Positions 1 to 64,000 of a stretch of 64,000 nucleotides of DNA are shown here, piece after piece. Within the stretch, counting starts at the first letter, position 1. The number at the start of each line of letters is the position of its first letter. Below the pieces are notes generated by a model that ran no database searches, was not told where the DNA came from, and was given only the letters and a program-made list of their open reading frames with translations. Made by a program: the position numbers and the translations under genes. Source of the stretch: Halomarina litorea (GTDB taxonomy: Archaea; Halobacteriota; Halobacteria; Halobacteriales; Haloarculaceae); NCBI RefSeq assembly GCF_024227715.1, contig NZ_CP100449.1, positions 62,001-126,000 of the forward strand. Reading direction: 5' to 3'.

Positions 1-1
1 G

Positions 2-673
2 AGCGACCGGTGGCTCCACGCCATCCTCGCGTTCTCGGCGGGCGTGCTCGCCTTCCTCGCCATCGACGCGGGGTTCGAGGCGTTCGAACTCGCCGAGCAG
101 GTGCCGGGGGCGTTCGAGGGGCCCATCCTCGTCGCTCTCGGCGTCCTCGGTGCATTCCTCGTCGTGCAGGCGGTCAGCGCGTGGCGGACGGGCCGGGCCG
201 CTGCCGGTGACAGTCGTGCCCAGAGCGGGCTGTGGGTCGCCTACCTCGTCGCACTCGGCATCGGCCTGCACAACCTCGCCGAGGGACTGGCCATCGGGAG
301 TTCGTTCGCGCTGGGGCGTGTCTCGCTTGGCGCGTTCCTCGTCATCGGGTTCATGCTCCACAACGTGACGGAGGGACCGGCCGTCGTCGCGCCCGTCACC
401 CGGGGCGAACGGCCGCACCTCGGCCACTTCGTGGCGCTCGGGATCATCGCGGGGGCTCCGGTCATCCTCGGCGGGTGGCTCGGGAGCCTCGCGTTCTCGC
501 CGACGCTCGGGGCGTTCTTCCTCGTCGTCGGCGTCGGGGCCATCCTGCAGGTCGTCTGGGAACTGCGCGGAATGATCAGTCGCAACGGGCGGGTCGGGTC
601 CGCACTGAACCTTGCCGCCCTCCTGTTGGGCCTCGTCGTGATGTACGTCACCGACCTCTTCGTCACACTCTAA
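2..673 (+). CDS. ZIP-family divalent metal transporter, C-terminal part (truncated by window start)
   Basis: The reading frame is open from the first bases of the window, so the N-terminus lies outside. About 223 residues are visible, almost all hydrophobic, forming five or six membrane helices. Two ZIP signatures are present: HNLAEG (bases 269-286) in the TM4-equivalent helix and HNVTEG (359-376) in the TM5-equivalent helix. In this family these His/Glu residues form the binuclear metal site that moves Zn, Fe or related cations into the cytoplasm. A halocyanin gene starts 26 bases after the stop, so the two may be co-transcribed and share a metal theme. The substrate cannot be told from sequence. 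Confidence 0.85.
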   Translation, partial: SDRWLHAILAFSAGVLAFLAIDAGFEAFELAEQVPGAFEGPILVALGVLGAFLVVQAVSAWRTGRAAAGDSRAQSGLWVAYLVALGIGLHNLAEGLAIGSSFALGRVSLGAFLVIGFMLHNVTEGPAVVAPVTRGERPHLGHFVALGIIAGAPVILGGWLGSLAFSPTLGAFFLVVGVGAILQVVWELRGMISRNGRVGSALNLAALLLGLVVMYVTDLFVTL

Positions 674-699
674 CCTCAGTGGATACCTCGTACTTCGAT

Positions 700-1110
700 A
701 TGAACAGACGACAGGTGCTTCGACTCGGCGGCGCAGGGCTCGTAGCGACTGTGACTGCGGGCTGTTCGTCGCTTGGTGGGTCGAACGAACCGCCGCGGGT
801 ATCGATGGCCGATGGGTTCAGCTACGAGCCGGAACGGGTCACGATTCGCCCAGGGACGACGGTCCGCTGGGTGAACGACAGTGACGTCGGGCACACAGTG
901 ACAGCGTACGAGGACGGCATTCCCGCGGATGCGGCGTACTTCGCCAGCGGTGGGTTCGAATCCGAGCGGGCCGCACGCGCCGACGTGAGTGGCGGACTCC
1001 TCGCCTCTGGGGAGGCGTACGAGCACACGTTCGAGGCTACCGAGACGTTCGAGTACTTCTGTATTCCCCACGAGGGGTCGGGGATGACCGGGGGCGTCGT
1101 CGTCAGGTAG
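700..1110 (+). CDS. Halocyanin-like blue copper lipoprotein
   Basis: This 136-residue protein starts with a Tat-type signal (MNRRQVLRLGGAG) and a lipobox ending in Cys22 (TAGCSS), so it should be exported folded and lipid-anchored outside the membrane. The remainder is a plastocyanin-like cupredoxin domain. The type-1 copper ligands are visible: His65 (VGHTV), Cys121 and His124 (FCIPH) and Met129 (SGMTGG). Halocyanins carry single electrons between membrane redox complexes. I chose the ATG at 700 because the Tat motif begins there; the frame stays open upstream but only as antisense-like sequence across the ZIP gene. Confidence 0.9.
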   Translation: MNRRQVLRLGGAGLVATVTAGCSSLGGSNEPPRVSMADGFSYEPERVTIRPGTTVRWVNDSDVGHTVTAYEDGIPADAAYFASGGFESERAARADVSGGLLASGEAYEHTFEATETFEYFCIPHEGSGMTGGVVVR

Positions 1111-1302
1111 TCCCAGCCCGGAGTGGGGGACGTTGCCTACAACAACCACCTCTGGGCCGGGTTGATTAGCAAGAGTGTGCGCTGTCCTGTAGTACCGCAC
1201 GTATCGTGTACTGCACAGTGGTGCCTCCGACCGCGAGCGTCGGGCCGTTCGGTGGGAAGAGGGTTAGGCAGGTAGAAGTAGCTTGCTGTGTAACTGGCGC
1301 TA

Positions 1303-2496
1303 ATGGCCTTTGAGTGGGAGACGTCCATCTGGAGGCGCATCTGGAACCGTTTCCACTCACACGTCGACAGACAGTCGCTGTCACTACTCCTCGTCGTCGG
1401 AGTGCTGCTGACACGTGTACCCCTCGCCTCCGCTCATGAGGCAACCGCGACTGCGGGGCTCACAGACGGACACGGTCTTCTGCTCGTGTTCGTCGGTGTC
1501 GGGTTGATTGGAGCTGTCGTCGTCTGTAAGCGCCTCGAATACCTGTCGCCGACTGTCGCTCTCTATGGGGTCTTCGTTGGAATCGTCGTGACTGCACTCG
1601 GTGCTGTTCTCTTCGAAGGGCTGTCCCCGGACCCGTCCTACACAGCGAGTTCGATGCCGTTCCCCCGGTCGTGGTACGAACCACTCGGGCTAGCTGTCGG
1701 TCTGTTCATCGCAATGGCGAGTTTCGTCATCGGCTGGTTTCGCTGGCCGGCCCGCCCACGATACACCTTCCTCGGTCTGCTGATGGGACTCTGGGTGTCG
1801 TATCCCTATCTCGTTCCGGTTCCGGCTGGCTACTACCACCCGCTCGGCTATGCAATCGTCCTCGGAGCACCGATCCTCGTCGGCTACATCGTCTGGACGG
1901 ATGCGGGTACCGTCCTCCGTGCCGTTCTCCGTGATCCGATCGCCCGCCGCTTCGGCGCTGGCGTCGGGTTCATGCTCGCGTTGTTCTTCACTACCGTCAC
2001 GGGGTATCTCTCGCTGTTCCCCGAGGAAGGGATACACGAGACGACCATCGTCGTCCTGCCTGTTGTCTACCAGTTAGTCATGTGGCCAACGCTCGAGATC
2101 GTGCTGCCACACATCCCGTTCTTCCTGGCCATATCACCCGGTCTAGTCATCGTGATCGGCGTCCTGAGTTCGCTTATCGGACTGAACGCCGCTGTCATCG
2201 CTCGCCACTGGCGCGTCGATGAACGGGCGGGCATGACACAGGGAACCGCTGGAAGTGCGGCAATCGTAGGCACGTGTACGTGTGGGTGCTGTGGGCCACT
2301 GGTCGCGAAGCTCGCGGTACTGGCAGCCGGTCCGGCGATCGCGGCTCCCCTGTACTGGGTGTTCGTCGACACAGCCTCCCCACTCAGTGCGCTGTTCATC
2401 GTCGGCAGTTTCGTCCTGTTCACCGGGAGCCTCGTCTATTCTATCGAGGCAGCACAACGCCCGGATCGGTCGACAGCAGTCGCCTCCATGGATTGA
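1303..2496 (+). CDS. Polytopic membrane protein with C-terminal CTCGCC cysteine cluster
   Basis: The protein has 397 residues with roughly nine or ten predicted membrane helices and a hydrophobic N-terminus ending near an ASA site (about residue 44), followed by a short His-containing stretch. Its striking feature is a cluster of four cysteines, Cys325, Cys327, Cys329 and Cys330 (TCTCGCCGP), just before the last pair of helices. I do not recognise a named family. The cluster and the neighbours (halocyanin upstream, arsenite permease downstream) suggest metal or thiol handling, which is inference. It stands alone, with gaps of 192 bases upstream and 353 bases downstream. Confidence 0.75.
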   Translation: MAFEWETSIWRRIWNRFHSHVDRQSLSLLLVVGVLLTRVPLASAHEATATAGLTDGHGLLLVFVGVGLIGAVVVCKRLEYLSPTVALYGVFVGIVVTALGAVLFEGLSPDPSYTASSMPFPRSWYEPLGLAVGLFIAMASFVIGWFRWPARPRYTFLGLLMGLWVSYPYLVPVPAGYYHPLGYAIVLGAPILVGYIVWTDAGTVLRAVLRDPIARRFGAGVGFMLALFFTTVTGYLSLFPEEGIHETTIVVLPVVYQLVMWPTLEIVLPHIPFFLAISPGLVIVIGVLSSLIGLNAAVIARHWRVDERAGMTQGTAGSAAIVGTCTCGCCGPLVAKLAVLAAGPAIAAPLYWVFVDTASPLSALFIVGSFVLFTGSLVYSIEAAQRPDRSTAVASMD

Positions 2497-2849
2497 AGAG
2501 CCAACAATGGATTTCTCTAGAACAGTTACTCTGCAATCGCAGAGAAGCGCGGTGATAACCTGTCCAAGCAATCGTACAGACAGACCCAACCCTGATTCAG
2601 ATGTACAGTGCGATCAGCATGTGGAGCGTATCTATCGTTCAAGTTGTAACCATCTATCACTCCAGACACCAAGGTATACACGAATATTGAAATTTCATGT
2701 GATATCCAAGTGAGCTAACCGTTGGACCGATACCGCGAGTCTAACATCACCCGTCTGAACGTATTTACTGACTGATGACGTGAATCGCTCCGAGAGGAGA
2801 GGTACCACATCCGCAGCTGGTTTCCGGTACTCGTTCGTAGACGCAGTCA
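2497..2849. other. Intergenic gap, 353 bases
   Basis: This gap holds no convincing gene. A perfect 6-base stem with a 4-base loop (CTCTGC-AATC-GCAGAG, 2529-2544) lies 33 bases after the preceding stop and may mark transcript end, although no T-run follows it. The rest is relatively AT-rich and probably contains the promoter of the arsenite permease gene, but I cannot place a clear TATA box. Confidence 0.4.
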
Positions 2850-3842
2850 ATGGAGACCAAAGCAGGGTTACAACGCCATCAGGTCGTCGTCTATGCCCTC
2901 GCTGTGGTGCTTGCGGTTGCCATCGGACTCGTACTGCCGGGAACTGCCTCGCTGCTTGAGCGGCTCATCAATCCTGTGTTGGTTGTGCTGTTGTACGCGA
3001 CGTTTCTCGAAGTCCCATTCAACAGGCTTCGGCGGTCGTTCACCAATAAGCGGTTCATCACTGGCGCGCTCGGGATGAACTTCCTGGTCGTGCCGGTCGT
3101 CGTCTTCGGGCTCACGCGCTTGCTCCCGCCCGACCCGGTCGTCCTTGTCGGCGTGTTCATGGTACTGTTGACGCCCTGCATCGATTACGTCATCGCGTTC
3201 ACCGACATCGCTGGTGGCGACGTTGGCCAGCTCACCGCCGTGACACCCCTCTTGATGCTCGTTCAATTGGCACTGTTACCGGTGTACCTCTGGGTGTTCA
3301 TGGGGCGACGTATCGCCACAGCCATCGAGCCAGCGCCATTCATCGAGGCGTTTCTCCTCCTCATCGCGCTCCCGTTGACGCTGGCGTGGGTCTCCCAGCT
3401 CTGGGCCGACCGCTCAGATGTCGGTGAGCAGTGGCAGGACCTGGTGGGGTGGCTGCCGGTTCCGATGATGGGTGCGACGCTACTAGTCGTCATCGCCTCG
3501 CAACTTCCCCGTGTACAGGAGTCGTTTGGACAGATTGTGGTGGTCGTCCCCGTCTACGTCGCGTTCCTCGTCATCATGCCCGTCCTCGCGCGAATCGTCG
3601 CCGAGCGTCTCGGGTTCCCCGACGGTGAAAGTCGAGCGCTCGTGTTCACGGCCGTGACGCGCAACTCACTGGTGGTGCTTCCCTTGGCACTCGCGCTGCC
3701 AGCGGACTACGCGCTCGTCCCGGCAGTAGTCGTCACGCAGACGCTCGTCGAACTCACCGGCATGGTCGTACTCACCCGCCTCGTCGAATCGTGGGTTTGG
3801 GAGCGGTCGGGAACGATGATACGCAACGTCGGGATTCAGTAA
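2850..3842 (+). CDS. Arsenic resistance permease, Acr3/bile acid:sodium symporter superfamily
   Basis: This 330-residue membrane protein has about ten helices, the normal size for Acr3. The fourth-helix motif LLTPCID with Cys110 corresponds to the essential cysteine of Acr3 arsenite efflux proteins. A late FTAVTRNSLVVLPLALALP-type segment (about residues 265-283) also matches the BASS/Acr3 fold. It would export arsenite or antimonite, driven by the membrane potential or a proton gradient. No arsenate reductase or ArsR gene is adjacent; the convergent gene downstream is a small double-Cys protein. The call to Acr3 rather than another BASS member rests on the Cys motif. Confidence 0.8.
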   Translation: METKAGLQRHQVVVYALAVVLAVAIGLVLPGTASLLERLINPVLVVLLYATFLEVPFNRLRRSFTNKRFITGALGMNFLVVPVVVFGLTRLLPPDPVVLVGVFMVLLTPCIDYVIAFTDIAGGDVGQLTAVTPLLMLVQLALLPVYLWVFMGRRIATAIEPAPFIEAFLLLIALPLTLAWVSQLWADRSDVGEQWQDLVGWLPVPMMGATLLVVIASQLPRVQESFGQIVVVVPVYVAFLVIMPVLARIVAERLGFPDGESRALVFTAVTRNSLVVLPLALALPADYALVPAVVVTQTLVELTGMVVLTRLVESWVWERSGTMIRNVGIQ

Positions 3843-3940
3843 CAGCAGGTCACATCGCAGGAGCCGGTGTAGTATTCGGCCAAGCAGGGTGCTGAACGGC
3901 GGCAGATGATATAGTACCGTCACCGGCACGAACTGGGGTT

Positions 3941-4282
3941 TTACGAGTCGTCCGTGGTCTTCAGTTGGTCGATGAATCCCTCCCTGAACAGCTCCTTCGT
4001 TCCCTCTGCCCCGGAAATCCGCAGCCGTGTCTCCTCGTACGGAGGGGCAATATGGATGTTGAACTCGGCAAACGAGCAGCACTGGAACTCGCCCGCAAGG
4101 AACGTCGCAACCTCCACTACTGCGTCTTCGACCCCGTCGAATCGGATGGTATAGCCATCAGCGTGCTCGTCTGCACCGAGATATCGGGGGCGCAGTGCCG
4201 AGTGGACATGAGTCGCTTGGGCTTCGATATGGTCGTTTGTCGCTGTACACGCAATCGGTGTTTCCGACGCGCCTTTATCCAT
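3941..4282 (-). CDS. Small conserved protein with CC motif, possibly metal-related
   Basis: I place the start at 4282, giving 113 residues; the open frame extends to 4333 but that leader is atypical. The protein is soluble and acidic, with a central vicinal cysteine pair in GEFQCCSFAEFNIHI and a following RLRISGAEGTKE segment. A similar layout (two adjacent cysteines, then a hydrophobic strand and a GxEGxKE motif) is one I recall from small proteins near mercury or arsenic genes, but I cannot name the family. It converges with the Acr3-like gene across about 98 bases, which supports a heavy-metal role only by context. Confidence 0.6.
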   Translation of the reverse strand: MDKGASETPIACTATNDHIEAQATHVHSALRPRYLGADEHADGYTIRFDGVEDAVVEVATFLAGEFQCCSFAEFNIHIAPPYEETRLRISGAEGTKELFREGFIDQLKTTDDS

Positions 4283-4363
4283 GATTCGCCATAGCTTTCG
4301 ATAGCGAAGTAGATAAGTCGCCGAGTCCAACAAACTGGAGTTACCTGAATTGAGGCGCTAAGG

Positions 4364-4406
4364 CCCCTTCCTCAACGAGCGAGCGGAGCGAGCGAGTAGG
4401 GAGGGG
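4364..4406 (+). repeat. Candidate left-end hairpin of the IS1341-type element
   Basis: An inverted repeat CCCCTTCC ... GGGAGGGG encloses a GAGCGAGCGGAGCGAGCGAG core. Two more perfect small hairpins follow at about 4418-4465 (ACGAGAG/CTCTCGT and GAGACGC/GCGTCTC). It lies about 190 bases before the small ORF that precedes tnpB and mirrors the strong hairpin after tnpB (5858-5901), as expected for the subterminal structures of IS200/IS605-superfamily ends. The exact element boundary is not defined. Confidence 0.5.
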
Positions 4407-4558
4407 ATACAGCGTTCACGAGAGCTTCGCTCTCGTGCGCGAACGAGACGCAGAGCGTCTCGTCAACGCCGCACAGTTCTCAAACACGTTCGACGCTCGG
4501 CCCACAGGCCCACGCAATCGCAACAACTATACGCACAGATGCGCATAGTGTGTATGTA

Positions 4559-4678
4559 GTGAGGCGGAAGAACATCACCATCCGCGAAGACCAAGCCGAG
4601 TGGGTCGAGGAGAACCACCTCAACCTCTCGTCGTTCGTTCGCGGCCAACTTGACGAACTCATCGAAGAACGCTCGTGA
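4559..4678 (+). CDS. Small putative DNA-binding protein preceding tnpB
   Basis: This 39-residue ORF starts at a GTG (4559; a second in-frame GTG lies 9 bases upstream). The peptide includes KNITIREDQAEWVEENHLN and ends SFVRGQLDELIEERS, resembling the strand-helix-helix core of a ribbon-helix-helix protein. Its stop overlaps the GTG start of tnpB by four bases (GTGA), so the two are translationally coupled. I recall similar short ORFs upstream of haloarchaeal tnpB genes. A role in controlling tnpB is inference. Confidence 0.55.
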   Translation: MRRKNITIREDQAEWVEENHLNLSSFVRGQLDELIEERS

Positions 4679-5894
4679 ACTACAACTACAGGTATCGACT
4701 CCGACCGTCCGACGCTCACCGCGAACAGTTAGCGTGGACTGTCGATACCTGTAGACAGGTCTACAACCACTTCCTCCACCGCTTGAATCGGAACGATGAT
4801 ACATCGGCGTACTCCGAACAGAAACTCCTGCCGAGCCTCAAGAAGTGGTGGAACGACCTGAAACAAGTTCACTCAAAAGTTCTACAGAAGGTCGTACAAC
4901 GACTGTACGACAACCTCTCGACACTCCGTGGCCGAAAGCAAAACGGCCACCGCGTCGGGACACTCAAGTGGAAAGGACAGGGAGAGTACCGTTCGTTCAC
5001 CTACAGTCAGTCCGGCTTTGAACTCAAGAACACGAGTGGCCGAACGCGACTGTGGCTCTCGAAAATCGGTGAAATCCCGCTCACCTTCCACCGCGACCTC
5101 CCCGACGACGCCGAGATAAAGACCGTCACGGTCAAACGTGAACCCACCGGCAAGTGGTACGCTGTCCTCGGGGTTGAAACCCCGGACGACCCGCCGGAGA
5201 AACCCGAGAATCCCGAGAAGTGCGTCGGCATCGACGTGGGGATTCTCACGTACGCCCACGACACGGACGGAACCGCCGTCGAATCGCTCGACTTGTCAGA
5301 CGAACGCGAGCGGTTGGAACGCGCACAGCGCGACCTCACTCGGAAGGAACACGGGTCTGCGAATTGGGAGAAACAGCGGGAGGTTGTAGCTGAGCGCCAC
5401 GCCGAGTTGAAGAGCAAGCGCCGCGACTTCCTCCACAAGCTCTCGAACTACTACGCGAGAGAGTATGACTTTGTGGCCGTCGAGGACTTGGACGCGAAGG
5501 GATTGGTAGAGCTACCGGGTAACTCTCGGAACCGGTCGGGGGCGGCGTGGGGGACGTTCCTGCGGATGCTCGAATACAAGTGCGAGCGCGAGGGAACCCA
5601 CTTCGTCGCCGTGAATCCACCGGAACGACCAAAGAGTGTGCGTCCTGCGGCGTTTCGACGGAGAAGCCGCTGTGGGTCCGTGAGCACTCCTGCCCGGCGT
5701 GCGGATTCGAGGCGGATAGAGACGCGAACGCGGCATGGAATATCCTTTCTCGCGGCCTTGAAGATATAGGAGTGGGATACTCCGAATCAACGCCTGTGGA
5801 GACTGCGCTCCCTGTGGATATGTCCGTATCTGCAAAGCGCGTCGTTGAGACAGGAAGCCCCACCCTCAAGCGCGAGCCGTCAGGCGAGCGGTAG
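4675..5894 (+). pseudogene. tnpB: IS1341-type TnpB RNA-guided nuclease, frameshifted
   Basis: The N-terminal helix-turn-helix region (from 4675) and RuvC-like motifs are intact in the first frame: IDVGILTYAHD (first Asp) and VAVEDLDAKGL (Glu). At about 5616-5621 the frame is lost: after VNP the first frame runs into ERPKSVRPAAF, while the next frame continues with TTKECASCGVSTEKPLWV, the CPACG zinc-finger half and DRDANAAWNIL, which supplies the third catalytic Asp. The restored frame ends at 5894 and the first frame stops at 5769. One missing base explains the break. Without the zinc ribbon and last Asp the product should be inactive as a nuclease. Confidence 0.85.
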
Positions 5895-5901
5895 GGTGGG
5901 G
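5858..5901 (+). ncRNA. Terminal hairpin of the tnpB element, candidate omega/reRNA scaffold end
   Basis: A perfect 9-base inverted repeat, CCCCACCCT (5858-5866) and AGGGTGGGG (5893-5901), closes a GC-rich loop containing GCGCGAGCCGTCAGGCGAGCG. It overlaps the end of tnpB: the restored stop codon TAG (5892-5894) lies in its right arm. In TnpB systems the guide (omega/re) RNA is made from the 3' end of tnpB and this right-end structure, with the guide just downstream, here about from 5902. That this RNA is expressed is inference. Confidence 0.5.
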
Positions 5902-5926
5902 TAGTTCACTTCGCCCACTCGAACGT

Positions 5927-6289
5927 ATGACCGATACCCCCGAACGACCGACCTCCGACCAGCTGACCGCGGCCGACGTCCAGTGTTACTGCCCCGTTGG
6001 AGGGGTCATCGACCTCCTCGGACGAAAGTACGCGATACAGGTCGTCTGTGTGGTCGGCGCGATGCAACCAGCGAGATACACGGAGATCGAAGCCGCGTTT
6101 GGAGAGGTGAGCAGTTCGACGCTCTCGACGCGTCTGAGCGAACTCACAGAAGCCGGCCTCCTCGACCGAGAGCAACGCAATACGATTCCACCAGAAGTTC
6201 AGTATCGGCTAACGACCGACGGGGCGGAGCTCTGTGCGGTCTTGGAGCCATTGCTTCAGTGGGTCGAATCCCGCGACCCATCGGGATAA
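5927..6289 (+). CDS. HxlR-family winged-helix transcriptional regulator
   Basis: This 120-residue protein has the HxlR layout: a Cys-containing N-terminus (DVQCYCPVGGVIDLLGRKYA), then a winged helix with RYTEIEAAFGEVSSSTLSTR as recognition region and ELTEAGLLDREQ as wing entry. HxlR proteins bind DNA as dimers and often sense thiol-reactive or electrophilic compounds through an N-terminal cysteine; here Cys24 and Cys26 are in that position. It directly follows the TnpB element and precedes the divergent ORF/CuA cupredoxin region, so the cupredoxin gene is a plausible target, by proximity only. Confidence 0.85.
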   Translation: MTDTPERPTSDQLTAADVQCYCPVGGVIDLLGRKYAIQVVCVVGAMQPARYTEIEAAFGEVSSSTLSTRLSELTEAGLLDREQRNTIPPEVQYRLTTDGAELCAVLEPLLQWVESRDPSG

Positions 6290-6345
6290 CCCCCGCGAGT
6301 CTGAAGGGAGCTGATAGACGTACGCTCTGTGTCTAACAACCCTGG

Positions 6346-6624
6346 CTAACGATACAGCGGTTCGTTTCGCCGCGAGTTGGAGTAACTCGGCTGGTAGACG
6401 CATGTCGATATCTGTAGTGATGCTGCACGGATAGTGCTCTGAGGAAAGAACGTCGAATCACGCTTCGTGAGGAGGTTGCCGACGGTGTAGGCGACGATTG
6501 CTGCACTCGCACCGACGAGGACTTCGTTGGCCCCACCCCACGTAGTGAGGGCGCGTCTCTTTGCCCGGATTTCCGTATACGCATCGAAGACATATGATTC
6601 GAGTCGTCTCACGGCGTCAGGCAC
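6346..6624 (-). CDS. Doubtful small ORF with one hydrophobic helix
   Basis: The 92-residue frame has an N-terminal part that looks protein-like (charged MPDAVRRLESYVFDAYTEI, then the hydrophobic helix VLVGASAAIVAYTVGNLL), while its C-terminal third looks random. It occupies the otherwise empty 304-base gap 6290-6593 and its 5' end overlaps the divergent CuA gene by about 30 bases. It may be a real small membrane protein or the N-terminal remnant of one. I recognise no family. Confidence 0.25.
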   Translation of the reverse strand: MPDAVRRLESYVFDAYTEIRAKRRALTTWGGANEVLVGASAAIVAYTVGNLLTKRDSTFFPQSTIRAASLQISTCVYQPSYSNSRRNEPLYR

Positions 6625-7343
6625 TGGGGATTACACTCGGAGCACTGCTCGGTGCGACGGCGTACCCCGGGATCCGACTCACGCAGGGAACCGTTACCGG
6701 ACACTCACAGACACAACAGTCCACGCAGTCGCTCTACATCGGTGCGTACCACTGGGGGTTCGTACTGCTAGACGACAGCGGTACGGAGCTCCAACAGGTC
6801 AGCGTCCGCACGGACACACGGCTTCGGCTGACCGCGTTTAGCGTCGAGGCGTCCGAGGCGGTCGCCGCACTTCCGGAGGCGGTTCGTGGCGGCCTCCCGA
6901 ATCACGAGACACTCGAAGAGCGGAACCTGAGTACCATCCCTGTCCCGTCCGGTGTGAACCTCGCATCGCTGTTGGAGCACGCCGAGCGGAACTATCCCGA
7001 CCACGGCGTCGCCATCGTCCCCGATGAGTGGGTCGGCGGGATGGGGTCCGGTTCGGGGTGGGGCCACCACGGCCCCGGATGGGGGCATCACGGTGGCGGA
7101 CAGTGGGATGGATACGGCCCAGGTCGCCGGACAGGCCCCGGGCCTCATGGTCCCGGCTGGCCCGGCCACCAGGGCGGAATGGTCGCACCGCCGCTCACAC
7201 TCTGGCACCACGCAACTACCCCGACGGTACTCGAGTTCGTCGTTACCGTCCCCGGGCCGTTCACCGTGGTCTGTCCGACCTACTGTGGGTACGGCCACTC
7301 GTACATGGTCGCTCCGAGCGCCCTCGTCGTCTCGAGTCCGTGA
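6594..7343 (+). CDS. Tat-exported CuA-type cupredoxin with His/Gly-rich insert
   Basis: This 249-residue protein starts with a Tat signal (VSRRQALGITLGALLG). The mature part has subunit II-like strands (YIGAYHWGFVLLDDSG; later VLEFVVTVPGPFTVVC) and ends in a CuA site: C227-PTY-C231-GYG-H235-SY-M238, the C-x3-C-x3-H-x2-M spacing of cytochrome oxidase subunit II and nitrous oxide reductase. No transmembrane hairpin other than the signal is present. Between the cupredoxin halves, residues about 149-197 form a Gly/His/Trp/Pro-rich insert with GWGHHGPGWGHHGGG. No oxidase subunit I gene is nearby, so a stand-alone copper or electron carrier is likely. The start at 6594 is set by the Tat motif. Confidence 0.75.
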   Translation: MIRVVSRRQALGITLGALLGATAYPGIRLTQGTVTGHSQTQQSTQSLYIGAYHWGFVLLDDSGTELQQVSVRTDTRLRLTAFSVEASEAVAALPEAVRGGLPNHETLEERNLSTIPVPSGVNLASLLEHAERNYPDHGVAIVPDEWVGGMGSGSGWGHHGPGWGHHGGGQWDGYGPGRRTGPGPHGPGWPGHQGGMVAPPLTLWHHATTPTVLEFVVTVPGPFTVVCPTYCGYGHSYMVAPSALVVSSP

Positions 7344-7694
7344 GGACCCTGTCGCCGGTCCGGCATTAACGCTCGTGCTCGGAGAATGCATCGAGCGTCG
7401 TCGCAGTCGATTCACCATCACCAGGGGTCAATGAGACGAATTCGAGGTCGCGCTGCGCTTACGAGATTTCGTGTGGATCTCGGGCATCTCGAGGGGACAC
7501 TACACCGCTGTGTCCGCTGTAGTCCTGGCGGGCTCACAACGTACTGGACGCGCGACCTCGACGAACATCTTGTTCGTGACGCCACGTCGCAGTAGCCGTT
7601 GACCAGCCTGTTCAACCATTGTTCTGTATCGATGTGCAAGCTATGTGCATACACCAGAACCGTTATCCGGCTGTGTGCAGAACTTGCACATAGA
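7344..7694. other. Intergenic gap, 351 bases, ending in a putative operator
   Basis: I see no convincing gene here. An open frame at 7386-7595 (69 residues) has random-looking composition. The last 65 bases contain the repeated TGTGCA sites described separately. Confidence 0.5.
7632..7691 (+). promoter_or_regulatory. Putative operator of the RHH/PIN module
   Basis: A 9-base inverted repeat, ATGTGCAAG (7632-7640) and CTTGCACAT (7683-7691), has its right arm ending three bases before the antitoxin ATG at 7695. Two more TGTGCA cores lie between the arms (7644-7649 and 7674-7679), so four copies of the hexamer, one of them inverted, sit within 60 bases. RHH antitoxins normally repress their own operons by binding such repeats, so this is the likely operator. 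Confidence 0.55.
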
Positions 7695-8063
7695 ATGAGC
7701 GCGAGTGACAAGCCCCGACGGGTCCACTTCCAGTCCCCGGAGTATCTCGTCGAGCGTCTCGACGCGATCGCGGAGCTCTTCGACAAAGATCGGACCGATG
7801 TCCTCGTCGAGGCGATCCGCGAGTACATCGAAGAGACTGCCGACAGCGAGACGTTCCAGGAGCTGGTGGCGACGAAATACTACGACGACCAACTCGAGTT
7901 CGAGACGGTCAAGCAGCTGGTCGGCGCCGAGACCGCCCAACGGCTTCGGCTCCTCAAAGCGGATCTCGAGGGTGAACCGTTTGATCTCGATGCGCCTGCT
8001 GACGTCAACATCTACGGCGACGACGCGACGACGGTGGATACCGCGGACGACGACGAGCGATGA
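7695..8063 (+). CDS. Ribbon-helix-helix antitoxin, partner of PIN toxin
   Basis: The 122-residue protein begins with an RHH strand (RRVHFQSPEYLVERLDAIAEL) followed by DRTDVLVEAIREYIEE, a typical MetJ/Arc fold, then an acidic C-terminal tail suited to wrapping a toxin. I chose the ATG at 7695, not the upstream 7599 start, because the RHH core begins directly after it and the operator lies just before it. Its stop overlaps the start of the PIN gene (ATGA), the usual coupling of antitoxin and toxin. Confidence 0.75.
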   Translation: MSASDKPRRVHFQSPEYLVERLDAIAELFDKDRTDVLVEAIREYIEETADSETFQELVATKYYDDQLEFETVKQLVGAETAQRLRLLKADLEGEPFDLDAPADVNIYGDDATTVDTADDDER

Positions 8064-8629
8064 GCAGGCCGCGGCTGCGGACAGTCGTCGCCGACACGAG
8101 TGCGCTGGTCAGTCTCGCTGTCCCACGAGCCGACGCAGCCTATGACACCGACACCGCGCCGGACCCGCTCCAGTATCTCCTCACCTCGTGTGACGTCTCC
8201 GTGCCGCCGGAAGTCGTGGCAGAGCTCCGTGACATGGCCCAGTACCAGGACATCCACGGCGCTGCAGCGTCCAACGTTCTCACTGCTCGCGACCACTACA
8301 CGGTTGACGACCCCTATGAGCGAGTCGACACGCCCGAGTCGCGACCGACGTTCGGCCTCGACGACGGTGAAACCGACGGCATCGTGCTCGCGAACTCCCT
8401 CGATGTCGACGGGTTTCTGACCGACGAGTTCGGCGGGACGAATTTCGCGCTCATCCATGCAGTCTTGCAGGGCCCGCGTATCGTCCCGACACCACGGTTG
8501 CTCTGTGATTACGCCCGCAACGACCACATGGCCCACGAAGAGGCACAGACGCTCATCGTAACCATTATCCCGCATCGGAGTTGGGAGAGCAGCCCCTACG
8601 TCGCTCAATTATTGGCTCTCTTGGAGTAG
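8060..8629 (+). CDS. PIN-domain toxin-like nuclease
   Basis: This 189-residue protein has the spaced acidic residues of PIN ribonucleases: VADTSALVSL at the N-terminus, VPPEVVAELRDM near residue 54, FGLDDGETDGIVLA in the middle and DGFLTDEFGGTNFAL towards the end. PIN toxins cleave tRNA, rRNA or mRNA in a Mg-dependent way. It overlaps the upstream RHH gene by four bases. It is longer than a typical VapC (about 130 residues) and belongs to the longer haloarchaeal PIN type. The RNA target is unknown. Confidence 0.75.
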   Translation: MSRPRLRTVVADTSALVSLAVPRADAAYDTDTAPDPLQYLLTSCDVSVPPEVVAELRDMAQYQDIHGAAASNVLTARDHYTVDDPYERVDTPESRPTFGLDDGETDGIVLANSLDVDGFLTDEFGGTNFALIHAVLQGPRIVPTPRLLCDYARNDHMAHEEAQTLIVTIIPHRSWESSPYVAQLLALLE

Positions 8630-8689
8630 AATTACGTTCCGATTCCGGTGTCCCCGGTTGTTACGGTTTCGTAGCACGATGGTATTACC

Positions 8690-9022
8690 ATGACATACGC
8701 GAGTGTCAGCGTCAAGTTTCCAGTCGAGCTTGACACCGAAATCGGGCGGTTCCTCGATGAAACGGGAATCTACACGAACAAGAGCGAGTTCATCAAGGAG
8801 GCCTGCCGCGCCCACCTCCGAGACCTCAACGACGACACGGCAATCGCTGCGCTTCGGCTGGAGCAGCTACTCGCGCAGGCAGAACAGAGCCGCGAGTCCG
8901 ATAGTGAGATCGACGCCGAGCTCGCGGCGCTCGGGGAGAACATCGATTCGGACGACCTCGAACGAGCTGTCGAAGAAGCACGTGAGGAAACCTCCGATCA
9001 AGTGTACGGGTCGGATGTGTGA
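8690..9022 (+). CDS. RHH (CopG-like) regulator without an adjacent toxin
   Basis: The 110-residue protein opens with a clear RHH domain (YASVSVKFPVELDTEIGRFL, then TNKSEFIKEACRAHLRDL), followed by a Glu/Asp-rich helical tail. Such proteins are often VapB-type antitoxins, but no PIN or RelE gene follows: the next gene is a zinc-ribbon protein. It is either an orphan antitoxin that could act against the PIN protein just upstream or a plain repressor. The spacing of 60 bases from the PIN gene allows co-transcription. Confidence 0.7.
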   Translation: MTYASVSVKFPVELDTEIGRFLDETGIYTNKSEFIKEACRAHLRDLNDDTAIAALRLEQLLAQAEQSRESDSEIDAELAALGENIDSDDLERAVEEAREETSDQVYGSDV

Positions 9023-9128
9023 GGATTTCTGAAGATGGGTTGTCTTGCCACGACAGTCCGCTTGACATCGTGTGAGTTAGTGGCACTGACGCCACATATT
9101 AAAAGCGACAGCGATACTCGGTGTCGGT

Positions 9129-9476
9129 ATGGAGTGCCCGGCGTGTGGCAGTCCCGTCACAATGGAAGTAGGGCCCGACCAACCACTCTCAGCATCAGTG
9201 GCGGATGCACTGCTCGCCGCCGACGAAGACGAGCAGATCATCGTGGCCCGGAACTGCTGGGCGTGTGGCTGGACTGAGGAGCGGTCAGTGGTCATTGATT
9301 CGATCGAGACAACCGAGGGTGATGCCGACGCTGTTGAGCGAGCCGCGCTTCTCGACGATATTACGCGTGAGGCCACGGCAATCGACAGTCTCGCGACGCT
9401 CGAAGATGCTCTCGCGGAGATTCGCCGTCTCGAGCCGACAACGTCTGACTCAGCTGACGACCTCGACGGTGACTAG
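9129..9476 (+). CDS. Zinc-ribbon protein of unknown function
   Basis: A two-half zinc ribbon is visible: MECPACGSPV at the N-terminus and NCWACGWTEERSV about 40 residues later, each with C-x2-C. The C-terminal half is an acidic helix rich in Asp, Glu and Ala. The 115-residue protein is cytoplasmic. It is followed nine bases later by another small uncharacterised gene, so the two form a pair. I do not recognise the family. Confidence 0.65.
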   Translation: MECPACGSPVTMEVGPDQPLSASVADALLAADEDEQIIVARNCWACGWTEERSVVIDSIETTEGDADAVERAALLDDITREATAIDSLATLEDALAEIRRLEPTTSDSADDLDGD

Positions 9477-9485
9477 GTACCCTTC

Positions 9486-9812
9486 ATGACCGATACCGAT
9501 GCCCTCTATGACATTCGTGAACGTACGGGGGATCCAGCCCATGCGTCGGTCGACGTAATCGAACTCGTATTCGAGCGAGCACGGAACCAGCGAGAAGACC
9601 ACCAGGACGCACATTTCGATGAGGGCATGGCTGCTGTCGTTGGTCGATATGGCGAAGACATCGTGCGAACCGTCATCCATCGAGTACTCGTCGAACACTA
9701 CCCGTTTCGGACAGCCACGGTCGACCTCGATATGCGCAACATCGATGGCGTTCGAATCGGCACGACGGCTGGCTGGTTCCTTGAGGAATTGAACGCGGAA
9801 CCAGATAGTTGA
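9486..9812 (+). CDS. Small uncharacterised acidic protein
   Basis: This 108-residue protein starts nine bases after the zinc-ribbon gene. It is helical and acidic, with RERTGDPAHASVDVIELVFER at the N-terminus and MRNIDGVRIGTTAGWFLEEL at the end. No catalytic motif, signal or membrane segment is seen. The pairing with a zinc-ribbon protein in accessory DNA suggests a plasmid-type small operon; the function is unknown. Confidence 0.55.
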   Translation: MTDTDALYDIRERTGDPAHASVDVIELVFERARNQREDHQDAHFDEGMAAVVGRYGEDIVRTVIHRVLVEHYPFRTATVDLDMRNIDGVRIGTTAGWFLEELNAEPDS

Positions 9813-9823
9813 GACACCGTGCC

Positions 9824-10076
9824 TGAAAGCCCTCGGCCGCTCGGCATCCCGCGACCACGCGAGACTCCGTCTCGCTAGCTCCCGTTCGCTTCGCTCACGG
9901 GAACCCCGCTGCGCGCCTCGTTTCACTCGGTGCTAGCGGGGTCGGGGGACGACCGAGGCGGCCTCGCCCTTTCTGAGTCCACCAGGATATCGACTGTGTC
10001 AGTGAGCGTCGGGCCCGGTTGAGCGGTGTTTCTTAACGGCACGCCCCGCTCGCCGCTGCTGCCCTCCGCGTCGCTC
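9824..10076 (+). repeat. Long direct repeat, copy 1 (GAAAGCCCTCGGCCG family)
   Basis: This 253-base noncoding segment begins TGAAAGCCCTCGGCCGCTCG and ends GCCCTCCGCGTCGCTC. It is nearly identical to 10981-11185 but carries about 50 extra bases with two perfect hairpins (GCGAGAC/GTCTCGC and CCCGT/ACGGG stems). The outer part can fold back on itself (CGGCCGCTCGG against CCGAGGCGGCC, and AAAG against CTTT). Together with copy 2 it brackets the UPF0175/PIN module. Confidence 0.8.
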
Positions 10077-10137
10077 ATGACCAACCCCTTTGCAGACACA
10101 TTAATGAGCCCACCGCCCCTTCGTTCAGGTAGACCCC

Positions 10138-10368
10138 ATGGCTACTGATCGCCGCCGTAACGCCGTTGAGGACAGACAGGAGCTCGCGACCACGATCGGG
10201 CTCTACGTCCTTGGCGAGATTTCGCTCGGCAAGGCCGCCGAGCGGACCGGCGTGACTCGCTGGGAGATGGAAGAAATCCTCCAGGAAGCCGGTGTTGAGC
10301 TTCAGCTCGGCCCGCAATCCATGGACGACCTCGACGATGAAGTCGACGCGGCGCTCGACCTTGAATGA
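10138..10368 (+). CDS. UPF0175-family antitoxin
   Basis: The 76-residue protein matches UPF0175: an N-terminal helical part (LATTIGLYVLGEISLGKAAE), then the hallmark GVTRWEMEEILQEAGVELQL with an HTH-like fold. Members are usually encoded before a PIN-like DUF3368 toxin and act as its antitoxin or regulator. That is the case here, with a 4-base ATGA overlap. The module is framed by direct repeats on both sides. Confidence 0.8.
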   Translation: MATDRRRNAVEDRQELATTIGLYVLGEISLGKAAERTGVTRWEMEEILQEAGVELQLGPQSMDDLDDEVDAALDLE

Positions 10369-10895
10369 GCGAGTCGTTTTCGCGTCCTGTTGTCCTCGAC
10401 GCGACCGTGCTCAGCAACTACGCGAGCACTAACTCCGTTGCCTGGCTAACAACGACGCTCGATGACCTCCAGACAGTTCCCGCTGTCCGAACCGAACTGG
10501 AGCAGGGCTGTGAGGTCGGCTATGCGTATCTGGAGCACGCAATCGATGTCCTTGAGTCAGGACGGATCGGGATTGCTACGACTGCACCGGAGCAGCTACA
10601 GCAGGACTATCCGGAGGTTCAGACCCGTCTCGATCCCGGTGAAGCCGAAGCCCTTGTGGCTGCGCACACAGCTGCCGGGACGCTCGTGACGGATGACGGG
10701 CCTGCCCGAGCGCTCGCGGCCGACTACGACATTGCACTCACCGGGTCAATCGGCTTGCTGGTTCGCGGCGTCGTTCTCGAGGATTTGACGGTCGAGACGG
10801 CGGATGAGTGGCTTACGACGTGGATCGAGGAGCGGAACTACTACTCACCGATCGACAGCGTGACTGCGGTTCTTCCTGACGACTTCGAAGAATAA
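10365..10895 (+). CDS. PIN-like toxin (DUF3368 type)
   Basis: This 176-residue protein has PIN acidic motifs: VVLDATVLSNYA at the N-terminus, VRTELEQGCEVG, LDPGEAEALVAAH and LVTDDGPARALA. A late LTGSIGLLVRGV segment is typical of DUF3368 proteins that accompany UPF0175 partners. Expected activity is Mg-dependent RNA cleavage, held in check by the upstream antitoxin. The gene overlaps its partner by four bases, confirming an operon. Confidence 0.78.
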   Translation: MSESFSRPVVLDATVLSNYASTNSVAWLTTTLDDLQTVPAVRTELEQGCEVGYAYLEHAIDVLESGRIGIATTAPEQLQQDYPEVQTRLDPGEAEALVAAHTAAGTLVTDDGPARALAADYDIALTGSIGLLVRGVVLEDLTVETADEWLTTWIEERNYYSPIDSVTAVLPDDFEE

Positions 10896-10980
10896 CCAGC
10901 CGTCTTCGTGATAGCACGGGAGTGGAGCGCAGGCCAGCACATACGAGAACGTACGCTGGTCAGGATCGGTGAACCAATCC

Positions 10981-11185
10981 CGAAAGCCCTCGGCCGCTCG
11001 GCATCCCGCACCCCTCGCTGCGCGCCTCGTTTCACTCGGTGCTAGCGGGATCGGGGGACGACCGAGGCGGCCTCGCCCTTTCTAAGTCCGCCAGGCTATC
11101 GGTTGTGTCAGTGAGCGTCGGGCCCGGTTGAGCGGTGTTTCTTAACGGCACGCCCCGCTCGCCGCTGCCGCCCTCCGCGTCGCTC
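10981..11185 (+). repeat. Long direct repeat, copy 2
   Basis: This 205-base copy of the 9824-10076 repeat is in the same orientation, differing by a handful of substitutions and lacking the hairpin insert. It follows the PIN stop by 85 bases, so the UPF0175/PIN pair lies exactly between two copies. The spurious reading frame on the minus strand (starting MKRGAQRG) is a by-product of the repeat. Confidence 0.8.
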
Positions 11186-11676
11186 GCGACCGACCATTCC
11201 GGGCATGCGGGCGCTCTCCGCACCGCCTGCGCCCGTTCCGGGCTAAAGTGAATCTGGTCTCGACGCCAGCATTAAGCGCGTTTTCGGTTGCGCCCCTCGC
11301 GGGCTTTCGCGTTCCAGCGCTTTGGGCCGTTCCGCGCGGCGAGCCACACCACGGCTCGCCGTGCTCACGACCGTCGCCCTGGACACGGACCCGCAGTCCG
11401 GGCCGGACGCGAGAAACGGCTTAACGCTGGCCGCTCGCTGCGGGCGGGTCACCGGGTCGCTCACTCCGTTCGCGCCCCGTGCCTCACCTCGCTGCGCTCG
11501 GTGAGACGGGCGCGCGGTGCTGGTTGGGTGGCCTCCCTATGGGGCGCTCGCGACGGCGCGAGCGAGAGCGCGCAGATGGGTCTGTCGGTTGTTGTCGTCG
11601 GAAAACCGCGATGTAGTCGCATCGCGGTGTCGGCGCGTGAGCGCCTTCGTCGGAAATCACCCTGTGAGTGATTCCA
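11186..11676 (+). other. Hairpin-rich noncoding leader before the gene at 11677
   Basis: About 490 bases lack a credible gene but contain a chain of perfect stems: GGCGAGCC/GGCTCGCC (11338-11360), CTCACC/GGTGAG (about 11482-11505), ACCGCGATG/CATCGCGGT (11605-11628), GGCGC/GCGCC (11632-11645) and AATCAC/GTGATT (11655-11673). The last ends four bases before the next ATG. This could be a structured leader RNA, a small RNA gene or a replication or segregation site. Confidence 0.45.
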
Positions 11677-11943
11677 ATGTCAAGTAACAACGCTACCAGT
11701 AATGTAGTTTCGATCGATGAACAGGCATTCGAAAAGGCGGACGAAGCGGCGGTCAATGAGGAGGGCTTCGAGGTCGTCGATGAGACGCCGGAGTTCCAGG
11801 CGACGGTGCAGATGGAGGTGCAGGCAAAGGTCGATGCGAACCACCCGGACGGGATTGTTCATGGCCGAGTGGAAGTGCAATTGGTAGTTCGTGGCCAAAG
11901 CGAGTACGAGCGGAACCAATTGTCACGTACTGCTGAACTGTGA
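11677..11943 (+). CDS. Small acidic protein of plasmid type, unknown function
   Basis: The 88-residue protein (ATG at 11677; an in-frame GTG lies nine bases upstream) is acidic, with SIDEQAFEKADEAAVNEEGF and VDETPEFQATVQMEVQAKVD segments and a beta-rich C-terminal half. No catalytic motif or membrane segment is visible. I have the impression of similar proteins on haloarchaeal plasmids but cannot name a family. It is preceded by an unusually structured leader and followed by the CBS-domain gene. Confidence 0.6.
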   Translation: MSSNNATSNVVSIDEQAFEKADEAAVNEEGFEVVDETPEFQATVQMEVQAKVDANHPDGIVHGRVEVQLVVRGQSEYERNQLSRTAEL

Positions 11944-11989
11944 GACAGGCATAACCGTCCTCCACCCCTCTCCCACTAGAGAGTTACTC

Positions 11990-13198
11990 ATGGATATCTC
12001 CGAGATCCTCTCCACAAAGTTCACCGAGTTCGATATTGGGACGCCGCTCTCGAAGGTCACCGGCGCATTCAAGAATCAAGAACTCGATGCCGTCGTGGTG
12101 ACTGACGGTGACGAATATCGTGGTGTCGTCAGCCGCCGACAGTTGGCTTCCTCGTCCAATCAGCCCTCTGCAAAGGTCGGCTCACAGGCCCAGCATGTCC
12201 CGACCGTCGAACGCACAGAGGACGTTCGGGAGGTCGCACGACTAATGATCGGTAGCGACGCAAAAACGCTTCCCGTGCTCGATGACAACCGCCCCGTCGG
12301 TGTGGTGACCGCAGATGCTGTTCTCGAGGCTGTCCGCCCCTTCCTCGATGCGGTGACCGTCGAAGACGCGTATTCGTCGACGCTGGTCAGCGCGAGCCCC
12401 GAAACGACAATTGGAAAAGCCCTCAACATGCTTCGGGAATCCGGTATCGCCCACCTCCCTGTTATCGACGGAGACGATCTCGTGGGGATGGTAAGCCTGT
12501 ACGACGTGATCGAATTCACGACACGAGGTGGGAGCAAGAGCCAGGGTGGATCGTCGGGGAGTGTCAGTGGCCGCGGGCGCGCTGGAGGCAGTCACGGTGG
12601 ATTCGGTGCCCGTGAGGGCGACTCCGACCGGATGCTCGATCTGCCGGTCCGGAATTTGATGTCCGATGCAGTGGTGACGGTTCGGCAAAGCGCCCCGCTC
12701 GATGAGGTCGTCGAAGCGATGTTCGAACATGAGATCTCATCGCTCGTCGTCACTGCCGACGAAACTGACGACCCGGTCGGAATCATCACGAAGACGGACG
12801 TCATTGGGGCGCTTACCTGGGAACGCGACGACCGGAACGCCGTGCAAGTGTTCGGACTCGACTTGCTAGAGGGAATGGACTACGACGACGTCTCCGCGTT
12901 GATCGAGAGTGTCACCTCGAAGTACGGCGAAATGAGCATCATCAAGGCCAGTATCGAACTGCAGGAGCATACGGAACAGAGCCGGGGCGTACCACTCGTA
13001 CTGGCACGGATTCGGCTGGTCACCGACCGCGGCTACTTTACGGCTGAGGGCGAAGGCTACGGTGCCACGCACGCCCTCCGTCTTGCCGCGAACACAATCG
13101 AACGTCAACTCCTCAAGGGGAAGACGTACGGCCAATCGAAGAAGCAATCCGACGCAGAGGCTCAAGAGCACCTCTACGGGTGGTGGCTCGGCGGGTAA
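11990..13198 (+). CDS. Four-CBS-domain protein fused to a ribosome-hibernation-like domain
   Basis: This 402-residue protein begins MDISEILSTKFTEF. Four CBS units follow: residues about 1-55 (ending YRGVVSRRQLA), 60-115 (RPVGVVTADAVLEAV), 120-180 (DDLVGMVSLYDVIEF) and 220-285 (DPVGIITKTDVIGAL), with a Gly/Ser/Arg-rich linker before the fourth. The last 115 residues (SIIKASIELQEHTEQ ... RIRLVTDRGYFTAEG ... THALRLAANTIERQLLKGK) look like the beta-alpha-beta-beta-beta-alpha fold of HPF/RaiA ribosome hibernation factors. CBS pairs usually bind adenine nucleotides, so energy-gated ribosome binding is a plausible role, by inference. Confidence 0.7.
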   Translation: MDISEILSTKFTEFDIGTPLSKVTGAFKNQELDAVVVTDGDEYRGVVSRRQLASSSNQPSAKVGSQAQHVPTVERTEDVREVARLMIGSDAKTLPVLDDNRPVGVVTADAVLEAVRPFLDAVTVEDAYSSTLVSASPETTIGKALNMLRESGIAHLPVIDGDDLVGMVSLYDVIEFTTRGGSKSQGGSSGSVSGRGRAGGSHGGFGAREGDSDRMLDLPVRNLMSDAVVTVRQSAPLDEVVEAMFEHEISSLVVTADETDDPVGIITKTDVIGALTWERDDRNAVQVFGLDLLEGMDYDDVSALIESVTSKYGEMSIIKASIELQEHTEQSRGVPLVLARIRLVTDRGYFTAEGEGYGATHALRLAANTIERQLLKGKTYGQSKKQSDAEAQEHLYGWWLGG

Positions 13199-13306
13199 CG
13201 GACTCCACACCCCTACAGAGATGGCTGCAAGGAGTCGATCGAAAGACAACCAGTGTGCGTCGGTTGGTAGGTGGTCTGTGAGAGACCGATTGCACCAATG
13301 GCGAAT

Positions 13307-13915
13307 CTAGTGATACCGTTGTTCGACCTCGAGCGCCTCGCGGACGGCGTCGTCGAAGTGTGTCCGTAGCTCGTCGCTGAATGCCTGGACGTGTGAATCC
13401 TGCTGTACTACTTCTAGCGAATCCCAGTCACCGGCTTCGGTTGCCGCATACAGTTGTGTGAACTTCCCCCCGTTGTTGCCGTACACAATGACGACCACAT
13501 ACGGCTTCATCTCTTCGGAGGCTTCGGGGGAGTGCCTCCCGCGCCACTCTTCGAGTTCGGTGACGCTCACCCGATCGAACGTCGTAAGCTCTGCGCTGAA
13601 TTCACCGGCCCCAAGGCGCTGAATCAGCTGTTCGCGATCCCATTCCCGTGACTCGTTGGTCTCGGTATCCCTTCCTATTACGGTCTCCTCGGTGATCGAT
13701 TCGATGCCCCAGTGTGTGAGTAGCGGTCCGGACATCTCAGCAGTTGACTGAGTACCGACGTCGCCTTCTTGGATACGGTCGCCTTCCTGAACACGGATAT
13801 ACCGTGGATTCGACACGGGGAGATCGATAAAGATCTCTTCCGGATCTACGTTGACCAGTGCTTCGACACCGTCGATCGTTCGCGTTTCTATCGTTTTCTT
13901 CGTATGTTCAGTCAT
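13307..13915 (-). CDS. Uncharacterised acidic protein
   Basis: I use the ATG at 13915 (MTEHTKKTIETRTIDG), giving 202 residues. The protein is acidic and soluble with no clear motif: beta-rich N-terminal half (IFIDLPVSNPRYIRVQEGDR) and a C-terminal alpha/beta half (EEMKPYVVVIVYGNNGGKFTQL). It faces the CBS gene convergently and stands alone. I do not recognise it. Confidence 0.6.
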   Translation of the reverse strand: MTEHTKKTIETRTIDGVEALVNVDPEEIFIDLPVSNPRYIRVQEGDRIQEGDVGTQSTAEMSGPLLTHWGIESITEETVIGRDTETNESREWDREQLIQRLGAGEFSAELTTFDRVSVTELEEWRGRHSPEASEEMKPYVVVIVYGNNGGKFTQLYAATEAGDWDSLEVVQQDSHVQAFSDELRTHFDDAVREALEVEQRYH

Positions 13916-14349
13916 AGTTGGTGGCTCTAGCGTACCGGACACAGCGAGCAGAAGGTGGGTCGACCTGACGTCCGTTCAATCGGGTGATCCACATCCGTCT
14001 GGCTGGCACGGACTGCGTCGACGAACGCCGTCACCGATTCGGCCGTACGGCTACCGTGTGTATACGCTATCGAGACGGTTCACTCTGTCGTCCGTTCCCA
14101 CAGGGAGACACAATTCCCACTCTCCAGAACAGCTATTCATCAAGATACGCCCATACCTCGAATTTCGGCCAGTAACACGGTGCTGCCGAGGAAGCGATAT
14201 CGATTTCTATTCGAGGAGTTTAACAGCATTGATCAACCAATCTTTGGTGACCAAACAATCAAGCAAGAGGTGTAACCTAATAGCGAGGCCGCCGTACCCA
14301 ACAGACAATGCGGGCACACCATCATGGAACGAAGTCGTTCATCGATTTC
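13916..14349. other. Intergenic gap, 434 bases
   Basis: No gene is supported. Open frames across it have random composition. The segment is AT-richer near 14190-14290 and probably contains the promoters of the two divergent neighbours. Confidence 0.4.
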
Positions 14350-14541
14350 ATGAGTACATACCTCCAGGACCATCCCAAACGCTGTCCAACGTGTGGAAAC
14401 GAAGCCCGTTCCCAGTCGGAGTGGCGGATCGAAAAGCGCGATGAGGACGGTCTCCACTTTGTGCACGCCTGTCCGGAGTGTGGAGCCGAGGAAGACGTAT
14501 TCTTAAATCTCGCACCGGAACACGAACGAACCAGACGGTAG
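14350..14541 (+). CDS. Small zinc-ribbon protein
   Basis: The 63-residue protein starts at ATG 14350 (MSTYLQDHPKRCPTCGNEAR). Two C-x2-C knuckles, CPTCG and CPECG, separated by about 30 residues form one zinc ribbon with a beta-strand-rich middle. Haloarchaea encode many such small zinc-finger proteins, several affecting biofilm formation or swarming, but the role of this one is not known. It stands alone. Confidence 0.7.
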   Translation: MSTYLQDHPKRCPTCGNEARSQSEWRIEKRDEDGLHFVHACPECGAEEDVFLNLAPEHERTRR

Positions 14542-14584
14542 TTGCATACCGAAAGCGGTCTGGCAAAAGGGACGAGACGAATCG

Positions 14585-15013
14585 TCAGCTCTGTGTTTGA
14601 CTGATGAACTCGTCGAGTGCGTCTTCGATGAGTGTCGCAACCCGTTCACTATATCGCCAGAGTGCTGCGTTGAGTCGCTCTTCGGCCTCGTCATCGAGTT
14701 CGTCTGCCCCACGAAGGACGGAGTCTTTGGTGATCTGGGGGTGGAACACACAAACGACGCCGAGTGAGGTATCCGAACTCGAGGTCCCCGCCGTGTGAAT
14801 GCCGTACTGATCGGTTCCCCAGACACCATCGCCGCCCTCTCGCTCCAGTTCGGAGTCGAGCGCATCGAGCAGCTGTACCTCTTTGGGGGAGAGGATGGGG
14901 TCGTCACCTTCGAACAGTTCAGTGTACGCTTCCATCCGAGCACTTCTCGTCCACTGGTCCAATTGAGAGCGTGCCCGTAGTACGAGCTGTCGTTCGTCTG
15001 AGAACTCGGCCAT
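14585..15013 (-). CDS. Uncharacterised haloarchaeal helical protein
   Basis: This 142-residue protein, MAEFSDERQLVLRARSQLDQ at the N-terminus, is mostly helical with a short central strand (GVVCVFHPQITKDSVLRGA) and a C-terminal helix (LNAALWRYSERVATLIEDAL). It is soluble and acidic. I recall a haloarchaeal domain of unknown function with this outline but cannot confirm it. It converges on the zinc-ribbon gene. Confidence 0.6.
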   Translation of the reverse strand: MAEFSDERQLVLRARSQLDQWTRSARMEAYTELFEGDDPILSPKEVQLLDALDSELEREGGDGVWGTDQYGIHTAGTSSSDTSLGVVCVFHPQITKDSVLRGADELDDEAEERLNAALWRYSERVATLIEDALDEFISQTQS

Positions 15014-15169
15014 GGTTCTAGAAGGGGTGCAAGGCGAATGAACGTTTGTACAACGTTTACGGATGGTAGGTGTGTCTGTGGTGATGGTGTACTTTAGTAG
15101 TCTCTATCACGGGCAGAGTATTCAAACGGACCCTCCATGTAAATCGAGTATGTCGGTGAGAGAGTAATC

Positions 15170-15619
15170 TTAGAACCCAACGGCGGTCAAGCGGAGTATG
15201 CCACAATCCTAGAAGCTATCGACATCCTCAGATATATCGCAGAGAGTTTGAGTCTCCCCTTCAGCCGGTGGGACGAACCCTATGTAACCGGACCGAGTCT
15301 CTATTTTATTGTCGTCGCTGACATCGATTTCGGTAAATATACCGACCCACTGGGAGACAACACGTGGCCCGTCGATCAGTGTCGGTCAGTCGCCATCTCA
15401 TCCAATGAGTTCATCGACGTAGCCCGCCTACTGTCGTTCATGGCGACGATTGTCTATCAAGGCGTGGACGACACCGTTTCGGAAGTGATCGACGATGAGA
15501 AGCTGAACTATCGAGAGGACCACTGGCAGATCCACCACGGCGATGATGAGTACACGTACATCCCCAGAGAACGCGTCTATACGGTGAAAATGACGGACCC
15601 ACACTTCGAAAACGAGTGA
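15170..15619 (+). pseudogene. Fragment resembling the N-terminal part of a DisA_N-type protein
   Basis: The frame is open from an in-frame stop near 15140, but the only start codon is a TTG at 15248; the upstream in-frame residues (ILEPNGGQAEYATILEAIDI) look like coding sequence without an ATG or GTG. Recognisable text is FSRWDEPYVTGPSLYFIVV and YTDPLGDNTWPVDQCRSVA, which I associate from memory with the region before the nucleotide-binding core of haloarchaeal diadenylate-cyclase-like proteins. The frame ends at 15619 without that core. I read it as a truncated remnant; the family assignment is tentative. Confidence 0.4.
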
Positions 15620-15720
15620 ATCGATTCACTCGGCCATGGCGCGTTCTCTGCAACAGCTTCGTGAAACACAAGGATCTCGGTATCTTTGCGTCGATGTTCA
15701 GGGGAGAGAGAACACAGAAA

Positions 15721-17592
15721 TCAGACACGGACGCCCCAGAAGAACGCGATTCCGAGGGTCGTGACAACCGACAGGAGCAACTGCAACGGCGCTCCGACCC
15801 GGAGAAAGTCCGAGAACCGGTAGCCACCAGGCCCATAGACGAAGAGATTCGTCTGATAGCCGACTGGCGTCATGAACGCGGTCGAAGCCGCGAACGTCAC
15901 CGCAAGGACGAACGCAAAGGCGTTCGCACCGATCGACTGGGCTGCACTGGCAGCCACTGGGATCATCAACACGACACTCGCGTTGTTGCTAATGACGCTC
16001 GTCAGCAGTCCGGTCGCGAGATAGAACACCCAGAGGACGCCGATCGCCGGCAGGAATGTCGCCGTCGATGCGACAGCGTCTCCCAGAAGGGCAGCGGCCC
16101 CCGTCTGCTGGAGAGCGATGCCGAGCGGAATGACCCCCGCGAGCAGGAAGATCACGTTCCATTCCACGGCCGTGTACAGTTCGTTCGGTTTGAGGACACC
16201 GGTGAGGACCATCGCCACCACACCTGCTAACGCCGAGACGACGATGGGAAGGACGTTCAGTGCCGGCAGCGCGACGACTCCGGCGATGATGCCGACTGCA
16301 AACGGAATCTTTTCCGTCCGGTACTCGACGTCGTCGAATTCGTGGGCGACGATGAAGTCCTCGTTCTGGACGAGACGCGTGAGGCTATCGGGCGGTGCCT
16401 GCACGAGGAGCGTGTCACCGACCCGAATGTGAATGTCCTCAAATCGGTCGCGGATCACATTTCCACGGGTTCGAAACGCGAGGACGTTCGCGTTGTAGCG
16501 CTGTCGGAACGTCGAACTCTCGAGCGTTTCTCCGATGAGAAAGGATCCAGATGGAATGACGACTTCGACGAGGACGGGCTCTTCCTCCCCCGGGTGAAGG
16601 TCGTCTTCAGTTCGGGGACCCCCGGACAGTATGAGTCCTTCCGCGTCCATGATGCGTTCGAGGGTCTCTCGATTCGTCCGCAGGCGGAGCGTATCGTTTT
16701 CGTGAATCTCCTTACGTGCGAGCGGTTCATCGAACCGCTCGCCGTAGCGAATCAGTTGTAACACGTCGATATCGAGTGTATCGTCTCCGAGTGCCTCACC
16801 GACAGTCTGCCCGATCAACGACGAATTCGTCGGCACGACGACGTCTGCAAGGAATTCTTGAAGCTCGTACTCCTGGACGAGGTCCTCTTCTGCTGGAATC
16901 CGCTCGGGGAGCAACCGAACACCAACAGTCATGAGATATGTCGCCCCGACGACGAACACGATTGCACCGAGTTTGGTGAACTCGAACATCCCAAACGCGT
17001 GTAACCCGAGACCGGGAAGCTCTGCGCCGAGTTGGGCTGCGATGTCGCTCGCGAGAATGTTCGTCGACGTTCCGATGAGCGTCAGCGTCCCCCCGAGCAT
17101 CGAGGCAAACGACAGCGGGATGAGGAGCTTCGACGGTGATGTCTTGCCGTTGTGTGCGAGATCGGTGATGACCGGAACCAAGATGGCGACGACCGGTGTA
17201 TTGTTGATGACTCCCGAGACCGGCCCGGTGATCCCGATAGTCGCCGCAAGCTGCTTTCGACGGTTTGATCCGGCAAACGCCGCCATCCGCCGACCGAGTA
17301 ACTGGACGATTCCGGTTCGGTTGATGCCAGTGCTCAGGATGAGCATCGCCAGCACGGTGATAGTCGCAGGGCTAGCGAATCCAGAAATCCCCTCCCGCGG
17401 GGTAATCTGTGTCCACGGTTCGAAGATCATCAGCAACACCATCACGAGGATTGCGGTGACGTCGATTGGAAGCCATTCGGTCGAGAACAACACGAGCGCG
17501 AGAACAATAAGTGCGAAAACGACGAGCATATCATCCGTCACCGGAGTCGCAGCCACACCCTGAACTGTCAGAGGTACTGCAGAGAAGGACAT
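15721..17592 (-). CDS. SLC13-family permease with two TrkA-C domains
   Basis: Starting at the ATG at 17592 gives 623 residues. The N-terminal half holds helices with SGVINNTPVVAILVPVI and LIGTSTNILAS; the C-terminal half repeats the scheme with SVISNNASVVLMIPVA and FMTPVGYQTNLFV. These duplicated N-N-[TA] and T-P-x-G hairpins are the sodium and anion sites of the DASS/SLC13 fold. Between them (about residues 200-400) lie two TrkA-C (RCK_C) domains (SLIGQTVGEALGDDTLDIDV and FLIGETLESSTFRQ), normally ligand-binding. Likely substrates are sulfate, phosphate or dicarboxylates. It is divergent from the Lrp gene. Confidence 0.85.
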   Translation of the reverse strand: MSFSAVPLTVQGVAATPVTDDMLVVFALIVLALVLFSTEWLPIDVTAILVMVLLMIFEPWTQITPREGISGFASPATITVLAMLILSTGINRTGIVQLLGRRMAAFAGSNRRKQLAATIGITGPVSGVINNTPVVAILVPVITDLAHNGKTSPSKLLIPLSFASMLGGTLTLIGTSTNILASDIAAQLGAELPGLGLHAFGMFEFTKLGAIVFVVGATYLMTVGVRLLPERIPAEEDLVQEYELQEFLADVVVPTNSSLIGQTVGEALGDDTLDIDVLQLIRYGERFDEPLARKEIHENDTLRLRTNRETLERIMDAEGLILSGGPRTEDDLHPGEEEPVLVEVVIPSGSFLIGETLESSTFRQRYNANVLAFRTRGNVIRDRFEDIHIRVGDTLLVQAPPDSLTRLVQNEDFIVAHEFDDVEYRTEKIPFAVGIIAGVVALPALNVLPIVVSALAGVVAMVLTGVLKPNELYTAVEWNVIFLLAGVIPLGIALQQTGAAALLGDAVASTATFLPAIGVLWVFYLATGLLTSVISNNASVVLMIPVAASAAQSIGANAFAFVLAVTFAASTAFMTPVGYQTNLFVYGPGGYRFSDFLRVGAPLQLLLSVVTTLGIAFFWGVRV

Positions 17593-17841
17593 ACAGAACA
17601 GAGATGAGCACAGGAGAAAAGAACTGGTATCGACACCGGCTGCTCGGCAGAACGTTCCAGGTATGATGTGTTCGAGAGTGCGTTCCCGACCGCTCAATAG
17701 GGAATGATACCCTCCAGCGAGATATCGTTGATCGGGTCGTTATGAATATGGGCGGGTACCTCTCGATACGAGAGACTGATTCAATCTATAATAGTGATGG
17801 GCCCGTGCGGACTTTTCACTCGCCCCGTCCAAGGACACGGT

Positions 17842-18363
17842 ATGGACGGCATTCAAATCGACGACGTGGACCGGAGCATCCTGCACCAACTCCAACTCAA
17901 CGCCCGCCAGACTGATACGGAGATCGCCAAGAAGGTGGATGTGACCTCCACGACGGTCCGAAATCGCCTCGACAAACTCGAAGACGGGGGCGTGATCCGG
18001 GGCTATCACCCCGAGATCAACTACGAGCAAGCGGGCTACCCCCTCCACGTCATGTTCGTCTGCACGGTCAATCCGATCAAGCTGGACTCGCTGGCCGAAC
18101 AGATCCTCGACGTTCGCGGTGTGGTGACTACCCGCGATTTGCTCGGGGGCGAACGGAATGTCCACGTCGAGGTCGTCGCCGACACGGTCGGGGAGATCGA
18201 AGAGATCCGCAACGAAATAGCGGACTTGGGCTTGACGATCAACAGTTCTGAGATCATCTCCGAGACGCGGATCCAGTCATGGGACCACTTCTATCCACGG
18301 CCGGCCCCCGACGCGCGCCAGGACGACGACAGCGACGACGGGTCTGTCACCAATCAAGGATAA
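17842..18363 (+). CDS. Lrp/AsnC-family transcriptional regulator
   Basis: The 173-residue protein (ATG 17842) has an AsnC HTH: IQIDDVDRSILHQLQLNARQ then DTEIAKKVDVTSTTVRNRLD, and VIRGYHPEINYEQAGYPLHV leading into an RAM-like effector domain. The C-terminal tail is very acidic (RQDDDSDDG). Such regulators sense amino acids or related small molecules. It is divergent from the SLC13 permease gene with 249 bases between them, so control of that transporter is a reasonable inference. Confidence 0.85.
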   Translation: MDGIQIDDVDRSILHQLQLNARQTDTEIAKKVDVTSTTVRNRLDKLEDGGVIRGYHPEINYEQAGYPLHVMFVCTVNPIKLDSLAEQILDVRGVVTTRDLLGGERNVHVEVVADTVGEIEEIRNEIADLGLTINSSEIISETRIQSWDHFYPRPAPDARQDDDSDDGSVTNQG

Positions 18364-18456
18364 TCGAGGATCGCTTGAAATTTTCAAATCTATCCGCGCG
18401 CATAGGTCCCGAGCTCACATCATGATTTGAATATTTCCATCGACAACCATTTTTAG

Positions 18457-18469
18457 TTGGAGTTTCCAA
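18457..18469. promoter_or_regulatory. Small palindrome upstream of the DUF7344-like gene
   Basis: TTGGA-GTT-TCCAA is a 5-3-5 perfect inverted repeat 14 bases before the ATG at 18483, in an AT-rich stretch. Position and symmetry fit a repressor site, possibly for one of the three regulators encoded next, but this is inference. Confidence 0.35.
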
Positions 18470-18482
18470 ATGTAACAATTAT

Positions 18483-18854
18483 ATGAGTAAAAGGGCTTAT
18501 TCGTTAGCTCGTCCTTGCCACTCTATGGCCCAGTCAACCGAGGCGGTAACCAATACTTTCAGCATATTGGCAAATCCCGTTCGTCGGTACGTCCTGTACT
18601 ACCTCGACGAGCAGGAGACTCCAGTCTCCCTCGACCGCCTCGCCACTCGGGTTGCTGCCTGGCACACCGACAGCGACCCGGACGCCGTCGACGACGCCAC
18701 CCTCACCAAGATGCGCACAGCCCTGTATCGCGTTCATCTGCCCAAATTCTCTGAGGCAGGCTATATCGCGTGGGATACGGACTCCCGCACGATTCGGCGA
18801 GGACCCAGCTTCGGACGAGAACGCGTCGTTATTCCGGTTGGTGGCCGACCATGA
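18483..18854 (+). CDS. DUF7344-like winged-helix regulator
   Basis: The 123-residue protein has the haloarchaeal helix-turn-helix layout NTFSILANPVRRYVLYYLDE, then VSLDRLATRVAAW, LTKMRTALYRVHLPKFSEAG and YIAWDTDSRTI as the wing. A shorter start at 18525 (MAQSTEAV) is possible. It is the first gene of a run with a zinc-ribbon protein and a TrmB regulator, spaced 31 bases and then overlapping, which suggests one transcript. Confidence 0.7.
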   Translation: MSKRAYSLARPCHSMAQSTEAVTNTFSILANPVRRYVLYYLDEQETPVSLDRLATRVAAWHTDSDPDAVDDATLTKMRTALYRVHLPKFSEAGYIAWDTDSRTIRRGPSFGRERVVIPVGGRP

Positions 18855-18885
18855 AGACGTACTGCCCGCGGGAGGGCCGTAACCC

Positions 18886-19113
18886 ATGAGCCGGCTTCAC
18901 ACGTGGCTCTCCCGACTCAGTGGGCGCACACAGGCCGAGACACTGCCCACTCGCAACGACTCCGAGGACGAAGTCACCACGGCCCTGTTTTCGTGCTCTG
19001 TCTGCGAGAGGACGTACATCAGCAAAGTGATGGACGCCTGCTCAAAGTGTGGAGAGTCAGTCACCCAAATCCCGTCCAAGCGTGAATTAGCCCTCTCAAC
19101 CACTCGGCCATGA
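18886..19113 (+). CDS. Small zinc-ribbon protein in a regulator operon
   Basis: The protein has 75 residues. The ribbon is formed by CSVCERTYIS and CSKCGESVTQ, two C-x2-C knuckles spaced about 14 residues. The N-terminal 30 residues are basic and probably flexible. The stop overlaps the start of the TrmB gene by four bases, so the two are coupled. The function is unknown; a partner of the transcription regulators beside it is plausible. Confidence 0.65.
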   Translation: MSRLHTWLSRLSGRTQAETLPTRNDSEDEVTTALFSCSVCERTYISKVMDACSKCGESVTQIPSKRELALSTTRP

Positions 19114-19943
19114 CTGACAACACAATGACGGCTGAGCAACGTAAAGCCGAGACGGTAAGTCTGCTGCAGGACCTCGGGCTGAAGGAGTACGAGGCGCGGA
19201 GTTTCCTGGCGTTGACCCAACTCTCGACGGGGACCGCCAAGGAAATCAGCGAGATCTCCGAGGTCCCTCGGACCCGGGTTTACGACGCCGTCCGAGTGCT
19301 GGAGTCAAAGGGGCTGGTCGAAGTACAGCACTCGAGCCCCCAGCAGTTTCGCGGGGTCAGCATTGAGGAAGCAACCGCGATCTTGCGTCAGCAGTACGAC
19401 ACGCGGATCGACACCCTTCAGTCACACCTCGAAGCGCTCGATCTCCAACCGGAGATCGACGACAGCGACCGAATGCAGGAGGTATGGACGCTGTCCGGCC
19501 ACGATGGCATCGAGGCCCGGACACACAATCTGCTGGCGGACGCCGAATCGGAGATCGTCCTGCTGGTCGTCGAGGAGGAACTCCTGACGGAGGCGTTGTA
19601 CGAGTGGCTCAACGACGCAGTCGACCGCGGTGTCGACGTGATCATCGGTGGCGAAACGGACGCGATCATCGCCAAGCTCGATACCGAGATACCATCCGTG
19701 AAGGTGTTCGAAACCGAACTGGACTGGCTCCTGGGGCCGGCGAGCGACGACGAGATTGCCATCAGCCGGCTGCTGTTGGTCGACCGCACGACGTTGCTGG
19801 TCAGTTCCTTCTACCCGGACGCCGATCCCGATGAATCACACGAGCAGGCGGTCTTCGCTAACGGCCTGGATAACGGTGTCGTCGTCCTCCTTCGCCGGAT
19901 AATCTCCTCGGGTCTGCTCCCCGTGGCGAACCCGGTGAGGTAG
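19110..19943 (+). CDS. TrmB-family transcriptional regulator
   Basis: The 277-residue protein has the TrmB winged helix (LLQDLGLKEYEARSFLALTQ, GTAKEISEISEVPRTRVYDA, VLESKGLVEVQHSSPQQFRG), a coiled segment and the TrmB effector domain beginning VWTLSGHDGIEARTHNLLAD. Family members sense sugars or other metabolites and repress or activate catabolic genes. It overlaps the zinc-ribbon gene and ends a three-gene regulator operon. Its ligand is not evident. Confidence 0.85.
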   Translation: MTDNTMTAEQRKAETVSLLQDLGLKEYEARSFLALTQLSTGTAKEISEISEVPRTRVYDAVRVLESKGLVEVQHSSPQQFRGVSIEEATAILRQQYDTRIDTLQSHLEALDLQPEIDDSDRMQEVWTLSGHDGIEARTHNLLADAESEIVLLVVEEELLTEALYEWLNDAVDRGVDVIIGGETDAIIAKLDTEIPSVKVFETELDWLLGPASDDEIAISRLLLVDRTTLLVSSFYPDADPDESHEQAVFANGLDNGVVVLLRRIISSGLLPVANPVR

Positions 19944-20109
19944 CAAGTCAGCGGTTCTCGGGCTAGACTGCGCGAACAGAGTGATGACTACAGGCACTAT
20001 ACTGAACGAATCTGCCCCACTAATACAGATGTGAGACCTGTTATGTGAGATTCCCTGAATCTGTGGACGTCGGAGTGACTTCCTCTATCAGGTACTATAC
20101 ATCGAAATT

Positions 20110-20116
20110 CTTATAT
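20110..20116 (+). promoter_or_regulatory. TATA box of the gene at 20140
   Basis: CTTATAT lies 24 bases before the ATG, the spacing expected for a leaderless haloarchaeal transcript. Confidence 0.45.
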
Positions 20117-20139
20117 CTGGGAATACTACTCTCAAGATT

Positions 20140-20463
20140 ATGTCTGAACACCGAATGCCTCGGGCACCCCCTGAAACAAAAAGCGAGCAGATAAAGGAAG
20201 CGACCGTCGGATTCGGGAAGGCAATCGGGATTTTGATGCTCGCGGGCATTCCGCTCCAGGCCCTGAACCTGGTCTCGGCGACGATTCCCAGCATCGGTTC
20301 TCTGATTTACGGCCTCCAAATACTTTTGGCGCTAATTTGCCTCGTCATTGCGGACACGATGGTGCCACTCTGGGTAAAAGAACGCATCCCAGTCGTCCGG
20401 TTCGGCGCGTCAAAGCGAGCGGAGACATACGCAAAGTGGTACGCCTGGTATAGCCTAGGCTGA
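20140..20463 (+). CDS. Small two-helix membrane protein
   Basis: The 107-residue protein has a polar N-terminus, two hydrophobic segments (AIGILMLAGIPLQALNLVSA and LIYGLQILLALICLVIADTM) and a basic C-terminus (RFGASKRAETYAKWYAWY). No family is recognised. It is monocistronic, with its own TATA box and a strong inverted repeat after the stop. Confidence 0.5.
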   Translation: MSEHRMPRAPPETKSEQIKEATVGFGKAIGILMLAGIPLQALNLVSATIPSIGSLIYGLQILLALICLVIADTMVPLWVKERIPVVRFGASKRAETYAKWYAWYSLG

Positions 20464-20504
20464 CCCACAGCACCGTTAGGTATGCCTGTCCCCCAGTTCC
20501 CAGC

Positions 20505-20582
20505 ATGCTGCATGCACGCTCTGAATCTCGCACGCCGCTCATGACAGCATCTGAGTAGGTTTCAGCGAGCGTGCTGCATGCA
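20505..20582. terminator. Inverted repeat between convergent genes
   Basis: GCATGCACGCTCTGAA (about 20511-20526) pairs, with small bulges, with TTCAGCGAGCGTGCTGCATGC (about 20561-20582). A further TGCATGCA palindrome lies inside. The element sits between the ends of two converging genes and could terminate both. Confidence 0.4.
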
Positions 20583-20648
20583 GGGCGCGTATTCATCAAG
20601 CTTTGTCGGATCGACCGGTACTTCGAAGGAATGTCGGAGGAAAACTTC

Positions 20649-22034
20649 TCAGACGGTCGGCTCGATGTTCTGGTTGAGGTGGAACACGTTCTCGGGATCG
20701 TATTCGGTCTTGATCTCGGTGAGACGCCGGTAGGTGTCCTCACCGTAGGATTCGCGGACTCGTTGGGTGCCGTCATCGGCGTCGAGGAAATTCACGTAGA
20801 CTCCCTCTCGATGGGGTTCGAGCGCGTCGAAGAACCGACGGGTCCACGCTGTTTCCGACTCGACGTACTTCTCCTCCTCGTCGGGACGCCAGACACCGTT
20901 GATGTTGATGTTGTGAGGCGAGCCCCGACCGGTGTAGGCGGTGGCGTCATCATCGACGCGGCTCACCGCTCCGCCGAGATGGAAGAGCACCGAGTACGAG
21001 CGAGGCGACTCCGCGGCGAAGGCGTGGTCGACGAACACGTCGATCAGGTCGTCGGACAGTTCCGGCAGATCGGTCGACTTCCAGTAGTAGTGCCATCCAT
21101 GGAGGACGGTGCTGTCGAGTCCGCCTTGGTGTGCCAAATAGGGCTTGGGGGAGACCAGGTCGAGAAGCGGTGTGCCGTGTTCGCTCAGCGGTCGGAGGAC
21201 GCGTTCACCCTCGTCGACCGGGCCGGCGTAGCAGGCGTTGATGGCCACGGCGGGTCGCCAGTGAAGCTCCTCGGGGACGGCTGGGAGGGGAGGGATAGTC
21301 CCGAACCTGATGACGGTGCCAAGCTCGTCGGGAGCATCCCGCGCGAAGTTGCGATAGAAGCGTAGCACGTCGGCGGTGTCGTCCGCCGCCCAGAACACGG
21401 GGCCGGCGAGTACAGTGGGACCGACAGGGTGGAGGGCGAACTCGAAGGAGGTCACGATTCCGAAGTTGCCACCCCCACCGCGCAACGCCCAGAACAAGTC
21501 GGAGTGCTCGTCTTCCGAGGCTCGGATGAACTCACCATCGGCGGTCACCACGTCGGCGGAGAGCAAGTTGTCGGCGGTGAGGCCGTGCTTGCGCATCAGC
21601 CAGCCAATCCCACCGCCGAGTGTGAGTCCAGCGACGCCGGTGTGGCTGACGATGCCGCCCGTGGTCGCCAGGCCGTGGGCCTGGGTCTCGTGGTCGACGT
21701 CACTCCACAGGGCACCGCCCTGTACCCGGGCGGTCCGCGTGCGCGGGTCGACCCACACGGCCCGCATCGCTGAGAGGTCAATGACGATCCCGTCGTCGCA
21801 GACGGCGGTGCCGGCAACATTGTGGCCGCCGCCGCGGACCGCGATTTCGAGGTCGTGTTCCCGTGCGAAGTTCACAGCCGCGATTACATCCGCGGTGCCT
21901 GCACACTTGGTGATGACCGCAGGATGGCGGTCGATTGTTCCGTTCCAGACCGCACGGGCCTCGTGGTAACCCTCGTCGTGGGGCTGGATCAGGGTGCCCC
22001 GAAGCGTTCCTCTGAGGTCGTTAACGGTCACCAT
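20649..22034 (-). CDS. FAD-linked oxidoreductase with BBE domain
   Basis: This 461-residue protein has a PCMH-type FAD domain: CAGTADVIAAVNFAREHDLE, the flavin-attachment stretch VRGGGHNVAG with His, GGALWSDVDHETQ, LTLGGGIGWLMRKHGL and WALRGGGGNFGIVTSF. The C-terminus (REGVYVNFLDADD ... YDPENVFHLNQN) is the berberine-bridge (BBE) domain. Related enzymes oxidise sugars, alcohols or alkaloids with oxygen; the substrate here is unknown. A closely similar gene is divergent to it, so the pair looks like a local duplication. Confidence 0.88.
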   Translation of the reverse strand: MVTVNDLRGTLRGTLIQPHDEGYHEARAVWNGTIDRHPAVITKCAGTADVIAAVNFAREHDLEIAVRGGGHNVAGTAVCDDGIVIDLSAMRAVWVDPRTRTARVQGGALWSDVDHETQAHGLATTGGIVSHTGVAGLTLGGGIGWLMRKHGLTADNLLSADVVTADGEFIRASEDEHSDLFWALRGGGGNFGIVTSFEFALHPVGPTVLAGPVFWAADDTADVLRFYRNFARDAPDELGTVIRFGTIPPLPAVPEELHWRPAVAINACYAGPVDEGERVLRPLSEHGTPLLDLVSPKPYLAHQGGLDSTVLHGWHYYWKSTDLPELSDDLIDVFVDHAFAAESPRSYSVLFHLGGAVSRVDDDATAYTGRGSPHNININGVWRPDEEEKYVESETAWTRRFFDALEPHREGVYVNFLDADDGTQRVRESYGEDTYRRLTEIKTEYDPENVFHLNQNIEPTV

Positions 22035-22252
22035 GTGTCACTCCCTCTACCACACGAATCGAGTTAGCCGTTACCGTAGCACAAGGTCTGTTGAATACAT
22101 ACTCTACATCTTGCACGTTCCTACTGACAGCTCCCCGGTAGTTCGTTGTGGCACTGCGAGATACAGAGCGCATATCTCCCATGACCCGGGGGAGATTTCC
22201 ACCTGGAATCAAGATGGAGGGAGGAATATATACTTAATAATCTTACAGAACT

Positions 22253-22260
22253 ACTTATAC
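22253..22260 (+). promoter_or_regulatory. TATA-like box for the second oxidoreductase
   Basis: ACTTATAC lies 34 bases before the TTG start at 22294, in an AT-rich part of the 259-base gap between the divergent paralogues. This spacing fits a transcript with a leader of about ten bases and supports the TTG start over the far-upstream ATG at 21994. Confidence 0.4.
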
Positions 22261-22293
22261 TCACACCGCGTACAAAACCTCGGAGAAATTATC

Positions 22294-23691
22294 TTGGCGA
22301 TTCACGCTACCCCGTTAGACGACAGTGCAGTATCAGACCTTGAGTCGGGGTTCCGCGGTGAACTTCTCACTCCAGAGACCGCGGAGTACGACGAAGCCCG
22401 GACAATCTGGAACGCCATGATCGACCGACGACCCGCGCTCATCGCCCAGTGTGCGGGTGTCGCCGACGTCATCGCAGCAGTGAACTTCGCTCGCGAACAA
22501 GGCATGCCCGTCGCTGTGAAGGGGGCGGGCCACAACATCGCCGGAGCCGCCATCGTTGACGATGGGCTCGTGATTGACCTCTCGCCCATGAAGTCCGTCC
22601 GTATCGATCCAGAGGCGAAGACGGCGCGAGTTGAACCGGGCGTCATACTCGCAGAGTTCGACCACGAGGCGCAGGCGTTCGGCCTCGCCACGCCCGTCGG
22701 ATACAATTCGACGACGGGCATCTCCGGGCTGACGCTCGGCGGGGGCTTCGGCTGGCTCTCCCGCAAGTACGGCCTCACCGCCGACAACCTCCGAGGAGCG
22801 GACGTAGTCACGGCCGATGGTCGGCTCGTCCACGCCAGCGAGGGCGAGAACTCCGACCTCTTCTGGGGGCTCCGCGGCGGTGGTGGCAACTTCGGCGTCG
22901 TCACGTCCTTCGAGTTCGACCTCCACGAGGTCGGTCCCGAGGTGCTCTCGGGGCTGCTCGTCCACCCGTTCGAGCACACGGCCGAGGTGATGAAGGCCTA
23001 CCGCGAGTTCGTCGCCGAGGCCCCTGACGAGGTGACCGCCTGGATGGTCATCAGGCACGCGCCACCGCTCCCGTTCATCCCGGAGGAGTGGCACGGTGAG
23101 AAGGTACTCGTCATCGCGGTCTACTACGACGGCGCTCTAACCGACGGCGAGACAGTCCTGCAGCCGCTACGGGAGATCGGCGACCCCATCGCCGACGCGA
23201 TCGGCCCCCACCCGTACGCCGGTTGGCAGCAGGGGTTCGATGGCTTGCTCACCCCCGGGGCGCGGAACTACTGGAAGTCCCACAACTTCATGGAGTTCAC
23301 CGACGGGATGATCGACACCTTCGTCGAGTACGGCAAGTCGCTGCCCACATCGGAGAGCGAGATCGCCATCGCCCAGCTCGGCGGTGCGATCAACGACGTG
23401 CCCGTGGACGCAACGGCGTACCCCCACCGGGACGCGGAGTTCCTCATGAACCTCCACACGCGCTGGACCGACCCGGCACAAGACGCCGAGTGCGTCGCCT
23501 GGGCCCGTGCGTGCTACGACGCAATGGCGCCACACGCCACCGGCGGCGTCTACGTCAATTTCATCCCCGAGGAAGTGGGCGAGGAGCGCGCCGCCTATCG
23601 GGAAAACTACGACCGGCTCGTAGAGCTAAAGCGGAAGTACGACCCAGACAACCTGTTCCACCTGAACCAGAACGTCGCGCCGACGGCCTGA
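22294..23691 (+). CDS. FAD-linked oxidoreductase with BBE domain, paralogue
   Basis: I place the start at the TTG 22294 (465 residues), which matches the length of the divergent paralogue; the open frame back to 21994 crosses the neighbour's 5' end and reads as noise. Motifs are CAGVADVIAAVNFAREQG, VKGAGHNIAGA (flavin His), LTLGGGFGWLSRKYGL, WGLRGGGGNFGVVTSF and C-terminal YDPDNLFHLNQNVAP. The residue before GxGHN is Lys where the paralogue has Arg, and the proteins differ throughout their middle parts, which suggests different substrates. Confidence 0.85.
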   Translation: MAIHATPLDDSAVSDLESGFRGELLTPETAEYDEARTIWNAMIDRRPALIAQCAGVADVIAAVNFAREQGMPVAVKGAGHNIAGAAIVDDGLVIDLSPMKSVRIDPEAKTARVEPGVILAEFDHEAQAFGLATPVGYNSTTGISGLTLGGGFGWLSRKYGLTADNLRGADVVTADGRLVHASEGENSDLFWGLRGGGGNFGVVTSFEFDLHEVGPEVLSGLLVHPFEHTAEVMKAYREFVAEAPDEVTAWMVIRHAPPLPFIPEEWHGEKVLVIAVYYDGALTDGETVLQPLREIGDPIADAIGPHPYAGWQQGFDGLLTPGARNYWKSHNFMEFTDGMIDTFVEYGKSLPTSESEIAIAQLGGAINDVPVDATAYPHRDAEFLMNLHTRWTDPAQDAECVAWARACYDAMAPHATGGVYVNFIPEEVGEERAAYRENYDRLVELKRKYDPDNLFHLNQNVAPTA

Positions 23692-23760
23692 TTCGATCGC
23701 CGGACAGGTTACCCTGATCGTCCCTTCTGCTGAACTCACTCTCTCGTGCTAACAGCCGTT

Positions 23761-24141
23761 TCAGAGACGAAACGGGGAAATAAATAGCGACTCTTTGCTG
23801 AATGCATGCTCCGAGTCGGTCACGAAGTTCCTAACAGAGTCTGGTTGAAGATGTCGATGCGATACCCATCGTCGTTCTCGAGGATGCTGGGCACCGAGTG
23901 CTTCGTACTCTTCGTCCGGTTCCTGGACGATATCGTATCCCGATTCGAGGAGCACCGCTTGTAGCTGACTCAGATCGTCGCCGGAGGAGACGATGAGGTC
24001 GATGTCTTTGGTCGTCTCTTTGAGTCCGCGAAACGCCATCGATCCACCGCCAATCAAGAAGACGTTGAGTGGGTTGTCCAGCTGCTGACCGATGCGCTCG
24101 AGTTCTGAGCGAATGTATGAGCTATCGAATCGCGCCCTCAT
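23761..24141 (-). pseudogene. DUF6036-type nucleotidyltransferase, frameshifted and truncated
   Basis: The N-terminal 85 residues are a good nucleotidyltransferase: NVFLIGGGSMAFRGLKETTK then DIDLIVSSGDD, with the metal-binding Asp pair. After GAQH (near 23890) the frame changes: the used frame reads PRERRWVSHRHL, while the next frame reads ILENDDGYRIDIFNQTLLG, the natural continuation, and then hits a stop. So one indel plus later decay broke the gene. It overlaps the upstream HTH gene by four bases; such HTH/DUF6036 pairs resemble toxin-antitoxin modules. Confidence 0.7.
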
Positions 24142-25061
24142 GGCGTCACCTCGTACTCTTCAGCCAGTTTCTGGAAGTCCTCCCACTCGGGAAGGCGAGA
24201 CGTCCGTTGGGCACCGCTGGTGTCGAGATACGTGCAGAGGTCGTCGACGACGTCGTCAACGCCGTATGTGACGGCTTGGGCTCGGAGTTCGTCGCTGTTG
24301 ATGTCGACGTGACTGAGCAAGAGCAGGCAGTATGACTGCGTTCGTGCGCCCGAATCGATCACGAGCATGTGGCAGCACAACATCTCCGGGGAGAGCTCAC
24401 TCGTCGTCTCCGAGTAGAGGTAGTGTCTGCGGTCACGTGCCAACAGCGGGAGGCCGTATCGCTGGAATTGGTCTGGCCCTGTCGGACTGAAGTGTTCGTC
24501 AGCGATTTCAGTCGGCGCTTGGACAAGGAACTCGTCGAGAGATTCCCAGAGAATCGTGTAGGTGATGGTCTGTTCTTCGACAGTCTGGCGGTGGGCGTGA
24601 TGGGCAAGCTCACGAGCGAATACGCTCAGCGGTTCGAAGCCATCATTCAGTGCGTACGCCCCGTCGTCAGTCTGATAGATGATTCCACGGTGCTGAAGCG
24701 GGGCAAGCGCGCGGTGGACGGTACTTCTGTGGACGTCGGCGCGGCGTGCGAGTTCGGTCACGGTCCGTGGAGTATCGAGGTAGTAGCACACGCGGAGGGC
24801 TGATCCCGACATCAGCTCCGGCCAGTCGATGTGTGAATACTGCTGCGTGAGGTCCGTGAGTAACTCGAGAGCCTTTGCGTCCGACAGTCGAATCTGCTTT
24901 GTTTTCCCTTCTCGGCGTGTCTCGACGAGGCCAGCCGTTTCGAGGCGTTCGATGAGTTCTGAGGTGTAGCTGAGACTCCGATCGAGATTCGTCGAAAGGT
25001 CAGAGACCGTCTGCTCACCGTGGAGGGTAGTAAGGGCGCGAACCTCGCCTTCTGTGAGCAT
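24138..25061 (-). CDS. Winged-helix regulator paired with DUF6036 nucleotidyltransferase
   Basis: The start at 25061 (MLTEGEVRALTTLHGEQ) gives 307 residues. Two HTH units are visible: SDLSTNLDRSLSYTSELIER with GLVETRREGKTKQI, and VTELARRADVHRSTVHRALA with GIIYQTDDGAYALN. The remainder is a conserved alpha/beta region (LPLLARDRRHYLYSE) of unknown role. The gene overlaps the downstream nucleotidyltransferase and has a TATA-like box at 25081-25090. In a two-gene module it would be the DNA-binding partner; with the partner broken, it is now probably an orphan. Confidence 0.75.
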   Translation of the reverse strand: MLTEGEVRALTTLHGEQTVSDLSTNLDRSLSYTSELIERLETAGLVETRREGKTKQIRLSDAKALELLTDLTQQYSHIDWPELMSGSALRVCYYLDTPRTVTELARRADVHRSTVHRALAPLQHRGIIYQTDDGAYALNDGFEPLSVFARELAHHAHRQTVEEQTITYTILWESLDEFLVQAPTEIADEHFSPTGPDQFQRYGLPLLARDRRHYLYSETTSELSPEMLCCHMLVIDSGARTQSYCLLLLSHVDINSDELRAQAVTYGVDDVVDDLCTYLDTSGAQRTSRLPEWEDFQKLAEEYEVTP

Positions 25062-25080
25062 ACTGTTGCATACTAGCGAA

Positions 25081-25090
25081 CCAATATATG
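25081..25090 (-). promoter_or_regulatory. TATA box of the HTH/DUF6036 operon
   Basis: On the minus strand CATATATTGG lies 20-29 bases before the ATG at 25061, in the range of leaderless haloarchaeal promoters. Repeated TATGC units (GCATACTGTTGCATAC) between box and start may be an operator. Confidence 0.4.
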
Positions 25091-25148
25091 AATCAGTTCG
25101 GTATTTTGCAACACTCGACTGAGTCAGTCGAGATGGGAACGTACAGGG

Positions 25149-25164
25149 TGAAAGCCCTCGGCCG
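25149..25164 (+). repeat. Short relic of the GAAAGCCCTCGGCCG repeat
   Basis: TGAAAGCCCTCGGCCG is identical to the first 16 bases of the long repeat at 9824. The match then fades, so this is a truncated copy next to the ArsR-like gene. Confidence 0.5.
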
Positions 25165-25189
25165 TTCACGGACGGGACAGACGCGCCGG

Positions 25190-25582
25190 CTAGTCGCTAT
25201 CGGCGTCGAGGAGGTCCCACTCCTCGCGCATCAGTTCTCGGACGCCGTGGTCGAGTATCCCATCACCGAGTGAGGTGGCCTGATAGTACGAATAGAGGCC
25301 GTCAGTGTCGGGCTGTTTCCGCTTTCGATTCTCGACGAGCCCAACGTCGATGAGCGTGTCGAGATGGTAGTGGAGCGTGTTCGACGGGAGGTCCAGTCCC
25401 TCTTCGAGTTCCTCTGCACTGTGGGCCCCCTGTTCGGTCAGGACGTGAAGAATCCGAAAGCGAGTCTCGTTCCCGATCGCTCGCTGCATGTCCAGATAGG
25501 CTTCGAGAGAGAGGAGACTGTGTTCCGGCAAGAGTCCTGCCAGATCGTCTGCGTCGGGGGAGGAACGATCGGTTTCGGACAT
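25190..25582 (-). CDS. ArsR-like winged-helix regulator
   Basis: The 130-residue protein has a winged helix: YLDMQRAIGNETRFRILHVL, HSAEELEEGLDLPSNTLHYH, DTLIDVGLVENRKRK and a GLYSYYQATSLG wing. No metal-binding cysteines are present. It resembles the protein at 27508-27915 in length and in the N-x-LHYHLD recognition helix, so the two are probably paralogues. It stands alone among toxin-antitoxin modules; its target is unknown. Confidence 0.75.
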   Translation of the reverse strand: MSETDRSSPDADDLAGLLPEHSLLSLEAYLDMQRAIGNETRFRILHVLTEQGAHSAEELEEGLDLPSNTLHYHLDTLIDVGLVENRKRKQPDTDGLYSYYQATSLGDGILDHGVRELMREEWDLLDADSD

Positions 25583-25938
25583 ACACAGTACTTACACAAG
25601 CAGGCGCATAAGCGCTTGCTGACTCAACAGCTTGCATCTCCCCGTATGACGACCGCGATGCTCTCGTCCGTCAGCTCTGGTTGCTCGTCCGGGATCGCGC
25701 GCGACGCGAATAACGTGGCAACCCCCCACAACTCGAGGGACAGCCTCCCTGTCCTGTTCGCTTCCTCCCGTCTTGTGACAGTCCAACACGCCGCACTGTA
25801 GGGGGTGTCCCGAATAGTCGGTCATTCGTACCGAGCAGGGTTTTCAGACCCTCCACAGCAGCGTATCCAATCGGATGCCTTCACCGAGTCCCCATCATCA
25901 AAACGACGATATAATCGGACGCCCCCGACCAAGAGGCG
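25583..25938. other. Intergenic gap, 356 bases
   Basis: No gene is supported. A stretch near 25800-25860 (GGGGTGTCCCGAATAGTCGG onwards) looks like the end of a mobile element, but I cannot tie it to a named insertion sequence. Confidence 0.3.
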
Positions 25939-26463
25939 TTACGCGCCGTCGATCGACGAACACTGACAGAACCCTTCGAGTTGTGGATCGAACGTGACGA
26001 TGTGCTCGTGAACCGTTGTGGCGACTCGCTGCATCGCACGAGCCTGTTCCTTCGTCGTAACAGTCGTCCCGTAGTAGTGTTCCGTCCGGCGTGCATCGTA
26101 CAGGGTTTTGAGCGACTCGATCGTGCTGTCTTCCAGCGGAACCTGTCCCTTCGCGAACTCGTAGGGTGATGTATGATCCCGTAACTCCCTCGCGTCAGTC
26201 CCAGTCATCGCTAGCAAGTATCCCTGAAGCGTGTGCTCGATGACGATGAACGAGTGTTCGAGAATCGCCCCGTAGTACTCGCCCAGTGCATCGATTCTGT
26301 TCGTCAGCTCGATCAACCGGCAGGCTTTCTGGATTTGGACCTCCCCGTCGCTGGCATCGGGACCGGGGTTCAGTGTGGGCTCGAACGTCGGTTGCCCATG
26401 TGCGTGGCCAAACGCGTCTTCGGCTGCCGAAATCTCCTCGAGCAAGTGCGTTGGGTCACTCAT
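25939..26463 (-). CDS. HEPN-like protein, partner of the MNT nucleotidyltransferase
   Basis: The start at 26463 (MSDPTHLLEEISAAEDAF) gives 174 residues. It is all-helical, with IVIEHTLQGYLLAMTG in the middle and LYDARRTEHYYGTTVT late, a candidate HEPN active-site segment although the spacing of Arg to His is not the perfect R-x4-6-H. HEPN toxins are RNases neutralised by an MNT partner. It follows the HTH-MNT gene with an 8-base overlap, the arrangement expected for such modules. Confidence 0.6.
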   Translation of the reverse strand: MSDPTHLLEEISAAEDAFGHAHGQPTFEPTLNPGPDASDGEVQIQKACRLIELTNRIDALGEYYGAILEHSFIVIEHTLQGYLLAMTGTDARELRDHTSPYEFAKGQVPLEDSTIESLKTLYDARRTEHYYGTTVTTKEQARAMQRVATTVHEHIVTFDPQLEGFCQCSSIDGA

Positions 26464-27265
26464 GATCGAGAACCTCCTGCTTGACGCGGTCAAGCGTCTC
26501 TGAGGACAGCAGGGTGATTCCCGTCCCGAACAGCCGCTCCGTGTCGACGCGCTCTAGTTGATTGATGATCGATTGGGGCGTCTCGACGAGGATCTCGAAC
26601 GAATACCGGTGTGCAGAGGCCCGGTCCTGGCCATCCGCTTCGAGGGTCTCTTTCAGGTCGGCCCAGCCGCTTTCGAAATCGGTGTTCACTGCGTCTGCGA
26701 CCGCAATGGTTGGCGGAATCTGGAGTCTCTCGAGGCGTTTGGCGAGTTTGTTCGCCTCGTGTCGTTGCTGCATATGATCGCCACCGACGAGGACCCAGAG
26801 GTCGATGTCCGACTGGCGATCGGCCTCCCCCCGGGCAACGCTTCCGAACAGGATGATACCCAGGACATCGTCGAGTTCGTCTTCCAGATAGTGGTACGCG
26901 ACGCGCACGGGCGTCTGGAAGTTCGTTTGTGGGATGCTACGGATCGGGTCGTCCGGGTTGTCGAGTCGATTTCTGTTGATGTGGACCCGCCGCGCATTGC
27001 CCTTGTGAAACGTCTCGACAAGCTCATTCGCCTCAAGGACGTCGACAGCTTCGCGGGTCGCCCGCTCGCTGAGGGGAACGACCTTCGAGAGTTGTCGAAG
27101 TGAGACGTTGATACTGGGATTGTCGCTGAGGAAGTTGAGGATATATGTCGTGGCACCATGCTTGAACAGGTCGGCATCTCGAACAGGAAGCGCGAGTTCG
27201 ATCGACATTCCCCGATCCGAGTCGGGGGGGTCACCTGGGGCTTCTGTTGAACTGTGATTCTGCAT
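26456..27265 (-). CDS. MNT-type nucleotidyltransferase fused to a winged helix
   Basis: ATG at 27265 gives 269 residues. The N-terminal 100 residues form a winged helix (ILNFLSDNPSINVSLRQLSK, SERATREAVDVLEANELVET). The middle carries the nucleotidyltransferase signature ILFGSVARGEADRQSDIDLW with the GS and D-x-D residues that bind ATP-Mg. MNT antitoxins inactivate HEPN toxins by adding AMP groups. The fused DNA-binding part suggests it also regulates its own operon. A TATA box lies at 27287-27296. Confidence 0.8.
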   Translation of the reverse strand: MQNHSSTEAPGDPPDSDRGMSIELALPVRDADLFKHGATTYILNFLSDNPSINVSLRQLSKVVPLSERATREAVDVLEANELVETFHKGNARRVHINRNRLDNPDDPIRSIPQTNFQTPVRVAYHYLEDELDDVLGIILFGSVARGEADRQSDIDLWVLVGGDHMQQRHEANKLAKRLERLQIPPTIAVADAVNTDFESGWADLKETLEADGQDRASAHRYSFEILVETPQSIINQLERVDTERLFGTGITLLSSETLDRVKQEVLDHE

Positions 27266-27286
27266 ACGGCATTGCAGCACACCAAA

Positions 27287-27296
27287 CTATTTATAC
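27287..27296 (-). promoter_or_regulatory. TATA box of the HTH-MNT/HEPN operon
   Basis: The minus strand reads GTATAAATAG about 22-31 bases before the ATG at 27265, a strong archaeal TATA box with leaderless spacing, inside a markedly AT-rich patch. Confidence 0.55.
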
Positions 27297-27507
27297 TTTA
27301 TATTTAGTTGGTCGGGAGGCTGAGCCCGGATACGACGACTCATGTTCGAGACAGGCCAGAGGTCAAGATAATAGCACCTCTCACATCGGTCGTCCCTCGT
27401 ACTTGACCATGAGGGAGCAGTCGGTTGGGCCGAGCATACCGAGACGCGAGACTGCGATGAGGTTAAGGCTCGGTAACCTCATGTGCTCGGGGTTCGTTGC
27501 CGCACGT

Positions 27508-27915
27508 ATGGCCGACGGCTCATCCGCATCGGCGTCGGGTGCCGACGATGGGGACGCGATTGACTCCCTCACGGCCGACCTCTTCGGCGAGCCCGCGCTC
27601 CTCGACCTCGATGCACATCTGGAGTTGTTCGAGGAGGTGGCCGCACGCCCCCGGTTCGCCGTGCTGTACGCCCTCCAGCAGGACGGTCGGTTGAGCGCGA
27701 AGGAACTCGGCGAGCGCCTCTGTCGGAGTGAAAACGGGTTGCACTACCACCTCGATCGGTTGGTCGACGCCGGGCTCGTGGCCAACCGTCGTCAGTCGGT
27801 CCCCGACCGAGACGGGTTGTACTCGTATTACGAACTGACTGGGCTCGGTGCGGACCTCATCGACGCCGTGACGGCGTTCATCGGTGCCGAGAAGACCGCA
27901 CTCGAGGAGTACTGA
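27508..27915 (+). CDS. ArsR-like winged-helix regulator, paralogue
   Basis: The chosen ATG at 27508 gives 135 residues (MADGSSASASGADDGD, a typical acidic haloarchaeal start); the longer frame to 27247 reads as noise. The winged helix is LELFEEVAARPRFAVLYALQ, LSAKELGERLCRSENGLHYH, DRLVDAGLVANRR and DGLYSYYELTGLG. Layout and the LHYHLDRL motif match the regulator at 25190-25582. It is monocistronic; its ligand and targets are unknown. Confidence 0.75.
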   Translation: MADGSSASASGADDGDAIDSLTADLFGEPALLDLDAHLELFEEVAARPRFAVLYALQQDGRLSAKELGERLCRSENGLHYHLDRLVDAGLVANRRQSVPDRDGLYSYYELTGLGADLIDAVTAFIGAEKTALEEY

Positions 27916-27952
27916 CACCCACGCACGGCGACCACGACTGCACACCTGGTCA

Positions 27953-28018
27953 ATGACATCCAGCACTAGTTCCTCGACCGAGGTCGACGAGGCGGTCCGT
28001 CGACTCTACGAGCGGTAG
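27953..28018 (+). pseudogene. Remnant of a small acidic protein
   Basis: A short frame MTSSTSSSTEVDEAVRRLYE ends at TAG (28016-28018), yet the same frame continues as AAETDEERRVPP, which looks coding. I read it as the N-terminus of a small protein inactivated by a stop and then lost. The rest of the gap to 28293 is empty apart from the TATA box. Confidence 0.3.
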
Positions 28019-28262
28019 GCGGCCGAGACCGACGAGGAACGCCGCGTGCCGCCCTTCGCTTGCTCACGGTTCCCGCTGGTCACCGTTCGCTACTGAGGCG
28101 CGATCGCAGGGATCATGAGCCAACATCCACCCCAGTAATAGAGTTTCGAGAAAGCACACAGTCAGCGAACGAGCGTTTCGGTGCGGACGCTCCCGCCGAG
28201 TGGACGCCTCACGCCGTCGACGAGGACGAACACCGCAACGATCACCCGAGTTCCACCTGCGA

Positions 28263-28270
28263 TTTATATG
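28263..28270 (+). promoter_or_regulatory. TATA box of the MntA/HepT operon
   Basis: TTTATATG lies 24 bases before the ATG at 28294, the standard spacing for a leaderless transcript. Confidence 0.5.
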
Positions 28271-28293
28271 ACCCGAGGACGTGGTTTCGAGTA

Positions 28294-28782
28294 ATGCGAA
28301 CCGCCGAGTCGACCACGCTCGATGCCTCCCTCGATCTCGACGCCCTCCAGGCTGTCCTTCGGGAGCATCCGGTCCGACTCGCGGTGCTCTTCGGTTCCCA
28401 CGCCGCCGAGACAACCCACGCCACGAGCGATATCGATCTCGCAGTCGAGTTCGACGACCACCGGCCCTCCGACCCGGACTACAACGACGTCTTTCTCGGG
28501 TTGAGCGCCGACCTCAGTGACACACTCGAGACGAATGACGTCGATCTCGTCGACCTCCATGCGGTCTCGCCAGCACTCGCAGCAGCAATCTTCGAGAACG
28601 GCGTCCTACTCGTCGGTACAGCGGAGCACGCCGCCGAGCGTCGCCGCCAGCTCACGGCGTCCGCGGACGACCAGCAGTCACCACGCGACCGGCTCGACGC
28701 GGCTCTCGAACGGATCGATGACCATCTCGGCGACCGTGATGCTGGAGTGCCAGCCGCAGGGGAGGCAGAGAACGACGGATGA
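28294..28782 (+). CDS. MntA-type nucleotidyltransferase antitoxin
   Basis: The 162-residue protein starts at ATG 28294, set by the TATA box. The signature LAVLFGSHAAETTHATSDID with the following LAVEF gives the GS and D-x-D residues of minimal nucleotidyltransferases. The C-terminus is a charged helix (SPRDRLDAALERIDDHLGDR). In MntA/HepT systems the antitoxin AMPylates a tyrosine of the HEPN toxin. The stop overlaps the HEPN start (ATGA). Confidence 0.82.
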   Translation: MRTAESTTLDASLDLDALQAVLREHPVRLAVLFGSHAAETTHATSDIDLAVEFDDHRPSDPDYNDVFLGLSADLSDTLETNDVDLVDLHAVSPALAAAIFENGVLLVGTAEHAAERRRQLTASADDQQSPRDRLDAALERIDDHLGDRDAGVPAAGEAENDG

Positions 28783-29237
28783 CGGGCGAGGGACTGCCGG
28801 CGGATCGCCTCAACCGAATTCTGACCGCTGTCGAAACCATCGAGGAGAGCCTTGGAGTCCTCGCTCGCAAGCAGCGTGTCAGTCGGGCGGACTACAAGAC
28901 CGATTCGGATACGCGCGATATCGTCGAGCACCGCTTCGTGAAGATGACCGAAGCTAGCATCGATATCGCCGAGGAACTCGTCAAACACGAGCGCGGCCAG
29001 CCACCAGCCAGTAATCCAGCGTCGATGCGCACGCTCGGTGAGTTGGGTGTTCTCTCGGGGGCACTGGCCGAGGAGATGGCGCAGGGCGCTCGGTTCCGGA
29101 ACATGTTGTCCCATACCTACGGGAGCATCATCGACCACGACGTCGTCTACAACGCCCTCCAGGACCTCGAGCGCTACCGAGCCTTCGTGCAGGCGGTTCG
29201 GGATCATCTCGATTCAATCGGCGCACTCGACGACTGA
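28779..29237 (+). CDS. HepT-type HEPN toxin (RNase)
   Basis: This 152-residue helical protein contains the canonical HEPN active site R-x4-H-x-Y in GARFRNMLSHTYGSI, where the Tyr is the residue modified by the MntA partner. Helices before it (DIVEHRFVKMTEASIDIAEE) match the DUF86 fold. HepT proteins cleave RNA, often tRNA. It overlaps the MntA gene by four bases, so the module looks intact and probably functional. Confidence 0.85.
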   Translation: MTGEGLPADRLNRILTAVETIEESLGVLARKQRVSRADYKTDSDTRDIVEHRFVKMTEASIDIAEELVKHERGQPPASNPASMRTLGELGVLSGALAEEMAQGARFRNMLSHTYGSIIDHDVVYNALQDLERYRAFVQAVRDHLDSIGALDD

Positions 29238-29766
29238 GTTCGTGGAGTGAGAATGGTAGCTCGTAGAGCTGACTGTCGACACCTGGGGCATACGATCCGG
29301 TGCTGACGTGACGAACAGGAGCTGCTGACTGTTCACTGTTTCCCGGACATTGAAAGCCCTCGACCGTCCGGTATCCCGAGACCCACGCTGCGTGCCTCGT
29401 TTCACTCGCTACTTGTGGGCTCGGGGAACGACCGGGACGATTTCGCCCGTCCTGAGTCCGCCAGGAGTGGTCGTCACGCATCTGTTGACGGAGTTCCGTC
29501 CCTCGGACCCAGTCGCCATCTCGAACAAGCACCGTCAGCATCACCTTCTGTCGGTCAGTCAGGTTCTTAAAGAAGCCATCAGGGAGTATCGTGTTAGATA
29601 TTATTTCACTCATCTTGAGAATCCGCCGTCTGATTACTGTTGGGGTGAAATGCGAGTAGCTACAGAGATGAGGAACAGATCATACCGACGCGGCTACTGT
29701 ATGGTTGCGTTTGTTCGCCCCCGAAGGGTGCGGCGCAAGTCATACTGGCTCGCCTCGATTCGACCA
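29238..29766. other. Intergenic gap, 529 bases
   Basis: The gap holds copy 3 of the GAAAGCCCTCG repeat (29353-29467). I see no credible gene on either strand; the open frame running into the TFB gene is an artefact of the missing upstream stop. AT-rich sequence near 29560-29620 could hold the TFB promoter. Confidence 0.45.
29353..29467 (+). repeat. GAAAGCCCTCG repeat, copy 3 (diverged)
   Basis: TGAAAGCCCTCGACCGTCCG starts a 115-base relative of the 9824/10981 repeats. It shares CCTCGTTTCACTCG, a GGGGAACGACCGGGACGATT block and TCCTGAGTCCGCCAGG, with many substitutions that keep the outer pairing. It lies between the MntA/HepT module and the TFB gene. Confidence 0.65.
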
Positions 29767-30696
29767 ATGGCGACGAGAGACATCTACATGTGCACGTTCG
29801 ATGAGGATGTACCGACTAAAACCAACACGACGCCGTTCTGCCCAGAGTGCGATGGCGTTGTCCGAACGAACAGCGTCGAGACTGCCTGCGAGGATTGTGG
29901 GCTAATCATCGACGAGCAGCTGATCGACCACGGGCCGGAGTGGCGGGCGTACGACGAGGGCGAATGCGAGCGAACGGGTGCACCGCTCACGTCAGCACGC
30001 CACGACCGAGGCCTGTCGACCGAGATCGGGCGGAACGTGGATGTGATCGGCAGTGACCTCTCGGGACGGAAACGACGACAGCTAGGGTGACTGCGACGTG
30101 AGCACCGGCGTGGGAAGTTCCGGTCGACCGCCGAGCGGAACCTCGCGCACGGGCTGGGCGAGGTCCGACGCATCGCCGGGGCACTCGGCCTCGCCGAGAC
30201 GATTCGCGACCAGGCGTGTCAGCTGTTCCGGAGCGCGCAGTCGGACGGGCTGTTCCCCGGTCGGCCGATCGAAGCGATGGCCGCCGCAAGTGTCTACGGT
30301 GCCTGTCGGTGCAACGGCTGTTCGCGAACGCTTGACGACGTTGTCGTTCCAGCGCGAGTCGACGAGACGAGCGTCCGCAGCGCCTACAAAGTACTCAACC
30401 GAGAACTCGGCCTCCCCGCGAAGCCCATGACCCCGAGTTCGTTCGTTCCCCGACTGGCGTCAGCACTCAACGTCGCGAACGACGTGCGACATCGAGCGCG
30501 AAGTCTCGCAGAACAGGTGGATTCGGCGGGTGCAGTGACAGGCGTCAGTCCGTCCGGCGTCGCCGCGGCCTGTCTCTACGACGCGCTTCGTGACCACGAA
30601 CGAGAGGTGACGCAGGCGACGGTCGCCGAAGCAGCGAACGTCACGGCGGTCACGGTGCGAACTCACTGGAAGACACTCCAGGATGTGGCGCACTGA
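29767..30696 (+). pseudogene. Transcription initiation factor TFB with internal stop
   Basis: From ATG 29767 the protein has a TFIIB zinc ribbon (FCPECDG ... CEDCGLIIDE), the B-finger/linker ERTGAPLTSARHDRGLST and SGRKRRQLG. A TGA (30088-30090) then interrupts the frame where relatives have Arg, but the same frame continues without shift: LRREHRRGKFRSTAERNLAH, GALGLAETIRDQACQLFRSA, AAASVYGACRCNG and a second cyclin repeat to 30696. A single CGA-to-TGA change explains the break. Haloarchaea carry many TFBs, so loss of one is tolerable. An internal start at 30277 could give only the second half. Confidence 0.8.
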
Positions 30697-31228
30697 CCCG
30701 CGGAGCGCGGTCGCAGTCTTTCCAGTCTGAGGGGTAGCTGGAAGCGAATATTCATGAAGCCGGGACGGCGTCATCAAAGACGAACCAACGACACGAACTA
30801 CGACGGAATTGAGATTTTTCAATCGGTGAAGCGAGTCGTCTACAGACACCAGCTTGCCAGGCAACAGGGGGTTAATCGACGGCCAACAGAACTACAGACG
30901 GCGTCGCCCGAGTCACGTCGTGCGGGGCTGTCAGCGGCCGATTCGTCTGTCCATTCCATCCCCGTTTTCGACCGTCTCTGCTGGAGGCGTGCGTATCGAC
31001 ACGCCACCCTGACCGAGTCGTGGTGTCCAACGGCCACGGACTCGACGCAGGGGTGAGCTCATTCTCGCTTCCGTGATCGTGGTGGCGTGTCCTCTCACGA
31101 TGGGACTCGAAGACGAGACGATGCCCGTTGCGAGTGCCTGCTATTTAGTGCCGCGAGCAGGAAACTGTCGTCGCATCTGACAAGGTGTTATGAGGGGCTA
31201 GTCGTTAGCACCGGTACCCTGCGCCGAT
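30697..31228. other. Intergenic gap, 532 bases, decayed duplicate region
   Basis: No gene is supported. Bases 30925-30980 resemble 33181-33235 (shared GGGGCTGTCA/GGGCTGTCA, GTCTGTC-ATTCCA and CCCGTTTT blocks), so part of this gap and part of the 33-kb gap derive from one ancestral segment. Confidence 0.4.
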
Positions 31229-31456
31229 ATGTCTCGCAATCCGCCGACGCCACTTGGTCCAACTGCTACGGAGGCCCTCGAGCACCTCAGCGAGCCGCTC
31301 GAAGAGCACGACGGGTTGACTCGTGAGGAAGCGACAACGGTACTCACCGACGGTGATTTCGATGTAATCGATGCGCGGGACACGATCGAGCGACTTCGCC
31401 TTCGTGGCTATCTCTACGAGGTCGAGGGACAGCTCTTCTTGACGCCGACGCGGTGA
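31229..31456 (+). CDS. Small winged-helix-like protein
   Basis: The 75-residue protein (TEALEHLSEPLEEHDGLTRE ... DTIERLRLRGYLYEVEGQLF) looks like a minimal winged helix, its last 20 residues forming the wing. It is soluble and acidic with no other domain. A decayed relative of its C-terminus lies at 32602-32661 beyond the vapBC genes, evidence of local duplication. The function is unknown. Confidence 0.6.
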   Translation: MSRNPPTPLGPTATEALEHLSEPLEEHDGLTREEATTVLTDGDFDVIDARDTIERLRLRGYLYEVEGQLFLTPTR

Positions 31457-31772
31457 GCCGCCTGCGGGGCTTCAACCCCTACAGTGTCTCTGTACGAGTT
31501 CCTTGTTCAGGCTGTCTGTAGACTGTTTCAGGGGCAGGCTGACAAGGGCTTTTGTCGACCCTCGACTCTGGGTTACTCCCGGGGGGGTCGACGGAACTAC
31601 GTGAACAGACTACGTTACAGCAGGACCGTAGACGAGTGAAAGCTAATTACCAATGATGGTGAGCAGTATCTCGACGGCGAACTCGACACGGGAGAACTCG
31701 ACGATAACAGTGAAACGCGCGCTTCGGCGTGACGGCGGAGGATTCTTGTCGCCGTATATCGGAATACACAGT
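31457..31772. other. Intergenic gap, 316 bases
   Basis: This gap contains the left direct repeat (31618-31643) and the probable vapBC promoter region. I see no gene; the open frame before the vapB ATG reads as noise. Confidence 0.4.
31618..31643 (+). repeat. Direct repeat, left of vapBC
   Basis: CAGCAGGACCGTAGACG, followed by AGTGAAAGC, recurs at 32449-32474. The first 17 bases are identical. The copies bracket the vapBC pair. Confidence 0.65.
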
Positions 31773-32003
31773 ATGAGTAAGACGATTCGCGTTTCGGATG
31801 ACTACCACGCGTATCTGAAAGCGCACAATCGTGAGGGCGAGACGATGGAAGAGACGCTACGGCGGTTGACGGGCGGTCCACGGCCAGAGGATGTGGCGGG
31901 CATCCTCTCGGAGGAGACCGCCGAGAGGATCAAAGAGCGCGTCGAGCGCAAACGCGAGCGAGGCATCGAGTCGAAAGCGGACGTTCGCGAGCGGTTTTCG
32001 TGA
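31773..32003 (+). CDS. vapB: VapB-type antitoxin
   Basis: ATG at 31773 gives 76 residues. The N-terminus (SKTIRVSDDYHAYLKAHN) is a short DNA-binding strand and helix, followed by EETLRRLTGG and a charged helical tail (ERIKERVERKRERG) that would bind the toxin. This matches small archaeal VapB proteins. Its stop overlaps the vapC start (GTGA). Confidence 0.75.
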   Translation: MSKTIRVSDDYHAYLKAHNREGETMEETLRRLTGGPRPEDVAGILSEETAERIKERVERKRERGIESKADVRERFS

Positions 32004-32395
32004 TTCTCGATACCTCGTTTCTCATCGACCTGTTTCGGGGGCAGGACGCCGCGTTTCAGAAGGGGAGTGAACTCGTAGCGGCGGGTGCCGTCCAGCGGGT
32101 CCCCGCGCCGGTGGTCGCGGAACTCGCCTACGGGGTCGAGATGGAGGGAACCAACGCGGAGCGCCGGAAGTTCGACAACGCGATGGCGATGTACCCGGTC
32201 GTCACGCAGACACGCGAACTCGCGCGACTCTCGGGCGAACTTCTCGCGAAGGCCGACCGTACGGACGGTGGAGAGAGTGGCATCGACCCGATCGACCCGA
32301 TGATAGCGGCCGTCTCGGTCGTCGTTGGTGAACCAGTGCTGACGGACAACGTCGACCACTTCAAGCAACTGGGTGTCGATGTCGAGACGTACTGA
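32000..32395 (+). CDS. vapC: VapC-type PIN RNase toxin
   Basis: This 131-residue protein has the standard VapC size and acidic residues: MILDTSFLIDLFRG, APVVAELAYGVE, IDPIDPMIAAVSVVVG and VLTDNVDHFKQL. VapC toxins cut tRNA or rRNA with Mg. It is coupled to VapB by a 4-base overlap starting at GTG 32000. The module appears intact and is framed by short direct repeats. Confidence 0.85.
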   Translation: MILDTSFLIDLFRGQDAAFQKGSELVAAGAVQRVPAPVVAELAYGVEMEGTNAERRKFDNAMAMYPVVTQTRELARLSGELLAKADRTDGGESGIDPIDPMIAAVSVVVGEPVLTDNVDHFKQLGVDVETY

Positions 32396-32448
32396 CGATC
32401 AAGCGTACTTCTGTGGAACCGGCTTGTAGCGGGCCCTGTCCTATATTT

Positions 32449-32474
32449 CAGCAGGACCGTAGACGGGTTGAAGC
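32449..32474 (+). repeat. Direct repeat, right of vapBC
   Basis: This is the second copy of CAGCAGGACCGTAGACG, followed by GGTTGAAGC. It lies 54 bases after the vapC stop and 831 bases from the left copy. Confidence 0.65.
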
Positions 32475-32601
32475 ATCACCGGATGGGGCGTCCACAACGG
32501 GACGTCCCGTATCGCAGCCGGTCCGTCGATGAGGTACATCCGAGTGTAAGCGGCCCGCTCGGTGGCTCAACTGCCATTACAGGAGACCCATCGAATAGCT
32601 C

Positions 32602-32661
32602 CGCCTGAAAGGCGATCTCTACCAGGTCGAAAATCAGCTGTTCCTCACCCCGAACAACGAG
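32602..32661 (+). pseudogene. Decayed copy of the small winged-helix gene C-terminus
   Basis: Translated, this stretch reads RLKGDLYQVENQLFLTPNN, matching RLRGYLYEVEGQLFLTPT at the end of the gene at 31229-31456. No start or upstream part is present, so it is a fragment left by duplication or recombination. Confidence 0.6.
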
Positions 32662-32721
32662 CGCTCTGCTGGCCGTAGCGCCATCCCAAAAGGTATCCGT
32701 CAGACACTGTGACTCACCTAC

Positions 32722-32973
32722 ATGGATGGTGGGGATATCCGAGAGCATGCGGTGAGGCTCGTCGAACGCGAGACAGCTACGACGATCGAATCGACGCGCA
32801 TCGCTGAGCAACTGACGACGAGCGAGGGCAGCGCACTCGTCATCGCTGTCGAAACGACCGACGAGACCTACTGGGTCGTCGACGACGGGCGCCGTACCGC
32901 GTGCTATCCCGCCGCCAGCCACGACTCAGCCAATACCGTCCTGACCGACCATATGACCTCCCAGTCGTGGTGA
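32722..32973 (+). CDS. Small uncharacterised acidic protein
   Basis: The 83-residue protein (MDGGDIREHAVRLVERETAT) has an N-terminal helix pair and a beta-rich middle (ALVIAVETTDETYWVVDDGR). It is acidic and looks coding in composition. No family is recognised, and it stands alone in accessory DNA. Confidence 0.5.
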   Translation: MDGGDIREHAVRLVERETATTIESTRIAEQLTTSEGSALVIAVETTDETYWVVDDGRRTACYPAASHDSANTVLTDHMTSQSW

Positions 32974-33652
32974 CAGCGTGGCTGTGCCCAACTAATCGAG
33001 GTCGACCGACCTCCTAGGCTCGTTCCCACCGACGACGATGAATCCGCGTCAAGCAACGGGCGTTCCGGTTCCGATATCGAACGGGAGAGGATCTGGCGGT
33101 CACGCTCGTGACCACGCAGGCCGATAGGGCACTGATCGGCCAATAGACCGACAATCAGAACTATCGGAATCCTCAGTGCAGGGCTGTCAACGGCGATGTT
33201 GTCTGTCGATTCCACCCGTTTTTCGCCGCGTCTGAACCGATAGTGCAGACGGACATGCCGCCCCGACCACGCCGTGGTGTCGAATTGCCACTGGCCTGAT
33301 GGAGATCAACTCATTTCCACGTCCGAGAGTGGTAAGCGACGTATCGACACAGCACGGACGTCACCGGTCAGATTAACCAACAGGAGCGGGATGCAGTTCC
33401 GATTGGTCTTTTTGCCGGGAATGCGACACCGATACTGCTGCTGAAGCTACTGTTACCTGTCGTCAGTAGTGTCTGGATCGATTGTCCCGTTGTAGCCTGA
33501 AAAGACCAAGTTCTGTTGGTTAAGGTGAGAGAGTAGCCAGGGTGTAGCGTTGACAATCGCTCGCAGACGACACGTTCTTTCATGCCGATTCGCGGTGACG
33601 CACCCGTTAGACTTGTGCCGCCGATGTATCAGTTCGGTCGCTCAGCAGTGAA
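32974..33652. other. Gene-free stretch, about 680 bases
   Basis: I find no supported gene. A segment at 33181-33235 is a diverged relative of 30925-30980. Open frames near 33370-33580 have random composition. The region looks like decayed accessory DNA. Confidence 0.45.
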
Positions 33653-33966
33653 TCAGCTACCGGTACCCGTTCGGTCCTGTGTGTGGACCGGGTCGTGGGA
33701 GGAATCGTGGCCGAGTGGCCCGTGGGGCGCATGAGGCGCGTGCCCGACGTGGTGAGCGTGATTCACCCAGTTGTCGTCGTGCTGATGCCCCCCCAGTCGT
33801 TATCGACTCCCCAGTTGTCACAGACGTGGCCGATGGTCGCGACCGGATCTGTGAGTGTATCCGCACTGTGAACCCCCGCGGTTGCAATAGTAGTCAGCGC
33901 AAGCCCTATCAGCAGTATCTCCACGCCACCGATGACTGCTCGAACGAGATTCAGGGTTCGCCTCAC
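33653..33966 (-). pseudogene. Small exported protein with His-rich tail, frameshifted at a C7/G7 tract
   Basis: From GTG 33966 the frame gives a signal-like N-terminus (RTLNLVRAVIGGVEILLIGL) and HVCDNWGVDNDWGG. On the coding strand a run of seven G (top strand C, 33788-33794) follows, after which the used frame soon stops. Adding one G restores a frame to 33655 that encodes GHQHDDNWVNHAHHVGHAPH, then APHGPLGHDSSHDPVHTQDR: eleven histidines in about 35 residues. I infer an exported metal-binding protein, either broken, phase-variable or mis-sequenced at the homopolymer. It lies next to a metal ATPase gene. Confidence 0.5.
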
Positions 33967-34141
33967 CTACTAGATGGTTGTCGATACGGGGAGATAGGAC
34001 CTCCGCCGTTCTCACGTACCGAGAGTGACCTGCGACGTCTCACTCGCGGGACGGAGGTCGACTGTGAACGACTATGGTACGACTCTGACGACCGGTACTG
34101 TCATGTCATTCACCAGCTAAGCTCAGTGCCGATGCCTGAAG

Positions 34142-34264
34142 GACGACATCGGTTACATCGTCATCGGAAGCCACAGTCGTGGCGAGCTGGACCGTGCGAT
34201 GCTGGGGAGCGTCGCAGAGACAGTAATACGACGTTCGAGGATTCTGGTGACAATCGTTCGATGA
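34142..34264 (+). pseudogene. C-terminal remnant of a UspA-family protein
   Basis: The frame reads DDIGYIVIGSHSRGELDRAM then LGSVAETVIRRSRILVTIVR and stops at 34264. This is the ATP-binding G-x-H-x-R ... GSVAExVIRRS end of a universal stress protein. No start or N-terminal half is found upstream. It lies 145 bases before the metal ATPase gene. Confidence 0.65.
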
Positions 34265-34409
34265 GTGCCTCTCGCCGGGGTGTCTCTGTGGTTCCTACGG
34301 AGGGGGTGGTCCTCAGAAGATGTAGGGAGCAGTTGTTGCTGACGCCCGGGAGCAGTTCGCAGGACTTGTTCATATCGGGGCGTGACGTCACGAACGAGGG
34401 CGACAATAC

Positions 34410-36602
34410 GTGACGAGTACAGGACCAGCCACACTCTCGAGCTATACGATACAAATCGGCAGGCACGGTGGGCGGAGTGAATCGGGGGCGCTATCACTCG
34501 AACGGCGACTCTCCGATATGCCAGGCGTCCACGACGCTGAAGTCTCGTTTCGTGCAGGGACCGCACGCATCACGTACGACAGCAGCGTCACCTCGGAGGC
34601 CGACCTCAAACGAGTCATCCGCGACCATAGGGTCTCGCTCCGGGACGAGGCAGATGCCGGTGGACTGAGTGAGGAGGCCGACGAGACTACGACCTCGGAA
34701 CTGCGCACCGAGGCATTGTTCGTTGTCATCACCTTCGTAGGGATGATAATCGGTCTGAGCGTGGGCTGGTTCGGTGGCCCGGCCGCCCTAGGGTGGGTCG
34801 GGTACAGTGCAGCGTACGTCTTCGGCGGCTGGTATGGGCTCAAAGGGGGCGTCGAGACGCTTCGGCACCGTGCCGTCGACATCGACCTGCTGATGATCGT
34901 CGCCGCACTCGGTGCACTGTCGATCGGCGCACCGTTCGAGGGGGCGATGCTCCTCTTCCTGTTCTCCCTGTCGAATACCCTCCAGCACTACGCAATCGGG
35001 CGCTCACGCCGGGCGATCAAATCGCTGGTGAACATGCGACCAGACACCGCGGACGTCCTCCGTGGTGGTGAGGAGGTCACAGTACCGATCGACGATGTGG
35101 CCGTCGGCGACGTCTTCGTGGTCCGTCCTGGTGACCGCATCCCGCTCGACGGCACCGTCGAGTCGGGTGAGAGCACAGTCGACCAAGCGTCGCTCACCGG
35201 AGAGTCCGTCCCAGTGCCGAAAGAGCCACGCGACGAGGTGTTCGGTGGGACGATCAACGAAAGCGGGAGCCTCGAGGTCTCGGTGACCCGTCAAGCCCAC
35301 GAATCGGCTATCACCCGTCTTATCCATATGGTCGAGAGTGCCCAGAGCGAGAAAGCACCCACGCAGCGACTCATCGACCGTCTCGAACAGCCCTACGTAC
35401 TGGGCGTGTTCGGACTCACCGGCGCGGCGATAATAGTCCCATTACTCCTGGGTGGCGAGTTCACGAGCACGTTCTACCGTGCGATGACGCTGATGGTCGC
35501 CGCGTCACCATGTGCGGTCATCATCTCGACGCCGGCGGCAGTGCTCTCGGCGATCGCTTCGGGCGGACGACAGGGGGTGTTATTCAAGGGTGGCGAACAC
35601 GTCGAGACGGCGGCGACGGTCGACGCCGTCGCATTCGACAAGACGGGGACACTCACCGAGGGCAACACGCGGTTGACGGACGTGGTCGTGCGCGACGATA
35701 TCCCCGACGGGCAGCGACTCTCGGAGACAGAGTTACTCGTCCGGGCCGCGGCGGTCCAGGACCGTTCCGAACACCACCTCGCTCGAGCCATCGTCACGGA
35801 AGTCGAGAACCGTTCGCTCGACTTCCCCGAGGCGCGAGGGTTTCAGGCGACTGCCGGGAAAGGGGTGCGGGCGACCGTCGATGGCAGGACGGTCCACATC
35901 GGCAACCGGAGCTACTTCCAGACGGTATTGGCCGACACACCCGTCGAGGGGCAGGAAGTCGGCCTCGAGAAACTCGAAGCGCTCGAAAGTGAGGGAAAGA
36001 CGGCTGTAATCGTCGCACTCGAGTCCGACAATGCGACCCGCGTCGTCGGGTGGCTCGCGTTCACAGACACCCTCCGTCCGGGGGCCGCCGACATGATTTC
36101 CGACCTCCGGGCGCTCGGCATCGAACACATCGTCATGCTGACGGGGGACAACGAGCGCGTCGCACGTCGCATCGCCGACAAAGTGGATATCGACGAAGTA
36201 CGGGCAGAGCTACTCCCCGAGGAGAAGGTGGCCAGCTTAGAGGCGCTGGTCGAACGCCACGATACCGTGGCGATGGTCGGCGATGGCGTCAACGACGCCC
36301 CTGCGCTCGCGACCGCCTCGCTCGGTATCGCGATGGGTGGTGCCGGTACCGACGTGGCACTCGAGACGGCTGACGTCGTCCTAATGGGGGATGACCTGAG
36401 CAAGATTCCGTACGTCCTCGAGCTGGGGCGCCAGACGCGCCGGACCCTCGTGACCAACCTCGCAATCGCCTTTGGAGCGATTGCCCTCATGGTTGGCACC
36501 ATCCTCTTCCAGGGGCTCGCGCTCCCTCTCGCCGTGGTCGGGCACGAGGGGTCGACCGTGCTGGTCTCCTTGAACGGACTCCGACTGCTCGGCTATCGAT
36601 GA
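34410..36602 (+). CDS. P1B-type heavy-metal ATPase (SPC/HEGST type)
   Basis: The 730-residue protein (GTG start) has a ferredoxin-like N-terminal domain (about residues 10-75) without the usual CxxC, then P-type motifs: TGESVPVPKE, SPCAVI in the sixth-helix position (about 366), DKTGTLTEG (about 408, phosphorylated Asp), a SEHHLARAIV His pair for nucleotide and GDGVNDAP (about 623). The last helix has HEGSTVLVSLNGLRLL. The SPC plus HEGST pair is characteristic of the P1B-4 (Co, Zn, Fe or Cd) group rather than copper pumps with CPC. Expected role: efflux of divalent transition metal. Confidence 0.87.
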   Translation: MTSTGPATLSSYTIQIGRHGGRSESGALSLERRLSDMPGVHDAEVSFRAGTARITYDSSVTSEADLKRVIRDHRVSLRDEADAGGLSEEADETTTSELRTEALFVVITFVGMIIGLSVGWFGGPAALGWVGYSAAYVFGGWYGLKGGVETLRHRAVDIDLLMIVAALGALSIGAPFEGAMLLFLFSLSNTLQHYAIGRSRRAIKSLVNMRPDTADVLRGGEEVTVPIDDVAVGDVFVVRPGDRIPLDGTVESGESTVDQASLTGESVPVPKEPRDEVFGGTINESGSLEVSVTRQAHESAITRLIHMVESAQSEKAPTQRLIDRLEQPYVLGVFGLTGAAIIVPLLLGGEFTSTFYRAMTLMVAASPCAVIISTPAAVLSAIASGGRQGVLFKGGEHVETAATVDAVAFDKTGTLTEGNTRLTDVVVRDDIPDGQRLSETELLVRAAAVQDRSEHHLARAIVTEVENRSLDFPEARGFQATAGKGVRATVDGRTVHIGNRSYFQTVLADTPVEGQEVGLEKLEALESEGKTAVIVALESDNATRVVGWLAFTDTLRPGAADMISDLRALGIEHIVMLTGDNERVARRIADKVDIDEVRAELLPEEKVASLEALVERHDTVAMVGDGVNDAPALATASLGIAMGGAGTDVALETADVVLMGDDLSKIPYVLELGRQTRRTLVTNLAIAFGAIALMVGTILFQGLALPLAVVGHEGSTVLVSLNGLRLLGYR

Positions 36603-36734
36603 CGCACGGTGGATCTCGACCGTGAGCCGGTTTCGTCGACCGAATCGATGACCGCCCGGTGTGAGCGAACACAGAGTCCGTGGATGGAGTGTTCGGCGAA
36701 TTCTCGCTCGATACCGATGGCGGCGTTCGTAGCG

Positions 36735-37022
36735 TTACAGACCCTGTCGGTCCGGGCTGAGCATGATGGACCGCAAGATCAGTGCCATCCCGGACGAGAC
36801 GAGTACTGCTTGGACGAGCGCGGCCGAGAACAGTGACGTCCCCAGCACACCGTAGATGAGGCCTTCACAGATCGCACCGACGCCGATGAAGACGAACCCG
36901 ACCGAAACGTAGACCATGGGGAAGAGTTCACTCCGTCTGTAGGCGTAGAACGCGAGATACGCGACGCTAAGGCTGAGCAAGAGCGTCACGAGTTTGATGA
37001 AGGCGGTCAACGGACCGATCAT
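36735..37022 (-). CDS. Three-helix membrane protein (DUF7521-like)
   Basis: This 95-residue protein is hydrophobic throughout, with helices AFIKLVTLLLSLSVAYLAFY, MVYVSVGFVFIGVGAICEGL and SAALVQAVLVSSGMALILRS. It begins inside the stop of the HTH gene (ATGA overlap). I recall haloarchaeal HTH/three-helix membrane pairs of this kind (DUF7521). It may anchor or sense for the regulator, which is inference. Confidence 0.7.
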   Translation of the reverse strand: MIGPLTAFIKLVTLLLSLSVAYLAFYAYRRSELFPMVYVSVGFVFIGVGAICEGLIYGVLGTSLFSAALVQAVLVSSGMALILRSIMLSPDRQGL

Positions 37023-37378
37023 GTGTTGTCACGCAGGTTCCGCCAGAGTGCGGTGAAGTTGTCGGCGAGTTCGTCGCGCGTTTCGACGGACAGGTCGAGG
37101 CTCCCCTCGGAAATCGAGACGTGAAACGCCTCTATCGTCGTCTCGAACAGCCGTTTGTGTTCACCCCCCGAACCGATCGTCGAGTGGACCCTGACGAGAC
37201 CGTGTTCTCGCAACGTCGAGAGACGCCGATACACCGTCGTCAGCGATGCATCACAGATCTGACAGAGGGCTTTCGCCGTCCGTGTCTGCTCGTCGGCCGC
37301 GAGTAGGATCGCTCGCGAGTAGTCGTCTGCGAACACGTCGAAAAGCGCCACAGACGAGTCGACCTCATCACCACCCAT
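37019..37378 (-). CDS. Winged-helix regulator coupled to a membrane protein
   Basis: I use the ATG at 37378 (MGGDEVDSSVALFDV), giving 119 residues; a longer frame to 37564 crosses the divergent promoter. The HTH is DVFADDYSRAILLAADEQTR, AKALCQICDASLTTVYRRLS, REHGLVRVHSTIGSGGEHKR, with two cysteines (C-x2-C) at the start of the recognition region. The next gene overlaps by four bases. Divergent to it is the Cys-motif membrane protein gene, a likely target. Confidence 0.75.
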   Translation of the reverse strand: MGGDEVDSSVALFDVFADDYSRAILLAADEQTRTAKALCQICDASLTTVYRRLSTLREHGLVRVHSTIGSGGEHKRLFETTIEAFHVSISEGSLDLSVETRDELADNFTALWRNLRDNT

Positions 37379-37548
37379 GCGGACCTCGTCTCGGTCACGG
37401 GCAAAGAGTCGTCGGTACGCTTCTCCGGAGAGGGGATCGTAGGAGGCAACCTCCGTAGTAGTGGGCGGTGGTGGAACAGACCGGCTTTTCGCCGAGTTAG
37501 CGAACAGTCGGGTCGTTTTAGCGCTCGCGGGCCGAAGCGAGGACAGCG

Positions 37549-37992
37549 ATGCAATCGCCGACAAAACGTCACCTCAAGGCGACAGTCGTCAGTGTGGGGT
37601 CGTTCCTCCTCTTCGGAGTCGTTACTGGGTTGATCCCCAACCCGATCTACGTTCGGATGGTCCCACGTACTCCGGTGGACTACTTCTTCCTCGTACTCAC
37701 AGCCGGGTTCCTCGGTTTCTTCACGCTACAACGAACCAGCCATCGAGGTGCCGACGACAAGACAGCGACGACAGGTGCGATCCTCGGATTTCTGGCGTTC
37801 GGCTGTCCCATCTGCAACGTGTTCCTGCTCGCGCTCTTCAGTAGTTCCGCGTTGATGACGTACCTCGACCCCCTCCGTCCGGTACTGGGGGTCGTGAGCG
37901 TCGCACTCTTCGCGGGGCTCGTCTACACCCGCTCACAGCGCCCCTGCGACTCGTGTACCGTCGAGTCGGAACAGCGGAACGCTCATCAGTAG
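37549..37992 (+). CDS. Membrane protein with CPIC motif
   Basis: The 147-residue protein has four helices. Recognisable features are GLIPNPIYVRMVPRTPVDYF after helix one and FGCPICNVFLLALFSSSALM with a C-x2-C in helix three; a second C-x2-C (PCDSCTVE) sits at the C-terminus. I recall actinobacterial and archaeal relatives with CPVCN in the same place but no established function. The paired cysteines suggest thiol redox or metal transfer. The gene runs into the opposing truncated thioredoxin-like gene. Confidence 0.65.
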   Translation: MQSPTKRHLKATVVSVGSFLLFGVVTGLIPNPIYVRMVPRTPVDYFFLVLTAGFLGFFTLQRTSHRGADDKTATTGAILGFLAFGCPICNVFLLALFSSSALMTYLDPLRPVLGVVSVALFAGLVYTRSQRPCDSCTVESEQRNAHQ

Positions 37993-38270
37993 TTCACACA
38001 CGATGACCGACAGCCACACAGACGACGTCGACGAGACGGACGCGACGAGTCAATGTCGACGGGGGCGTCCAGCGACCCCATGATGGGGTGACCACAGAGG
38101 TCGATGCCGAAATCGGTCGTCTCGGCGCTCGCGTGAAACGGGGCCGCCGTCGGCGCCACCGGACTCGACTCGAGCCGGGAGGCACCGTACACGCTGCCTC
38201 CACTCATCAGGAGGGTCCCGACACCACCGAGAATCGCCCGACGCCTCGTCAGGGAGTCAGGGGGTTCCAT
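37986..38270 (-). pseudogene. Truncated Tat-exported thioredoxin-like (DsbA-type) protein
   Basis: ATG at 38270 starts MEPPDSLTRRRAILGGVGTL, a clear Tat signal, followed by TDFGIDLCGHPIMGSLDAPV-DI. Haloarchaeal DsbA-like proteins continue there with a strand and CPFC active site, but here the frame changes into a basic stretch (SSRPSRRRRLCGCRSS) and stops. On the opposite strand the same junction begins MTDSHTDDVDETDATSQ (from 38003), which looks like the N-terminus of another lost gene. I read a deletion joining two gene starts near 38050. Confidence 0.55.
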
Positions 38271-38371
38271 ACCACCTACTCCGACAATCTCGCGTATATG
38301 AGGTCCGGCGATACGCTCGCTGTGCAAAAAACCGTACTGGGCAGACCTCGACGCTGGCGATTCGGTGGCGA

Positions 38372-39616
38372 CTATCCACTGTCGAGTGCCAGGGAGAACG
38401 GTAGTCGCGTGTAGACCAGCGCGTTCGCGGTGACTGCGTCGACCGTCGTGTACTCGTCGACCGCGTGCACCGTCTCCGTTCCCAGCGCGAACTCGACGGT
38501 GGGTATCCCCGCGTTCCGCAGTGTCTTGGCGTCGCCGCCACCGGTCGCACTTCGCCGATAGACGGTGTCGTCTAGCACCTCGCTGGCGACCGTCGTGACG
38601 GCATCGACGAGTGGACTGTCGACCGGTTCGGCGGTCCCGGTGCTCCAGACGACGTCCGCGATGGTGATACCCTCGCACTCGGCGACACAGGCCCGAATCT
38701 CACCGAGTACGTCCTCCGTTCGGGCACCGGCGGTCAGGCGAATATCGACATCCGCGGTCGCCGACTGGGGAACGCTGTTGATGGCGTCCCCACCACGCAG
38801 CGTTCCGAGGTTTATCGACGGGTACTGAAAGAGGTCGCGTGCGGCCTGCTCGCCCATCATCGGCGCGTAGTACGCGACCGACTCCTCGACGACCGGTCGC
38901 AACGTCGAGGGGAGCCGTAGTTCTCGCGTGCCGACCCGCTCGCGGAGCGTCTCGACGGCCGCGTAGAGTCGGTCGATGGCGTTCTCCCCCAGGGCCGGTC
39001 GAGAGCCGTGTGCACTCTCGCCGGTGGCGGTCAGCGTCAGCCAGATGCTGCCACGGTCGGCGACCGTGACCGAGTGGCGGTCGTCCCGACAGGTCGGTTC
39101 GCCGATGACGCACGCGTCGGCGTCGAGGTGGCCGCCTTCCAGCAGCGCCGGGAGACCCGCCTTACCACCGACCTCCTCGTCACTCACGAATGCGAACACG
39201 AGGTCGACCGGCGGTCGCGTGTCAGTCGCAGCGAACGCCTCGATGGTGTGGACCATCGAGGCGACTGCGCCCTTCATGTCGGTCGCACCGCGCCCGTAGA
39301 TGCGGTCGTCGACGCGTTCGCCGAGTGGGTCGAACGACCAGGCGGTCTCGTCGAACGGCACGGTGTCGAGGTGGCCGTTGTAGAGGAGCGTCCGGTCGCT
39401 CGCTCCCGGGACGGTCACGACGAGATTCGGTTTCGCGGGGTCGACCACGACTCGTTCGAGGGTCACCGGCAGCGGGTCCAACCGGCGTTCGAGGTGGTCG
39501 ACGATGGCTCGTGTCTCACCCGGTGGGTTCTGTGTGTCCAGTGCCAGCAGGTCAAGCAGGAGGTCGACCGGAGCGTCCTGGTCGTTCGAGACGTATCGGA
39601 CTGGGGGTTCGGTCAT
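38372..39616 (-). CDS. M20-family metallopeptidase (ArgE/DapE-like)
   Basis: The ATG at 39616 gives 414 residues. Motifs of the di-zinc active site are present: YNGHLDTVP (His, Asp), YGRGATDMKG (bridging Asp), VSDEEVGGKAG (catalytic and metal Glu) and a late ALGTETVHAVDEY (His ligand). A dimerisation domain lies in between. Family members deacylate N-acyl amino acids or N-succinyl-diaminopimelate, or act as dipeptidases; the specific substrate is open. It follows the MFS gene by 11 bases, suggesting uptake and hydrolysis of one substrate. Confidence 0.85.
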   Translation of the reverse strand: MTEPPVRYVSNDQDAPVDLLLDLLALDTQNPPGETRAIVDHLERRLDPLPVTLERVVVDPAKPNLVVTVPGASDRTLLYNGHLDTVPFDETAWSFDPLGERVDDRIYGRGATDMKGAVASMVHTIEAFAATDTRPPVDLVFAFVSDEEVGGKAGLPALLEGGHLDADACVIGEPTCRDDRHSVTVADRGSIWLTLTATGESAHGSRPALGENAIDRLYAAVETLRERVGTRELRLPSTLRPVVEESVAYYAPMMGEQAARDLFQYPSINLGTLRGGDAINSVPQSATADVDIRLTAGARTEDVLGEIRACVAECEGITIADVVWSTGTAEPVDSPLVDAVTTVASEVLDDTVYRRSATGGGDAKTLRNAGIPTVEFALGTETVHAVDEYTTVDAVTANALVYTRLPFSLALDSG

Positions 39617-39627
39617 GGGTAACGGGG

Positions 39628-40905
39628 TCAGTCGGTGTCGGCCGGACCTGCGGGGTCGGCGTCGGTGGGCACGCTCGCTTCGCGGTCGGGGTGCGTCTCG
39701 CGCATCCAGACGAGCGTGACCGTCCCCGAGAGGAACATCGCCGCGGCGACGACGTAGAAGGCGGCAGCCGTCGACAGGAGGTCGGCGGTCACGCCGATGA
39801 GGATCGCCCCGAACCCGTAGCCGGCATCGCGCCACATCCGGTAGACGCCGAGGCCCGTCGCCCGCCACGACGGGTGGGCAGCGTCCCCGACGACCGTGAT
39901 GAGGTTCGGGTAGAGGAGCGCCATGCCGACGCCTGTCAGGGCGGCGGTTCCGACCCACGGCCAGTAGCCGTCGACGAGTCCCGTCAGGAAGACTCCTCCG
40001 CCAGCGACGAACATCCCCGTGATGACGGGTGGTCGTCGCCCGACGCGGTCGGCGAGTCGCCCCGTGTACAACTGGAGGACGCCCCAGACGCCGCCGTACA
40101 CGCCGACGATCACACCGACCTGCGCGGTCGAGAGACCGGCGGCCGTCAGGTACAGCGGATAAGCGATCCAAACGAGCGCGTCGACGAACTTCTCGACGCT
40201 CCCGGCCTGCGCTGCCGCGAACAGCGTCCTGTCGCCGTAGGTCGCCCGCTTCAGAACCGCCCCGAACGGCAGGTCGGCGTCCTCCTCGGTGGCCTGGTCG
40301 TCGGCCTCTGCACGTGCGTACGGGAGCGTTTCGTCGACGAACAGGACCGACACGAGGAGGGCGAGCAGGACGACGCCCGCCAGGAAGTAGAACGGTTCGG
40401 GACGGAGGCTGTACCGGGCCGCGATGACGCCGGTGACCCACGCCCCGACGGCGACCCCGCCGTAGCCGAACGCCTCGTCGAGCCCGACGGCGAAGCCGCG
40501 GGCGTCGCTCCCCGCGAGGTCGATCTTCGCGTTGACGCTCATCGACCAGGCGAGCCCCTGATTGACGCCGAGGAGCACGTTCCCGAGCGTGATCCACCAC
40601 CAGTTCGGGGCGAAGGCGAGAATCACCGGGATCGGGAGGGCGACGACCCACCCGGCGACGAGGATGGGTTTCCGTCCGTACGTCTCGGACCACTTCCCGC
40701 CGTAGAGGTTGAGCAGGGCCTTCACGAAGCCGAAGCTGACGACGAACGAGCCGATGACCAGTACCGACTCGACACCGAGCACGTCACGGCCCAGAATCGG
40801 GACGACGTTCCGCTCGGCGCCGATGGTGAGCCCGACGGCGAAGACGGTGAGCAACTGGAGTGCGAACTGCTGCCAGTTCCGTCGGATACCCTGCGTGTAC
40901 GACAT
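39628..40905 (-). CDS. MFS transporter
   Basis: The 425-residue protein has the twelve-helix MFS pattern, with the loop 2-3 motif GGKWSETYGRKPILVAG and its repeat TGRLADRVGRRPPVITG. The C-terminus is acidic (VPTDADPAGPADTD). No substrate signature is recognised. It is closely linked to the M20 peptidase, starting 21 bases after the rhodanese-MBL gene ends, so it may be read from the sulfur-regulated promoter at 42.05 kb; in that case a sulfur-containing substrate would be attractive, by inference. Confidence 0.82.
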   Translation of the reverse strand: MSYTQGIRRNWQQFALQLLTVFAVGLTIGAERNVVPILGRDVLGVESVLVIGSFVVSFGFVKALLNLYGGKWSETYGRKPILVAGWVVALPIPVILAFAPNWWWITLGNVLLGVNQGLAWSMSVNAKIDLAGSDARGFAVGLDEAFGYGGVAVGAWVTGVIAARYSLRPEPFYFLAGVVLLALLVSVLFVDETLPYARAEADDQATEEDADLPFGAVLKRATYGDRTLFAAAQAGSVEKFVDALVWIAYPLYLTAAGLSTAQVGVIVGVYGGVWGVLQLYTGRLADRVGRRPPVITGMFVAGGGVFLTGLVDGYWPWVGTAALTGVGMALLYPNLITVVGDAAHPSWRATGLGVYRMWRDAGYGFGAILIGVTADLLSTAAAFYVVAAAMFLSGTVTLVWMRETHPDREASVPTDADPAGPADTD

Positions 40906-40926
40906 TATGGGGAGACGAGTTCGTCC

Positions 40927-42051
40927 TCAGTTCGCGGCGCAGTTGTTCGGGCCGAGTTCGAGTTCCTCGACGTCGTCGCCGGGTTGCTCCTCGCCCCAGT
41001 TGATCTGCTTGATCTCGTTGTAGTTCGCGGGTTCGTCGGCGAGGCTCTCGACGATGGTCTCGACGAACGCCTCCTCGTCGCCGTCCTCGACGTAGCTCAG
41101 CAGTTCGTTCGTCGACTCCGCTTTCAGCTCGCCGAGTTCGGTCGCGAGCGGTCGCACCTCCTCGTCGCTGAAGTGGCCGGGGAGGACGACGGTCCCGTCG
41201 TCGAGGTCGGTGAGTTCATCGAGGCTCTCGAACAGCCGGCTCGCGGCCGTCCGGACGGCGTCCTCGGAACTGTCCTCGAGGTCGGGGCGGCCGACGCTCC
41301 GGAGGAACAGGGTGTCCCCGGAGAGGAGCGCGTCGCCGAACTCGAAGGAGACGCTCCCGGGCGTGTGGCCGGGCGTGTGCCGGACCGTGAGTTCGCGCTC
41401 GCCGACCTCGATGGCGTCGCCGTCGGCGAGTTCGGTCACGCGGTCGAGAGCGGCGACGTCCTCGCCGTGGAGGTAGTAGGGAACGTCGAGTTCGCCTGCG
41501 AGGCGGCGCGCCCCGGAGACGTGGTCGGCGTGCGCGTGGGTGTCTGCGACGCCGACGATTTCGACGTCCCGTTCGTCGGCCGCGCCCAGATAGTGGTCGA
41601 GGTACTGGGAGGGGTCGACGACGACCGCCTCGCCGCTGTCGTGGACGAGATACGAGACGCACCCGGTCCCGGGACGGACGATCTGGACGACGCCGTCGAG
41701 GTCGGTGAGTTCGTACTCGCGGTGGACCCGTCCCCACGAGTTCATCCCGTCGGGGATGGACTTCGCGTCGAAGCCCTGTTCGCGGAGGAACTGGGCGGCG
41801 CGCGCCGACGTGATTCCCCCGACACAGACGACGGCGATCTCCTCGTCCTCGGGGAGTTCGTCGAGGTGGTCTTCCAGCCCCGAGAAGTCGTGGGCGAGCA
41901 GTTCGTCGTAGATGGGGACGTTCTCGCTCTCCGGGATCTGCCACTCCTCGTAGTCGTCCTCGTTGCGCACGTCGAGGACGAACAGGTCCTCGCTGTTCTC
42001 GTCCACGATACGGCGCGCGACTTCGGATGCTTCGATGTCTGTATTGCGCAT
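40927..42051 (-). CDS. Rhodanese-metallo-beta-lactamase fusion, persulfide dioxygenase/transferase type
   Basis: The ATG at 42051 gives 374 residues. An N-terminal rhodanese domain (VLDVRNEDDYEEWQI; Cys76 in VVCVGGITSAR) is followed by an MBL domain with HAHADH (172-177), RHTPGHTPGS and ALLSGDTLF. Such fusions bind a non-heme iron and oxidise or pass on glutathione-like persulfides. The last residues are LELGPNNCAAN; the second fusion in this island ends almost identically, so this Cys tail is conserved. The operator GTATTG-N11-CAATAC overlaps its start codon. Confidence 0.82.
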   Translation of the reverse strand: MRNTDIEASEVARRIVDENSEDLFVLDVRNEDDYEEWQIPESENVPIYDELLAHDFSGLEDHLDELPEDEEIAVVCVGGITSARAAQFLREQGFDAKSIPDGMNSWGRVHREYELTDLDGVVQIVRPGTGCVSYLVHDSGEAVVVDPSQYLDHYLGAADERDVEIVGVADTHAHADHVSGARRLAGELDVPYYLHGEDVAALDRVTELADGDAIEVGERELTVRHTPGHTPGSVSFEFGDALLSGDTLFLRSVGRPDLEDSSEDAVRTAASRLFESLDELTDLDDGTVVLPGHFSDEEVRPLATELGELKAESTNELLSYVEDGDEEAFVETIVESLADEPANYNEIKQINWGEEQPGDDVEELELGPNNCAAN

Positions 42052-42063
42052 TACATACAATAC
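42041..42063. promoter_or_regulatory. Sulfur-island operator 1, GTATTG-N11-CAATAC
   Basis: GTATTG (42041-42046), eleven spacer bases, CAATAC (42058-42063). The perfect inverted arms surround the ATG of the first rhodanese-MBL gene (42049-42051, minus strand), so a bound repressor would block initiation. Confidence 0.65.
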
Positions 42064-42151
42064 AAACTGCCAGAGGGTGATAAATGCGTTGATGAGACGG
42101 TCGACGACTCAGCAGGACGGTCGCGTATATCAGTGCTCGTCTACGTTCGAC

Positions 42152-42556
42152 TCAGCTCTCGGCAGAAGCGGGCGAGTGGAGGTCCTCACCGTACTTGTCC
42201 TCGAACTCGCCGATGAGCTGTCCCATCTTTGCGTACCAGTCGTTGAGCGTCCGCTGCATCTCGCGTGCGACCTCGTCGGCGTCACGAAGCCGGTAGACGT
42301 GGTAGTAGCCGCCGTGGTCGTAGTTCACCTGCTCTTTCTGGACGAAGCCAGCCTGGAGGAGCCGCTGGATACCACGGTAGGCGGTCGTCCGCTCACGGTC
42401 GACCTGTTCGGCGATCTCGTCGACGGTGAGCGGGTCCTGTCGCTCGCTGAGCAGCTGGAATATCTCCCTGTCGAGAGCTTTGAGATCGTGGAAACACTCC
42501 AGCAGGCCCTCGCACTCCATGTCCTTCCGGAGCATCTCGTTCATCGAGTCGGCCAT
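42152..42556 (-). CDS. Winged-helix regulator with C-x5-C pair, candidate sulfur sensor
   Basis: The ATG at 42556 gives 134 residues. The N-terminus has Cys15 and Cys21 (MECEGLLECFHDLKAL), then a TrmB/MarR-like winged helix (REIFQLLSERQDPLTVDEIA, QVDRERTTAYRGIQRLLQAG) and a wing GYYHVYRLRDADE, ending in a helix that could dimerise. It lies between the first rhodanese-MBL gene and the TauE gene, inside the sulfur island. An operator half-site is just upstream. I infer a persulfide- or thiol-responsive repressor of the island; no other local regulator fits as well. Confidence 0.72.
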   Translation of the reverse strand: MADSMNEMLRKDMECEGLLECFHDLKALDREIFQLLSERQDPLTVDEIAEQVDRERTTAYRGIQRLLQAGFVQKEQVNYDHGGYYHVYRLRDADEVAREMQRTLNDWYAKMGQLIGEFEDKYGEDLHSPASAES

Positions 42557-42590
42557 GAGTGGTGGAACGTAGGGAGCGAGTGGCCAAAAG

Positions 42591-42613
42591 ACTTTGTAAG
42601 CTCGATACAATAC
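42591..42613. promoter_or_regulatory. Sulfur-island operator 2 (one strong arm)
   Basis: CAATAC (42608-42613, within ATACAATACTGG) with a weak partner ACTTTG eleven bases away (42591-42596). It lies 35-57 bases before the regulator start at 42556, as expected for autoregulation. Confidence 0.45.
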
Positions 42614-42622
42614 TGGCCCGAG

Positions 42623-43618
42623 CTACGACGTGGTGAGCCGACACCACGTCCCGCTCTGGTCGTCCCGGAGCTGGCAGATCGCGGCGAGGACGACGGCGCT
42701 ACTCACCAGCAGCGCCGCCCCGAAGATGAGCACCGTACTCAGCGTGTCGAGGAGTTCGATACCGTAGACCGTTCCGAGCCTGTTGGCGGCGACGGCGGCG
42801 CTCCCCGCGAGGAGCATGGCGGCGAAGTACCCCTTGATGTCGGCCTCGTCGACGAGGTTCGTCGCTCCCGCCCCGATCCGTGCCCCGAGCGCACTCCCGA
42901 GGAGCAGGAACCCGACGACGGGGAGCGCGACCGCCCCGGACTGCGCGTACGTGAACGCGCCGAACGCGCCGGAGATAGTGATCTGGAGGATGTCCGTCCC
43001 GACGGCGATCGCGGCCGGGACACCGAGCCCGTACATCATCGCCGGCATCAGGAGGAAGCCGCCACCGACGCCCAGGAACCCCGAGAGGACGCCGATGACG
43101 AGTCCGATGGCGAAGACGATACTCCCCGAGACGCGGACGCCCCCGCGCAGCGTCACCATCGGTGGGATGTGGATGGCCTGGACGCGGTCGGCGAGGCCGC
43201 CGCCGTCCGACGTGCCGCCGTCCGAGCGGGCGTCGTGGAGTGTGAACAGGCCGACGGCACCGAGCAGGCCGACGTACGCGACGTTGATGACAAGGTCCGC
43301 CATCCCGCTCGCGTCGAGGAGGAAGACGACGCTCTTCCCGCCCTCGATGCCGAGGGTCATGGCCGCGGTCATGATGGTCGCGAGTTTGTAGTCGACCTGC
43401 CCGTGCTCGCGGTGACGGAGCGCGCCGATGACGCTCGTCCCGAAGACGAACGCGAGGCCACTCCCGACGGCGACCGTCGAGGGGTAGCCCATGACGAGCA
43501 GCGCCGGCGTCACGAGGAACGACCCTCCCATCCCGAAGAACCCGAACAGCGTCCCGATGAGCAGTCCGAATCCGACGAACGTCGCGACCAGCAGCAGACT
43601 CATCCCGAGGAGTTCCAC
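42623..43618 (-). CDS. TauE/SafE-family sulfite or organosulfur exporter
   Basis: The GTG at 43618 gives 331 residues with about eight helices. The duplicated glycine-rich segments are typical: IGTLFGFFGMGGSFLVTPAL in the first half and VIGVLSGFLGVGGGFLLMPA in the second. Family members move sulfite, sulfoacetate or other sulfur anions out of the cell. It starts two bases after the stop of the 49-residue membrane protein and shares its operator. Export of sulfite produced by the persulfide dioxygenase-like enzymes is the simplest reading. Confidence 0.82.
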   Translation of the reverse strand: MELLGMSLLLVATFVGFGLLIGTLFGFFGMGGSFLVTPALLVMGYPSTVAVGSGLAFVFGTSVIGALRHREHGQVDYKLATIMTAAMTLGIEGGKSVVFLLDASGMADLVINVAYVGLLGAVGLFTLHDARSDGGTSDGGGLADRVQAIHIPPMVTLRGGVRVSGSIVFAIGLVIGVLSGFLGVGGGFLLMPAMMYGLGVPAAIAVGTDILQITISGAFGAFTYAQSGAVALPVVGFLLLGSALGARIGAGATNLVDEADIKGYFAAMLLAGSAAVAANRLGTVYGIELLDTLSTVLIFGAALLVSSAVVLAAICQLRDDQSGTWCRLTTS

Positions 43619-43620
43619 CC

Positions 43621-43770
43621 TCAGTCACCTCCGACCGCGTCGAGGACCGTGCCCCTGACGAGACCGCCGAGGACGCCGTACCCGACGTACAGCACTAACG
43701 CCTCCCCGAGGACGAGACCGACTGTCGTCACCGCACCTGTCGACCCGCTCAAGACTCCGATTACGGACAT
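43621..43770 (-). CDS. 49-residue single-helix membrane protein (DUF7512-like)
   Basis: The ATG at 43770 gives MSVIGVLSGSTGAVTTVGLV with the helix LVLGEALVLYVGYGVLGGLV, ending TVLDAVGGD. It is too short for most gene finders. I recall haloarchaeal one-helix proteins of this kind (DUF7512) beside TauE and YeeE genes. Two bases separate its stop from the TauE start, so it is probably a small subunit or stabiliser of the exporter. The operator with split arms lies 18-50 bases upstream. Confidence 0.7.
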   Translation of the reverse strand: MSVIGVLSGSTGAVTTVGLVLGEALVLYVGYGVLGGLVRGTVLDAVGGD

Positions 43771-43787
43771 ATTACGTGTTTCCTGTC

Positions 43788-43820
43788 GTATTGTTTGGAA
43801 CGTCGTTTACTGCACAATAC
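43788..43820. promoter_or_regulatory. Sulfur-island operator 3, arms one helical turn further apart
   Basis: GTATTG (43788-43793) and CAATAC (43815-43820) are inverted arms with a 21-base spacer, ten bases (one helical turn) more than the N11 sites. They precede the DUF7512-like/TauE unit starting at 43770. Confidence 0.5.
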
Positions 43821-43863
43821 AGCTCGCGAACACCGACCAGCGATGGGGTGAGAACCACGGTCG

Positions 43864-44343
43864 TCAGTCGGTGGGGACGGTGTCCGAGGTGTCGGCGTCG
43901 TCGGCGCGGTACGACCGGACGTACCCCTGCGCGTACGCACCGAGGAACATCCCGAGGACCGCCCACAGGATGGGGAGATTCCCGATGCCGACGCTCGCGT
44001 ACGCCGCACCGGGACAGATTCCCGAGATGCCCCACCCGACACCGAAGATGGCACCGCCAGCGAGGACGTTGCGGTTCATCGACTTCAGCCGACGGGTGTA
44101 CGCCCGCCCGGTGAGCGGTGCGCGGTCGAGGAAGCGCGTGGCGACGAAGAACACCACCCCAGAGACGACCGCGGCCCCGCCCATCACGAACAGCAGGCCG
44201 AGGTCATCGAACTGGAGGAAGTCCAGGACGATCTCGGGTTTCGCCATCCCGCTGAGCGCGAGGCCGAACCCGAACACCATCCCCCCGAGGAGTATCAGGA
44301 GGGTGACCCCGAGGCTCCGGTCCTCGTTGGTCGCGGCGCTCAC
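43864..44343 (-). CDS. YeeE/YedE-type sulfur transporter, second half subunit
   Basis: The GTG at 44343 (VSAATNEDRS) gives 159 residues with four helices, including VFGFGLALSGMAKPEIVLDF and VGWGISGICPGAAYASVGIG, whose Cys matches the conserved site in the channel of the second half of YeeE/YedE (Sulf_transp). The gene overlaps the first-half gene by four bases. In single-chain relatives both halves are fused and import thiosulfate; split pairs are known as PmpA/PmpB-like proteins. The C-terminus is acidic. Confidence 0.8.
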   Translation of the reverse strand: MSAATNEDRSLGVTLLILLGGMVFGFGLALSGMAKPEIVLDFLQFDDLGLLFVMGGAAVVSGVVFFVATRFLDRAPLTGRAYTRRLKSMNRNVLAGGAIFGVGWGISGICPGAAYASVGIGNLPILWAVLGMFLGAYAQGYVRSYRADDADTSDTVPTD

Positions 44344-44837
44344 GGCGACACCCCCAGGGCGGCGACGATCTGAGCCGTCCCGATGGCGAAGGCCATGAAC
44401 GTCGCGACGTTCACCAGCGAGGTCTGCGAGAGCGACCCGACCCCACAGACGCCGTGGCCGGAGGTACAGCCCTTCCCGAGGCGCGTCCCGACGCCGACGA
44501 GGAACCCGCCACCGAGCAGTCGCCACGGCTGGACCGCGGTCGTCCACCCGAACTCGCCGAACGCGAGGGCGTACACCGCCGCTCCGCCGACGATACCGAG
44601 CGTGAACACGACGCGCCAGTCGCGCGAGGCCAGGTACTTCGTCCGGTTGAACCGGGGGACGTCCGAGACGTACGACAGCGTCGACTCGAGGAACGTGCTG
44701 GCGCCCGCGATGATGCCTGTCCCGAGGTAGATCGTCGCGACGCCCAGGCCGATGAGCAGGCCACCGGCGGCGTACTGAGCGATACCGCGCGGGAACAGTT
44801 CCGCGAACGCGACCAGGGGGAGTGTGGTTGTGATCAT
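44340..44837 (-). CDS. YeeE/YedE-type sulfur transporter, first half subunit
   Basis: The 165-residue protein has five helices and the signature GVGTRLGKGCTSGHGVCGVG, with the Cys pair that relays thiosulfate or sulfane sulfur in YeeE. It starts 22 bases after the stop of the second rhodanese-MBL gene and overlaps its partner subunit, so imported sulfur would meet the rhodanese directly. The pair together forms one transporter. No separate operator is seen, consistent with read-through from 46.1 kb. Confidence 0.82.
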   Translation of the reverse strand: MITTTLPLVAFAELFPRGIAQYAAGGLLIGLGVATIYLGTGIIAGASTFLESTLSYVSDVPRFNRTKYLASRDWRVVFTLGIVGGAAVYALAFGEFGWTTAVQPWRLLGGGFLVGVGTRLGKGCTSGHGVCGVGSLSQTSLVNVATFMAFAIGTAQIVAALGVSP

Positions 44838-44859
44838 TGTCTCGTGTGGGGTCGCGTTC

Positions 44860-46050
44860 TCAGTCGCTCGTCATCGCGTCGCTGCTGGCGGCGCAGTTGT
44901 TCGGGCCGAGTTCGAGTTCGAACGCCTCCTCGTCGTCGGTCGCCCGCTGGCCGAGGTTCGTTCCGATGATCTCCTCGTAGTTCGCCGGGCGTGGCGGCAT
45001 GTCCGAGCGGATGAACTCGACAAACGCCTCGCGGTCCATCGACAGGGCGTCCATCTCACGTTTCAGGTCGCCGAGCCTGGTGACGTAGGTTCCGTCGTCG
45101 CGCGGTGTCGCGCAGTCGCTGAAGTGGGCTGGCGCGACGAGGACGTCGTCGCCGAGCGGCAGAATCGTCGACTGGAGCGTCTCGTGGAGTTCGGCGGCGG
45201 CCTCGCGTGCTTCCTCGTCGTCGGCCCCTTCGAGGTCCGGCCGGGCGACGCTCTCGGTGAACAGGCCGTCTCCACTGAGGAGGACGGCGTCGTCGACGAG
45301 GTACGACGTCATGCCAGAGGTGTGGCCGGGCGTGTGAAGGACGTCGACGTCGATGTCGCCGACGGTGAGCGTGTCGCCGTCACCGACCGTCTCGTAGTCG
45401 ACGTCGTACTCGACGCCGCGATCGACCGCCGGTTCAGGGAGGACGACCTGCGCGCCAGTCTGGGCGGCGAGTTCGCGGACGCCGCTGACGTGGTCGGCGT
45501 GGACGTGCGTATCGATGGCGTACGTGATGTCGACACCCATCGCCCGTGCGTCCTGTACGTAGTCGTCGACGAACGCCCGGAGCGGGTCGACGACCGCGGC
45601 CTCCCCGTCGCTGACGACCATGTAGGCCATGCAGCCGCTGGAGGGGCGCTGGTACTGTGCGACGGTCGCGTCCGTGTCGGCGTCGAGTTCGCGGTACTCG
45701 TAGATACCCGCCCAGCCGTTCATCCCGCGTTCGAGGTTGACGGCGTCGACTCCTTCGTCGAGGAGCTGGCCAGCGACGTACTCGCTGGAACCACCCTTCG
45801 CGCAGACGACGACCGTCGGGTCGCCTGCCGGGATACGTTCGAGGTGGTTCTCGCTCACACCGTCGAGCAGTTCGAAGTACGGGACGTTGGCGACCTCGGC
45901 ACTCTCGCCGTCGATGCGCCACTCCTCGTACTCGCTCTCTGCACGCACGTCGAGTATCGTCACCGGCCGACCGTCGTCGATGCGCTGTTTGAGCGCTTCG
46001 GGGGCGATCGACTCGACGTCCGCATCCGGTTCGGGAAATCCGTCGTCCAT
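44860..46050 (-). CDS. Second rhodanese-metallo-beta-lactamase fusion
   Basis: The 396-residue protein begins MDDGFPEPDADVESIAPEAL. The rhodanese domain has ILDVRAESEYEEWRI and Cys83 (VVVCAKGGSSEYVA); the MBL domain has THVHADHVSG (181-190), LHTPGHTSGM and VLLSGDGLF. The tail FELELGPNNCAASSD repeats the conserved Cys motif of the first fusion. Sequence identity between the two is moderate, so this is an old duplication with separate roles. It heads an operon with the two YeeE/YedE subunits. Confidence 0.82.
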   Translation of the reverse strand: MDDGFPEPDADVESIAPEALKQRIDDGRPVTILDVRAESEYEEWRIDGESAEVANVPYFELLDGVSENHLERIPAGDPTVVVCAKGGSSEYVAGQLLDEGVDAVNLERGMNGWAGIYEYRELDADTDATVAQYQRPSSGCMAYMVVSDGEAAVVDPLRAFVDDYVQDARAMGVDITYAIDTHVHADHVSGVRELAAQTGAQVVLPEPAVDRGVEYDVDYETVGDGDTLTVGDIDVDVLHTPGHTSGMTSYLVDDAVLLSGDGLFTESVARPDLEGADDEEAREAAAELHETLQSTILPLGDDVLVAPAHFSDCATPRDDGTYVTRLGDLKREMDALSMDREAFVEFIRSDMPPRPANYEEIIGTNLGQRATDDEEAFELELGPNNCAASSDAMTSD

Positions 46051-46094
46051 CTGTACCCGTTCGTACCGCCCCGCGACTCAAAAGGGTTTCTATG

Positions 46095-46117
46095 CTATTG
46101 CACAGTTCACACAATCA
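46095..46117. promoter_or_regulatory. Sulfur-island operator 4 (imperfect)
   Basis: CTATTG (46095-46100), eleven bases, CAATCA (46112-46117): the same geometry as operator 1 with one mismatch in each arm core. It lies 45-67 bases before the second rhodanese-MBL start at 46050. Confidence 0.5.
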
Positions 46118-46239
46118 TCCTAGGCCATTCTGAGACTGTAAGCGGCCGAAGCGTTGCGAGAGAGCTGCTGAAGCATCACTGCGGGACAGAGAAGTTCGAG
46201 CATTGCCCAATAATCAACACACTTTTCAATGACGGGGCA

Positions 46240-46262
46240 GTATTGTCTGCTAAGCCCAATAC
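46240..46262. promoter_or_regulatory. Sulfur-island operator 5, GTATTG-N11-CAATAC
   Basis: Perfect arms GTATTG (46240-46245) and CAATAC (46257-46262) with an 11-base spacer, ending 18 bases before the TusA ATG at 46281. Together with operator 4 it occupies the divergent promoter region between the two operons. Confidence 0.65.
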
Positions 46263-46280
46263 GGAATGGGCCGAGCCACA

Positions 46281-46526
46281 ATGAGTTCGGAATACACAGT
46301 CACAGAGACGCTCGACGTGAAAGGTGAATCGTGTCCGATGCCGGTCGTGAAGACGAAAGGCGCAATCGACGGCCTGAGTCGGGGTGACGTACTGCAGGTG
46401 CTCGCTACCGACTCCGGTAGTGTGAGCGACATCGCGGGGTGGGCGGAGACGACGAACGGCGTCGAACTTCTCGACCAGGGAGAGGACGGCGACGTGTTCG
46501 AACACTACGTACGCAAGACGGAGTAA
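46281..46526 (+). CDS. tusA: TusA-family sulfur carrier protein
   Basis: The 81-residue protein (MSSEYTVTETLDVKGESCPM) has the TusA motif C-P-M-P with the persulfide-carrying Cys18, followed by VVKTKGAIDGLSRGDVLQVL. TusA-type proteins pass sulfane sulfur between rhodaneses, DsrE-like proteins and biosynthetic or oxidative enzymes. It leads an operon with DsrE-like and DUF302 genes and starts just after operator 5. Confidence 0.9.
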   Translation: MSSEYTVTETLDVKGESCPMPVVKTKGAIDGLSRGDVLQVLATDSGSVSDIAGWAETTNGVELLDQGEDGDVFEHYVRKTE

Positions 46527-46528
46527 CG

Positions 46529-47137
46529 ATGAGCATGGACACACCCGACGGTTCGGAGACGGAGACGCCGGTCGACTCGAGTGAGGACCCCGAAGACCTG
46601 ACGACGGCCGAACTCGCCGCCGAGGTCGAAACACTCCGCGAGGAGATGACCGACCTCAGAGCGGAGGTGAGCGACGACCAGCAGTCGATGGTCATCGTCG
46701 CGACGAAGGGGAGCCTCGACATGGCGTACCCGCCGCTCATCCTCGCGTCGACGGCGGCCGCGTTCGGCTGGGACGTCACCGTGTTCCACACCTTCTGGGG
46801 ACTCGACATCCTCCACGAGGAGAAGTCGAAGGAGCTCAAGCTCTCGGCGGTCGGCAACCCGAGCATGCCGATGCCGAACGCGCTGGCAGCGCTGCCGGGA
46901 ATGGACTCGGTGGCAACGCGCATGATGAACCGGAAGATCGCCGACAACAACACCGCGACCATCGAGGAACTCGTCGACGTGTCGCTCGACCAGGGGGTCG
47001 ACCTCCAGGCCTGCCAGATGACCATCGAATTGATGGACTACGACGAGGCCGACTTCTACGACGGGGTCACGACCGGCGTCGGCGCGGCCACGGCGCTCCA
47101 GCGGATGGCGGATGCCGACATCCAGTTGCTGGTCTGA
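46529..47137 (+). CDS. DsrE/DsrF-like (DsrE2) sulfur-transfer protein
   Basis: The 202-residue protein has an acidic N-terminal coiled segment (AELAAEVETLREEMTDLRAE) and a DsrE2-type domain: MVIVATKGSLDMAYPPLILA, WDVTVFHTFWGLDILHEEKS and, late, VDLQACQMTIELMDYDEADF with the candidate persulfide Cys. DsrE2 proteins work with TusA and rhodanese in sulfane-sulfur relay. The start lies two bases after the tusA stop, a strong operon sign. Confidence 0.85.
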   Translation: MSMDTPDGSETETPVDSSEDPEDLTTAELAAEVETLREEMTDLRAEVSDDQQSMVIVATKGSLDMAYPPLILASTAAAFGWDVTVFHTFWGLDILHEEKSKELKLSAVGNPSMPMPNALAALPGMDSVATRMMNRKIADNNTATIEELVDVSLDQGVDLQACQMTIELMDYDEADFYDGVTTGVGAATALQRMADADIQLLV

Positions 47138-47190
47138 GCGTCACTGCTCGCAGAATTAGGATCACATCGAACGAACCACACAATCCCACA

Positions 47191-47577
47191 ATGAGCTACA
47201 CAACACAGAAAGAGACGAGCGGACCGTTCGACAACGTCGTCGAGCAGACGATCGCTGCACTCGAAGACGAAGGGTTCGGGGTGCTGTGCGACATCGACGT
47301 GCAGGCGACGTTCGCGAAGAAACTCGACGAGGAGTTCCGCCAGTACCGGATCCTCGGTGCGTGCAACCCGCAACTCGCACGCGAGGGGCTCGAAGCGGAG
47401 ATCGAACTCGGTGCGCTCCTCCCGTGTAACGTCATCGTGTACGAGGAGGACGACGGGACCGTCGTGGTGAGTGCGGTCGACCCGGGCCAACTCGTCGGAC
47501 TCACCGACAACCCTGCCCTAGATACCATCGCCGGCGACGTCTCGGAACGGTTCCAGCGCGTCCTCGAATCGCTGTGA
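47191..47577 (+). CDS. DUF302-family protein
   Basis: The 128-residue protein has the DUF302 outline: DNVVEQTIAALEDEGFGVLC near the N-terminus, EEFRQYRILGACNPQLAREG and LGALLPCNVIVYEEDDGTVV. Three cysteines are conserved-looking (VLCDI, GACNP, LPCNV). DUF302 proteins often sit with sulfur or thiol genes, but their activity is unknown. It is the third gene of the tusA operon, 53 bases after the DsrE-like gene. Confidence 0.85.
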   Translation: MSYTTQKETSGPFDNVVEQTIAALEDEGFGVLCDIDVQATFAKKLDEEFRQYRILGACNPQLAREGLEAEIELGALLPCNVIVYEEDDGTVVVSAVDPGQLVGLTDNPALDTIAGDVSERFQRVLESL

Positions 47578-47733
47578 ACCACGTCTACCGGAGAGCACCC
47601 CGGGGCCGTTCACAGTGACCGAGCACCCGCTGGATTCGTTCGGGACGGAGAACGCGAAACGGAGCCGACGATGGGACGGTTCCCGTCCGGATACGGAGGA
47701 CAAGCGCCACCTGTCGACAGAACGACGACTACC

Positions 47734-48507
47734 ATGAGCGAACGACGAACGAACTCGACGAGTGACGGACAGTCCGACCCCGAGCCCCCTGGAACCGACT
47801 GCGACGAGTCGTTCGACGCGGTAAGCGAGGAGGCCCGGACCATGGGCCGGGGGTTCTTCGAGGAGTCGAGTTCCCCCGGGTCGGCGATGGCACACCTCTA
47901 CCGCGGGGAGATCCACCGGATGAAGCTCTGGCGCGAGCGCCTCGACCGGACCTCCAACTGGGCGGTGACGCTCATCGCGGCCATCCTCACCTACGCGTTC
48001 TCCAGTGCCAACCGCCCCCACTACGTCATCCTCGTCGGCGTCGTGATGGTGACGGTGTTCCTCGTCATCGAGGCCCGTCGGTATCGCGGGTACGACATGT
48101 GGCGCTCTCGCGTCCGGATCCTCCAGCGCAACGTGTTCGCGTACTCGCTGGACCCGTCGCAGGGAATCGAGGACCCCGACTGGCGGCCGCGCCTCTCCCG
48201 GGACTACCGCGAACCCCGAACGAAGATCTCCTACGAGGAGGCGATCGCCCACCGCCTTCGCCGGGTGTACCTCCCCCTGTTCACGGTACTGCTCGGCGCG
48301 TGGTTGTTCCGCATCCTCGTCACGCCCGAGAGCGGGGGGACGTGGCCCGAGAGCGCCGCCGTCGGTGCGCTCCCGGGGACCCTCACGATGGGCCTCGTCG
48401 GCGCGTTCTACCTCGTGCTCGTCGGTATCACGTTCCGCCCGCGTGTCTGGCAGGCGACCGGCGAACTCCGGCGGAGTGAGGTCGGTGCGTGGGACGATAT
48501 CAAGTGA
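47734..48507 (+). CDS. DUF2270-type membrane protein
   Basis: ATG at 47734 (MSERRTNSTSDG) gives 257 residues. After an acidic disordered N-terminus come MAHLYRGEIHRMKLWRERLD, a helix pair (WAVTLIAAILTYAFSS, VILVGVVMVTVFLVIEARRY), a basic loop (WRSRVRILQRNVFAYSLDP) and two late helices. This pattern matches DUF2270, haloarchaeal and bacterial proteins of unknown role. It does not carry the sulfur-island operator and is probably outside the regulon. Confidence 0.75.
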   Translation: MSERRTNSTSDGQSDPEPPGTDCDESFDAVSEEARTMGRGFFEESSSPGSAMAHLYRGEIHRMKLWRERLDRTSNWAVTLIAAILTYAFSSANRPHYVILVGVVMVTVFLVIEARRYRGYDMWRSRVRILQRNVFAYSLDPSQGIEDPDWRPRLSRDYREPRTKISYEEAIAHRLRRVYLPLFTVLLGAWLFRILVTPESGGTWPESAAVGALPGTLTMGLVGAFYLVLVGITFRPRVWQATGELRRSEVGAWDDIK

Positions 48508-48677
48508 CCGGTCGGGGACCCGAACGGTTCGACCCGGGCCGCCCCGACCCGGCGTTCCGCCCACCTGTTGACGGGTAACGCGTCGGTCGCACCTCGGGCG
48601 CGCGAGTCGCCGTCACAGAGTCCGGCAAGCATTACCACACGACGTAGCGTAATACGTCCCCGCACGCACGGAGAGAT

Positions 48678-49976
48678 ATGAGCGACGAACCAGCCGAGCG
48701 TTCCATCGCCACCGACTCGCTGCACGCCGGGCAGGACCCCGACCCGACGACGGGTGCCCGCGCGCCGCCGCTGTACCAGACCACGTCGTACGTCTTCGGC
48801 GACGCCGACGACGCGGCGGACCAGTTCGCTCTCGAGAAGCCCGGATACATCTACTCGCGGCTGATGAACCCCACCCTGGAGACGCTACAGGAACGCCTCG
48901 CGGCCCTCGAAGGCGGCGTCGGGGCCGTCGCCACCGCCTCGGGGATGGCCGCCCTCGACCTCACCACCTTCCTCCTCGCCGAGGCGGGCGACAACATCGT
49001 CAGCGCCTCCTCGCTGTACGGCGGGACGTACACCTACCTCACCCACTCCGTCGAGCGTCGGGGGGTGACGACCCGGTTCGTGGACACGCTCGACTACGAC
49101 GCCTACGAGGAGGCCATCGACGAGGACACCGCCTACGTCCACCTGGAGACCATCGGCAACCCCGCGCTGGATACGCCGGACATCTCCCGCATCGCCGATA
49201 TCGCCCACGACCACGGCGCGCCCCTGTTCGTGGACAACACGTTCGCGACGCCCGCGCTCTGTCGGCCCCTCGAACACGGCGCGGACCTCGTCTGGAACTC
49301 GACGACGAAGTGGCTCCACGGGTCGGGTACGACGGTGGGCGGCGTCGTCGTCGACGGCGGGTCGTTCCCGTGGGCCGAATACTCCGAAAAGTACCCCGAA
49401 CTCGCGGCGGACAACCCCGCCTACCACGGCGTCAACTTCGCGGAGACGTTCGGCGAGGCGGCGTTCACCTACGCCGGCATCGCCCGCGGCCTGCGTGACC
49501 TCGGCAACCAGCAGTCGCCGTTCGACGCGTGGCAGACGATTCAGGGGCTGGAAACCCTCCCGCTCAGGATGGAACGGCACTGTTCGAACGCGATGGCCGT
49601 CGCCGAGCGACTGGAGGCCCACGAGGACGTCGCGTGGGTCACCTACCCCGGACTGGAGAGCCACTCGACCCACGAGAACGCGAGCGAGTACCTCGACGGC
49701 GGCTACGGCGGGATGATAACCTTCGGACTGGAGGGCGGGTACGAGGCCGCCCGCAAGACGGTGGAGTCGACGGAACTCGCGAGTCTGCTCGCGAACGTCG
49801 GCGACGCGAAAACGCTCATCATCCACCCCGCCTCCACGACCCACCAGCAACTCACCGCCGAGGAACGCGAGTCCTCCGGCGTGAGCGACGACCTCGTGCG
49901 TCTCTCGGTCGGCATCGAGGACCCCGCCCACATCGTCGCGGACCTGGAGCAGGCCATCGAGGCGGCGTCGAACTGA
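48678..49976 (+). CDS. O-acetylhomoserine sulfhydrylase / trans-sulfuration PLP enzyme
   Basis: The 432-residue protein is a Cys/Met-metabolism PLP enzyme: SLHAGQDPDPTTGARAPPLY, YSRLMNPTLETLQERLAALE, VDNTFATPALCRPLEHGADL, NSTTKWLHGSGTTVGGVVVD with the PLP lysine (about residue 209), and LIIHPASTTHQQL near the end. The GDAKTLIIHPASTTHQ motif and length favour the MetY (O-acetylhomoserine sulfhydrylase) branch, which uses sulfide. This fits a sulfur neighbourhood, though no island operator is seen upstream. Confidence 0.85.
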   Translation: MSDEPAERSIATDSLHAGQDPDPTTGARAPPLYQTTSYVFGDADDAADQFALEKPGYIYSRLMNPTLETLQERLAALEGGVGAVATASGMAALDLTTFLLAEAGDNIVSASSLYGGTYTYLTHSVERRGVTTRFVDTLDYDAYEEAIDEDTAYVHLETIGNPALDTPDISRIADIAHDHGAPLFVDNTFATPALCRPLEHGADLVWNSTTKWLHGSGTTVGGVVVDGGSFPWAEYSEKYPELAADNPAYHGVNFAETFGEAAFTYAGIARGLRDLGNQQSPFDAWQTIQGLETLPLRMERHCSNAMAVAERLEAHEDVAWVTYPGLESHSTHENASEYLDGGYGGMITFGLEGGYEAARKTVESTELASLLANVGDAKTLIIHPASTTHQQLTAEERESSGVSDDLVRLSVGIEDPAHIVADLEQAIEAASN

Positions 49977-49983
49977 GCGCGGG

Positions 49984-50915
49984 CTACCCCTCCGTCACGT
50001 CGGTCACCGTCAGGTCCTCGCCGACGGCGAGCGTCAGCGTGTCGCCCGCCGCCTCGAACGTGAAGCGGGCCTCGAACGGGTCCGCCGAGACCAGTTCCTC
50101 CTCGTAGTCGACCATCGCGCCGATGGGCGAGTCCGCCGCGGCGCGACGGGGTTGACGCCGCGGTCCGTCAGGAAGGCGAGCAGGTCGGTGTTCGAGAGGA
50201 GTCGGACGCCGAATGCCCCGCCGCGGTCGTAGAGGCAGTTAGTACACTCGAGGTGGACCCCGACGGCGAACCGTTCGTCACACCTCGGACACGGGCCGTC
50301 GCCGCCGTCGTGCCTCTCGCAGACGTGGACCGACTCTTCGACCGTCGCGGCACACCGGGGACAGACCCCGTTCGTCGCCGCCATCACCGACAGTTCGCCC
50401 CAGACGTACGCGGCCTGCAGGAGTTCGCTCGCGGACCGGTCGTGAAGTCCCGCGGGCGGCACGAACAGCGTCCCGAGGTGGCCCGCGCCGTCCACCTCGG
50501 AGCGCTCGCCGTAGATTCCCTCGCACTCGGTGCAGTACACCCTGACCCGTTCCTCGTCGTAGGTGATGCCGACCGGCGCGCCGCAGTACTGACAGGGACG
50601 GTCGACCGTCGTCGGGGCGACGACGGGCGCCTCCGTCACCGCACCCGAGAGCACGGCCTCGACGACACGTTCGCCCGCCCGTCGCAGACCGTACCCCTCG
50701 TCGGTGTGTTCGACGAAGTGCCCGACGAGTCGGTCGAGGTGGTAGTTGAACTGGCCGCTGTCGGCCACCCCGACCCGGTCGCGGAGGTGGGAGAACGAGC
50801 ACGGTCCGTCGACCTCACCGAGTGCCCGGAGTATCCCGAAGCGCGTCTCGTTGCCGAGGACCGCGAACGCGTCGTCCGGGGAGAGGGCCGTCGTGTCGTG
50901 GGGACCGTCGTCCAT
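49984..50915 (-). pseudogene. ArsR-like HTH regulator with zinc ribbons, C-terminal frameshift
   Basis: From ATG 50915 the protein reads FAVLGNETRFGILRALGEVD, SHLRDRVGVADSGQFNYHLD (winged helix), then Cys-rich ribbons: CQYCGAPVG, VYCTECEGIY, CPRCAATVEES, GPCPRCDERF and CTNCLYDRGG. At about 50146 the frame slips after NPVAP into an Arg-rich run, while the next frame carries ADSPIGAMVDYEEELVSADP, FEARFTFEAAGD, and LTVTDVTEG to a stop at 49984. One missing base restores a regular protein. It could also be a sequencing error; no homopolymer is present. Confidence 0.75.
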
Positions 50916-51070
50916 ACCACCACCCCCACGGGGTCGGACGTAAACCTTGGTCTCCCGACCGACTCCGTCGCCGACGCTATCGAGCGGGCCCGGAGAGTGG
51001 GTGTCGTCCAGAGGGTCCCTGACGCGGGCGAGCGGTGACTGGACCCGTCTCACCCGACCCGGAATCAGAA

Positions 51071-51081
51071 ATCTTGATATG
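51071..51081 (+). promoter_or_regulatory. TATA-like box for the SNase-like gene
   Basis: ATCTTGATATG lies 26-36 bases before the ATG at 51107 in an AT-rich patch, suitable for a leaderless transcript. Confidence 0.35.
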
Positions 51082-51106
51082 AAGATAGTTCATCTACCGT
51101 GAATGT

Positions 51107-51853
51107 ATGCGACACGTACCGACGATTCTGCTGCTGACACTGCTGATTGTGACCGCTGGGTGCACAGGTGGGACACAACCGACGGCCGGGCCGACACAGT
51201 CTGACGGCGATGCGCCGAACACGACGACCGAACGACCAGCATCGGGGGACGAGTCTGGGACGGCCGACGGCGAGGCCCCGACTGAGGAATCGGCGACCGC
51301 TGTCGGGACGAACGAGGCCCCTGACCCGACGGCGTTCCAGACCGGCAACAAGACGGGGTCGTTCGTCGAGTCGAAGGGCCCCTCGACGTACGTGATGTAC
51401 TACGCCGAGGCGAACACGACGGCGACGGTGAAGCTGGCGGGCGTCGCCGTGCCCGACATCCACGCCGAGGACATCGAGCCGACCGACTTCCGCTACCACG
51501 CCACCGACTCGGAGGCCGAACGCGAAGCGCACCGACAGGAGTTACGGAGACTCGGCTACGAGGCGGTCCGCGAGGCGCGTGAGAAGCTCTCGCACCCGTC
51601 CGGTGAGAACGTCCGCATCCAGCACACCGGCGAGACCACGGAGGACGGGACGCCGCTGGTCTACCTCTGGTTCGACTGGGACGGCCGCGACACGCCGTTC
51701 AACGAGTACCTGCTCGGTCACGGCTACGCCGTGCTGACCGCCGACGAGGGCGACGTGCTGTACGACCAGTTGTCGGCCGCCCGCGACTGGGCGAAGGCGG
51801 AGGGCGAGGGGCTCTGGGAGAACAACTCGGGCGAGGACCACTCGCACGACTGA
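51107..51853 (+). CDS. Secreted lipoprotein with thermonuclease-like (SNase) domain
   Basis: The 248-residue protein has a Sec-type lipoprotein signal with lipobox VTAGCTGG (Cys19), then a long Thr/Ser/Pro/Glu-rich linker (to about 85). The C-terminal domain has SNase-fold text: ATVKLAGVAVPDIH, a helix GYEAVREAREKLSHPSGENV, LVYLWFDWDGRDTPFNEYLL and GHGYAVLTADEGDVL. The classical catalytic Arg in xxRLxGVxxPE is replaced (KLAGVAVPD), so nuclease activity is uncertain. Expected to be anchored on the outer face of the membrane. Confidence 0.75.
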   Translation: MRHVPTILLLTLLIVTAGCTGGTQPTAGPTQSDGDAPNTTTERPASGDESGTADGEAPTEESATAVGTNEAPDPTAFQTGNKTGSFVESKGPSTYVMYYAEANTTATVKLAGVAVPDIHAEDIEPTDFRYHATDSEAEREAHRQELRRLGYEAVREAREKLSHPSGENVRIQHTGETTEDGTPLVYLWFDWDGRDTPFNEYLLGHGYAVLTADEGDVLYDQLSAARDWAKAEGEGLWENNSGEDHSHD

Positions 51854-51965
51854 ACGGCCGTCGGCTCGCGGGTCGGCGACTGTTCGGGCGGTCGGAATCG
51901 GCTCCGACGGAACCGGAGCCGAGAACGCCCGCAGAAGAGCGGCGGCAGCGCGCTCGCGGGTCCGG

Positions 51966-53963
51966 CTACTCCGCGACGACACCCGTCTGCTGGACCTGCG
52001 GCATCCAGCGCTGGACACCGAACAGGCCGATAGCGACGACGAGCGCACCGACACGGACCATCGTCCCCGGGTAGACCATGGCGACGACGCCGAGGGCGAC
52101 GTACACCGTCCGGACGCCGTAGCTGAGGGGCGCGGAGAGACCGAACGGCCGCGCCGCGCAGTTCAGCCCGTGGATGATGGACACCGCGCCGAGCAGGACC
52201 AGCACCCCCGACTGCACGGTGAACAGGGAGAACCCGCCCGTGACGATTTCGGGGTTGTAGATGAACGTGAACGGGAGGACGAACAGGGGGAGCGCGAGTT
52301 TCAGCGCCTCCAGACTCGTCCGCCAGAAGTTCGACCCCGCGATGCCCGCTGTCACCACCACCGCGATGGCGATGGGCGGCGTGATCCCCGAGAGGATGGC
52401 CGCGTAGAAGACGAAGAAGTGGGCCGCCAACTCGGGGACGGCGAACTGGCCGGTCAGCGTCGGCGCGATGAGCAGGGCGACGATGGTGTACGCTGCCACC
52501 GTCGGCATGCCCAGCCCGAGGATGAGACAGATGATCATCGCGAGGATGGTCGTGAGGAGCATCGCGCCGCCCGCGATGCCGACCAGCGCGAGCGAGAGTT
52601 TCCCCGGCATCCCCGTCGCGTTCAGCAGGTCGACGATGCCGTTGACCGCCGCGATGATGATGGCGATGGGGGCGACGGTGATGGCCCCGAACTTGAACCC
52701 GGAGACGGTGTCGACGAGGGCGTCGACCGCGCTCCCCCCGACGCTCGACTCGTCGTCGAACAGGCTCAGGACGATGGGGATGCCCGCGCCCGTGAGCACC
52801 ATCACGCCGCAGGTGTACAGCGCCGAGGAGAGGACGGTCCACTGTGCGACCCCGAGCGTGTACAGGAGGACGGCGAACGGGACGCCGAAGCGCACCGCCT
52901 CGATGGCGGGATGGTACGTCTCGTCGAGGTCGGCGAGACGCGACTCGATGTCGATGCCCCCCTCCGGGAGTTGCTTGACCGCCATGTAGTGGACGCCGAC
53001 GGCGACGGAGACGAAGAACACGAGCGCCGGGATGATGCCCGCGATGAGCACGTCGACGTAGCCGACGCCGGTGAGCAGCGAGGCCATGACGAACGCCGCC
53101 GCGCCCATCACGGGGGGCATGATCTGTCCGCCCGAGGAGGCGACGGCCTCGATGCCGCCCGCGGACTCGTCTTTCATCCCGCTGTTCTGCATCAGCGGGA
53201 TGGTGAACGACCCGGTCATCGCGGCGTTGGCGGTCTGCGCGCCGTTGATGGAGCCGACGATGAGACTGGAGACGACGGCCGACTGGGCCACCCCGGAACG
53301 GAGGTACTTCGCCGTCTTGAACGACAGGCGCATGATGAGGTTGAACGCGCCGTACCCTCGCATCAGCCCCGCGTACAGGAGGAAGAGGGCGACCCACGCC
53401 GCGACGATCTGCGTGATGGAGCCGAAGAAGCCGTCGAACTCCAGCGTGAGGACGTTGATGATCTGTCGCCCCGCGATGCCCCCGTGGCCCATCAGCCCGG
53501 GGATGGACGCCCCGAAGAAGGCGTAGCCGATGGCTACCAGCACGACGGCGAGGAACGCCGTCCCGAACGCCCGGTAGGTCAGATAGAGCACCGCGAGGGT
53601 GAACAGCGCGCCCATCGCGTACTCGTGTTCGAGCGCGTAGCCGATGCGCTGGGTTTCGAGCACGTTGTAGTTGAGCCAGACGTACCCCGAGAACCCGACG
53701 CCGACGGCGGCGGTGGCCCACAGCCCGAGGCGTTCGAGTCGCTTCTCCCCGTCCAGTTCGTACAGTTCCTTGAGGACGTAGATGAGGATGCCGCCGCCGA
53801 GGAAGACGGCCCCGTACTTCGCACGGGGAGCCTCCTGCGAGAACGCGTACCACACGACCCGCATCCAGAAGACGGCGGCGAACAGGGTGACGAGGTTGTT
53901 GAGCAGGTGCTTTCGCTCCGTCGTGAGGGGCGACACCACCGACGGTTCCTCCTGAGAGCTCAT
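51966..53963 (-). CDS. TRAP transporter fused permease, TAXI type
   Basis: The 665-residue protein has about 17-18 helices, combining the small (DctQ) and large (DctM) TRAP membrane subunits. Large-subunit text includes GSINGAQTANAAMTGSFTIP, IEAVASSGGQIMPPVMGAAA, ILGLGMPTVAAYTIVALLIA and ILSGITPPIAIAVVVTAGIA. Such 4TM/12TM fusions work with TAXI solute-binding proteins, encoded just upstream (12 bases away). Cargo is likely an organic acid, possibly dicarboxylate or amino acid. Confidence 0.9.
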   Translation of the reverse strand: MSSQEEPSVVSPLTTERKHLLNNLVTLFAAVFWMRVVWYAFSQEAPRAKYGAVFLGGGILIYVLKELYELDGEKRLERLGLWATAAVGVGFSGYVWLNYNVLETQRIGYALEHEYAMGALFTLAVLYLTYRAFGTAFLAVVLVAIGYAFFGASIPGLMGHGGIAGRQIINVLTLEFDGFFGSITQIVAAWVALFLLYAGLMRGYGAFNLIMRLSFKTAKYLRSGVAQSAVVSSLIVGSINGAQTANAAMTGSFTIPLMQNSGMKDESAGGIEAVASSGGQIMPPVMGAAAFVMASLLTGVGYVDVLIAGIIPALVFFVSVAVGVHYMAVKQLPEGGIDIESRLADLDETYHPAIEAVRFGVPFAVLLYTLGVAQWTVLSSALYTCGVMVLTGAGIPIVLSLFDDESSVGGSAVDALVDTVSGFKFGAITVAPIAIIIAAVNGIVDLLNATGMPGKLSLALVGIAGGAMLLTTILAMIICLILGLGMPTVAAYTIVALLIAPTLTGQFAVPELAAHFFVFYAAILSGITPPIAIAVVVTAGIAGSNFWRTSLEALKLALPLFVLPFTFIYNPEIVTGGFSLFTVQSGVLVLLGAVSIIHGLNCAARPFGLSAPLSYGVRTVYVALGVVAMVYPGTMVRVGALVVAIGLFGVQRWMPQVQQTGVVAE

Positions 53964-53975
53964 GTGCGGACCCCC

Positions 53976-55088
53976 TTACCCCTGTACCTCGCCGCGCGTG
54001 TACCCGCTGACGTCGACGCCCTGTTCCTTGAGGAAGTCGTAGACGCCAGCGTGGACCGGGTGATCGTCGAGGTAGAGGCTCGCCATGTTCGCCGGGTCAC
54101 TGTGGTCGGCGTAGGCGGGTTGGCCCTCCTGGATGGACTCGACGTTCTCGGAGCTGATCTTCGCGAGTTCGTAGCCCGCGTCCCGCGAGATGCCGGGGCC
54201 GAACCAGAACTGGAAGTCCGCGCCGTAGACGTCCATCGTGTCGGCCTCGAACTCCTGGTTCTCCCAGCCGTAGGGCTTGATCTCGCTGAAGCTCGTCCCG
54301 CGCGTGCTCTCGACGCCCTGCTGGAAGCTGTCGGTCATCTTCACGAGGTGGAGGTTCGCCCGCGCGTCGACCTCGGTGGCCCAGCCCGCGAGGTTCGCGC
54401 CACCGGCACCGTAGGCGACGATGGCGTCGATGCGCTCCTCGCTGATGGCCCCGGCAACGTCGCCCGTGTCGGCGTTGACGACGGAGCCGGAGTCCTGGAG
54501 TTCGCTCCAGAGACCCGCGTTCTTGAGGACCGTCTCGGCCTGCTGGCGGAGCCCCCACTGGGGCGGGAGCGGCCAGAAGTTCTTCCCGACGAGGTCGTCG
54601 GTCGTCTCGATGCCCGACCCCTCCACGGCGAGGATGTGCATGTGGAGCGCCGTGATGGAGAACGCCTGATGGGGGATGGACCCGACGGCCTTCTTCTGGA
54701 ACGGCGGGAGGTCCTGCTTGGCCGACGCGATGATGAAGTTCCCGCCGGTCATCGCCTGGATGTTGCCGGCGTCGAACTGCCGGAGGCTGGGCGGGTCGCC
54801 GCCCGTCTCCTGGTTGTTCCACCGGAGGGTCCCCGCGGGTTCGGTGTCCGCCGAGACGTTCTCGACGACCCGCTGGAAGGAGTTGCTCGCCGCACCGGTC
54901 GTCGTGCCGGCGCTCGGGATGCCGACGCCGATACGGGTGGTGCCGCCGCCGCCACCACCGCCACCGCTGCCGTTTCCGCCGCTCCCGTTGCCGCCGCCGC
55001 CACCGCCGTCACTTGCGCAGCCGGCCAGTCCGACTGCCGAGAGTCCCGCGAGTCCGTGTAACACGTCGCGCCTGCTAATGCTAGGCAT
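53976..55088 (-). CDS. TAXI-family TRAP solute-binding lipoprotein
   Basis: The 370-residue protein starts with a Tat signal (SISRRDVLHGLAGLSAVG) and lipobox LAGCASD, followed by a Gly/Ser/Asn-rich linker (residues about 28-49). The mature domain has RIGVGIPSAGTTTGAASNSF, RQFDAGNIQAMTGGNFIIAS, ETTDDLVGKNFWPLPPQWG and GDVAGAISEERIDAIVAYGA, which matches TAXI receptors. It captures substrate outside and delivers it to the permease encoded immediately after. Start chosen by the Tat motif. Confidence 0.88.
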   Translation of the reverse strand: MPSISRRDVLHGLAGLSAVGLAGCASDGGGGGGNGSGGNGSGGGGGGGGTTRIGVGIPSAGTTTGAASNSFQRVVENVSADTEPAGTLRWNNQETGGDPPSLRQFDAGNIQAMTGGNFIIASAKQDLPPFQKKAVGSIPHQAFSITALHMHILAVEGSGIETTDDLVGKNFWPLPPQWGLRQQAETVLKNAGLWSELQDSGSVVNADTGDVAGAISEERIDAIVAYGAGGANLAGWATEVDARANLHLVKMTDSFQQGVESTRGTSFSEIKPYGWENQEFEADTMDVYGADFQFWFGPGISRDAGYELAKISSENVESIQEGQPAYADHSDPANMASLYLDDHPVHAGVYDFLKEQGVDVSGYTRGEVQG

Positions 55089-55162
55089 ACACTGAGGCCG
55101 TGGCTAGCCGGCGATAAGTGTTTCTGTCCCCGGCTGGCAAATTCAGCCGCTGTCGTTTGGTT

Positions 55163-56791
55163 TTAGTTGCTCATCCACTCGCTAGCTTGCGGTTCGGTGG
55201 GGTCGGTGGGGACCTCCACGAGCGTCGGGGCGTCGCTCGCGCGGGCGTCTGCCAGCGCCGACTCGATGCCCGCCGCGTCGGTGGCCCGGACGGCGTCGAG
55301 TCCCATCGACCGGGCGAGCGCGACGAAGTCGATGGACGCCTCGTCCCACCCGTATGCCCCGTCGTCGAGGCCGTAGCTCCGCGAGGCCTCCTCGCTGATG
55401 ATGGCGTAGTCGTGGTTCGTGAACACCACCACCGTCACGTCGATGTCCTCCGCCGCGAGCGTGTGCAGTTCGTGAACACACATCATGAGACCGCCGTCGC
55501 CGGTGAGCGCCACCACCTCGCGGTCCGGGTCGGCCACCTTCGCGCCGACGGCCGACGGGAGACCGGTCCCCATCGTCGCCCACGACCCGGGGTTGACGTA
55601 CCCCCGTTCGTCGTACGCCGGGAACGAGACGAGCGTCCAGATGCGAAAGCCGCCGGCGTCCACCGCGACGACCGCCTCGCGGGGGAGCGCCTCGCGGACC
55701 GCCCGGAGCGCCGCGACGGACGTGAGCGGCCCGTCACCCCCGACGAGTTCGTCGAGACGGGCGGCGTCCGCCTCGCGGACCGCGCCCGCGCGGTCCGAAC
55801 CGTCGGCGTCCCGCGCGGGGGCCGCCGCGGTTAGCGCCCGCAGGGTCGCTCCCGCGTCGGCGACGACGGCGACCGCCGGGTCGTAGCCCGTCCCCACGTC
55901 GTCGGCGTGGTACGTGACGTGGATCAGATCGTCGGGCAGGTCGTAGCGCCACTTCCCGGTGGCGACCGCGTCGAAGTCCGTCCCCACCGCGACCAGCGGC
56001 GAGGCACCCTCGAGGAGGGCCGCGAGGTCGGGGCTGGTCCCGCCACAGAGCACGCCCGCCGAGAGCGGGTGGTCCTCCGGGAGGACGCCCTTCCCCTTGT
56101 AGGTCGTCGCCACCGGCGCGTCGACGTGTTCGGCGAACGCCCGGAGGTCGTCCGCGGCGTCACTCGCGCGCACGCCCCCGCCCGCGAGGACGACCGGAGC
56201 GTCGCCGCCGGCGAGAAGGTCGGTCGCGGCCTCGACCGCCGACTCCGACGGTTCCGCGGGGTCCGACGGGGTCCGCTCCCCCGAGGAGGCGTGCGTGACC
56301 GTCCTCGGGAGGAACCCCTTCGGGATTCCCACCCTGACCGGCCCCTTCGGGTGGGTCGTCGCCTCCTCGACGGCCCGGCGGACCGTCGCCGCCGCCCCCT
56401 GTGGCGTCTCGACGGTGTAGTTGGCCTTGACCACCGTGTCGTACGTCTCGGGCGGCGTCTCGTGGATGCCGTCGCCGCCCCGAACGTCCGGGTCCGTCTC
56501 GACGGCGACGTGGACCAGCGGGGTGCAGTCGTTGAGCGCGTTCTTCAGGCCGTTCATCGCGTTCATGTCCCCGGGGCCGGGGATGACGACCGTCGCGGCC
56601 GGCCGGCCCGTCGTCTCGGCGTACCCCCACGCCTGGTGGGAGACGGCCGTCTCGTGGCGCGCGACGACGTACCGAATGCCGTGGTCGGCCATCGCCTGGT
56701 TCAGCGGGAGCGTCTGCTTGCCGGGGATGCCGAAGACGGCGTCGATGCCCTCGTCGGCTAGCGCCGCCACGACCGCCTCACCGACGCGCAC
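55163..56791 (-). CDS. Thiamine diphosphate-dependent enzyme (acetolactate synthase-like)
   Basis: The 542-residue protein has the three-domain ThDP fold: N-terminal GIPGKQTLPLNQAMADHG with catalytic Glu in VARHETAVSHQAWGYAE, a central Rossmann-like domain (APVVLAGGGVRASDAADDLR) and the ThDP-binding stretch VVALTGDGGLMMCVHELHTL then VVVFTNHDYAII. It resembles acetolactate synthase, benzoylformate decarboxylase or sulfo-acid decarboxylases; the substrate is unclear. It sits between the TRAP transporter and an enoyl-CoA hydratase, so it may act on an imported keto-acid. Confidence 0.83.
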   Translation of the reverse strand: MRVGEAVVAALADEGIDAVFGIPGKQTLPLNQAMADHGIRYVVARHETAVSHQAWGYAETTGRPAATVVIPGPGDMNAMNGLKNALNDCTPLVHVAVETDPDVRGGDGIHETPPETYDTVVKANYTVETPQGAAATVRRAVEEATTHPKGPVRVGIPKGFLPRTVTHASSGERTPSDPAEPSESAVEAATDLLAGGDAPVVLAGGGVRASDAADDLRAFAEHVDAPVATTYKGKGVLPEDHPLSAGVLCGGTSPDLAALLEGASPLVAVGTDFDAVATGKWRYDLPDDLIHVTYHADDVGTGYDPAVAVVADAGATLRALTAAAPARDADGSDRAGAVREADAARLDELVGGDGPLTSVAALRAVREALPREAVVAVDAGGFRIWTLVSFPAYDERGYVNPGSWATMGTGLPSAVGAKVADPDREVVALTGDGGLMMCVHELHTLAAEDIDVTVVVFTNHDYAIISEEASRSYGLDDGAYGWDEASIDFVALARSMGLDAVRATDAAGIESALADARASDAPTLVEVPTDPTEPQASEWMSN

Positions 56792-56873
56792 GGCCCTCCC
56801 CTCGACGACCGCCCGTCCTGTGTGTATCCATCACACGGGTACGTTTCCGGATACCCCTAATAAGCGTTCGTAC

Positions 56874-57044
56874 CTACTCCGCGCGTCCGAGTCGCCAGAG
56901 CCGTCCCAGGTCGTGGGTCTCCAGGTGCTCGAAGGCGTCTTCGTCCGTTCCACTCACCGACTGCCAGTCGCAGAACACGCACGTTCGAATCGAGTACACG
57001 TTGTCGGTCGGGGTACACTCCCGAGGCCGATAGCCACCGCGCAC
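56874..57044 (-). CDS. Small C2H2-like zinc-finger protein
   Basis: A GTG at 57044 starts a 56-residue frame: RECTPTDNVYSIRTCVFCDW, then QSVSGTDEDAFEHLETHDLG and RLWRLGRAE. CVFC and HLETH give a C-x2-C ... H-x3-H finger, common in small haloarchaeal proteins. It is too short for many predictors. The start codon is uncertain. It sits between the ThDP gene and the enoyl-CoA hydratase gene. Confidence 0.5.
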   Translation of the reverse strand: MRGGYRPRECTPTDNVYSIRTCVFCDWQSVSGTDEDAFEHLETHDLGRLWRLGRAE

Positions 57045-57107
57045 TCGTGCGCGAACGCCGCCCAGACCGCTGTCAACGGACGATGCAGTCGAGCCGAGAG
57101 GTGGGGG

Positions 57108-57899
57108 TCAGCGCCCCTCGAACGCCGGGGCGCGACCCTCGAGGAACGCGGTCATCCCCTCGCGCTGGTCGTGGGTGTCGAAGCAGGCGGCGATGGTCTC
57201 ACGAGAGTGGTCGACGCCCGCCTCGACGCCCCGACAGCGCCACGCCCGGAACACCTCGGACTGCCAGCGGAGGACGAGGGGGCTCTTCTCGGCCAGTCCG
57301 TCGACGATGCCCGCCACGGCGTCGTCGTACTCGTCGGGGGAGACGGCGCGGTTGACCAGCCCCATCGACTCGGCGCGTTCGCCCGACACCGGGTCGCCGA
57401 GAAACACCAGTTCCTTCGCGGCCTGCAGGCCGACGAGGCGAATCAGGAGGCCGCCCTGAATGCCCGTGACAAGTCCCACCTCCACCTCCGGGAGGCCGAG
57501 GACGGCGTCTGTCGTCGCCACCCGGAAGTCACACGCCATCGCGAGTTCGAGGCCAGCGCCGAGCGCGTAGCCCCCACAGGAGCAGACCGTCACCGCGTCG
57601 AGGTCGCGGACCGCCCGAATCGCGTCGCGCAGGTCGCCGATGAGGTGGCGGGCTTCGCTCGACGAGAGGTCACTCGCCTCACCGAGGTGGAGGCCGGCGG
57701 TCAGCCCCGACACCGCCCCGTCGGGACCCGGGCGGCCGACGACCGTGAGGACCGAGCAGTCGTCGGGGACCGACGCCACCGCCTCGCGGATGTCGCCGAC
57801 GAGCGCCGGGGTGAGCAGGTTGTGGTCGTCGGCGTCGATGCGGAGGTGGCCGACGTGGGGACGGTCCGACTCGCGGGTGAACGTGACGCGCTCGCTCAT
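57108..57899 (-). CDS. Enoyl-CoA hydratase/isomerase family protein
   Basis: ATG at 57899 gives 263 residues. Crotonase motifs: VTVCSCGGYALGAGLELAMA (oxyanion hole), CDFRVATTDAVLGLPEVEVG (the Glu of the active site) and GLVTGIQGGLLIRLVGLQAA. The first oxyanion segment is VSGLTAGLHLGEASDLSS. Family reactions include hydration of enoyl-CoA and isomerisation. It belongs with the thiolase, acyl-CoA dehydrogenase and MaoC genes that follow. Confidence 0.87.
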   Translation of the reverse strand: MSERVTFTRESDRPHVGHLRIDADDHNLLTPALVGDIREAVASVPDDCSVLTVVGRPGPDGAVSGLTAGLHLGEASDLSSSEARHLIGDLRDAIRAVRDLDAVTVCSCGGYALGAGLELAMACDFRVATTDAVLGLPEVEVGLVTGIQGGLLIRLVGLQAAKELVFLGDPVSGERAESMGLVNRAVSPDEYDDAVAGIVDGLAEKSPLVLRWQSEVFRAWRCRGVEAGVDHSRETIAACFDTHDQREGMTAFLEGRAPAFEGR

Positions 57900-58083
57900 G
57901 GGCGGACCTACGGGCGGACCGCAATGAGTGTACGGGAGAGTCCGATACACCCGGCCGTCCGACGCGACGGTTCGGCGACCCGTACGGTCAGCCTCACCCC
58001 AGATATCAGTATAGCCTCCTCGGGAACGAGGAGGCCACGCCTGTATGGGGAAGTGACACCCTCACGTCCCTGCAGGGGAGTGT

Positions 58084-58278
58084 ATGGACGAAAGCCCACA
58101 GGTAGACCGGACGAAACTCGACGCCCTCGCGGCGGCCGAACAGGAACTGCTCACCATCATCGAGCAGGTGGCGGCCGACGGTGCACTCACCGAGGACGAC
58201 CGCCAGCAGATGAGCTTCGAGGCCGAGATGCTCGTCGAGGAACTGCGCGCGTGCGTCGACCCCAGCAAGTGGGAGTGA
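58084..58278 (+). CDS. Small acidic helical protein
   Basis: The 64-residue protein is two amphipathic helices (LDALAAAEQELLTIIEQVAA and DDRQQMSFEAEMLVEELRAC). It is acidic with one Cys. It is divergent from the enoyl-CoA hydratase gene. No family is recognised; composition supports a real gene. Confidence 0.6.
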   Translation: MDESPQVDRTKLDALAAAEQELLTIIEQVAADGALTEDDRQQMSFEAEMLVEELRACVDPSKWE

Positions 58279-58460
58279 GCCGGCGGCCGGAGTGACCCCC
58301 GTCCCGCCCGCTCGTCGACCCCGACCGGGAAGCGACCGGTCCAGTTATCACTCGTCCGTCGGGAGGTAGGGACAGATGCGACCGACCCGGAATCCGGGTC
58401 CGAACAGCGCGCGACGGCCCCGCCGCCCGCGAGCCACGGGCGGGGTGGTGTAGCCCCGCC

Positions 58461-59735
58461 GTGGTCTCGCTCGGCACGCTGTTCGGCGCCGACGCCGCCG
58501 TCCTCCGCGACCGGGAGTTCCAACTCCTCCTGCTCGTGAACGTCAGCCCGCCGCTCGGGACGGCGCTCGTCTCCCCCCTCCTCGACACGCTGACGGGCAC
58601 CTACGGGGTGAGCGAGGCCGAAATCGGCCTGATGGTGACGGCGTTCACCGCGCCGAGCATCTTCCTCATCCCCCTCATCGGCCTGCTGGCGGACCGTTAC
58701 GGCCGGAAGGCGGTGATGCTCGCCGGCCTGCTCCTGTTCGGGGCGGGCGGAGCGGGACTGGCGTTCACCACCGACTTCGGGGCCGTCCTCGCCCTCCGGT
58801 TCGTCCAGGGGGTGGGCTTCGGCGGCCTCACGCCCGTCATCGTCGCCAGCATCGGCGACCTCTACGACGGCGGCGCGGAGGCCACCGCGCAGGGACTGCG
58901 CTTTGCCGCCTCCGGCCTGACGCTGATGACCCTCCCCCTCCTCGGCGGTCTGCTGGTCGCCGTCGCGTGGTACGTCCCGTTCGCCCTCTACCTCGTCCCG
59001 TTCCCCGTCGCCGTCCTGCTCTACCTGTTCTTCGAGGAACCGTCGCGGGAAGAGACCGACGGCGAGGGCGGCGAGAACGCGGGCGGGTCCGTCGGGGAGT
59101 TGCTCTCGCTCCTCCGCCAGCCCCGGGTCGCGGCCGTCCTCGTCGGGCGGAGCGTCCCCAACTTCGCGTACATCGCCTTCCTCACGTACAACTCGTTCAT
59201 CGTCGTGCGGGCGGTGGGCGGCACGCCGGAACAGGCGGGCCTCCTCGTCGCCGTCACGAGCGTCGCCCACACCGTCGCGGCGACGCAGGCCGGGCGGGTC
59301 ACCGAACGCTTCGACTCGCGGCTCTACCCGCTGATGGGCGGCGCGCTGGCACTCGGCGGCGGCCTCGCGCTCCTCGGACTCGCGCCGACGCTCCCGGTGG
59401 TGCTCGCGGCGGGGGGCGTCGTCGGCCTCGGGTTCGGCCTCTCGCTGTCGCTCTACCGGAGCGTCATCACCGGCCTCGCCCCGACCGCACTCCGCGGCGG
59501 CGTCGTGAGCGCGGGCGCGTCGCTCGGGCGGGCGGCGGCGACCGTCGCCCCCCTCGCGATGGGCCTGACGGTCGGTCTCACGCAGGACTCGCTGGGGTTC
59601 GTCGTCGCGGTGCGCTGGACCGTCGCGGGCGTCGGCGTCCTCTGTGCGGGCGTCGGCGTCCTCGTCCTCGTCGTCGCGCACGTCTCCCCGCCGGTGGAGT
59701 ACGCCGTGCGCGGCGTGGCGGTGAGCGAGGACTGA
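58461..59735 (+). CDS. MFS transporter
   Basis: The GTG at 58461 gives 424 residues with twelve helices. Motif A is GLLADRYGRKAVMLAGLLLF; helix 5 reads LRFAASGLTLMTLPLLGGLL. The central loop is Glu/Gly-rich (REETDGEGGENAGGSVGELL). The substrate is unknown; members of this type include drug and organic-acid carriers. It converges with the thiolase gene 42 bases after its stop. Confidence 0.82.
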   Translation: MVSLGTLFGADAAVLRDREFQLLLLVNVSPPLGTALVSPLLDTLTGTYGVSEAEIGLMVTAFTAPSIFLIPLIGLLADRYGRKAVMLAGLLLFGAGGAGLAFTTDFGAVLALRFVQGVGFGGLTPVIVASIGDLYDGGAEATAQGLRFAASGLTLMTLPLLGGLLVAVAWYVPFALYLVPFPVAVLLYLFFEEPSREETDGEGGENAGGSVGELLSLLRQPRVAAVLVGRSVPNFAYIAFLTYNSFIVVRAVGGTPEQAGLLVAVTSVAHTVAATQAGRVTERFDSRLYPLMGGALALGGGLALLGLAPTLPVVLAAGGVVGLGFGLSLSLYRSVITGLAPTALRGGVVSAGASLGRAAATVAPLAMGLTVGLTQDSLGFVVAVRWTVAGVGVLCAGVGVLVLVVAHVSPPVEYAVRGVAVSED

Positions 59736-59777
59736 CCGCTCTCCCTCGGCGATGGAGAGACCGGGAGGACGGCCGAC

Positions 59778-60914
59778 CTACCGGCTGAACTCGATTGCGC
59801 CGCCCTGCCCGTAGCCGACGCACTGCGTCGAGAGACCCGTCTCGACGTCGCGGCGAATCATCTCGTGGACGAGCGTCACCGGCAGGCGGACGCCCGAGGC
59901 GCCCAGCGGGTGGCCGATGGCGATTGCGCCGCCGTTGACGTTGAACTTCTCGTCGGGGATGCCCAGTTCGCGCTGGCAGTAGAGCGTCTGGGAGGCGAAC
60001 GCCTCGTTCAGTTCCACGAGGTCGTAGTCCTCGATGTCGGTGCCCGAGCGCTCCATGAGTTGGCGGACGGCGGGGACGGGGGCGATACCCATGACGGTGG
60101 GGTCGACGCCCGCGACGGCGTTGTTCCCCACTTCCGTGAGCACGTCCAGTCCGCGCTCCTCGGCGAACGCCCGCGAGGTGACGAGGGCGGCGGCCGCCCC
60201 GTCGGTCACCTGCGAGGCGTTGCCCGCGGTGACGGTGCCATCCTCCTCGAACGCCGGCGAGAGGTTCCCGAGGACCTCCGCGGTGGTGCCGGGACGCAGG
60301 CCCTCGTCCGTGGTGACCGTCCCCCCGTCGGTCTCGACGGGGACGATTTCGTCCTCGAAACGGCCCTCCTCGCTGGCGCGGACGGCACGCTGCTGACTGC
60401 GGGCGGCGTACTCGTCCTGTGCCTCCCGAGTGACGCCGTACTCGCGTGCGACCTTCTCGGCGGTCTGTCCCATCGCGAGTTCGTCGGTGTCGTAGCGCTC
60501 GACCATGCCGGGGTAGACGTCGACGCCGTGGTCGCGCTGGACGCGTGACATGCTCTCGACGCCGCCCGCGAGGACGCACTCGCGCTGACCGGCACGGATG
60601 GCGTCGGAGGCGCTCATGAGCGTCTGCGCCGAGGAGGCACAGAGGCGGTCGAACGTCGTCCCCGGCACCGACTCGCCGAGGTCCGAGAGGAGCGTGACGA
60701 TGCGCGCGAGGTTGTTGCCCTGTTCTTTGACCTGCCGGGCACAGCCGAGCATCAGGTCGTCGACGTCGTCGCCCGCGAGGCCCGTCTCGTCGAGAATCTC
60801 GTCTATCACGGGGACCGCGAGGTCCTCGCTGCGGACGTCCGCGAAGACGCCGCCGTACTTCCCCTGCGGGGTCCGACGCGCGCTGACGATGACGGGGGTG
60901 GTGTCGCGCGTCAT
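59778..60914 (-). CDS. Thiolase (acetyl-CoA acetyltransferase)
   Basis: ATG at 60914 gives 378 residues; a GTG six bases earlier would overlap the upstream stop. The nucleophile Cys92 lies in DRLCASSAQTLMSA (usually NRxCASG), the acid/base His in NGGAIAIGHPLGASG, and the second Cys in LSTQCVGYGQGGAIEF. It cleaves 3-ketoacyl-CoA or condenses acetyl-CoA. It follows the acyl-CoA dehydrogenase by two bases, so the two form an operon for beta-oxidation-like degradation. Confidence 0.9.
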   Translation of the reverse strand: MTRDTTPVIVSARRTPQGKYGGVFADVRSEDLAVPVIDEILDETGLAGDDVDDLMLGCARQVKEQGNNLARIVTLLSDLGESVPGTTFDRLCASSAQTLMSASDAIRAGQRECVLAGGVESMSRVQRDHGVDVYPGMVERYDTDELAMGQTAEKVAREYGVTREAQDEYAARSQQRAVRASEEGRFEDEIVPVETDGGTVTTDEGLRPGTTAEVLGNLSPAFEEDGTVTAGNASQVTDGAAAALVTSRAFAEERGLDVLTEVGNNAVAGVDPTVMGIAPVPAVRQLMERSGTDIEDYDLVELNEAFASQTLYCQRELGIPDEKFNVNGGAIAIGHPLGASGVRLPVTLVHEMIRRDVETGLSTQCVGYGQGGAIEFSR

Positions 60915-60916
60915 GG

Positions 60917-62080
60917 TCACTCGAATGCCTGGATGCCGGTGAGGTCGGCGCCGAGGATGAGCGTGTGGATGTCGTGGGTCCCCTCGTAGGTGTACACCGT
61001 CTCGAGATTGGCCATGTGGCGCATCGGCGAGTAGTCCGCCGTGATGCCGTTGCCGCCCAGCATCTCCCGGGCGATTCTGGACTGGTCACGAGCCATCCGC
61101 ACGTTGTGGCGTTTCGCCATCGAAACGTGCTGGGGACGCAGCTCGCCGCGCTCTTTCAACTCTGCTAACCTGTGAGCGAGCAACTGACTCGTCGTAATCT
61201 GCGTGGCCATCTCCGCCAGTTTCTGTTGTTGAAGCTGGAAACGCGCGATTGGCCCGCCGAACTGCTCGCGGTCGGTCGCGTACTGTCTCGCCGTCTCGAA
61301 GCAGTCCCGGGCCGCACCGATTGCCCCCCACGCGATACCGTAGCGCGCCTGCGTGAGACAGGAGAGCGGCCCCTTCATGCCCTCGACGCCCGGCAGGACG
61401 TTCTCCTCGGGGACGTACACGTCGTTCAGGCCGATCTCGCCCGTGATGGAGGCTCTGAGTGACAACTTCTCGTCGATTTTGTTCGTCGAGACGCCGTCGC
61501 GGTCCGTCTCCACCAGAAAGCCGCGAACGGGCGTCTCGGCGGCCGACCGGTCGCGCGCCCAGACGATGGCCACGTCGGCGATAGGTGAGTTGGTGATCCA
61601 CGTCTTCGCCCCGTTCAGCGTGTAGCCCTCGTCTTCTTCCACCGCGTACGTCTCCATGCTCGTCGGGTCCGACCCGTGCTGGGGTTCGGTCAGCCCGAAA
61701 CAACCCACCGCCTTGCCCTCGCCCATGTCGGGGAGCCACCGCGCTTTCTGTGCCTCGCTCCCGAAGGCGTGGATGGGGTACATCACCAGCGCCCCCTGCA
61801 CGGAGGCCATCGAGCGCAGGCCCGAATCGCAGGCTTCGAGTTCCTGCATCAGCAGGCCGTACGCCGTCTCCGAGACGTTCGGCGAGCCGTACCCCTCCAG
61901 ATTCGGCGCGTAAAAACCCAGTTCGCCCATCTCCTCGATGAGCTCGTTCGGGAAGGTGCCGTCGATCCAGTGCTGGCCGATGTCCGGGCGCACGTTGTCC
62001 TCCACGAACTCCCGCGCCGTGTCCCGAATCATCCGCTCCTCCGCGCCGAGGTCCGCTTCCAACCCCACGTAGTCGAGCAT
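60917..62080 (-). CDS. Acyl-CoA dehydrogenase (glutaryl-CoA dehydrogenase-like)
   Basis: The 387-residue protein has acyl-CoA dehydrogenase domains: CFGLTEPQHGSDPTSMETYA and TLNGAKTWITNSPIADVAIV (FAD and substrate binding), RYGIAWGAIGAARDCFETAR, and the catalytic Glu366 in TVYTYEGTHDIHTLILG. The position of this Glu, the MLGGNGITADYSPMRHMANL segment and the overall outline match glutaryl-CoA dehydrogenase, which also decarboxylates to crotonyl-CoA. That fits the crotonase and thiolase neighbours. Electron acceptor would be ETF. Confidence 0.88.
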   Translation of the reverse strand: MLDYVGLEADLGAEERMIRDTAREFVEDNVRPDIGQHWIDGTFPNELIEEMGELGFYAPNLEGYGSPNVSETAYGLLMQELEACDSGLRSMASVQGALVMYPIHAFGSEAQKARWLPDMGEGKAVGCFGLTEPQHGSDPTSMETYAVEEDEGYTLNGAKTWITNSPIADVAIVWARDRSAAETPVRGFLVETDRDGVSTNKIDEKLSLRASITGEIGLNDVYVPEENVLPGVEGMKGPLSCLTQARYGIAWGAIGAARDCFETARQYATDREQFGGPIARFQLQQQKLAEMATQITTSQLLAHRLAELKERGELRPQHVSMAKRHNVRMARDQSRIAREMLGGNGITADYSPMRHMANLETVYTYEGTHDIHTLILGADLTGIQAFE

Positions 62081-62162
62081 ACCGGAAGGAACGACCGGGC
62101 GGTTATGAACCTGTGGAAACTGGCATCGTCTCGTGACTTGACGATGGAAAGTAATCGAGGAG

Positions 62163-62648
62163 TCAGGAGAGCTGGTCGGGCGAGAGGTAGTTGTCGACGT
62201 TCGTGTAGCGCTCCGTCTCGATGGAGTAGTCGACCGACTCGACGGCGGGGAGTTCCTCCACCTCGCGGACGAGGCGGTCGACCTCGCTGTTCGAGGCGGC
62301 CGTCGCCACCGCGTAGATGTCGTAGGAGCCGACGCCGCGACAGACCAGCCAGAAGGGCATCTCGGAGACTGCCGCGAGCGCCTCGGACTTCGCGTCGGGG
62401 TCGTCGCTCACGGAGATGGCCAGTCTGACGATCTCCCAGTTGTGCTCGCTGGGCGCGAGGAGGAAGAAGATGGACGTCTGCTCGAAGAGCTTCGAGACCC
62501 GGTAGCGGACGCCCTCGCTCGACATCTCGTAGCCCTCTTCGGCCACTCGCTCGGCGATGTCCGAGTACGGCGCTCTCGGGTCCGACGCCAGCACCTTCAG
62601 GATGAGGCGGTCGAGTTCGTCGAGGTCGTCGATCTTCCGGTTGGCCAT
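62163..62648 (-). CDS. Lrp/AsnC-family regulator
   Basis: The ATG at 62648 (MANRKIDDLDELDRLILKVL) gives 161 residues. HTH text: SDIAERVAEEGYEMSSEGVR, YRVSKLFEQTSIFFLLAPS; effector domain WLVCRGVGSYDIYAVATAAS with the AsnC RAM pattern. It lies upstream of the dehydrogenase gene in the same direction (82 bases), which makes it a likely regulator of the CoA-thioester genes here. Confidence 0.82.
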   Translation of the reverse strand: MANRKIDDLDELDRLILKVLASDPRAPYSDIAERVAEEGYEMSSEGVRYRVSKLFEQTSIFFLLAPSEHNWEIVRLAISVSDDPDAKSEALAAVSEMPFWLVCRGVGSYDIYAVATAASNSEVDRLVREVEELPAVESVDYSIETERYTNVDNYLSPDQLS

Positions 62649-62740
62649 ACGAGGGACGCTCGCGCGCAGGGGCAAACCGCTGTCGGTCACTCTACGTCAG
62701 TCCACGGACGGGCGACGGTCGGCGAGTCGCCCCCACCCCG

Positions 62741-63199
62741 CTACTCCCGCGGCGGGAGGCGGGCCCTCGCGGACCCCGTGACCACTGCCTCGCCGTCGGC
62801 GACGGTGACGACGAGGTCGACTTCGACGACGTGGCTCCCGTCGTCGGCCTCCTCGATTCCGACGACCTCGCCCGTCGCACGGACGGTGTCGCCGGGGAAC
62901 ACCCGCGACTGGAACCGGGTGCTGAACGCCTCGATTCGGTCGAGGCCGAACCAGTCGGTGACCTGCGTGGCCGCGAACCCCGCGGTGAGCATCCCCTGTC
63001 CGAACACGGAGGGGTTGCCCGCGCCCGTCGCGAACGGTTCGTCGTAGTGGATGGGGTTGAAGTCGCCGCTGGCCCCCGCGTAGCGCACGAAGTCCTGCCG
63101 GGTGAGGTCCTCGACGACCACCTCGGGACCGGTGTCCCCGGCGCTCACGTCGCCGGCGAAGAGCGGCCCCTCGCGCGCGACTGCATCCTGTTCACGCAT
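62741..63199 (-). CDS. MaoC-type (R)-hydratase, hot-dog fold
   Basis: ATG at 63199 (MREQDAVAREGPLF) gives 152 residues. The hydratase motif is visible: FVRYAGASGDFNPIHYDEPF (catalytic Asp and His) and VFGQGMLTAGFAATQVTDWF. MaoC domain proteins hydrate enoyl-CoA to 3-hydroxyacyl-CoA. It overlaps the preceding hot-dog gene by eight bases; the two probably form a heterodimer, as in two-subunit MaoC hydratases. Confidence 0.88.
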   Translation of the reverse strand: MREQDAVAREGPLFAGDVSAGDTGPEVVVEDLTRQDFVRYAGASGDFNPIHYDEPFATGAGNPSVFGQGMLTAGFAATQVTDWFGLDRIEAFSTRFQSRVFPGDTVRATGEVVGIEEADDGSHVVEVDLVVTVADGEAVVTGSARARLPPRE

Positions 63200-63728
63200 C
63201 GGCGGCACCTCCCTCCCCCGCGGCGTCCCCGCCGTCGTCGACCGCCCCCGCCGTCTCGATGACCGTCGAGCGTTCCGTGAGCACCAGTTCGCCGTCGGTG
63301 TCGGTGTACTCGGTCTCGAAGACGGCGAACGTCATCGTCCCGCCGCGTCGGCCGTCGCGTTCGAACACGTCGGTGAGCGTCGTCTCCCCGGAGAGTTCGT
63401 CGCCGACGAGCAGCGGTCGCTCGAACTCGTAGCCCTGTTCGCCGTGCAGCGAGTACTCGCGCTCGAAGCCCAGTTCGAATCCCCGGTAGGTGTCGACCCC
63501 GTCGGGTCGGTAGCGGGGGAAGAGGACGGTCCGGGTGAACGTCAGCGGGGCGGGGACCGCCTCGTACCCCCGGTTCTCCGCCACTTCCTCGTCGCGGAAC
63601 ACGGGGTTGTCGTCGTGCAGCGAGCGGGCGAACTCCTCGACCTTGCCCGCCTCGACCAGCAGACCCTCCGTCGTCGTCCGAGTCTCGCCGACCATCGCCT
63701 CCAGTTCCGAGAGGGGACGCGTCGGCAT
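63192..63728 (-). CDS. FAS1-like/MaoC N-terminal hot-dog protein
   Basis: The ATG at 63728 (MPTRPLSELEAMVGETR) gives 178 residues. VEEFARSLHDDNPVFRDEEV and AVPAPLTFTRTVLFPRYRPD match the non-catalytic hot-dog subunit (N-terminal MaoC/FAS1-like dehydratase). It lacks the D-x4-H of the active subunit, which its downstream neighbour has. It overlaps the SDR gene by one base pair, showing one operon. Confidence 0.82.
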   Translation of the reverse strand: MPTRPLSELEAMVGETRTTTEGLLVEAGKVEEFARSLHDDNPVFRDEEVAENRGYEAVPAPLTFTRTVLFPRYRPDGVDTYRGFELGFEREYSLHGEQGYEFERPLLVGDELSGETTLTDVFERDGRRGGTMTFAVFETEYTDTDGELVLTERSTVIETAGAVDDGGDAAGEGGAADA

Positions 63729-64000
63729 CAGAACGCCCTCCCGGTCTTCGTGAGGTCCTCGCCGGCACAGACCGCCTCGCGGAACTGCTCGGCGATGGCT
63801 TCGGCCGTCCACCCCCCGGAACTGACGCCGACGCAAACCGTCTCGGGGTCGGTGACGAGGCCGATTTCGTCGCCCGCCGCCCGGACCGTACACCCGGTGA
63901 CGTCCTCCGCGGCGTCGCTCATCAGGTAGGCGACCATCGGCGCGACCTTCTCGGGGGGCAGTTCCTCGGCGGTGAACGCCTGCTTCTCCTCGGGGATGTC
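63728..64000 (-). CDS. Short-chain dehydrogenase C-terminus (truncated by window end)
   Basis: The frame is open to the window edge; 90 residues are visible: EEKQAFTAEELPPEKVAPMV, AYLMSDAAEDVTGCTVRAAG, DEIGLVTDPE and a tail AEAIAEQFREAVCAGEDLTK. The PPEKVAPMVAYLMSDAA-VTG segment is the C-terminal region of SDR enzymes of the 3-hydroxyacyl-CoA/17-beta-HSD4 type. The Rossmann and YxxxK parts lie outside. It would act after the MaoC hydratase in the same pathway. Confidence 0.75.
   Translation of the reverse strand, partial: DIPEEKQAFTAEELPPEKVAPMVAYLMSDAAEDVTGCTVRAAGDEIGLVTDPETVCVGVSSGGWTAEAIAEQFREAVCAGEDLTKTGRAF

Follow-up and report, generated by a model that had tools for sequence, protein, structure and literature searches.

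CuA is known from oxidases and nitrous oxide reductase, where it serves in electron transfer, and in the literature that we searched the only exception to this was PmoD. The existence of PmoD demonstrates that CuA can occur outside respiratory enzymes (PMC6189053). In bacterial copper tolerance, the cupredoxin CopI carries an internal His/Met-rich segment on which copper resistance depends and which is believed to bind Cu(I) and to pass it to the cupredoxin centre (PMC13308877). The octarepeat unit of the prion protein also binds copper (PMC2663819, PMC6721516). The novelty here, judging by sequence, lies in a family distinct from the oxidases that has CuA-type ligands and bears exchangeable putative metal-binding segments.

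The window, that is, the whole analysed stretch of 64,000 nucleotides, comes from a replicon of 374,934 bases, probably a plasmid, in a haloarchaeal genome of 3.88 Mb. The gene of the protein considered here, P0001, is a single open frame with the ATG at 6594 and the stop codon at 7341-7343. Its features are as follows (SHORT, LONG and HD are the three architectures of the family described below).

6594..7343, + strand: gene of the predicted CuA-type cupredoxin P0001 (249 aa, exported, LONG type by architecture)
6594..6671, + strand: twin-arginine signal, residues 1-26, MIRVVSRRQALGITLGALLGATAYPG, without a lipobox Cys (from the sequence)
6735..6761, + strand: first conserved strand LYIGAYHWG, residues 48-56, with the invariant H53-W54-G55
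6855..6998, + strand: residues 88-135, an insertion of about 48 aa peculiar to this family, which separates the first strands from the DH strand
7002..7004, + strand: H137 of the DH(G/S)xAI strand, the proposed N-terminal CuA histidine (from conservation and profile alignment)
7023..7199, + strand: residues 144-202, the Gly/Pro/His/Trp loop, which contains three H-G-x-G-(x)-W units
7203..7211, + strand: W204-H205-H206 (LWHH), present in 9 of 9 LONG members and in no SHORT or HD member
7272..7307, + strand: CuA loop C227-x3-C231-x3-H235-x2-M238 (from the sequence and the family alignment)

Along the chain, the signal is followed by LYIGAYHWG, the core with the stretch of about 48 aa, the segment YPDHGVAIVP that contains H137, the loop, LWHH, CPTYCGYGHSYM and a final strand. 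The earlier note had claimed an exact C-x3-C-x3-H-x2-M spacing and a Tat signal instead of a membrane hairpin, and both claims hold. CPTYCGYGHSYM fits the motif exactly at C227, C231, H235 and M238, the two cysteines, four residues apart, being the only ones in the protein; the signal consists of SRRQALG and a subsequent hydrophobic stretch, and a membrane hairpin is absent from the P0001 sequence. A lipobox Cys after the RR motif is present in 33 of the 36 family members, P0001 being among those without it.

Searches of Pfam and curated NCBIfam yielded no family match for P0001. With the NCBIfam CoxB model (TIGR02866) it scored 15.2 bits (E 0.011) against a cut-off of 147.7, and there was no match to the Copper-bind domain PF00127, which the halocyanin of the same window matches at 5.7e-18. 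The best matches of the family profile to structures were the oxidase CuA domains 2cua and 1ehk (E about 0.006-0.01); the single P0001 sequence searched against PDB gave 2lln (E 0.27). AlphaFold, run without a usable alignment, produced models with pLDDT of 31.6 for P0001 alone and 34.5 for P0001 paired with a crenarchaeal CuA, and these were discarded. The weak similarity to CoxB, along with the secondary replicon and the insertion sequence nearby, could be taken to mean that P0001 is a degenerate or unused fragment of oxidase subunit II. This explanation is largely excluded and in our view highly improbable, given that P0001 has its own Tat signal and an intact open frame, that the family forms clades of its own, and that 36 members retain invariant ligands, with a core of constant length (90 aa) in both the SHORT and the LONG type.

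The family is unannotated, haloarchaeal and patchily distributed, and is often found on plasmids. Of the whole genomes searched, 17 of 146 in the same taxonomic family and 31 of 391 in the class contained a match, the true share of the family being somewhat lower, as a few of these matches are ordinary oxidase subunits. There were 17 plasmid records with a match, and wherever the record was annotated, the product was named 'hypothetical protein'. We collected 36 members (SHORT, n = 21; LONG, n = 9, including P0001; HD, n = 6), leaving out profile matches that covered only the last 30-50 residues, which were taken as ordinary CuA domains. A scan of genome contigs with P0001 alone had a crenarchaeal oxidase subunit, with COX1 beside its gene, as the sole match, and a profile scan of viral contigs with the family alignment gave none. 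Two further loci (L136 and L137, in genomes G169 and G123) matched the family model only over its N-terminal 50 positions; their frames are about 100 aa long, and neither HWG nor the CuA motif was found in the forward frames.

SHORT proteins (about 196 aa) have a Met/His loop, e.g., HMGGGMMMHP; LONG proteins (about 250-320 aa) have a Gly/Pro-rich loop with GHHG, followed by LWHH; and in HD proteins a variable number of His/Asp repeats is located before the DH strand. Three differing sequences of metal-binding type adjoin one common core. Exactly 90 residues separate the first strand from the DH motif in each of the 30 SHORT and LONG members, and the length of their insertion of about 48 aa, which is absent from oxidase CuA domains, is likewise constant. 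The loop after the DH motif varies from 4-6 residues in HD and 15-20 in SHORT to 52-101 in LONG (59 in P0001). In the tree, the SHORT and HD types each form a clade. P0001, despite its LONG loop, branches beside SHORT (97/87); LONG is thus an architecture but not a clade, with P0001 as an intermediate. Two HD-type orthologues from two genomes (L076 and L077) are distinguished chiefly by how many HDDDG repeats they have, a number that therefore changes fast. In a LONG-type copy on the Haladaptatus halobius plasmid NZ_CP085337.1 (L097:7843-8585), the N-terminal signal part is in a different frame from the rest, hence the annotated protein starts inside the domain.

The HWG of the first strand, one DH histidine (NH in one member) and the C, C and H of the CuA loop are invariant in 36 of 36 members. 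The strand LYIGAYHWG of P0001 aligns with the aromatic strand of CuA (AYRWGW in one haloarchaeal CoxB). The Met of the CuA loop is kept in 33 of the 36 members, including all SHORT and LONG ones, and is replaced by Gln in three HD members. The latter (L078, L079 and L080), with C-x3-C-x3-H-x2-Q and hence an axial Gln for Met, have a winged-helix regulator and a small membrane protein encoded nearby.

The presence of the N-terminal CuA His, which the earlier note had proposed to check, was addressed in part: there is an invariant candidate, H137, but single pairwise alignments of P0001 are ambiguous. Apart from the histidines of YHWG and of the CuA loop, the DH histidine is the only invariant one, in the context YP[DN]H in 30 of 30 SHORT and LONG members and LDH in 6 of 6 HD members. 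It precedes the first Cys by 35-37 residues in HD, as in true CuA, and by 90 residues in P0001. The HD profile aligns with haloarchaeal CoxB from the DH histidine to the C-terminus, placing DH on the CuA His (hhalign 97%). If the insertion of about 48 aa and the loop are excised from the SHORT and LONG sequences, the remainder matches CoxB end to end, in the same register and across 90 columns (98%), and the best-scoring excision ends exactly at the DH motif. A blind pair with the crenarchaeal oxidase subunit also puts the DH histidine on the CuA His. Single pairwise MAFFT alignments of P0001 with CoxB mostly put the CuA His on other, varying histidines, and this placement is ambiguous for P0001, SHORT and LONG. 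Thus, H137 is the best candidate for the N-terminal ligand, the assignment being only probable, since the single pairs choose other histidines and the AlphaFold models are unusable. The rival histidines lack such conservation: that of MMMH is Arg in two SHORT members (L090 and L071), and those of LWHH are confined to LONG.

The ambiguity of the N-terminal His in direct alignment and the Gln in place of Met in some members would also fit a mononuclear protein for copper or another soft metal, in which the two Cys would form a Cu(I) chaperone, a storage site or a disulfide switch and there would be no CuA centre; the thioredoxin-family genes found near 6 of 22 SHORT genes are compatible with such thiol redox control. 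We consider this alternative rather unlikely, because the exact C-x3-C-x3-H-x2-M and the flanking G and aromatic residue are kept in nearly all members and the HD-type profile matches the region of the CuA His.

The independence from an oxidase operon, claimed earlier, was borne out by gene neighbourhoods. When the COX1 and CoxB proteins of the host were compared by tblastn with the window and with 44 neighbourhoods of family members, neither had a match in the window or in any neighbourhood, and the positive controls were found. This rules out membership in an oxidase operon, and the finding that by the earlier note would have refuted its reading, homologues all situated in oxidase operons, was not obtained. 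The main chromosome of the host has two genuine CoxB genes, one of them beside subunit I.

In 18 of 22 loci the SHORT gene comes directly after a gene for a small SHOCT membrane protein, usually within 9 bp of it, and at least two copper-type gene families are found nearby in 15 of 22 loci (the families counted were CopA, DUF302, TRASH, HMA, MCO, the Met/His-rich secreted protein and halocyanin). Besides the thioredoxin genes, the 22 SHORT loci contain DUF302 (n = 12), the Met/His-rich secreted protein (n = 11), halocyanin (n = 10), TRASH (n = 8) and CopA (n = 6). Annotated examples are on plasmids of Haloarcula litorea and Haladaptatus sp. YSMS36, a P-type ATPase standing beside the gene in one of them. 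For the LONG genes, at least two copper families were found nearby in 0 of 8 loci, and one gene is near CopA. On the host main chromosome there is a truncated SHORT-type paralogue with its N-terminal part missing (L012, G000:C1:1922000-1938000, approximately 7929-8121); this remnant adjoins genes for DUF302, SHOCT, a multicopper oxidase and a CDF transporter.

The following features precede the P0001 gene in the window.

44..673, + strand: ZIP-like transporter gene, 3' part only, the gene starting upstream of the window (profile match)
700..1110, + strand: halocyanin (plastocyanin/azurin family) in the upstream metal island (profile match)
4341..5909, + strand: TnpB-type insertion sequence between the acr3-like transporter and HxlR
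5927..6289, + strand: HxlR-type regulator directly upstream of the P0001 gene, with a gap of 304 bp

The order of genes before P0001 is halocyanin, membrane protein, acr3-like SBF transporter, TnpB insertion sequence and HxlR regulator, and just upstream of the window there are a DtxR-like regulator, a multicopper oxidase and the start of the ZIP-like gene (ZIP tested with a profile, the others assigned by reading the sequence). As for the metal genes that the earlier note had listed for the window, the halocyanin and the ZIP-like transporter were found, but a further His-rich protein was not: none of the other called window proteins exceeds 5.2% His. The membrane protein (1303-2496, + strand, 397 aa, with a CTCGCCGP motif), situated between the halocyanin and the acr3-like transporter, has no Pfam or NCBIfam family. 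A homologue of the HxlR regulator (58% identical) is encoded on a Haladaptatus plasmid, where it, too, adjoins an SBF transporter and is about 6 kb away from a SHORT gene; this weakly links the window locus to copper operons. Elsewhere in the window, a DUF7521 protein and a helix-turn-helix regulator (36735-37378, - strand) form a pair like that accompanying HD-type genes, adjoining a Zn/Cd-type P1B ATPase with an SPC motif (34410-36602), and two rhodanese-metallo-beta-lactamase fusions, a DsrE-like protein and a DUF302 protein make up a sulfur/metal cluster (40927-47577).

The multicopper oxidase and halocyanin of this island, the complete set of CuA ligands, with Met, that every SHORT and LONG member has, and the conserved aromatic YHWG strand in place of the aromatic strand of CuA could also be expected of an electron-transfer protein. 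P0001 would then be a soluble CuA domain shuttling electrons from halocyanin-like donors to the multicopper oxidase or to a terminal oxidase encoded elsewhere, with the loop as an element of docking or solubility. We find this doubtful, as none of the 44 neighbourhoods has an oxidase gene, the SHORT operons are full of copper-handling rather than respiratory genes, three HD members have lost the Met, and electron transfer does not require the segment to vary.

The loop at residues 144-202, running from DEWVGG to APPLT, comprises 59 aa, among them 22 Gly, 8 Pro, 6 His and 5 Trp. It is about 43 aa longer than the SHORT loop and about 53 aa longer than the HD loop, so the earlier description of an insert of nearly 50 residues is fair; the insert as a whole lies in one loop. 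Since the third-position GC stays high within it (0.71) and relatives share it, the loop is coding sequence. A frame artefact is ruled out: the homologue search found nine LONG members, P0001 included, and in 9 of 9 the Gly/Pro/His insert is at the identical position, each time with a GHHG core. The three H-G-x-G-(x)-W units were matched or exceeded in 9 of 100,000 shuffles of the same residues, a result that is suggestive only, as the motif was picked after inspecting the loop.

Copper capture or buffering outside the cell thus appears to be the likeliest function, as the family is an unnamed non-oxidase one and close relatives are in copper-handling operons; that P0001 is a CuA-type cupredoxin recruited for this role and not serving an oxidase has, in our estimate, about an even chance. 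P0001 would be exported by Tat, and its flexible His/Trp/Gly loop would catch copper on the outer side of the membrane and pass it to the Cys2His2Met centre (H137, C227, C231, H235 and M238). The latter may hold one or two copper ions and thus buffer copper, or it may hand copper on to partners, such as the multicopper oxidase or halocyanin. The cupredoxin fold, the metal binding at both sites, the direction of transfer and a job common to P0001 and its SHORT relatives are what we infer. The copper-handling reading is favoured by the ligand set and its invariance, the conservation of the loop, the lack of oxidase genes, the SHORT copper operons and the window island with a multicopper oxidase, metalloregulator, ZIP transporter and halocyanin. 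Against it stand the location of the LONG type, including P0001, mostly away from copper genes (0 of 8), the ambiguous His in the P0001 pairs, the Gln for Met in three HD members, the missing Pfam/NCBIfam match and the low pLDDT of the models. The interpretation in the earlier note, with its ligand set, oxidase independence, Tat export and inserted His-rich segment, is thus partly supported. A bolder version, which we put forward tentatively, is that the family would make up a new CuA class, stand-alone cupredoxins with a binuclear centre, exported by Tat and serving copper homeostasis instead of respiration, where an interchangeable segment (Met/His, His/Gly/Trp or His/Asp) would feed copper into the centre. 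If true, it would be the second exception, unrelated to the first and in archaea, showing that CuA chemistry is used for copper handling; the family would offer a small, soluble, salt-stable protein for testing this, and proteins annotated only as 'hypothetical protein' would gain a testable role.

With the CuA domain of cytochrome c oxidase subunit II and ba3 oxidase (PF00116, TIGR02866), P0001 shares the C-x3-C-x3-H-x2-M loop and the aromatic strand before the loop; the candidate N-terminal His on the preceding strand would be a further likeness. It differs in having no membrane hairpin, in Tat export, in the absence of oxidase genes nearby, in the 48-aa insertion before the His strand and the loop of metal-binding type after it, and in scoring below every family cut-off. 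CinA of Pseudomonas putida, reportedly a methionine-rich, azurin-like, copper-inducible cupredoxin, resembles P0001, by description, as a cupredoxin of metal-rich character, but is azurin-like and not CuA. The loop of P0001, with its three units, is similar to the prion octarepeat in the short His/Gly/Trp units (PMC2663819, PMC6721516); the two are not homologous, and the likeness is due to convergence or chance, other LONG members mostly being without Trp.

CopI (PMC13308877) is also a single exported cupredoxin with an internal segment of His/Met-rich type and a copper-tolerance context, but its site is a mononuclear green His-Cys-His-Met one with one Cys, whereas the P0001 family has two invariant Cys in CuA spacing. 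We propose a division of labour between loop and centre as in CopI, with a CuA-type centre replacing the type-1.5 site; P0001 is best read as an analogue of CopI and not a homologue, the two being compared by description with no claim of sequence kinship. PmoD of methane oxidisers (PMC6189053) offers a precedent for CuA beyond the oxidases and nitrous oxide reductase, and one tied to copper use. There, CuA is formed across a homodimer by a Cx7MxHxnC motif, which P0001 lacks, whereas in P0001 a single chain can supply all five side-chain ligands.

Follow-up and report, generated by a model that had tools for sequence, protein, structure and literature searches.

A small histidine-rich gene, probably decayed, beside a dispersed ~107-bp site that may belong to an integron-like system in Halomarina

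The window, by which we mean the whole 64,000-nucleotide stretch of haloarchaeal DNA that was analysed (G000:C2:62001-126000 on a 375-kb contig, G000 being the window's own genome), carries a short broken gene on its minus strand, with a metal ATPase gene diverging from it and half of a dispersed site lying beyond its 3' end. The features concerned, in window coordinates, are the following.

33763-33966, minus strand: N-terminal part of the broken gene, a 67-codon open reading frame
33788-33794: seven C on the plus strand (seven G on the coding strand) at the frame break, read in the zero frame as G GGG GGC
33653-33787, minus strand: His-rich tail in another frame, homologous to the tails of intact relatives
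33544-33631, minus strand: half of a ~107-bp site, 3' of the His-rich gene
33368-33528: MITE-like 161-bp stretch with 16-bp inverted repeat ends (88% complementary), adjoining the degraded end of the site
33679-34413, plus strand: antisense open reading frame that crosses the Usp remnant
34136-34264, plus strand: remnant of a universal stress protein (Usp) gene, the last 36 of 141 profile positions
34410-36602, plus strand: intact heavy-metal P-type ATPase gene, divergent from the His-rich gene
29767-30697, plus strand: TFIIB gene with an in-frame TGA at 30088-30090
6313-6413, minus strand: second ~107-bp site in the window, full-length, 56.5 bits

An earlier note on this DNA had claimed that a signal-bearing, His-rich protein lies hidden here and is broken at the homopolymer, and our analysis bears this out. 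The minus-strand frame stops early, and one extra base in the C7 run yields a protein of 104 residues that ends at the stop codon 33653-33655. With the CTG at 33954 taken as the first codon, the restored protein has 13 histidines, and its tail past the tract has 11 in 44 residues; its N-terminus is hydrophobic, with a best 19-residue Kyte-Doolittle mean of 2.15.

When 146 genomes from the window's family were searched, the sole full-length homologue outside the window genome was that of Halomarina oriensis JCM 16495 (G053), which is 66% identical over residues 5-94 and lies in a single open frame. The matches in 68 of the 70 genomes that appeared at E up to 1 in the first family search were weak and were set aside. 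A two-sequence profile, run against 392 genomes of the order, matched 12 genomes at E ≤ 0.01, of which eight were accepted, including the window genome, and four were dropped; it added homologues in G206, G247, G256, G261 (Halorussus ruber), G307 (Halorussus salinisoli) and G349. Intact homologues were found in seven other haloarchaea, H. oriensis and the two Halorussus among them. Two weak profile matches, G297 (E 0.005) and G342 (E 0.009), were set aside as chance, and those of G202, G284 and G511 were likewise judged to be chance once their frames had been read.

All seven relatives combine, in one open frame, a hydrophobic N-terminus, a DPV..GHV..NDWG.H.H core and a His-rich tail of 41-56 residues, 11-16 of them histidines, the core of the intact relatives reading DPVSTVGHV.DQWG..NDWG.H.HGDDW. 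The window copy shows all three parts only across two frames, and its frame break coincides with the core-tail junction, where a single base has changed in the G run. The earlier note had held that its proposal would be refuted if the restored tail had no homologue; homologous tails are present in all seven relatives, so the restored tail is more than chance. These sequence comparisons indicate that the restored protein represents a real and previously undescribed family of small, predicted exported, His-rich proteins of haloarchaea.

By the eight-sequence profile the protein family is rare: in the window's own family two of 146 genomes carry the gene, in that of G206 five of 28, and in that of G349 one of 170 gave a true match (G511 dropped), while a class-wide draw of 391 genomes gave four true matches (G202 dropped). 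Three members scanned against Pfam and NCBIfam gave no match to the His-rich protein, the PDB gave none either (best E 0.51), and no homologue was found in the plasmids and viral contigs searched or, for viral contigs, by a pattern scan with a variable gap. A search of the open-licence literature by title and opening of the abstract, which also covered phase variation and integrons or cassettes in archaea, returned no account of the His-rich family or of the ~107-bp sites. The predicted structure of three natural relatives (pLDDT 49.9) was firm only in the N-terminal helix. The intact protein would be secreted or membrane-anchored, and its histidine content, taken by itself, suggests that the tail may bind a divalent metal outside the cell; this undescribed family should be easy to test for metal binding.

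The damage to the window copy extends to its start codon. At the start place, six relatives have ATG and one has GTG, whereas the window has CTG (33952-33954). A promoter-side block with TTAT is common to most relatives, and in most of them a GAGG-like stretch directly precedes the start codon. An in-frame GTG sits 12 nt upstream of the window's CTG, and this GTG (33964-33966), the start of the window's open reading frame, overlaps the ribosome-site-like stretch. Part of the text of a study of Haloferax volcanii (PMC3986360) describes AUG, GUG and UUG starts on leadered mRNAs and only AUG on leaderless ones; by these rules the upstream GTG could serve only if the mRNA were leadered. The loss of the start codon is thus not certain death for the gene, since with a leader the upstream GTG could serve.

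Of the 27 columns in which the seven relatives do not vary, the window copy retains 24, on either side of the break, implying that the damage is recent. Before the tract, the window and H. oriensis copies differ at 16, 9 and 27 sites at codon positions 1, 2 and 3, respectively, the pattern expected of coding sequence. In the tail the corresponding differences are 4/4/5, showing no codon-position bias (5/9/13 when the C-termini are aligned differently), so that purifying selection on the tail is unsupported between these two copies. Among the three most similar relatives, the tails show an excess at third positions (G206/G247, 4/4/10; G206/G256, 4/4/12; G247/G256, 4/2/10). A one-base indel near the C-terminus separates H. 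oriensis from the window, implying that the end of one or the other has also been altered.

The C7 tract itself is no more than chance, a run of this length being common in the window: three runs of C or G of at least seven were observed, whereas 30 simulations of the window under a first-order Markov model averaged 8.1 and ranged from 2 to 14. In all seven relatives the G run at the break is four long (TGG GGN, followed by GAG, GAC, GCC or ACC), which leaves the relatives without a tract that could vary.

The DNA match between the window and H. oriensis extends through the gene and past its stop into the dispersed element, which begins 21-25 bp beyond the stop in the two genomes (21 bp in the window). 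The homologous block thus comprises the gene plus the site, and the flanks differ between the two genomes. H. oriensis has a full site at this place; in the window the 5' half (33574-33631) is good and the pattern of the 3' half is lost. Taken together, we propose that the window holds a gene for a small exported His-rich protein that has recently decayed, and that gene and site form a cassette, a reading to which we assign a probability of roughly 0.6. A tyrosine recombinase acting on the ~107-bp sites would move gene and site together; the cassette would be intact in H. oriensis, and the window copy would be a stranded remnant with the 3' half of its site gone. What suggests movement is the shared gene-plus-site block between different flanks, rather than a matched empty site; a site match would by itself not prove that this gene travelled as a cassette. 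The remnant would be decaying among other broken genes, namely the TFIIB gene with its nonsense codon, which apart from this TGA gives a gapless 306-residue alignment (54% identity) with its intact counterpart in H. oriensis, and the Usp remnant between the His-rich gene and the ATPase. On such a decay account, the frame break is one of several lesions.

An intact gene with a wrong base count in the tract, its protein starting at the upstream GTG, would also account for the break, which falls exactly in a homopolymer and is well conserved on both sides, as the 24 retained columns attest. The tract length in the assembly may indeed be a base-calling error, as the earlier note had allowed. However, a sequencing error in the tract would leave the CTG, where all seven relatives have ATG or GTG, unexplained as a second lesion beyond any homopolymer error, and other C6 or G6 runs in the window are intact within long open frames, for example at 17089-17094 in the frame of a 658-aa transporter. 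We therefore consider an intact gene unlikely. Programmed -1 frameshifting, described for archaea and haloviruses in part of the text of PMC8211752, would give the 104-residue protein at G GGG GGC and the 67-residue form beside it; the zero-frame heptamer conforms to X XXY YYZ, and the sequence a few nucleotides downstream can fold into a hairpin. However, the hairpin is weak (z-score -1.4 to -1.5 for 76-88 nt; -3.0 for a 126-nt stretch), the heptamer is missing from all seven relatives, and Y is usually A or U according to the same part of that source (PMC8211752), which makes frameshifting very unlikely here. The earlier note's suggestion of slipped-strand phase variation, which would act on a surface or secreted protein, has in its favour that the frame of an exported protein breaks at a G7 run, but it is highly improbable and we rejected it, given that all seven relatives lack the tract, that runs of this length are common by chance in the window, and that the gene has a second lesion at its start codon and has lost half of its site. 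A homopolymer at a frame break does not alone make a phase switch.

The earlier note had also pointed to a neighbouring metal ATPase gene. The gene is intact; its product scores above the TIGR01525 and TIGR01512 cut-offs and carries an SPC motif, which part of the text of PMC8880997 reports in P1B-4 ATPases. The link to the His-rich gene is weak, as a P-type ATPase lies nearby at only two of the eight loci (the window and G349), with different subfamilies and layout: at the G349 locus a copper-type ATPase (best match TIGR01511) is convergent with the His-rich gene, accompanied by a SHOCT protein. The neighbourhood is thus a hint only; we left it out as evidence of function and rejected the ATPase as a partner gene. 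In H. oriensis, a cluster of an iron-dependent regulator, a multicopper oxidase, a ZIP-like protein and a plastocyanin lies ~3 kb from the His-rich gene, and part of this cluster also occurs at the window's left edge, 32 kb from the gene. Ten neighbours scanned at the L061 and L065 loci included no metal transporter or enzyme by family name and one ArsR-type regulator. Elsewhere in the window, neighbouring FAD_binding_4/BBE genes (21417-21968 and 22387-22938) form an inverted DNA repeat at 70% identity.

The ~107-bp site is a family in its own right. From an alignment of 20 full-length copies, its consensus has the boxes G.TAGAC and GTCTA.C, 11 bp apart, at either end. With one mismatch allowed, the core pattern has 7, 0, 2, 17, 0, 26, 4 and 0 copies in eight Halomarina genomes, in which a reversed control pattern has none, and the site model finds 72 sites, spread over 8 of the family's 146 genomes and 3 of its 22 genera. 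RNAalifold did not recover a fold conserved across the full site, covariation in its stems did not exceed that of shuffles, and no ~107-bp site was found in the plasmids and phages searched. The window stretch 32721-33390 is 85% identical to a stretch on G000:C4, where a site is likewise nearby. A TFIIB-bearing block recurs beside ~107-bp sites in several Halomarina genomes (window 29767-30697; L033 8038-8979; L116 from 9430; L098).

Natural breakpoints were seen where L136 (H. oriensis C2) is compared with L137 (G055 C14). The two loci share a tyrosine recombinase block (94.5% over 953 bp) and a 5.9-kb block at 99.9% that is inverted between them, with lipoprotein genes that are unrelated to each other lying between the shared blocks. 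All three edges of the shared blocks fall within a few bp of the edges of sites or half-sites, and the last differing bases at the three junctions lie in or beside the outer box of each site. These natural breakpoints argue that recombination probably occurs at the sites. The stretches that hold the recombinase gene are the following; one half-site overlaps the 3' end of the gene and a second lies upstream of it.

L136 5006-5888: stretch with the tyrosine recombinase gene (5006-5821)
L137 6705-7587: stretch with the tyrosine recombinase gene

The recombinase has 271 aa and matches PF00589; in G055 it is split into two open reading frames. The two copies are among 53 PF00589 matches in the eight Halomarina genomes, and no copy was found within the 64-kb window. 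Relatives below 60% identity occur in 38 of 72,556 plasmid records, these 38 being haloarchaeal, and no relative was found in the viral contigs. In the plasmid stretches L138-L140, which we read, no ~107-bp (R1) site is present and the end of the recombinase is not clearly repeated, the one match being an inverted 22-bp stretch in L139. Another PF00589 match, on G055:C15 (332255-332818), lies ~1.5 kb from a site core (330698), and on a Salinirubellus plasmid a related recombinase adjoins a TFIIB gene.

The sites form arrays of uniform direction. Of neighbouring sites no more than 1.5 kb apart, 17 pairs have the same orientation and none the opposite; up to 3 kb the counts are 20 versus 1. Across the five arrays that we read, 12 of 14 intervals have a clear gene, mostly one small gene each, the exceptions being L111 6675-7398 and L113 5073-5297. 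By eye, the gene has a twin-arginine lipoprotein signal in seven of the 14; a VapBC-like pair (PIN domain) occupies one, and four hold another small gene. These genes occur on both strands, and by nucleotide comparison neighbouring genes within one array are not mutual duplicates. The loci G055:C14:323185-326400 (L111) and G055:C11:81003-84785 (L112) are six-site arrays in a single orientation, whose intervals hold small genes, mostly for exported proteins, and the VapBC pair; the L112 array reaches the contig end.

The site family thus seems to shuffle small genes in Halomarina, much like bacterial integrons. We hold at about even odds the further proposal of an independent archaeal integron-like system, in which a ~271-residue tyrosine recombinase of non-IntI type would move single small genes between ~107-bp sites; such a cassette system is apparently undescribed. 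Its cargo would often be Tat lipoproteins and other exported proteins, with the His-rich protein as one passenger, and the 25-bp box pair at each end of a site would allow cassettes to lie either way round. If true, what integrons do would have been solved a second time on a separate design, in cultured haloarchaea with laboratory genetics, which would help to account for the patchy distribution of small genes for surface and secreted proteins.

Exported His-rich metal-binding proteins are familiar from bacteria as the Hpn and SilE/PcoE types. The present family resembles them in being small and His-rich, several of these bacterial proteins also having an export signal, and in being a plausible metal buffer, but no sequence relation was found through Pfam, NCBIfam or the PDB.

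Cassette arrays of archaeal integrons have been described (PMC9668308), in an article whose main text names no Halobacteria (0 matches). Unlike integrons, the eight Halomarina genomes contain no match to the integrase IntI (TIGR02249) above cut-off, and G055, which has the most sites, contains none even at E ≤ 0.001. The Halomarina sites also differ in having a box pair at both ends and stems without covariation support, and their cassette genes lie in both orientations, not mostly in that of the array. The attC sites of integrons have the consensus RYYYAAC/GTTRRRY; the inner boxes of part of our sites (GTCTAAC/GTTAGAC) fit it, whereas in Halomarina the AAC/GTT triplet is variable at its middle base. 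The likeness to integrons lies in arrays of one orientation whose related sites separate short genes, most intervals holding a single gene or a single toxin-antitoxin pair, in rearrangement breakpoints that fall at the sites, and in a tyrosine recombinase gene that ends in a site.
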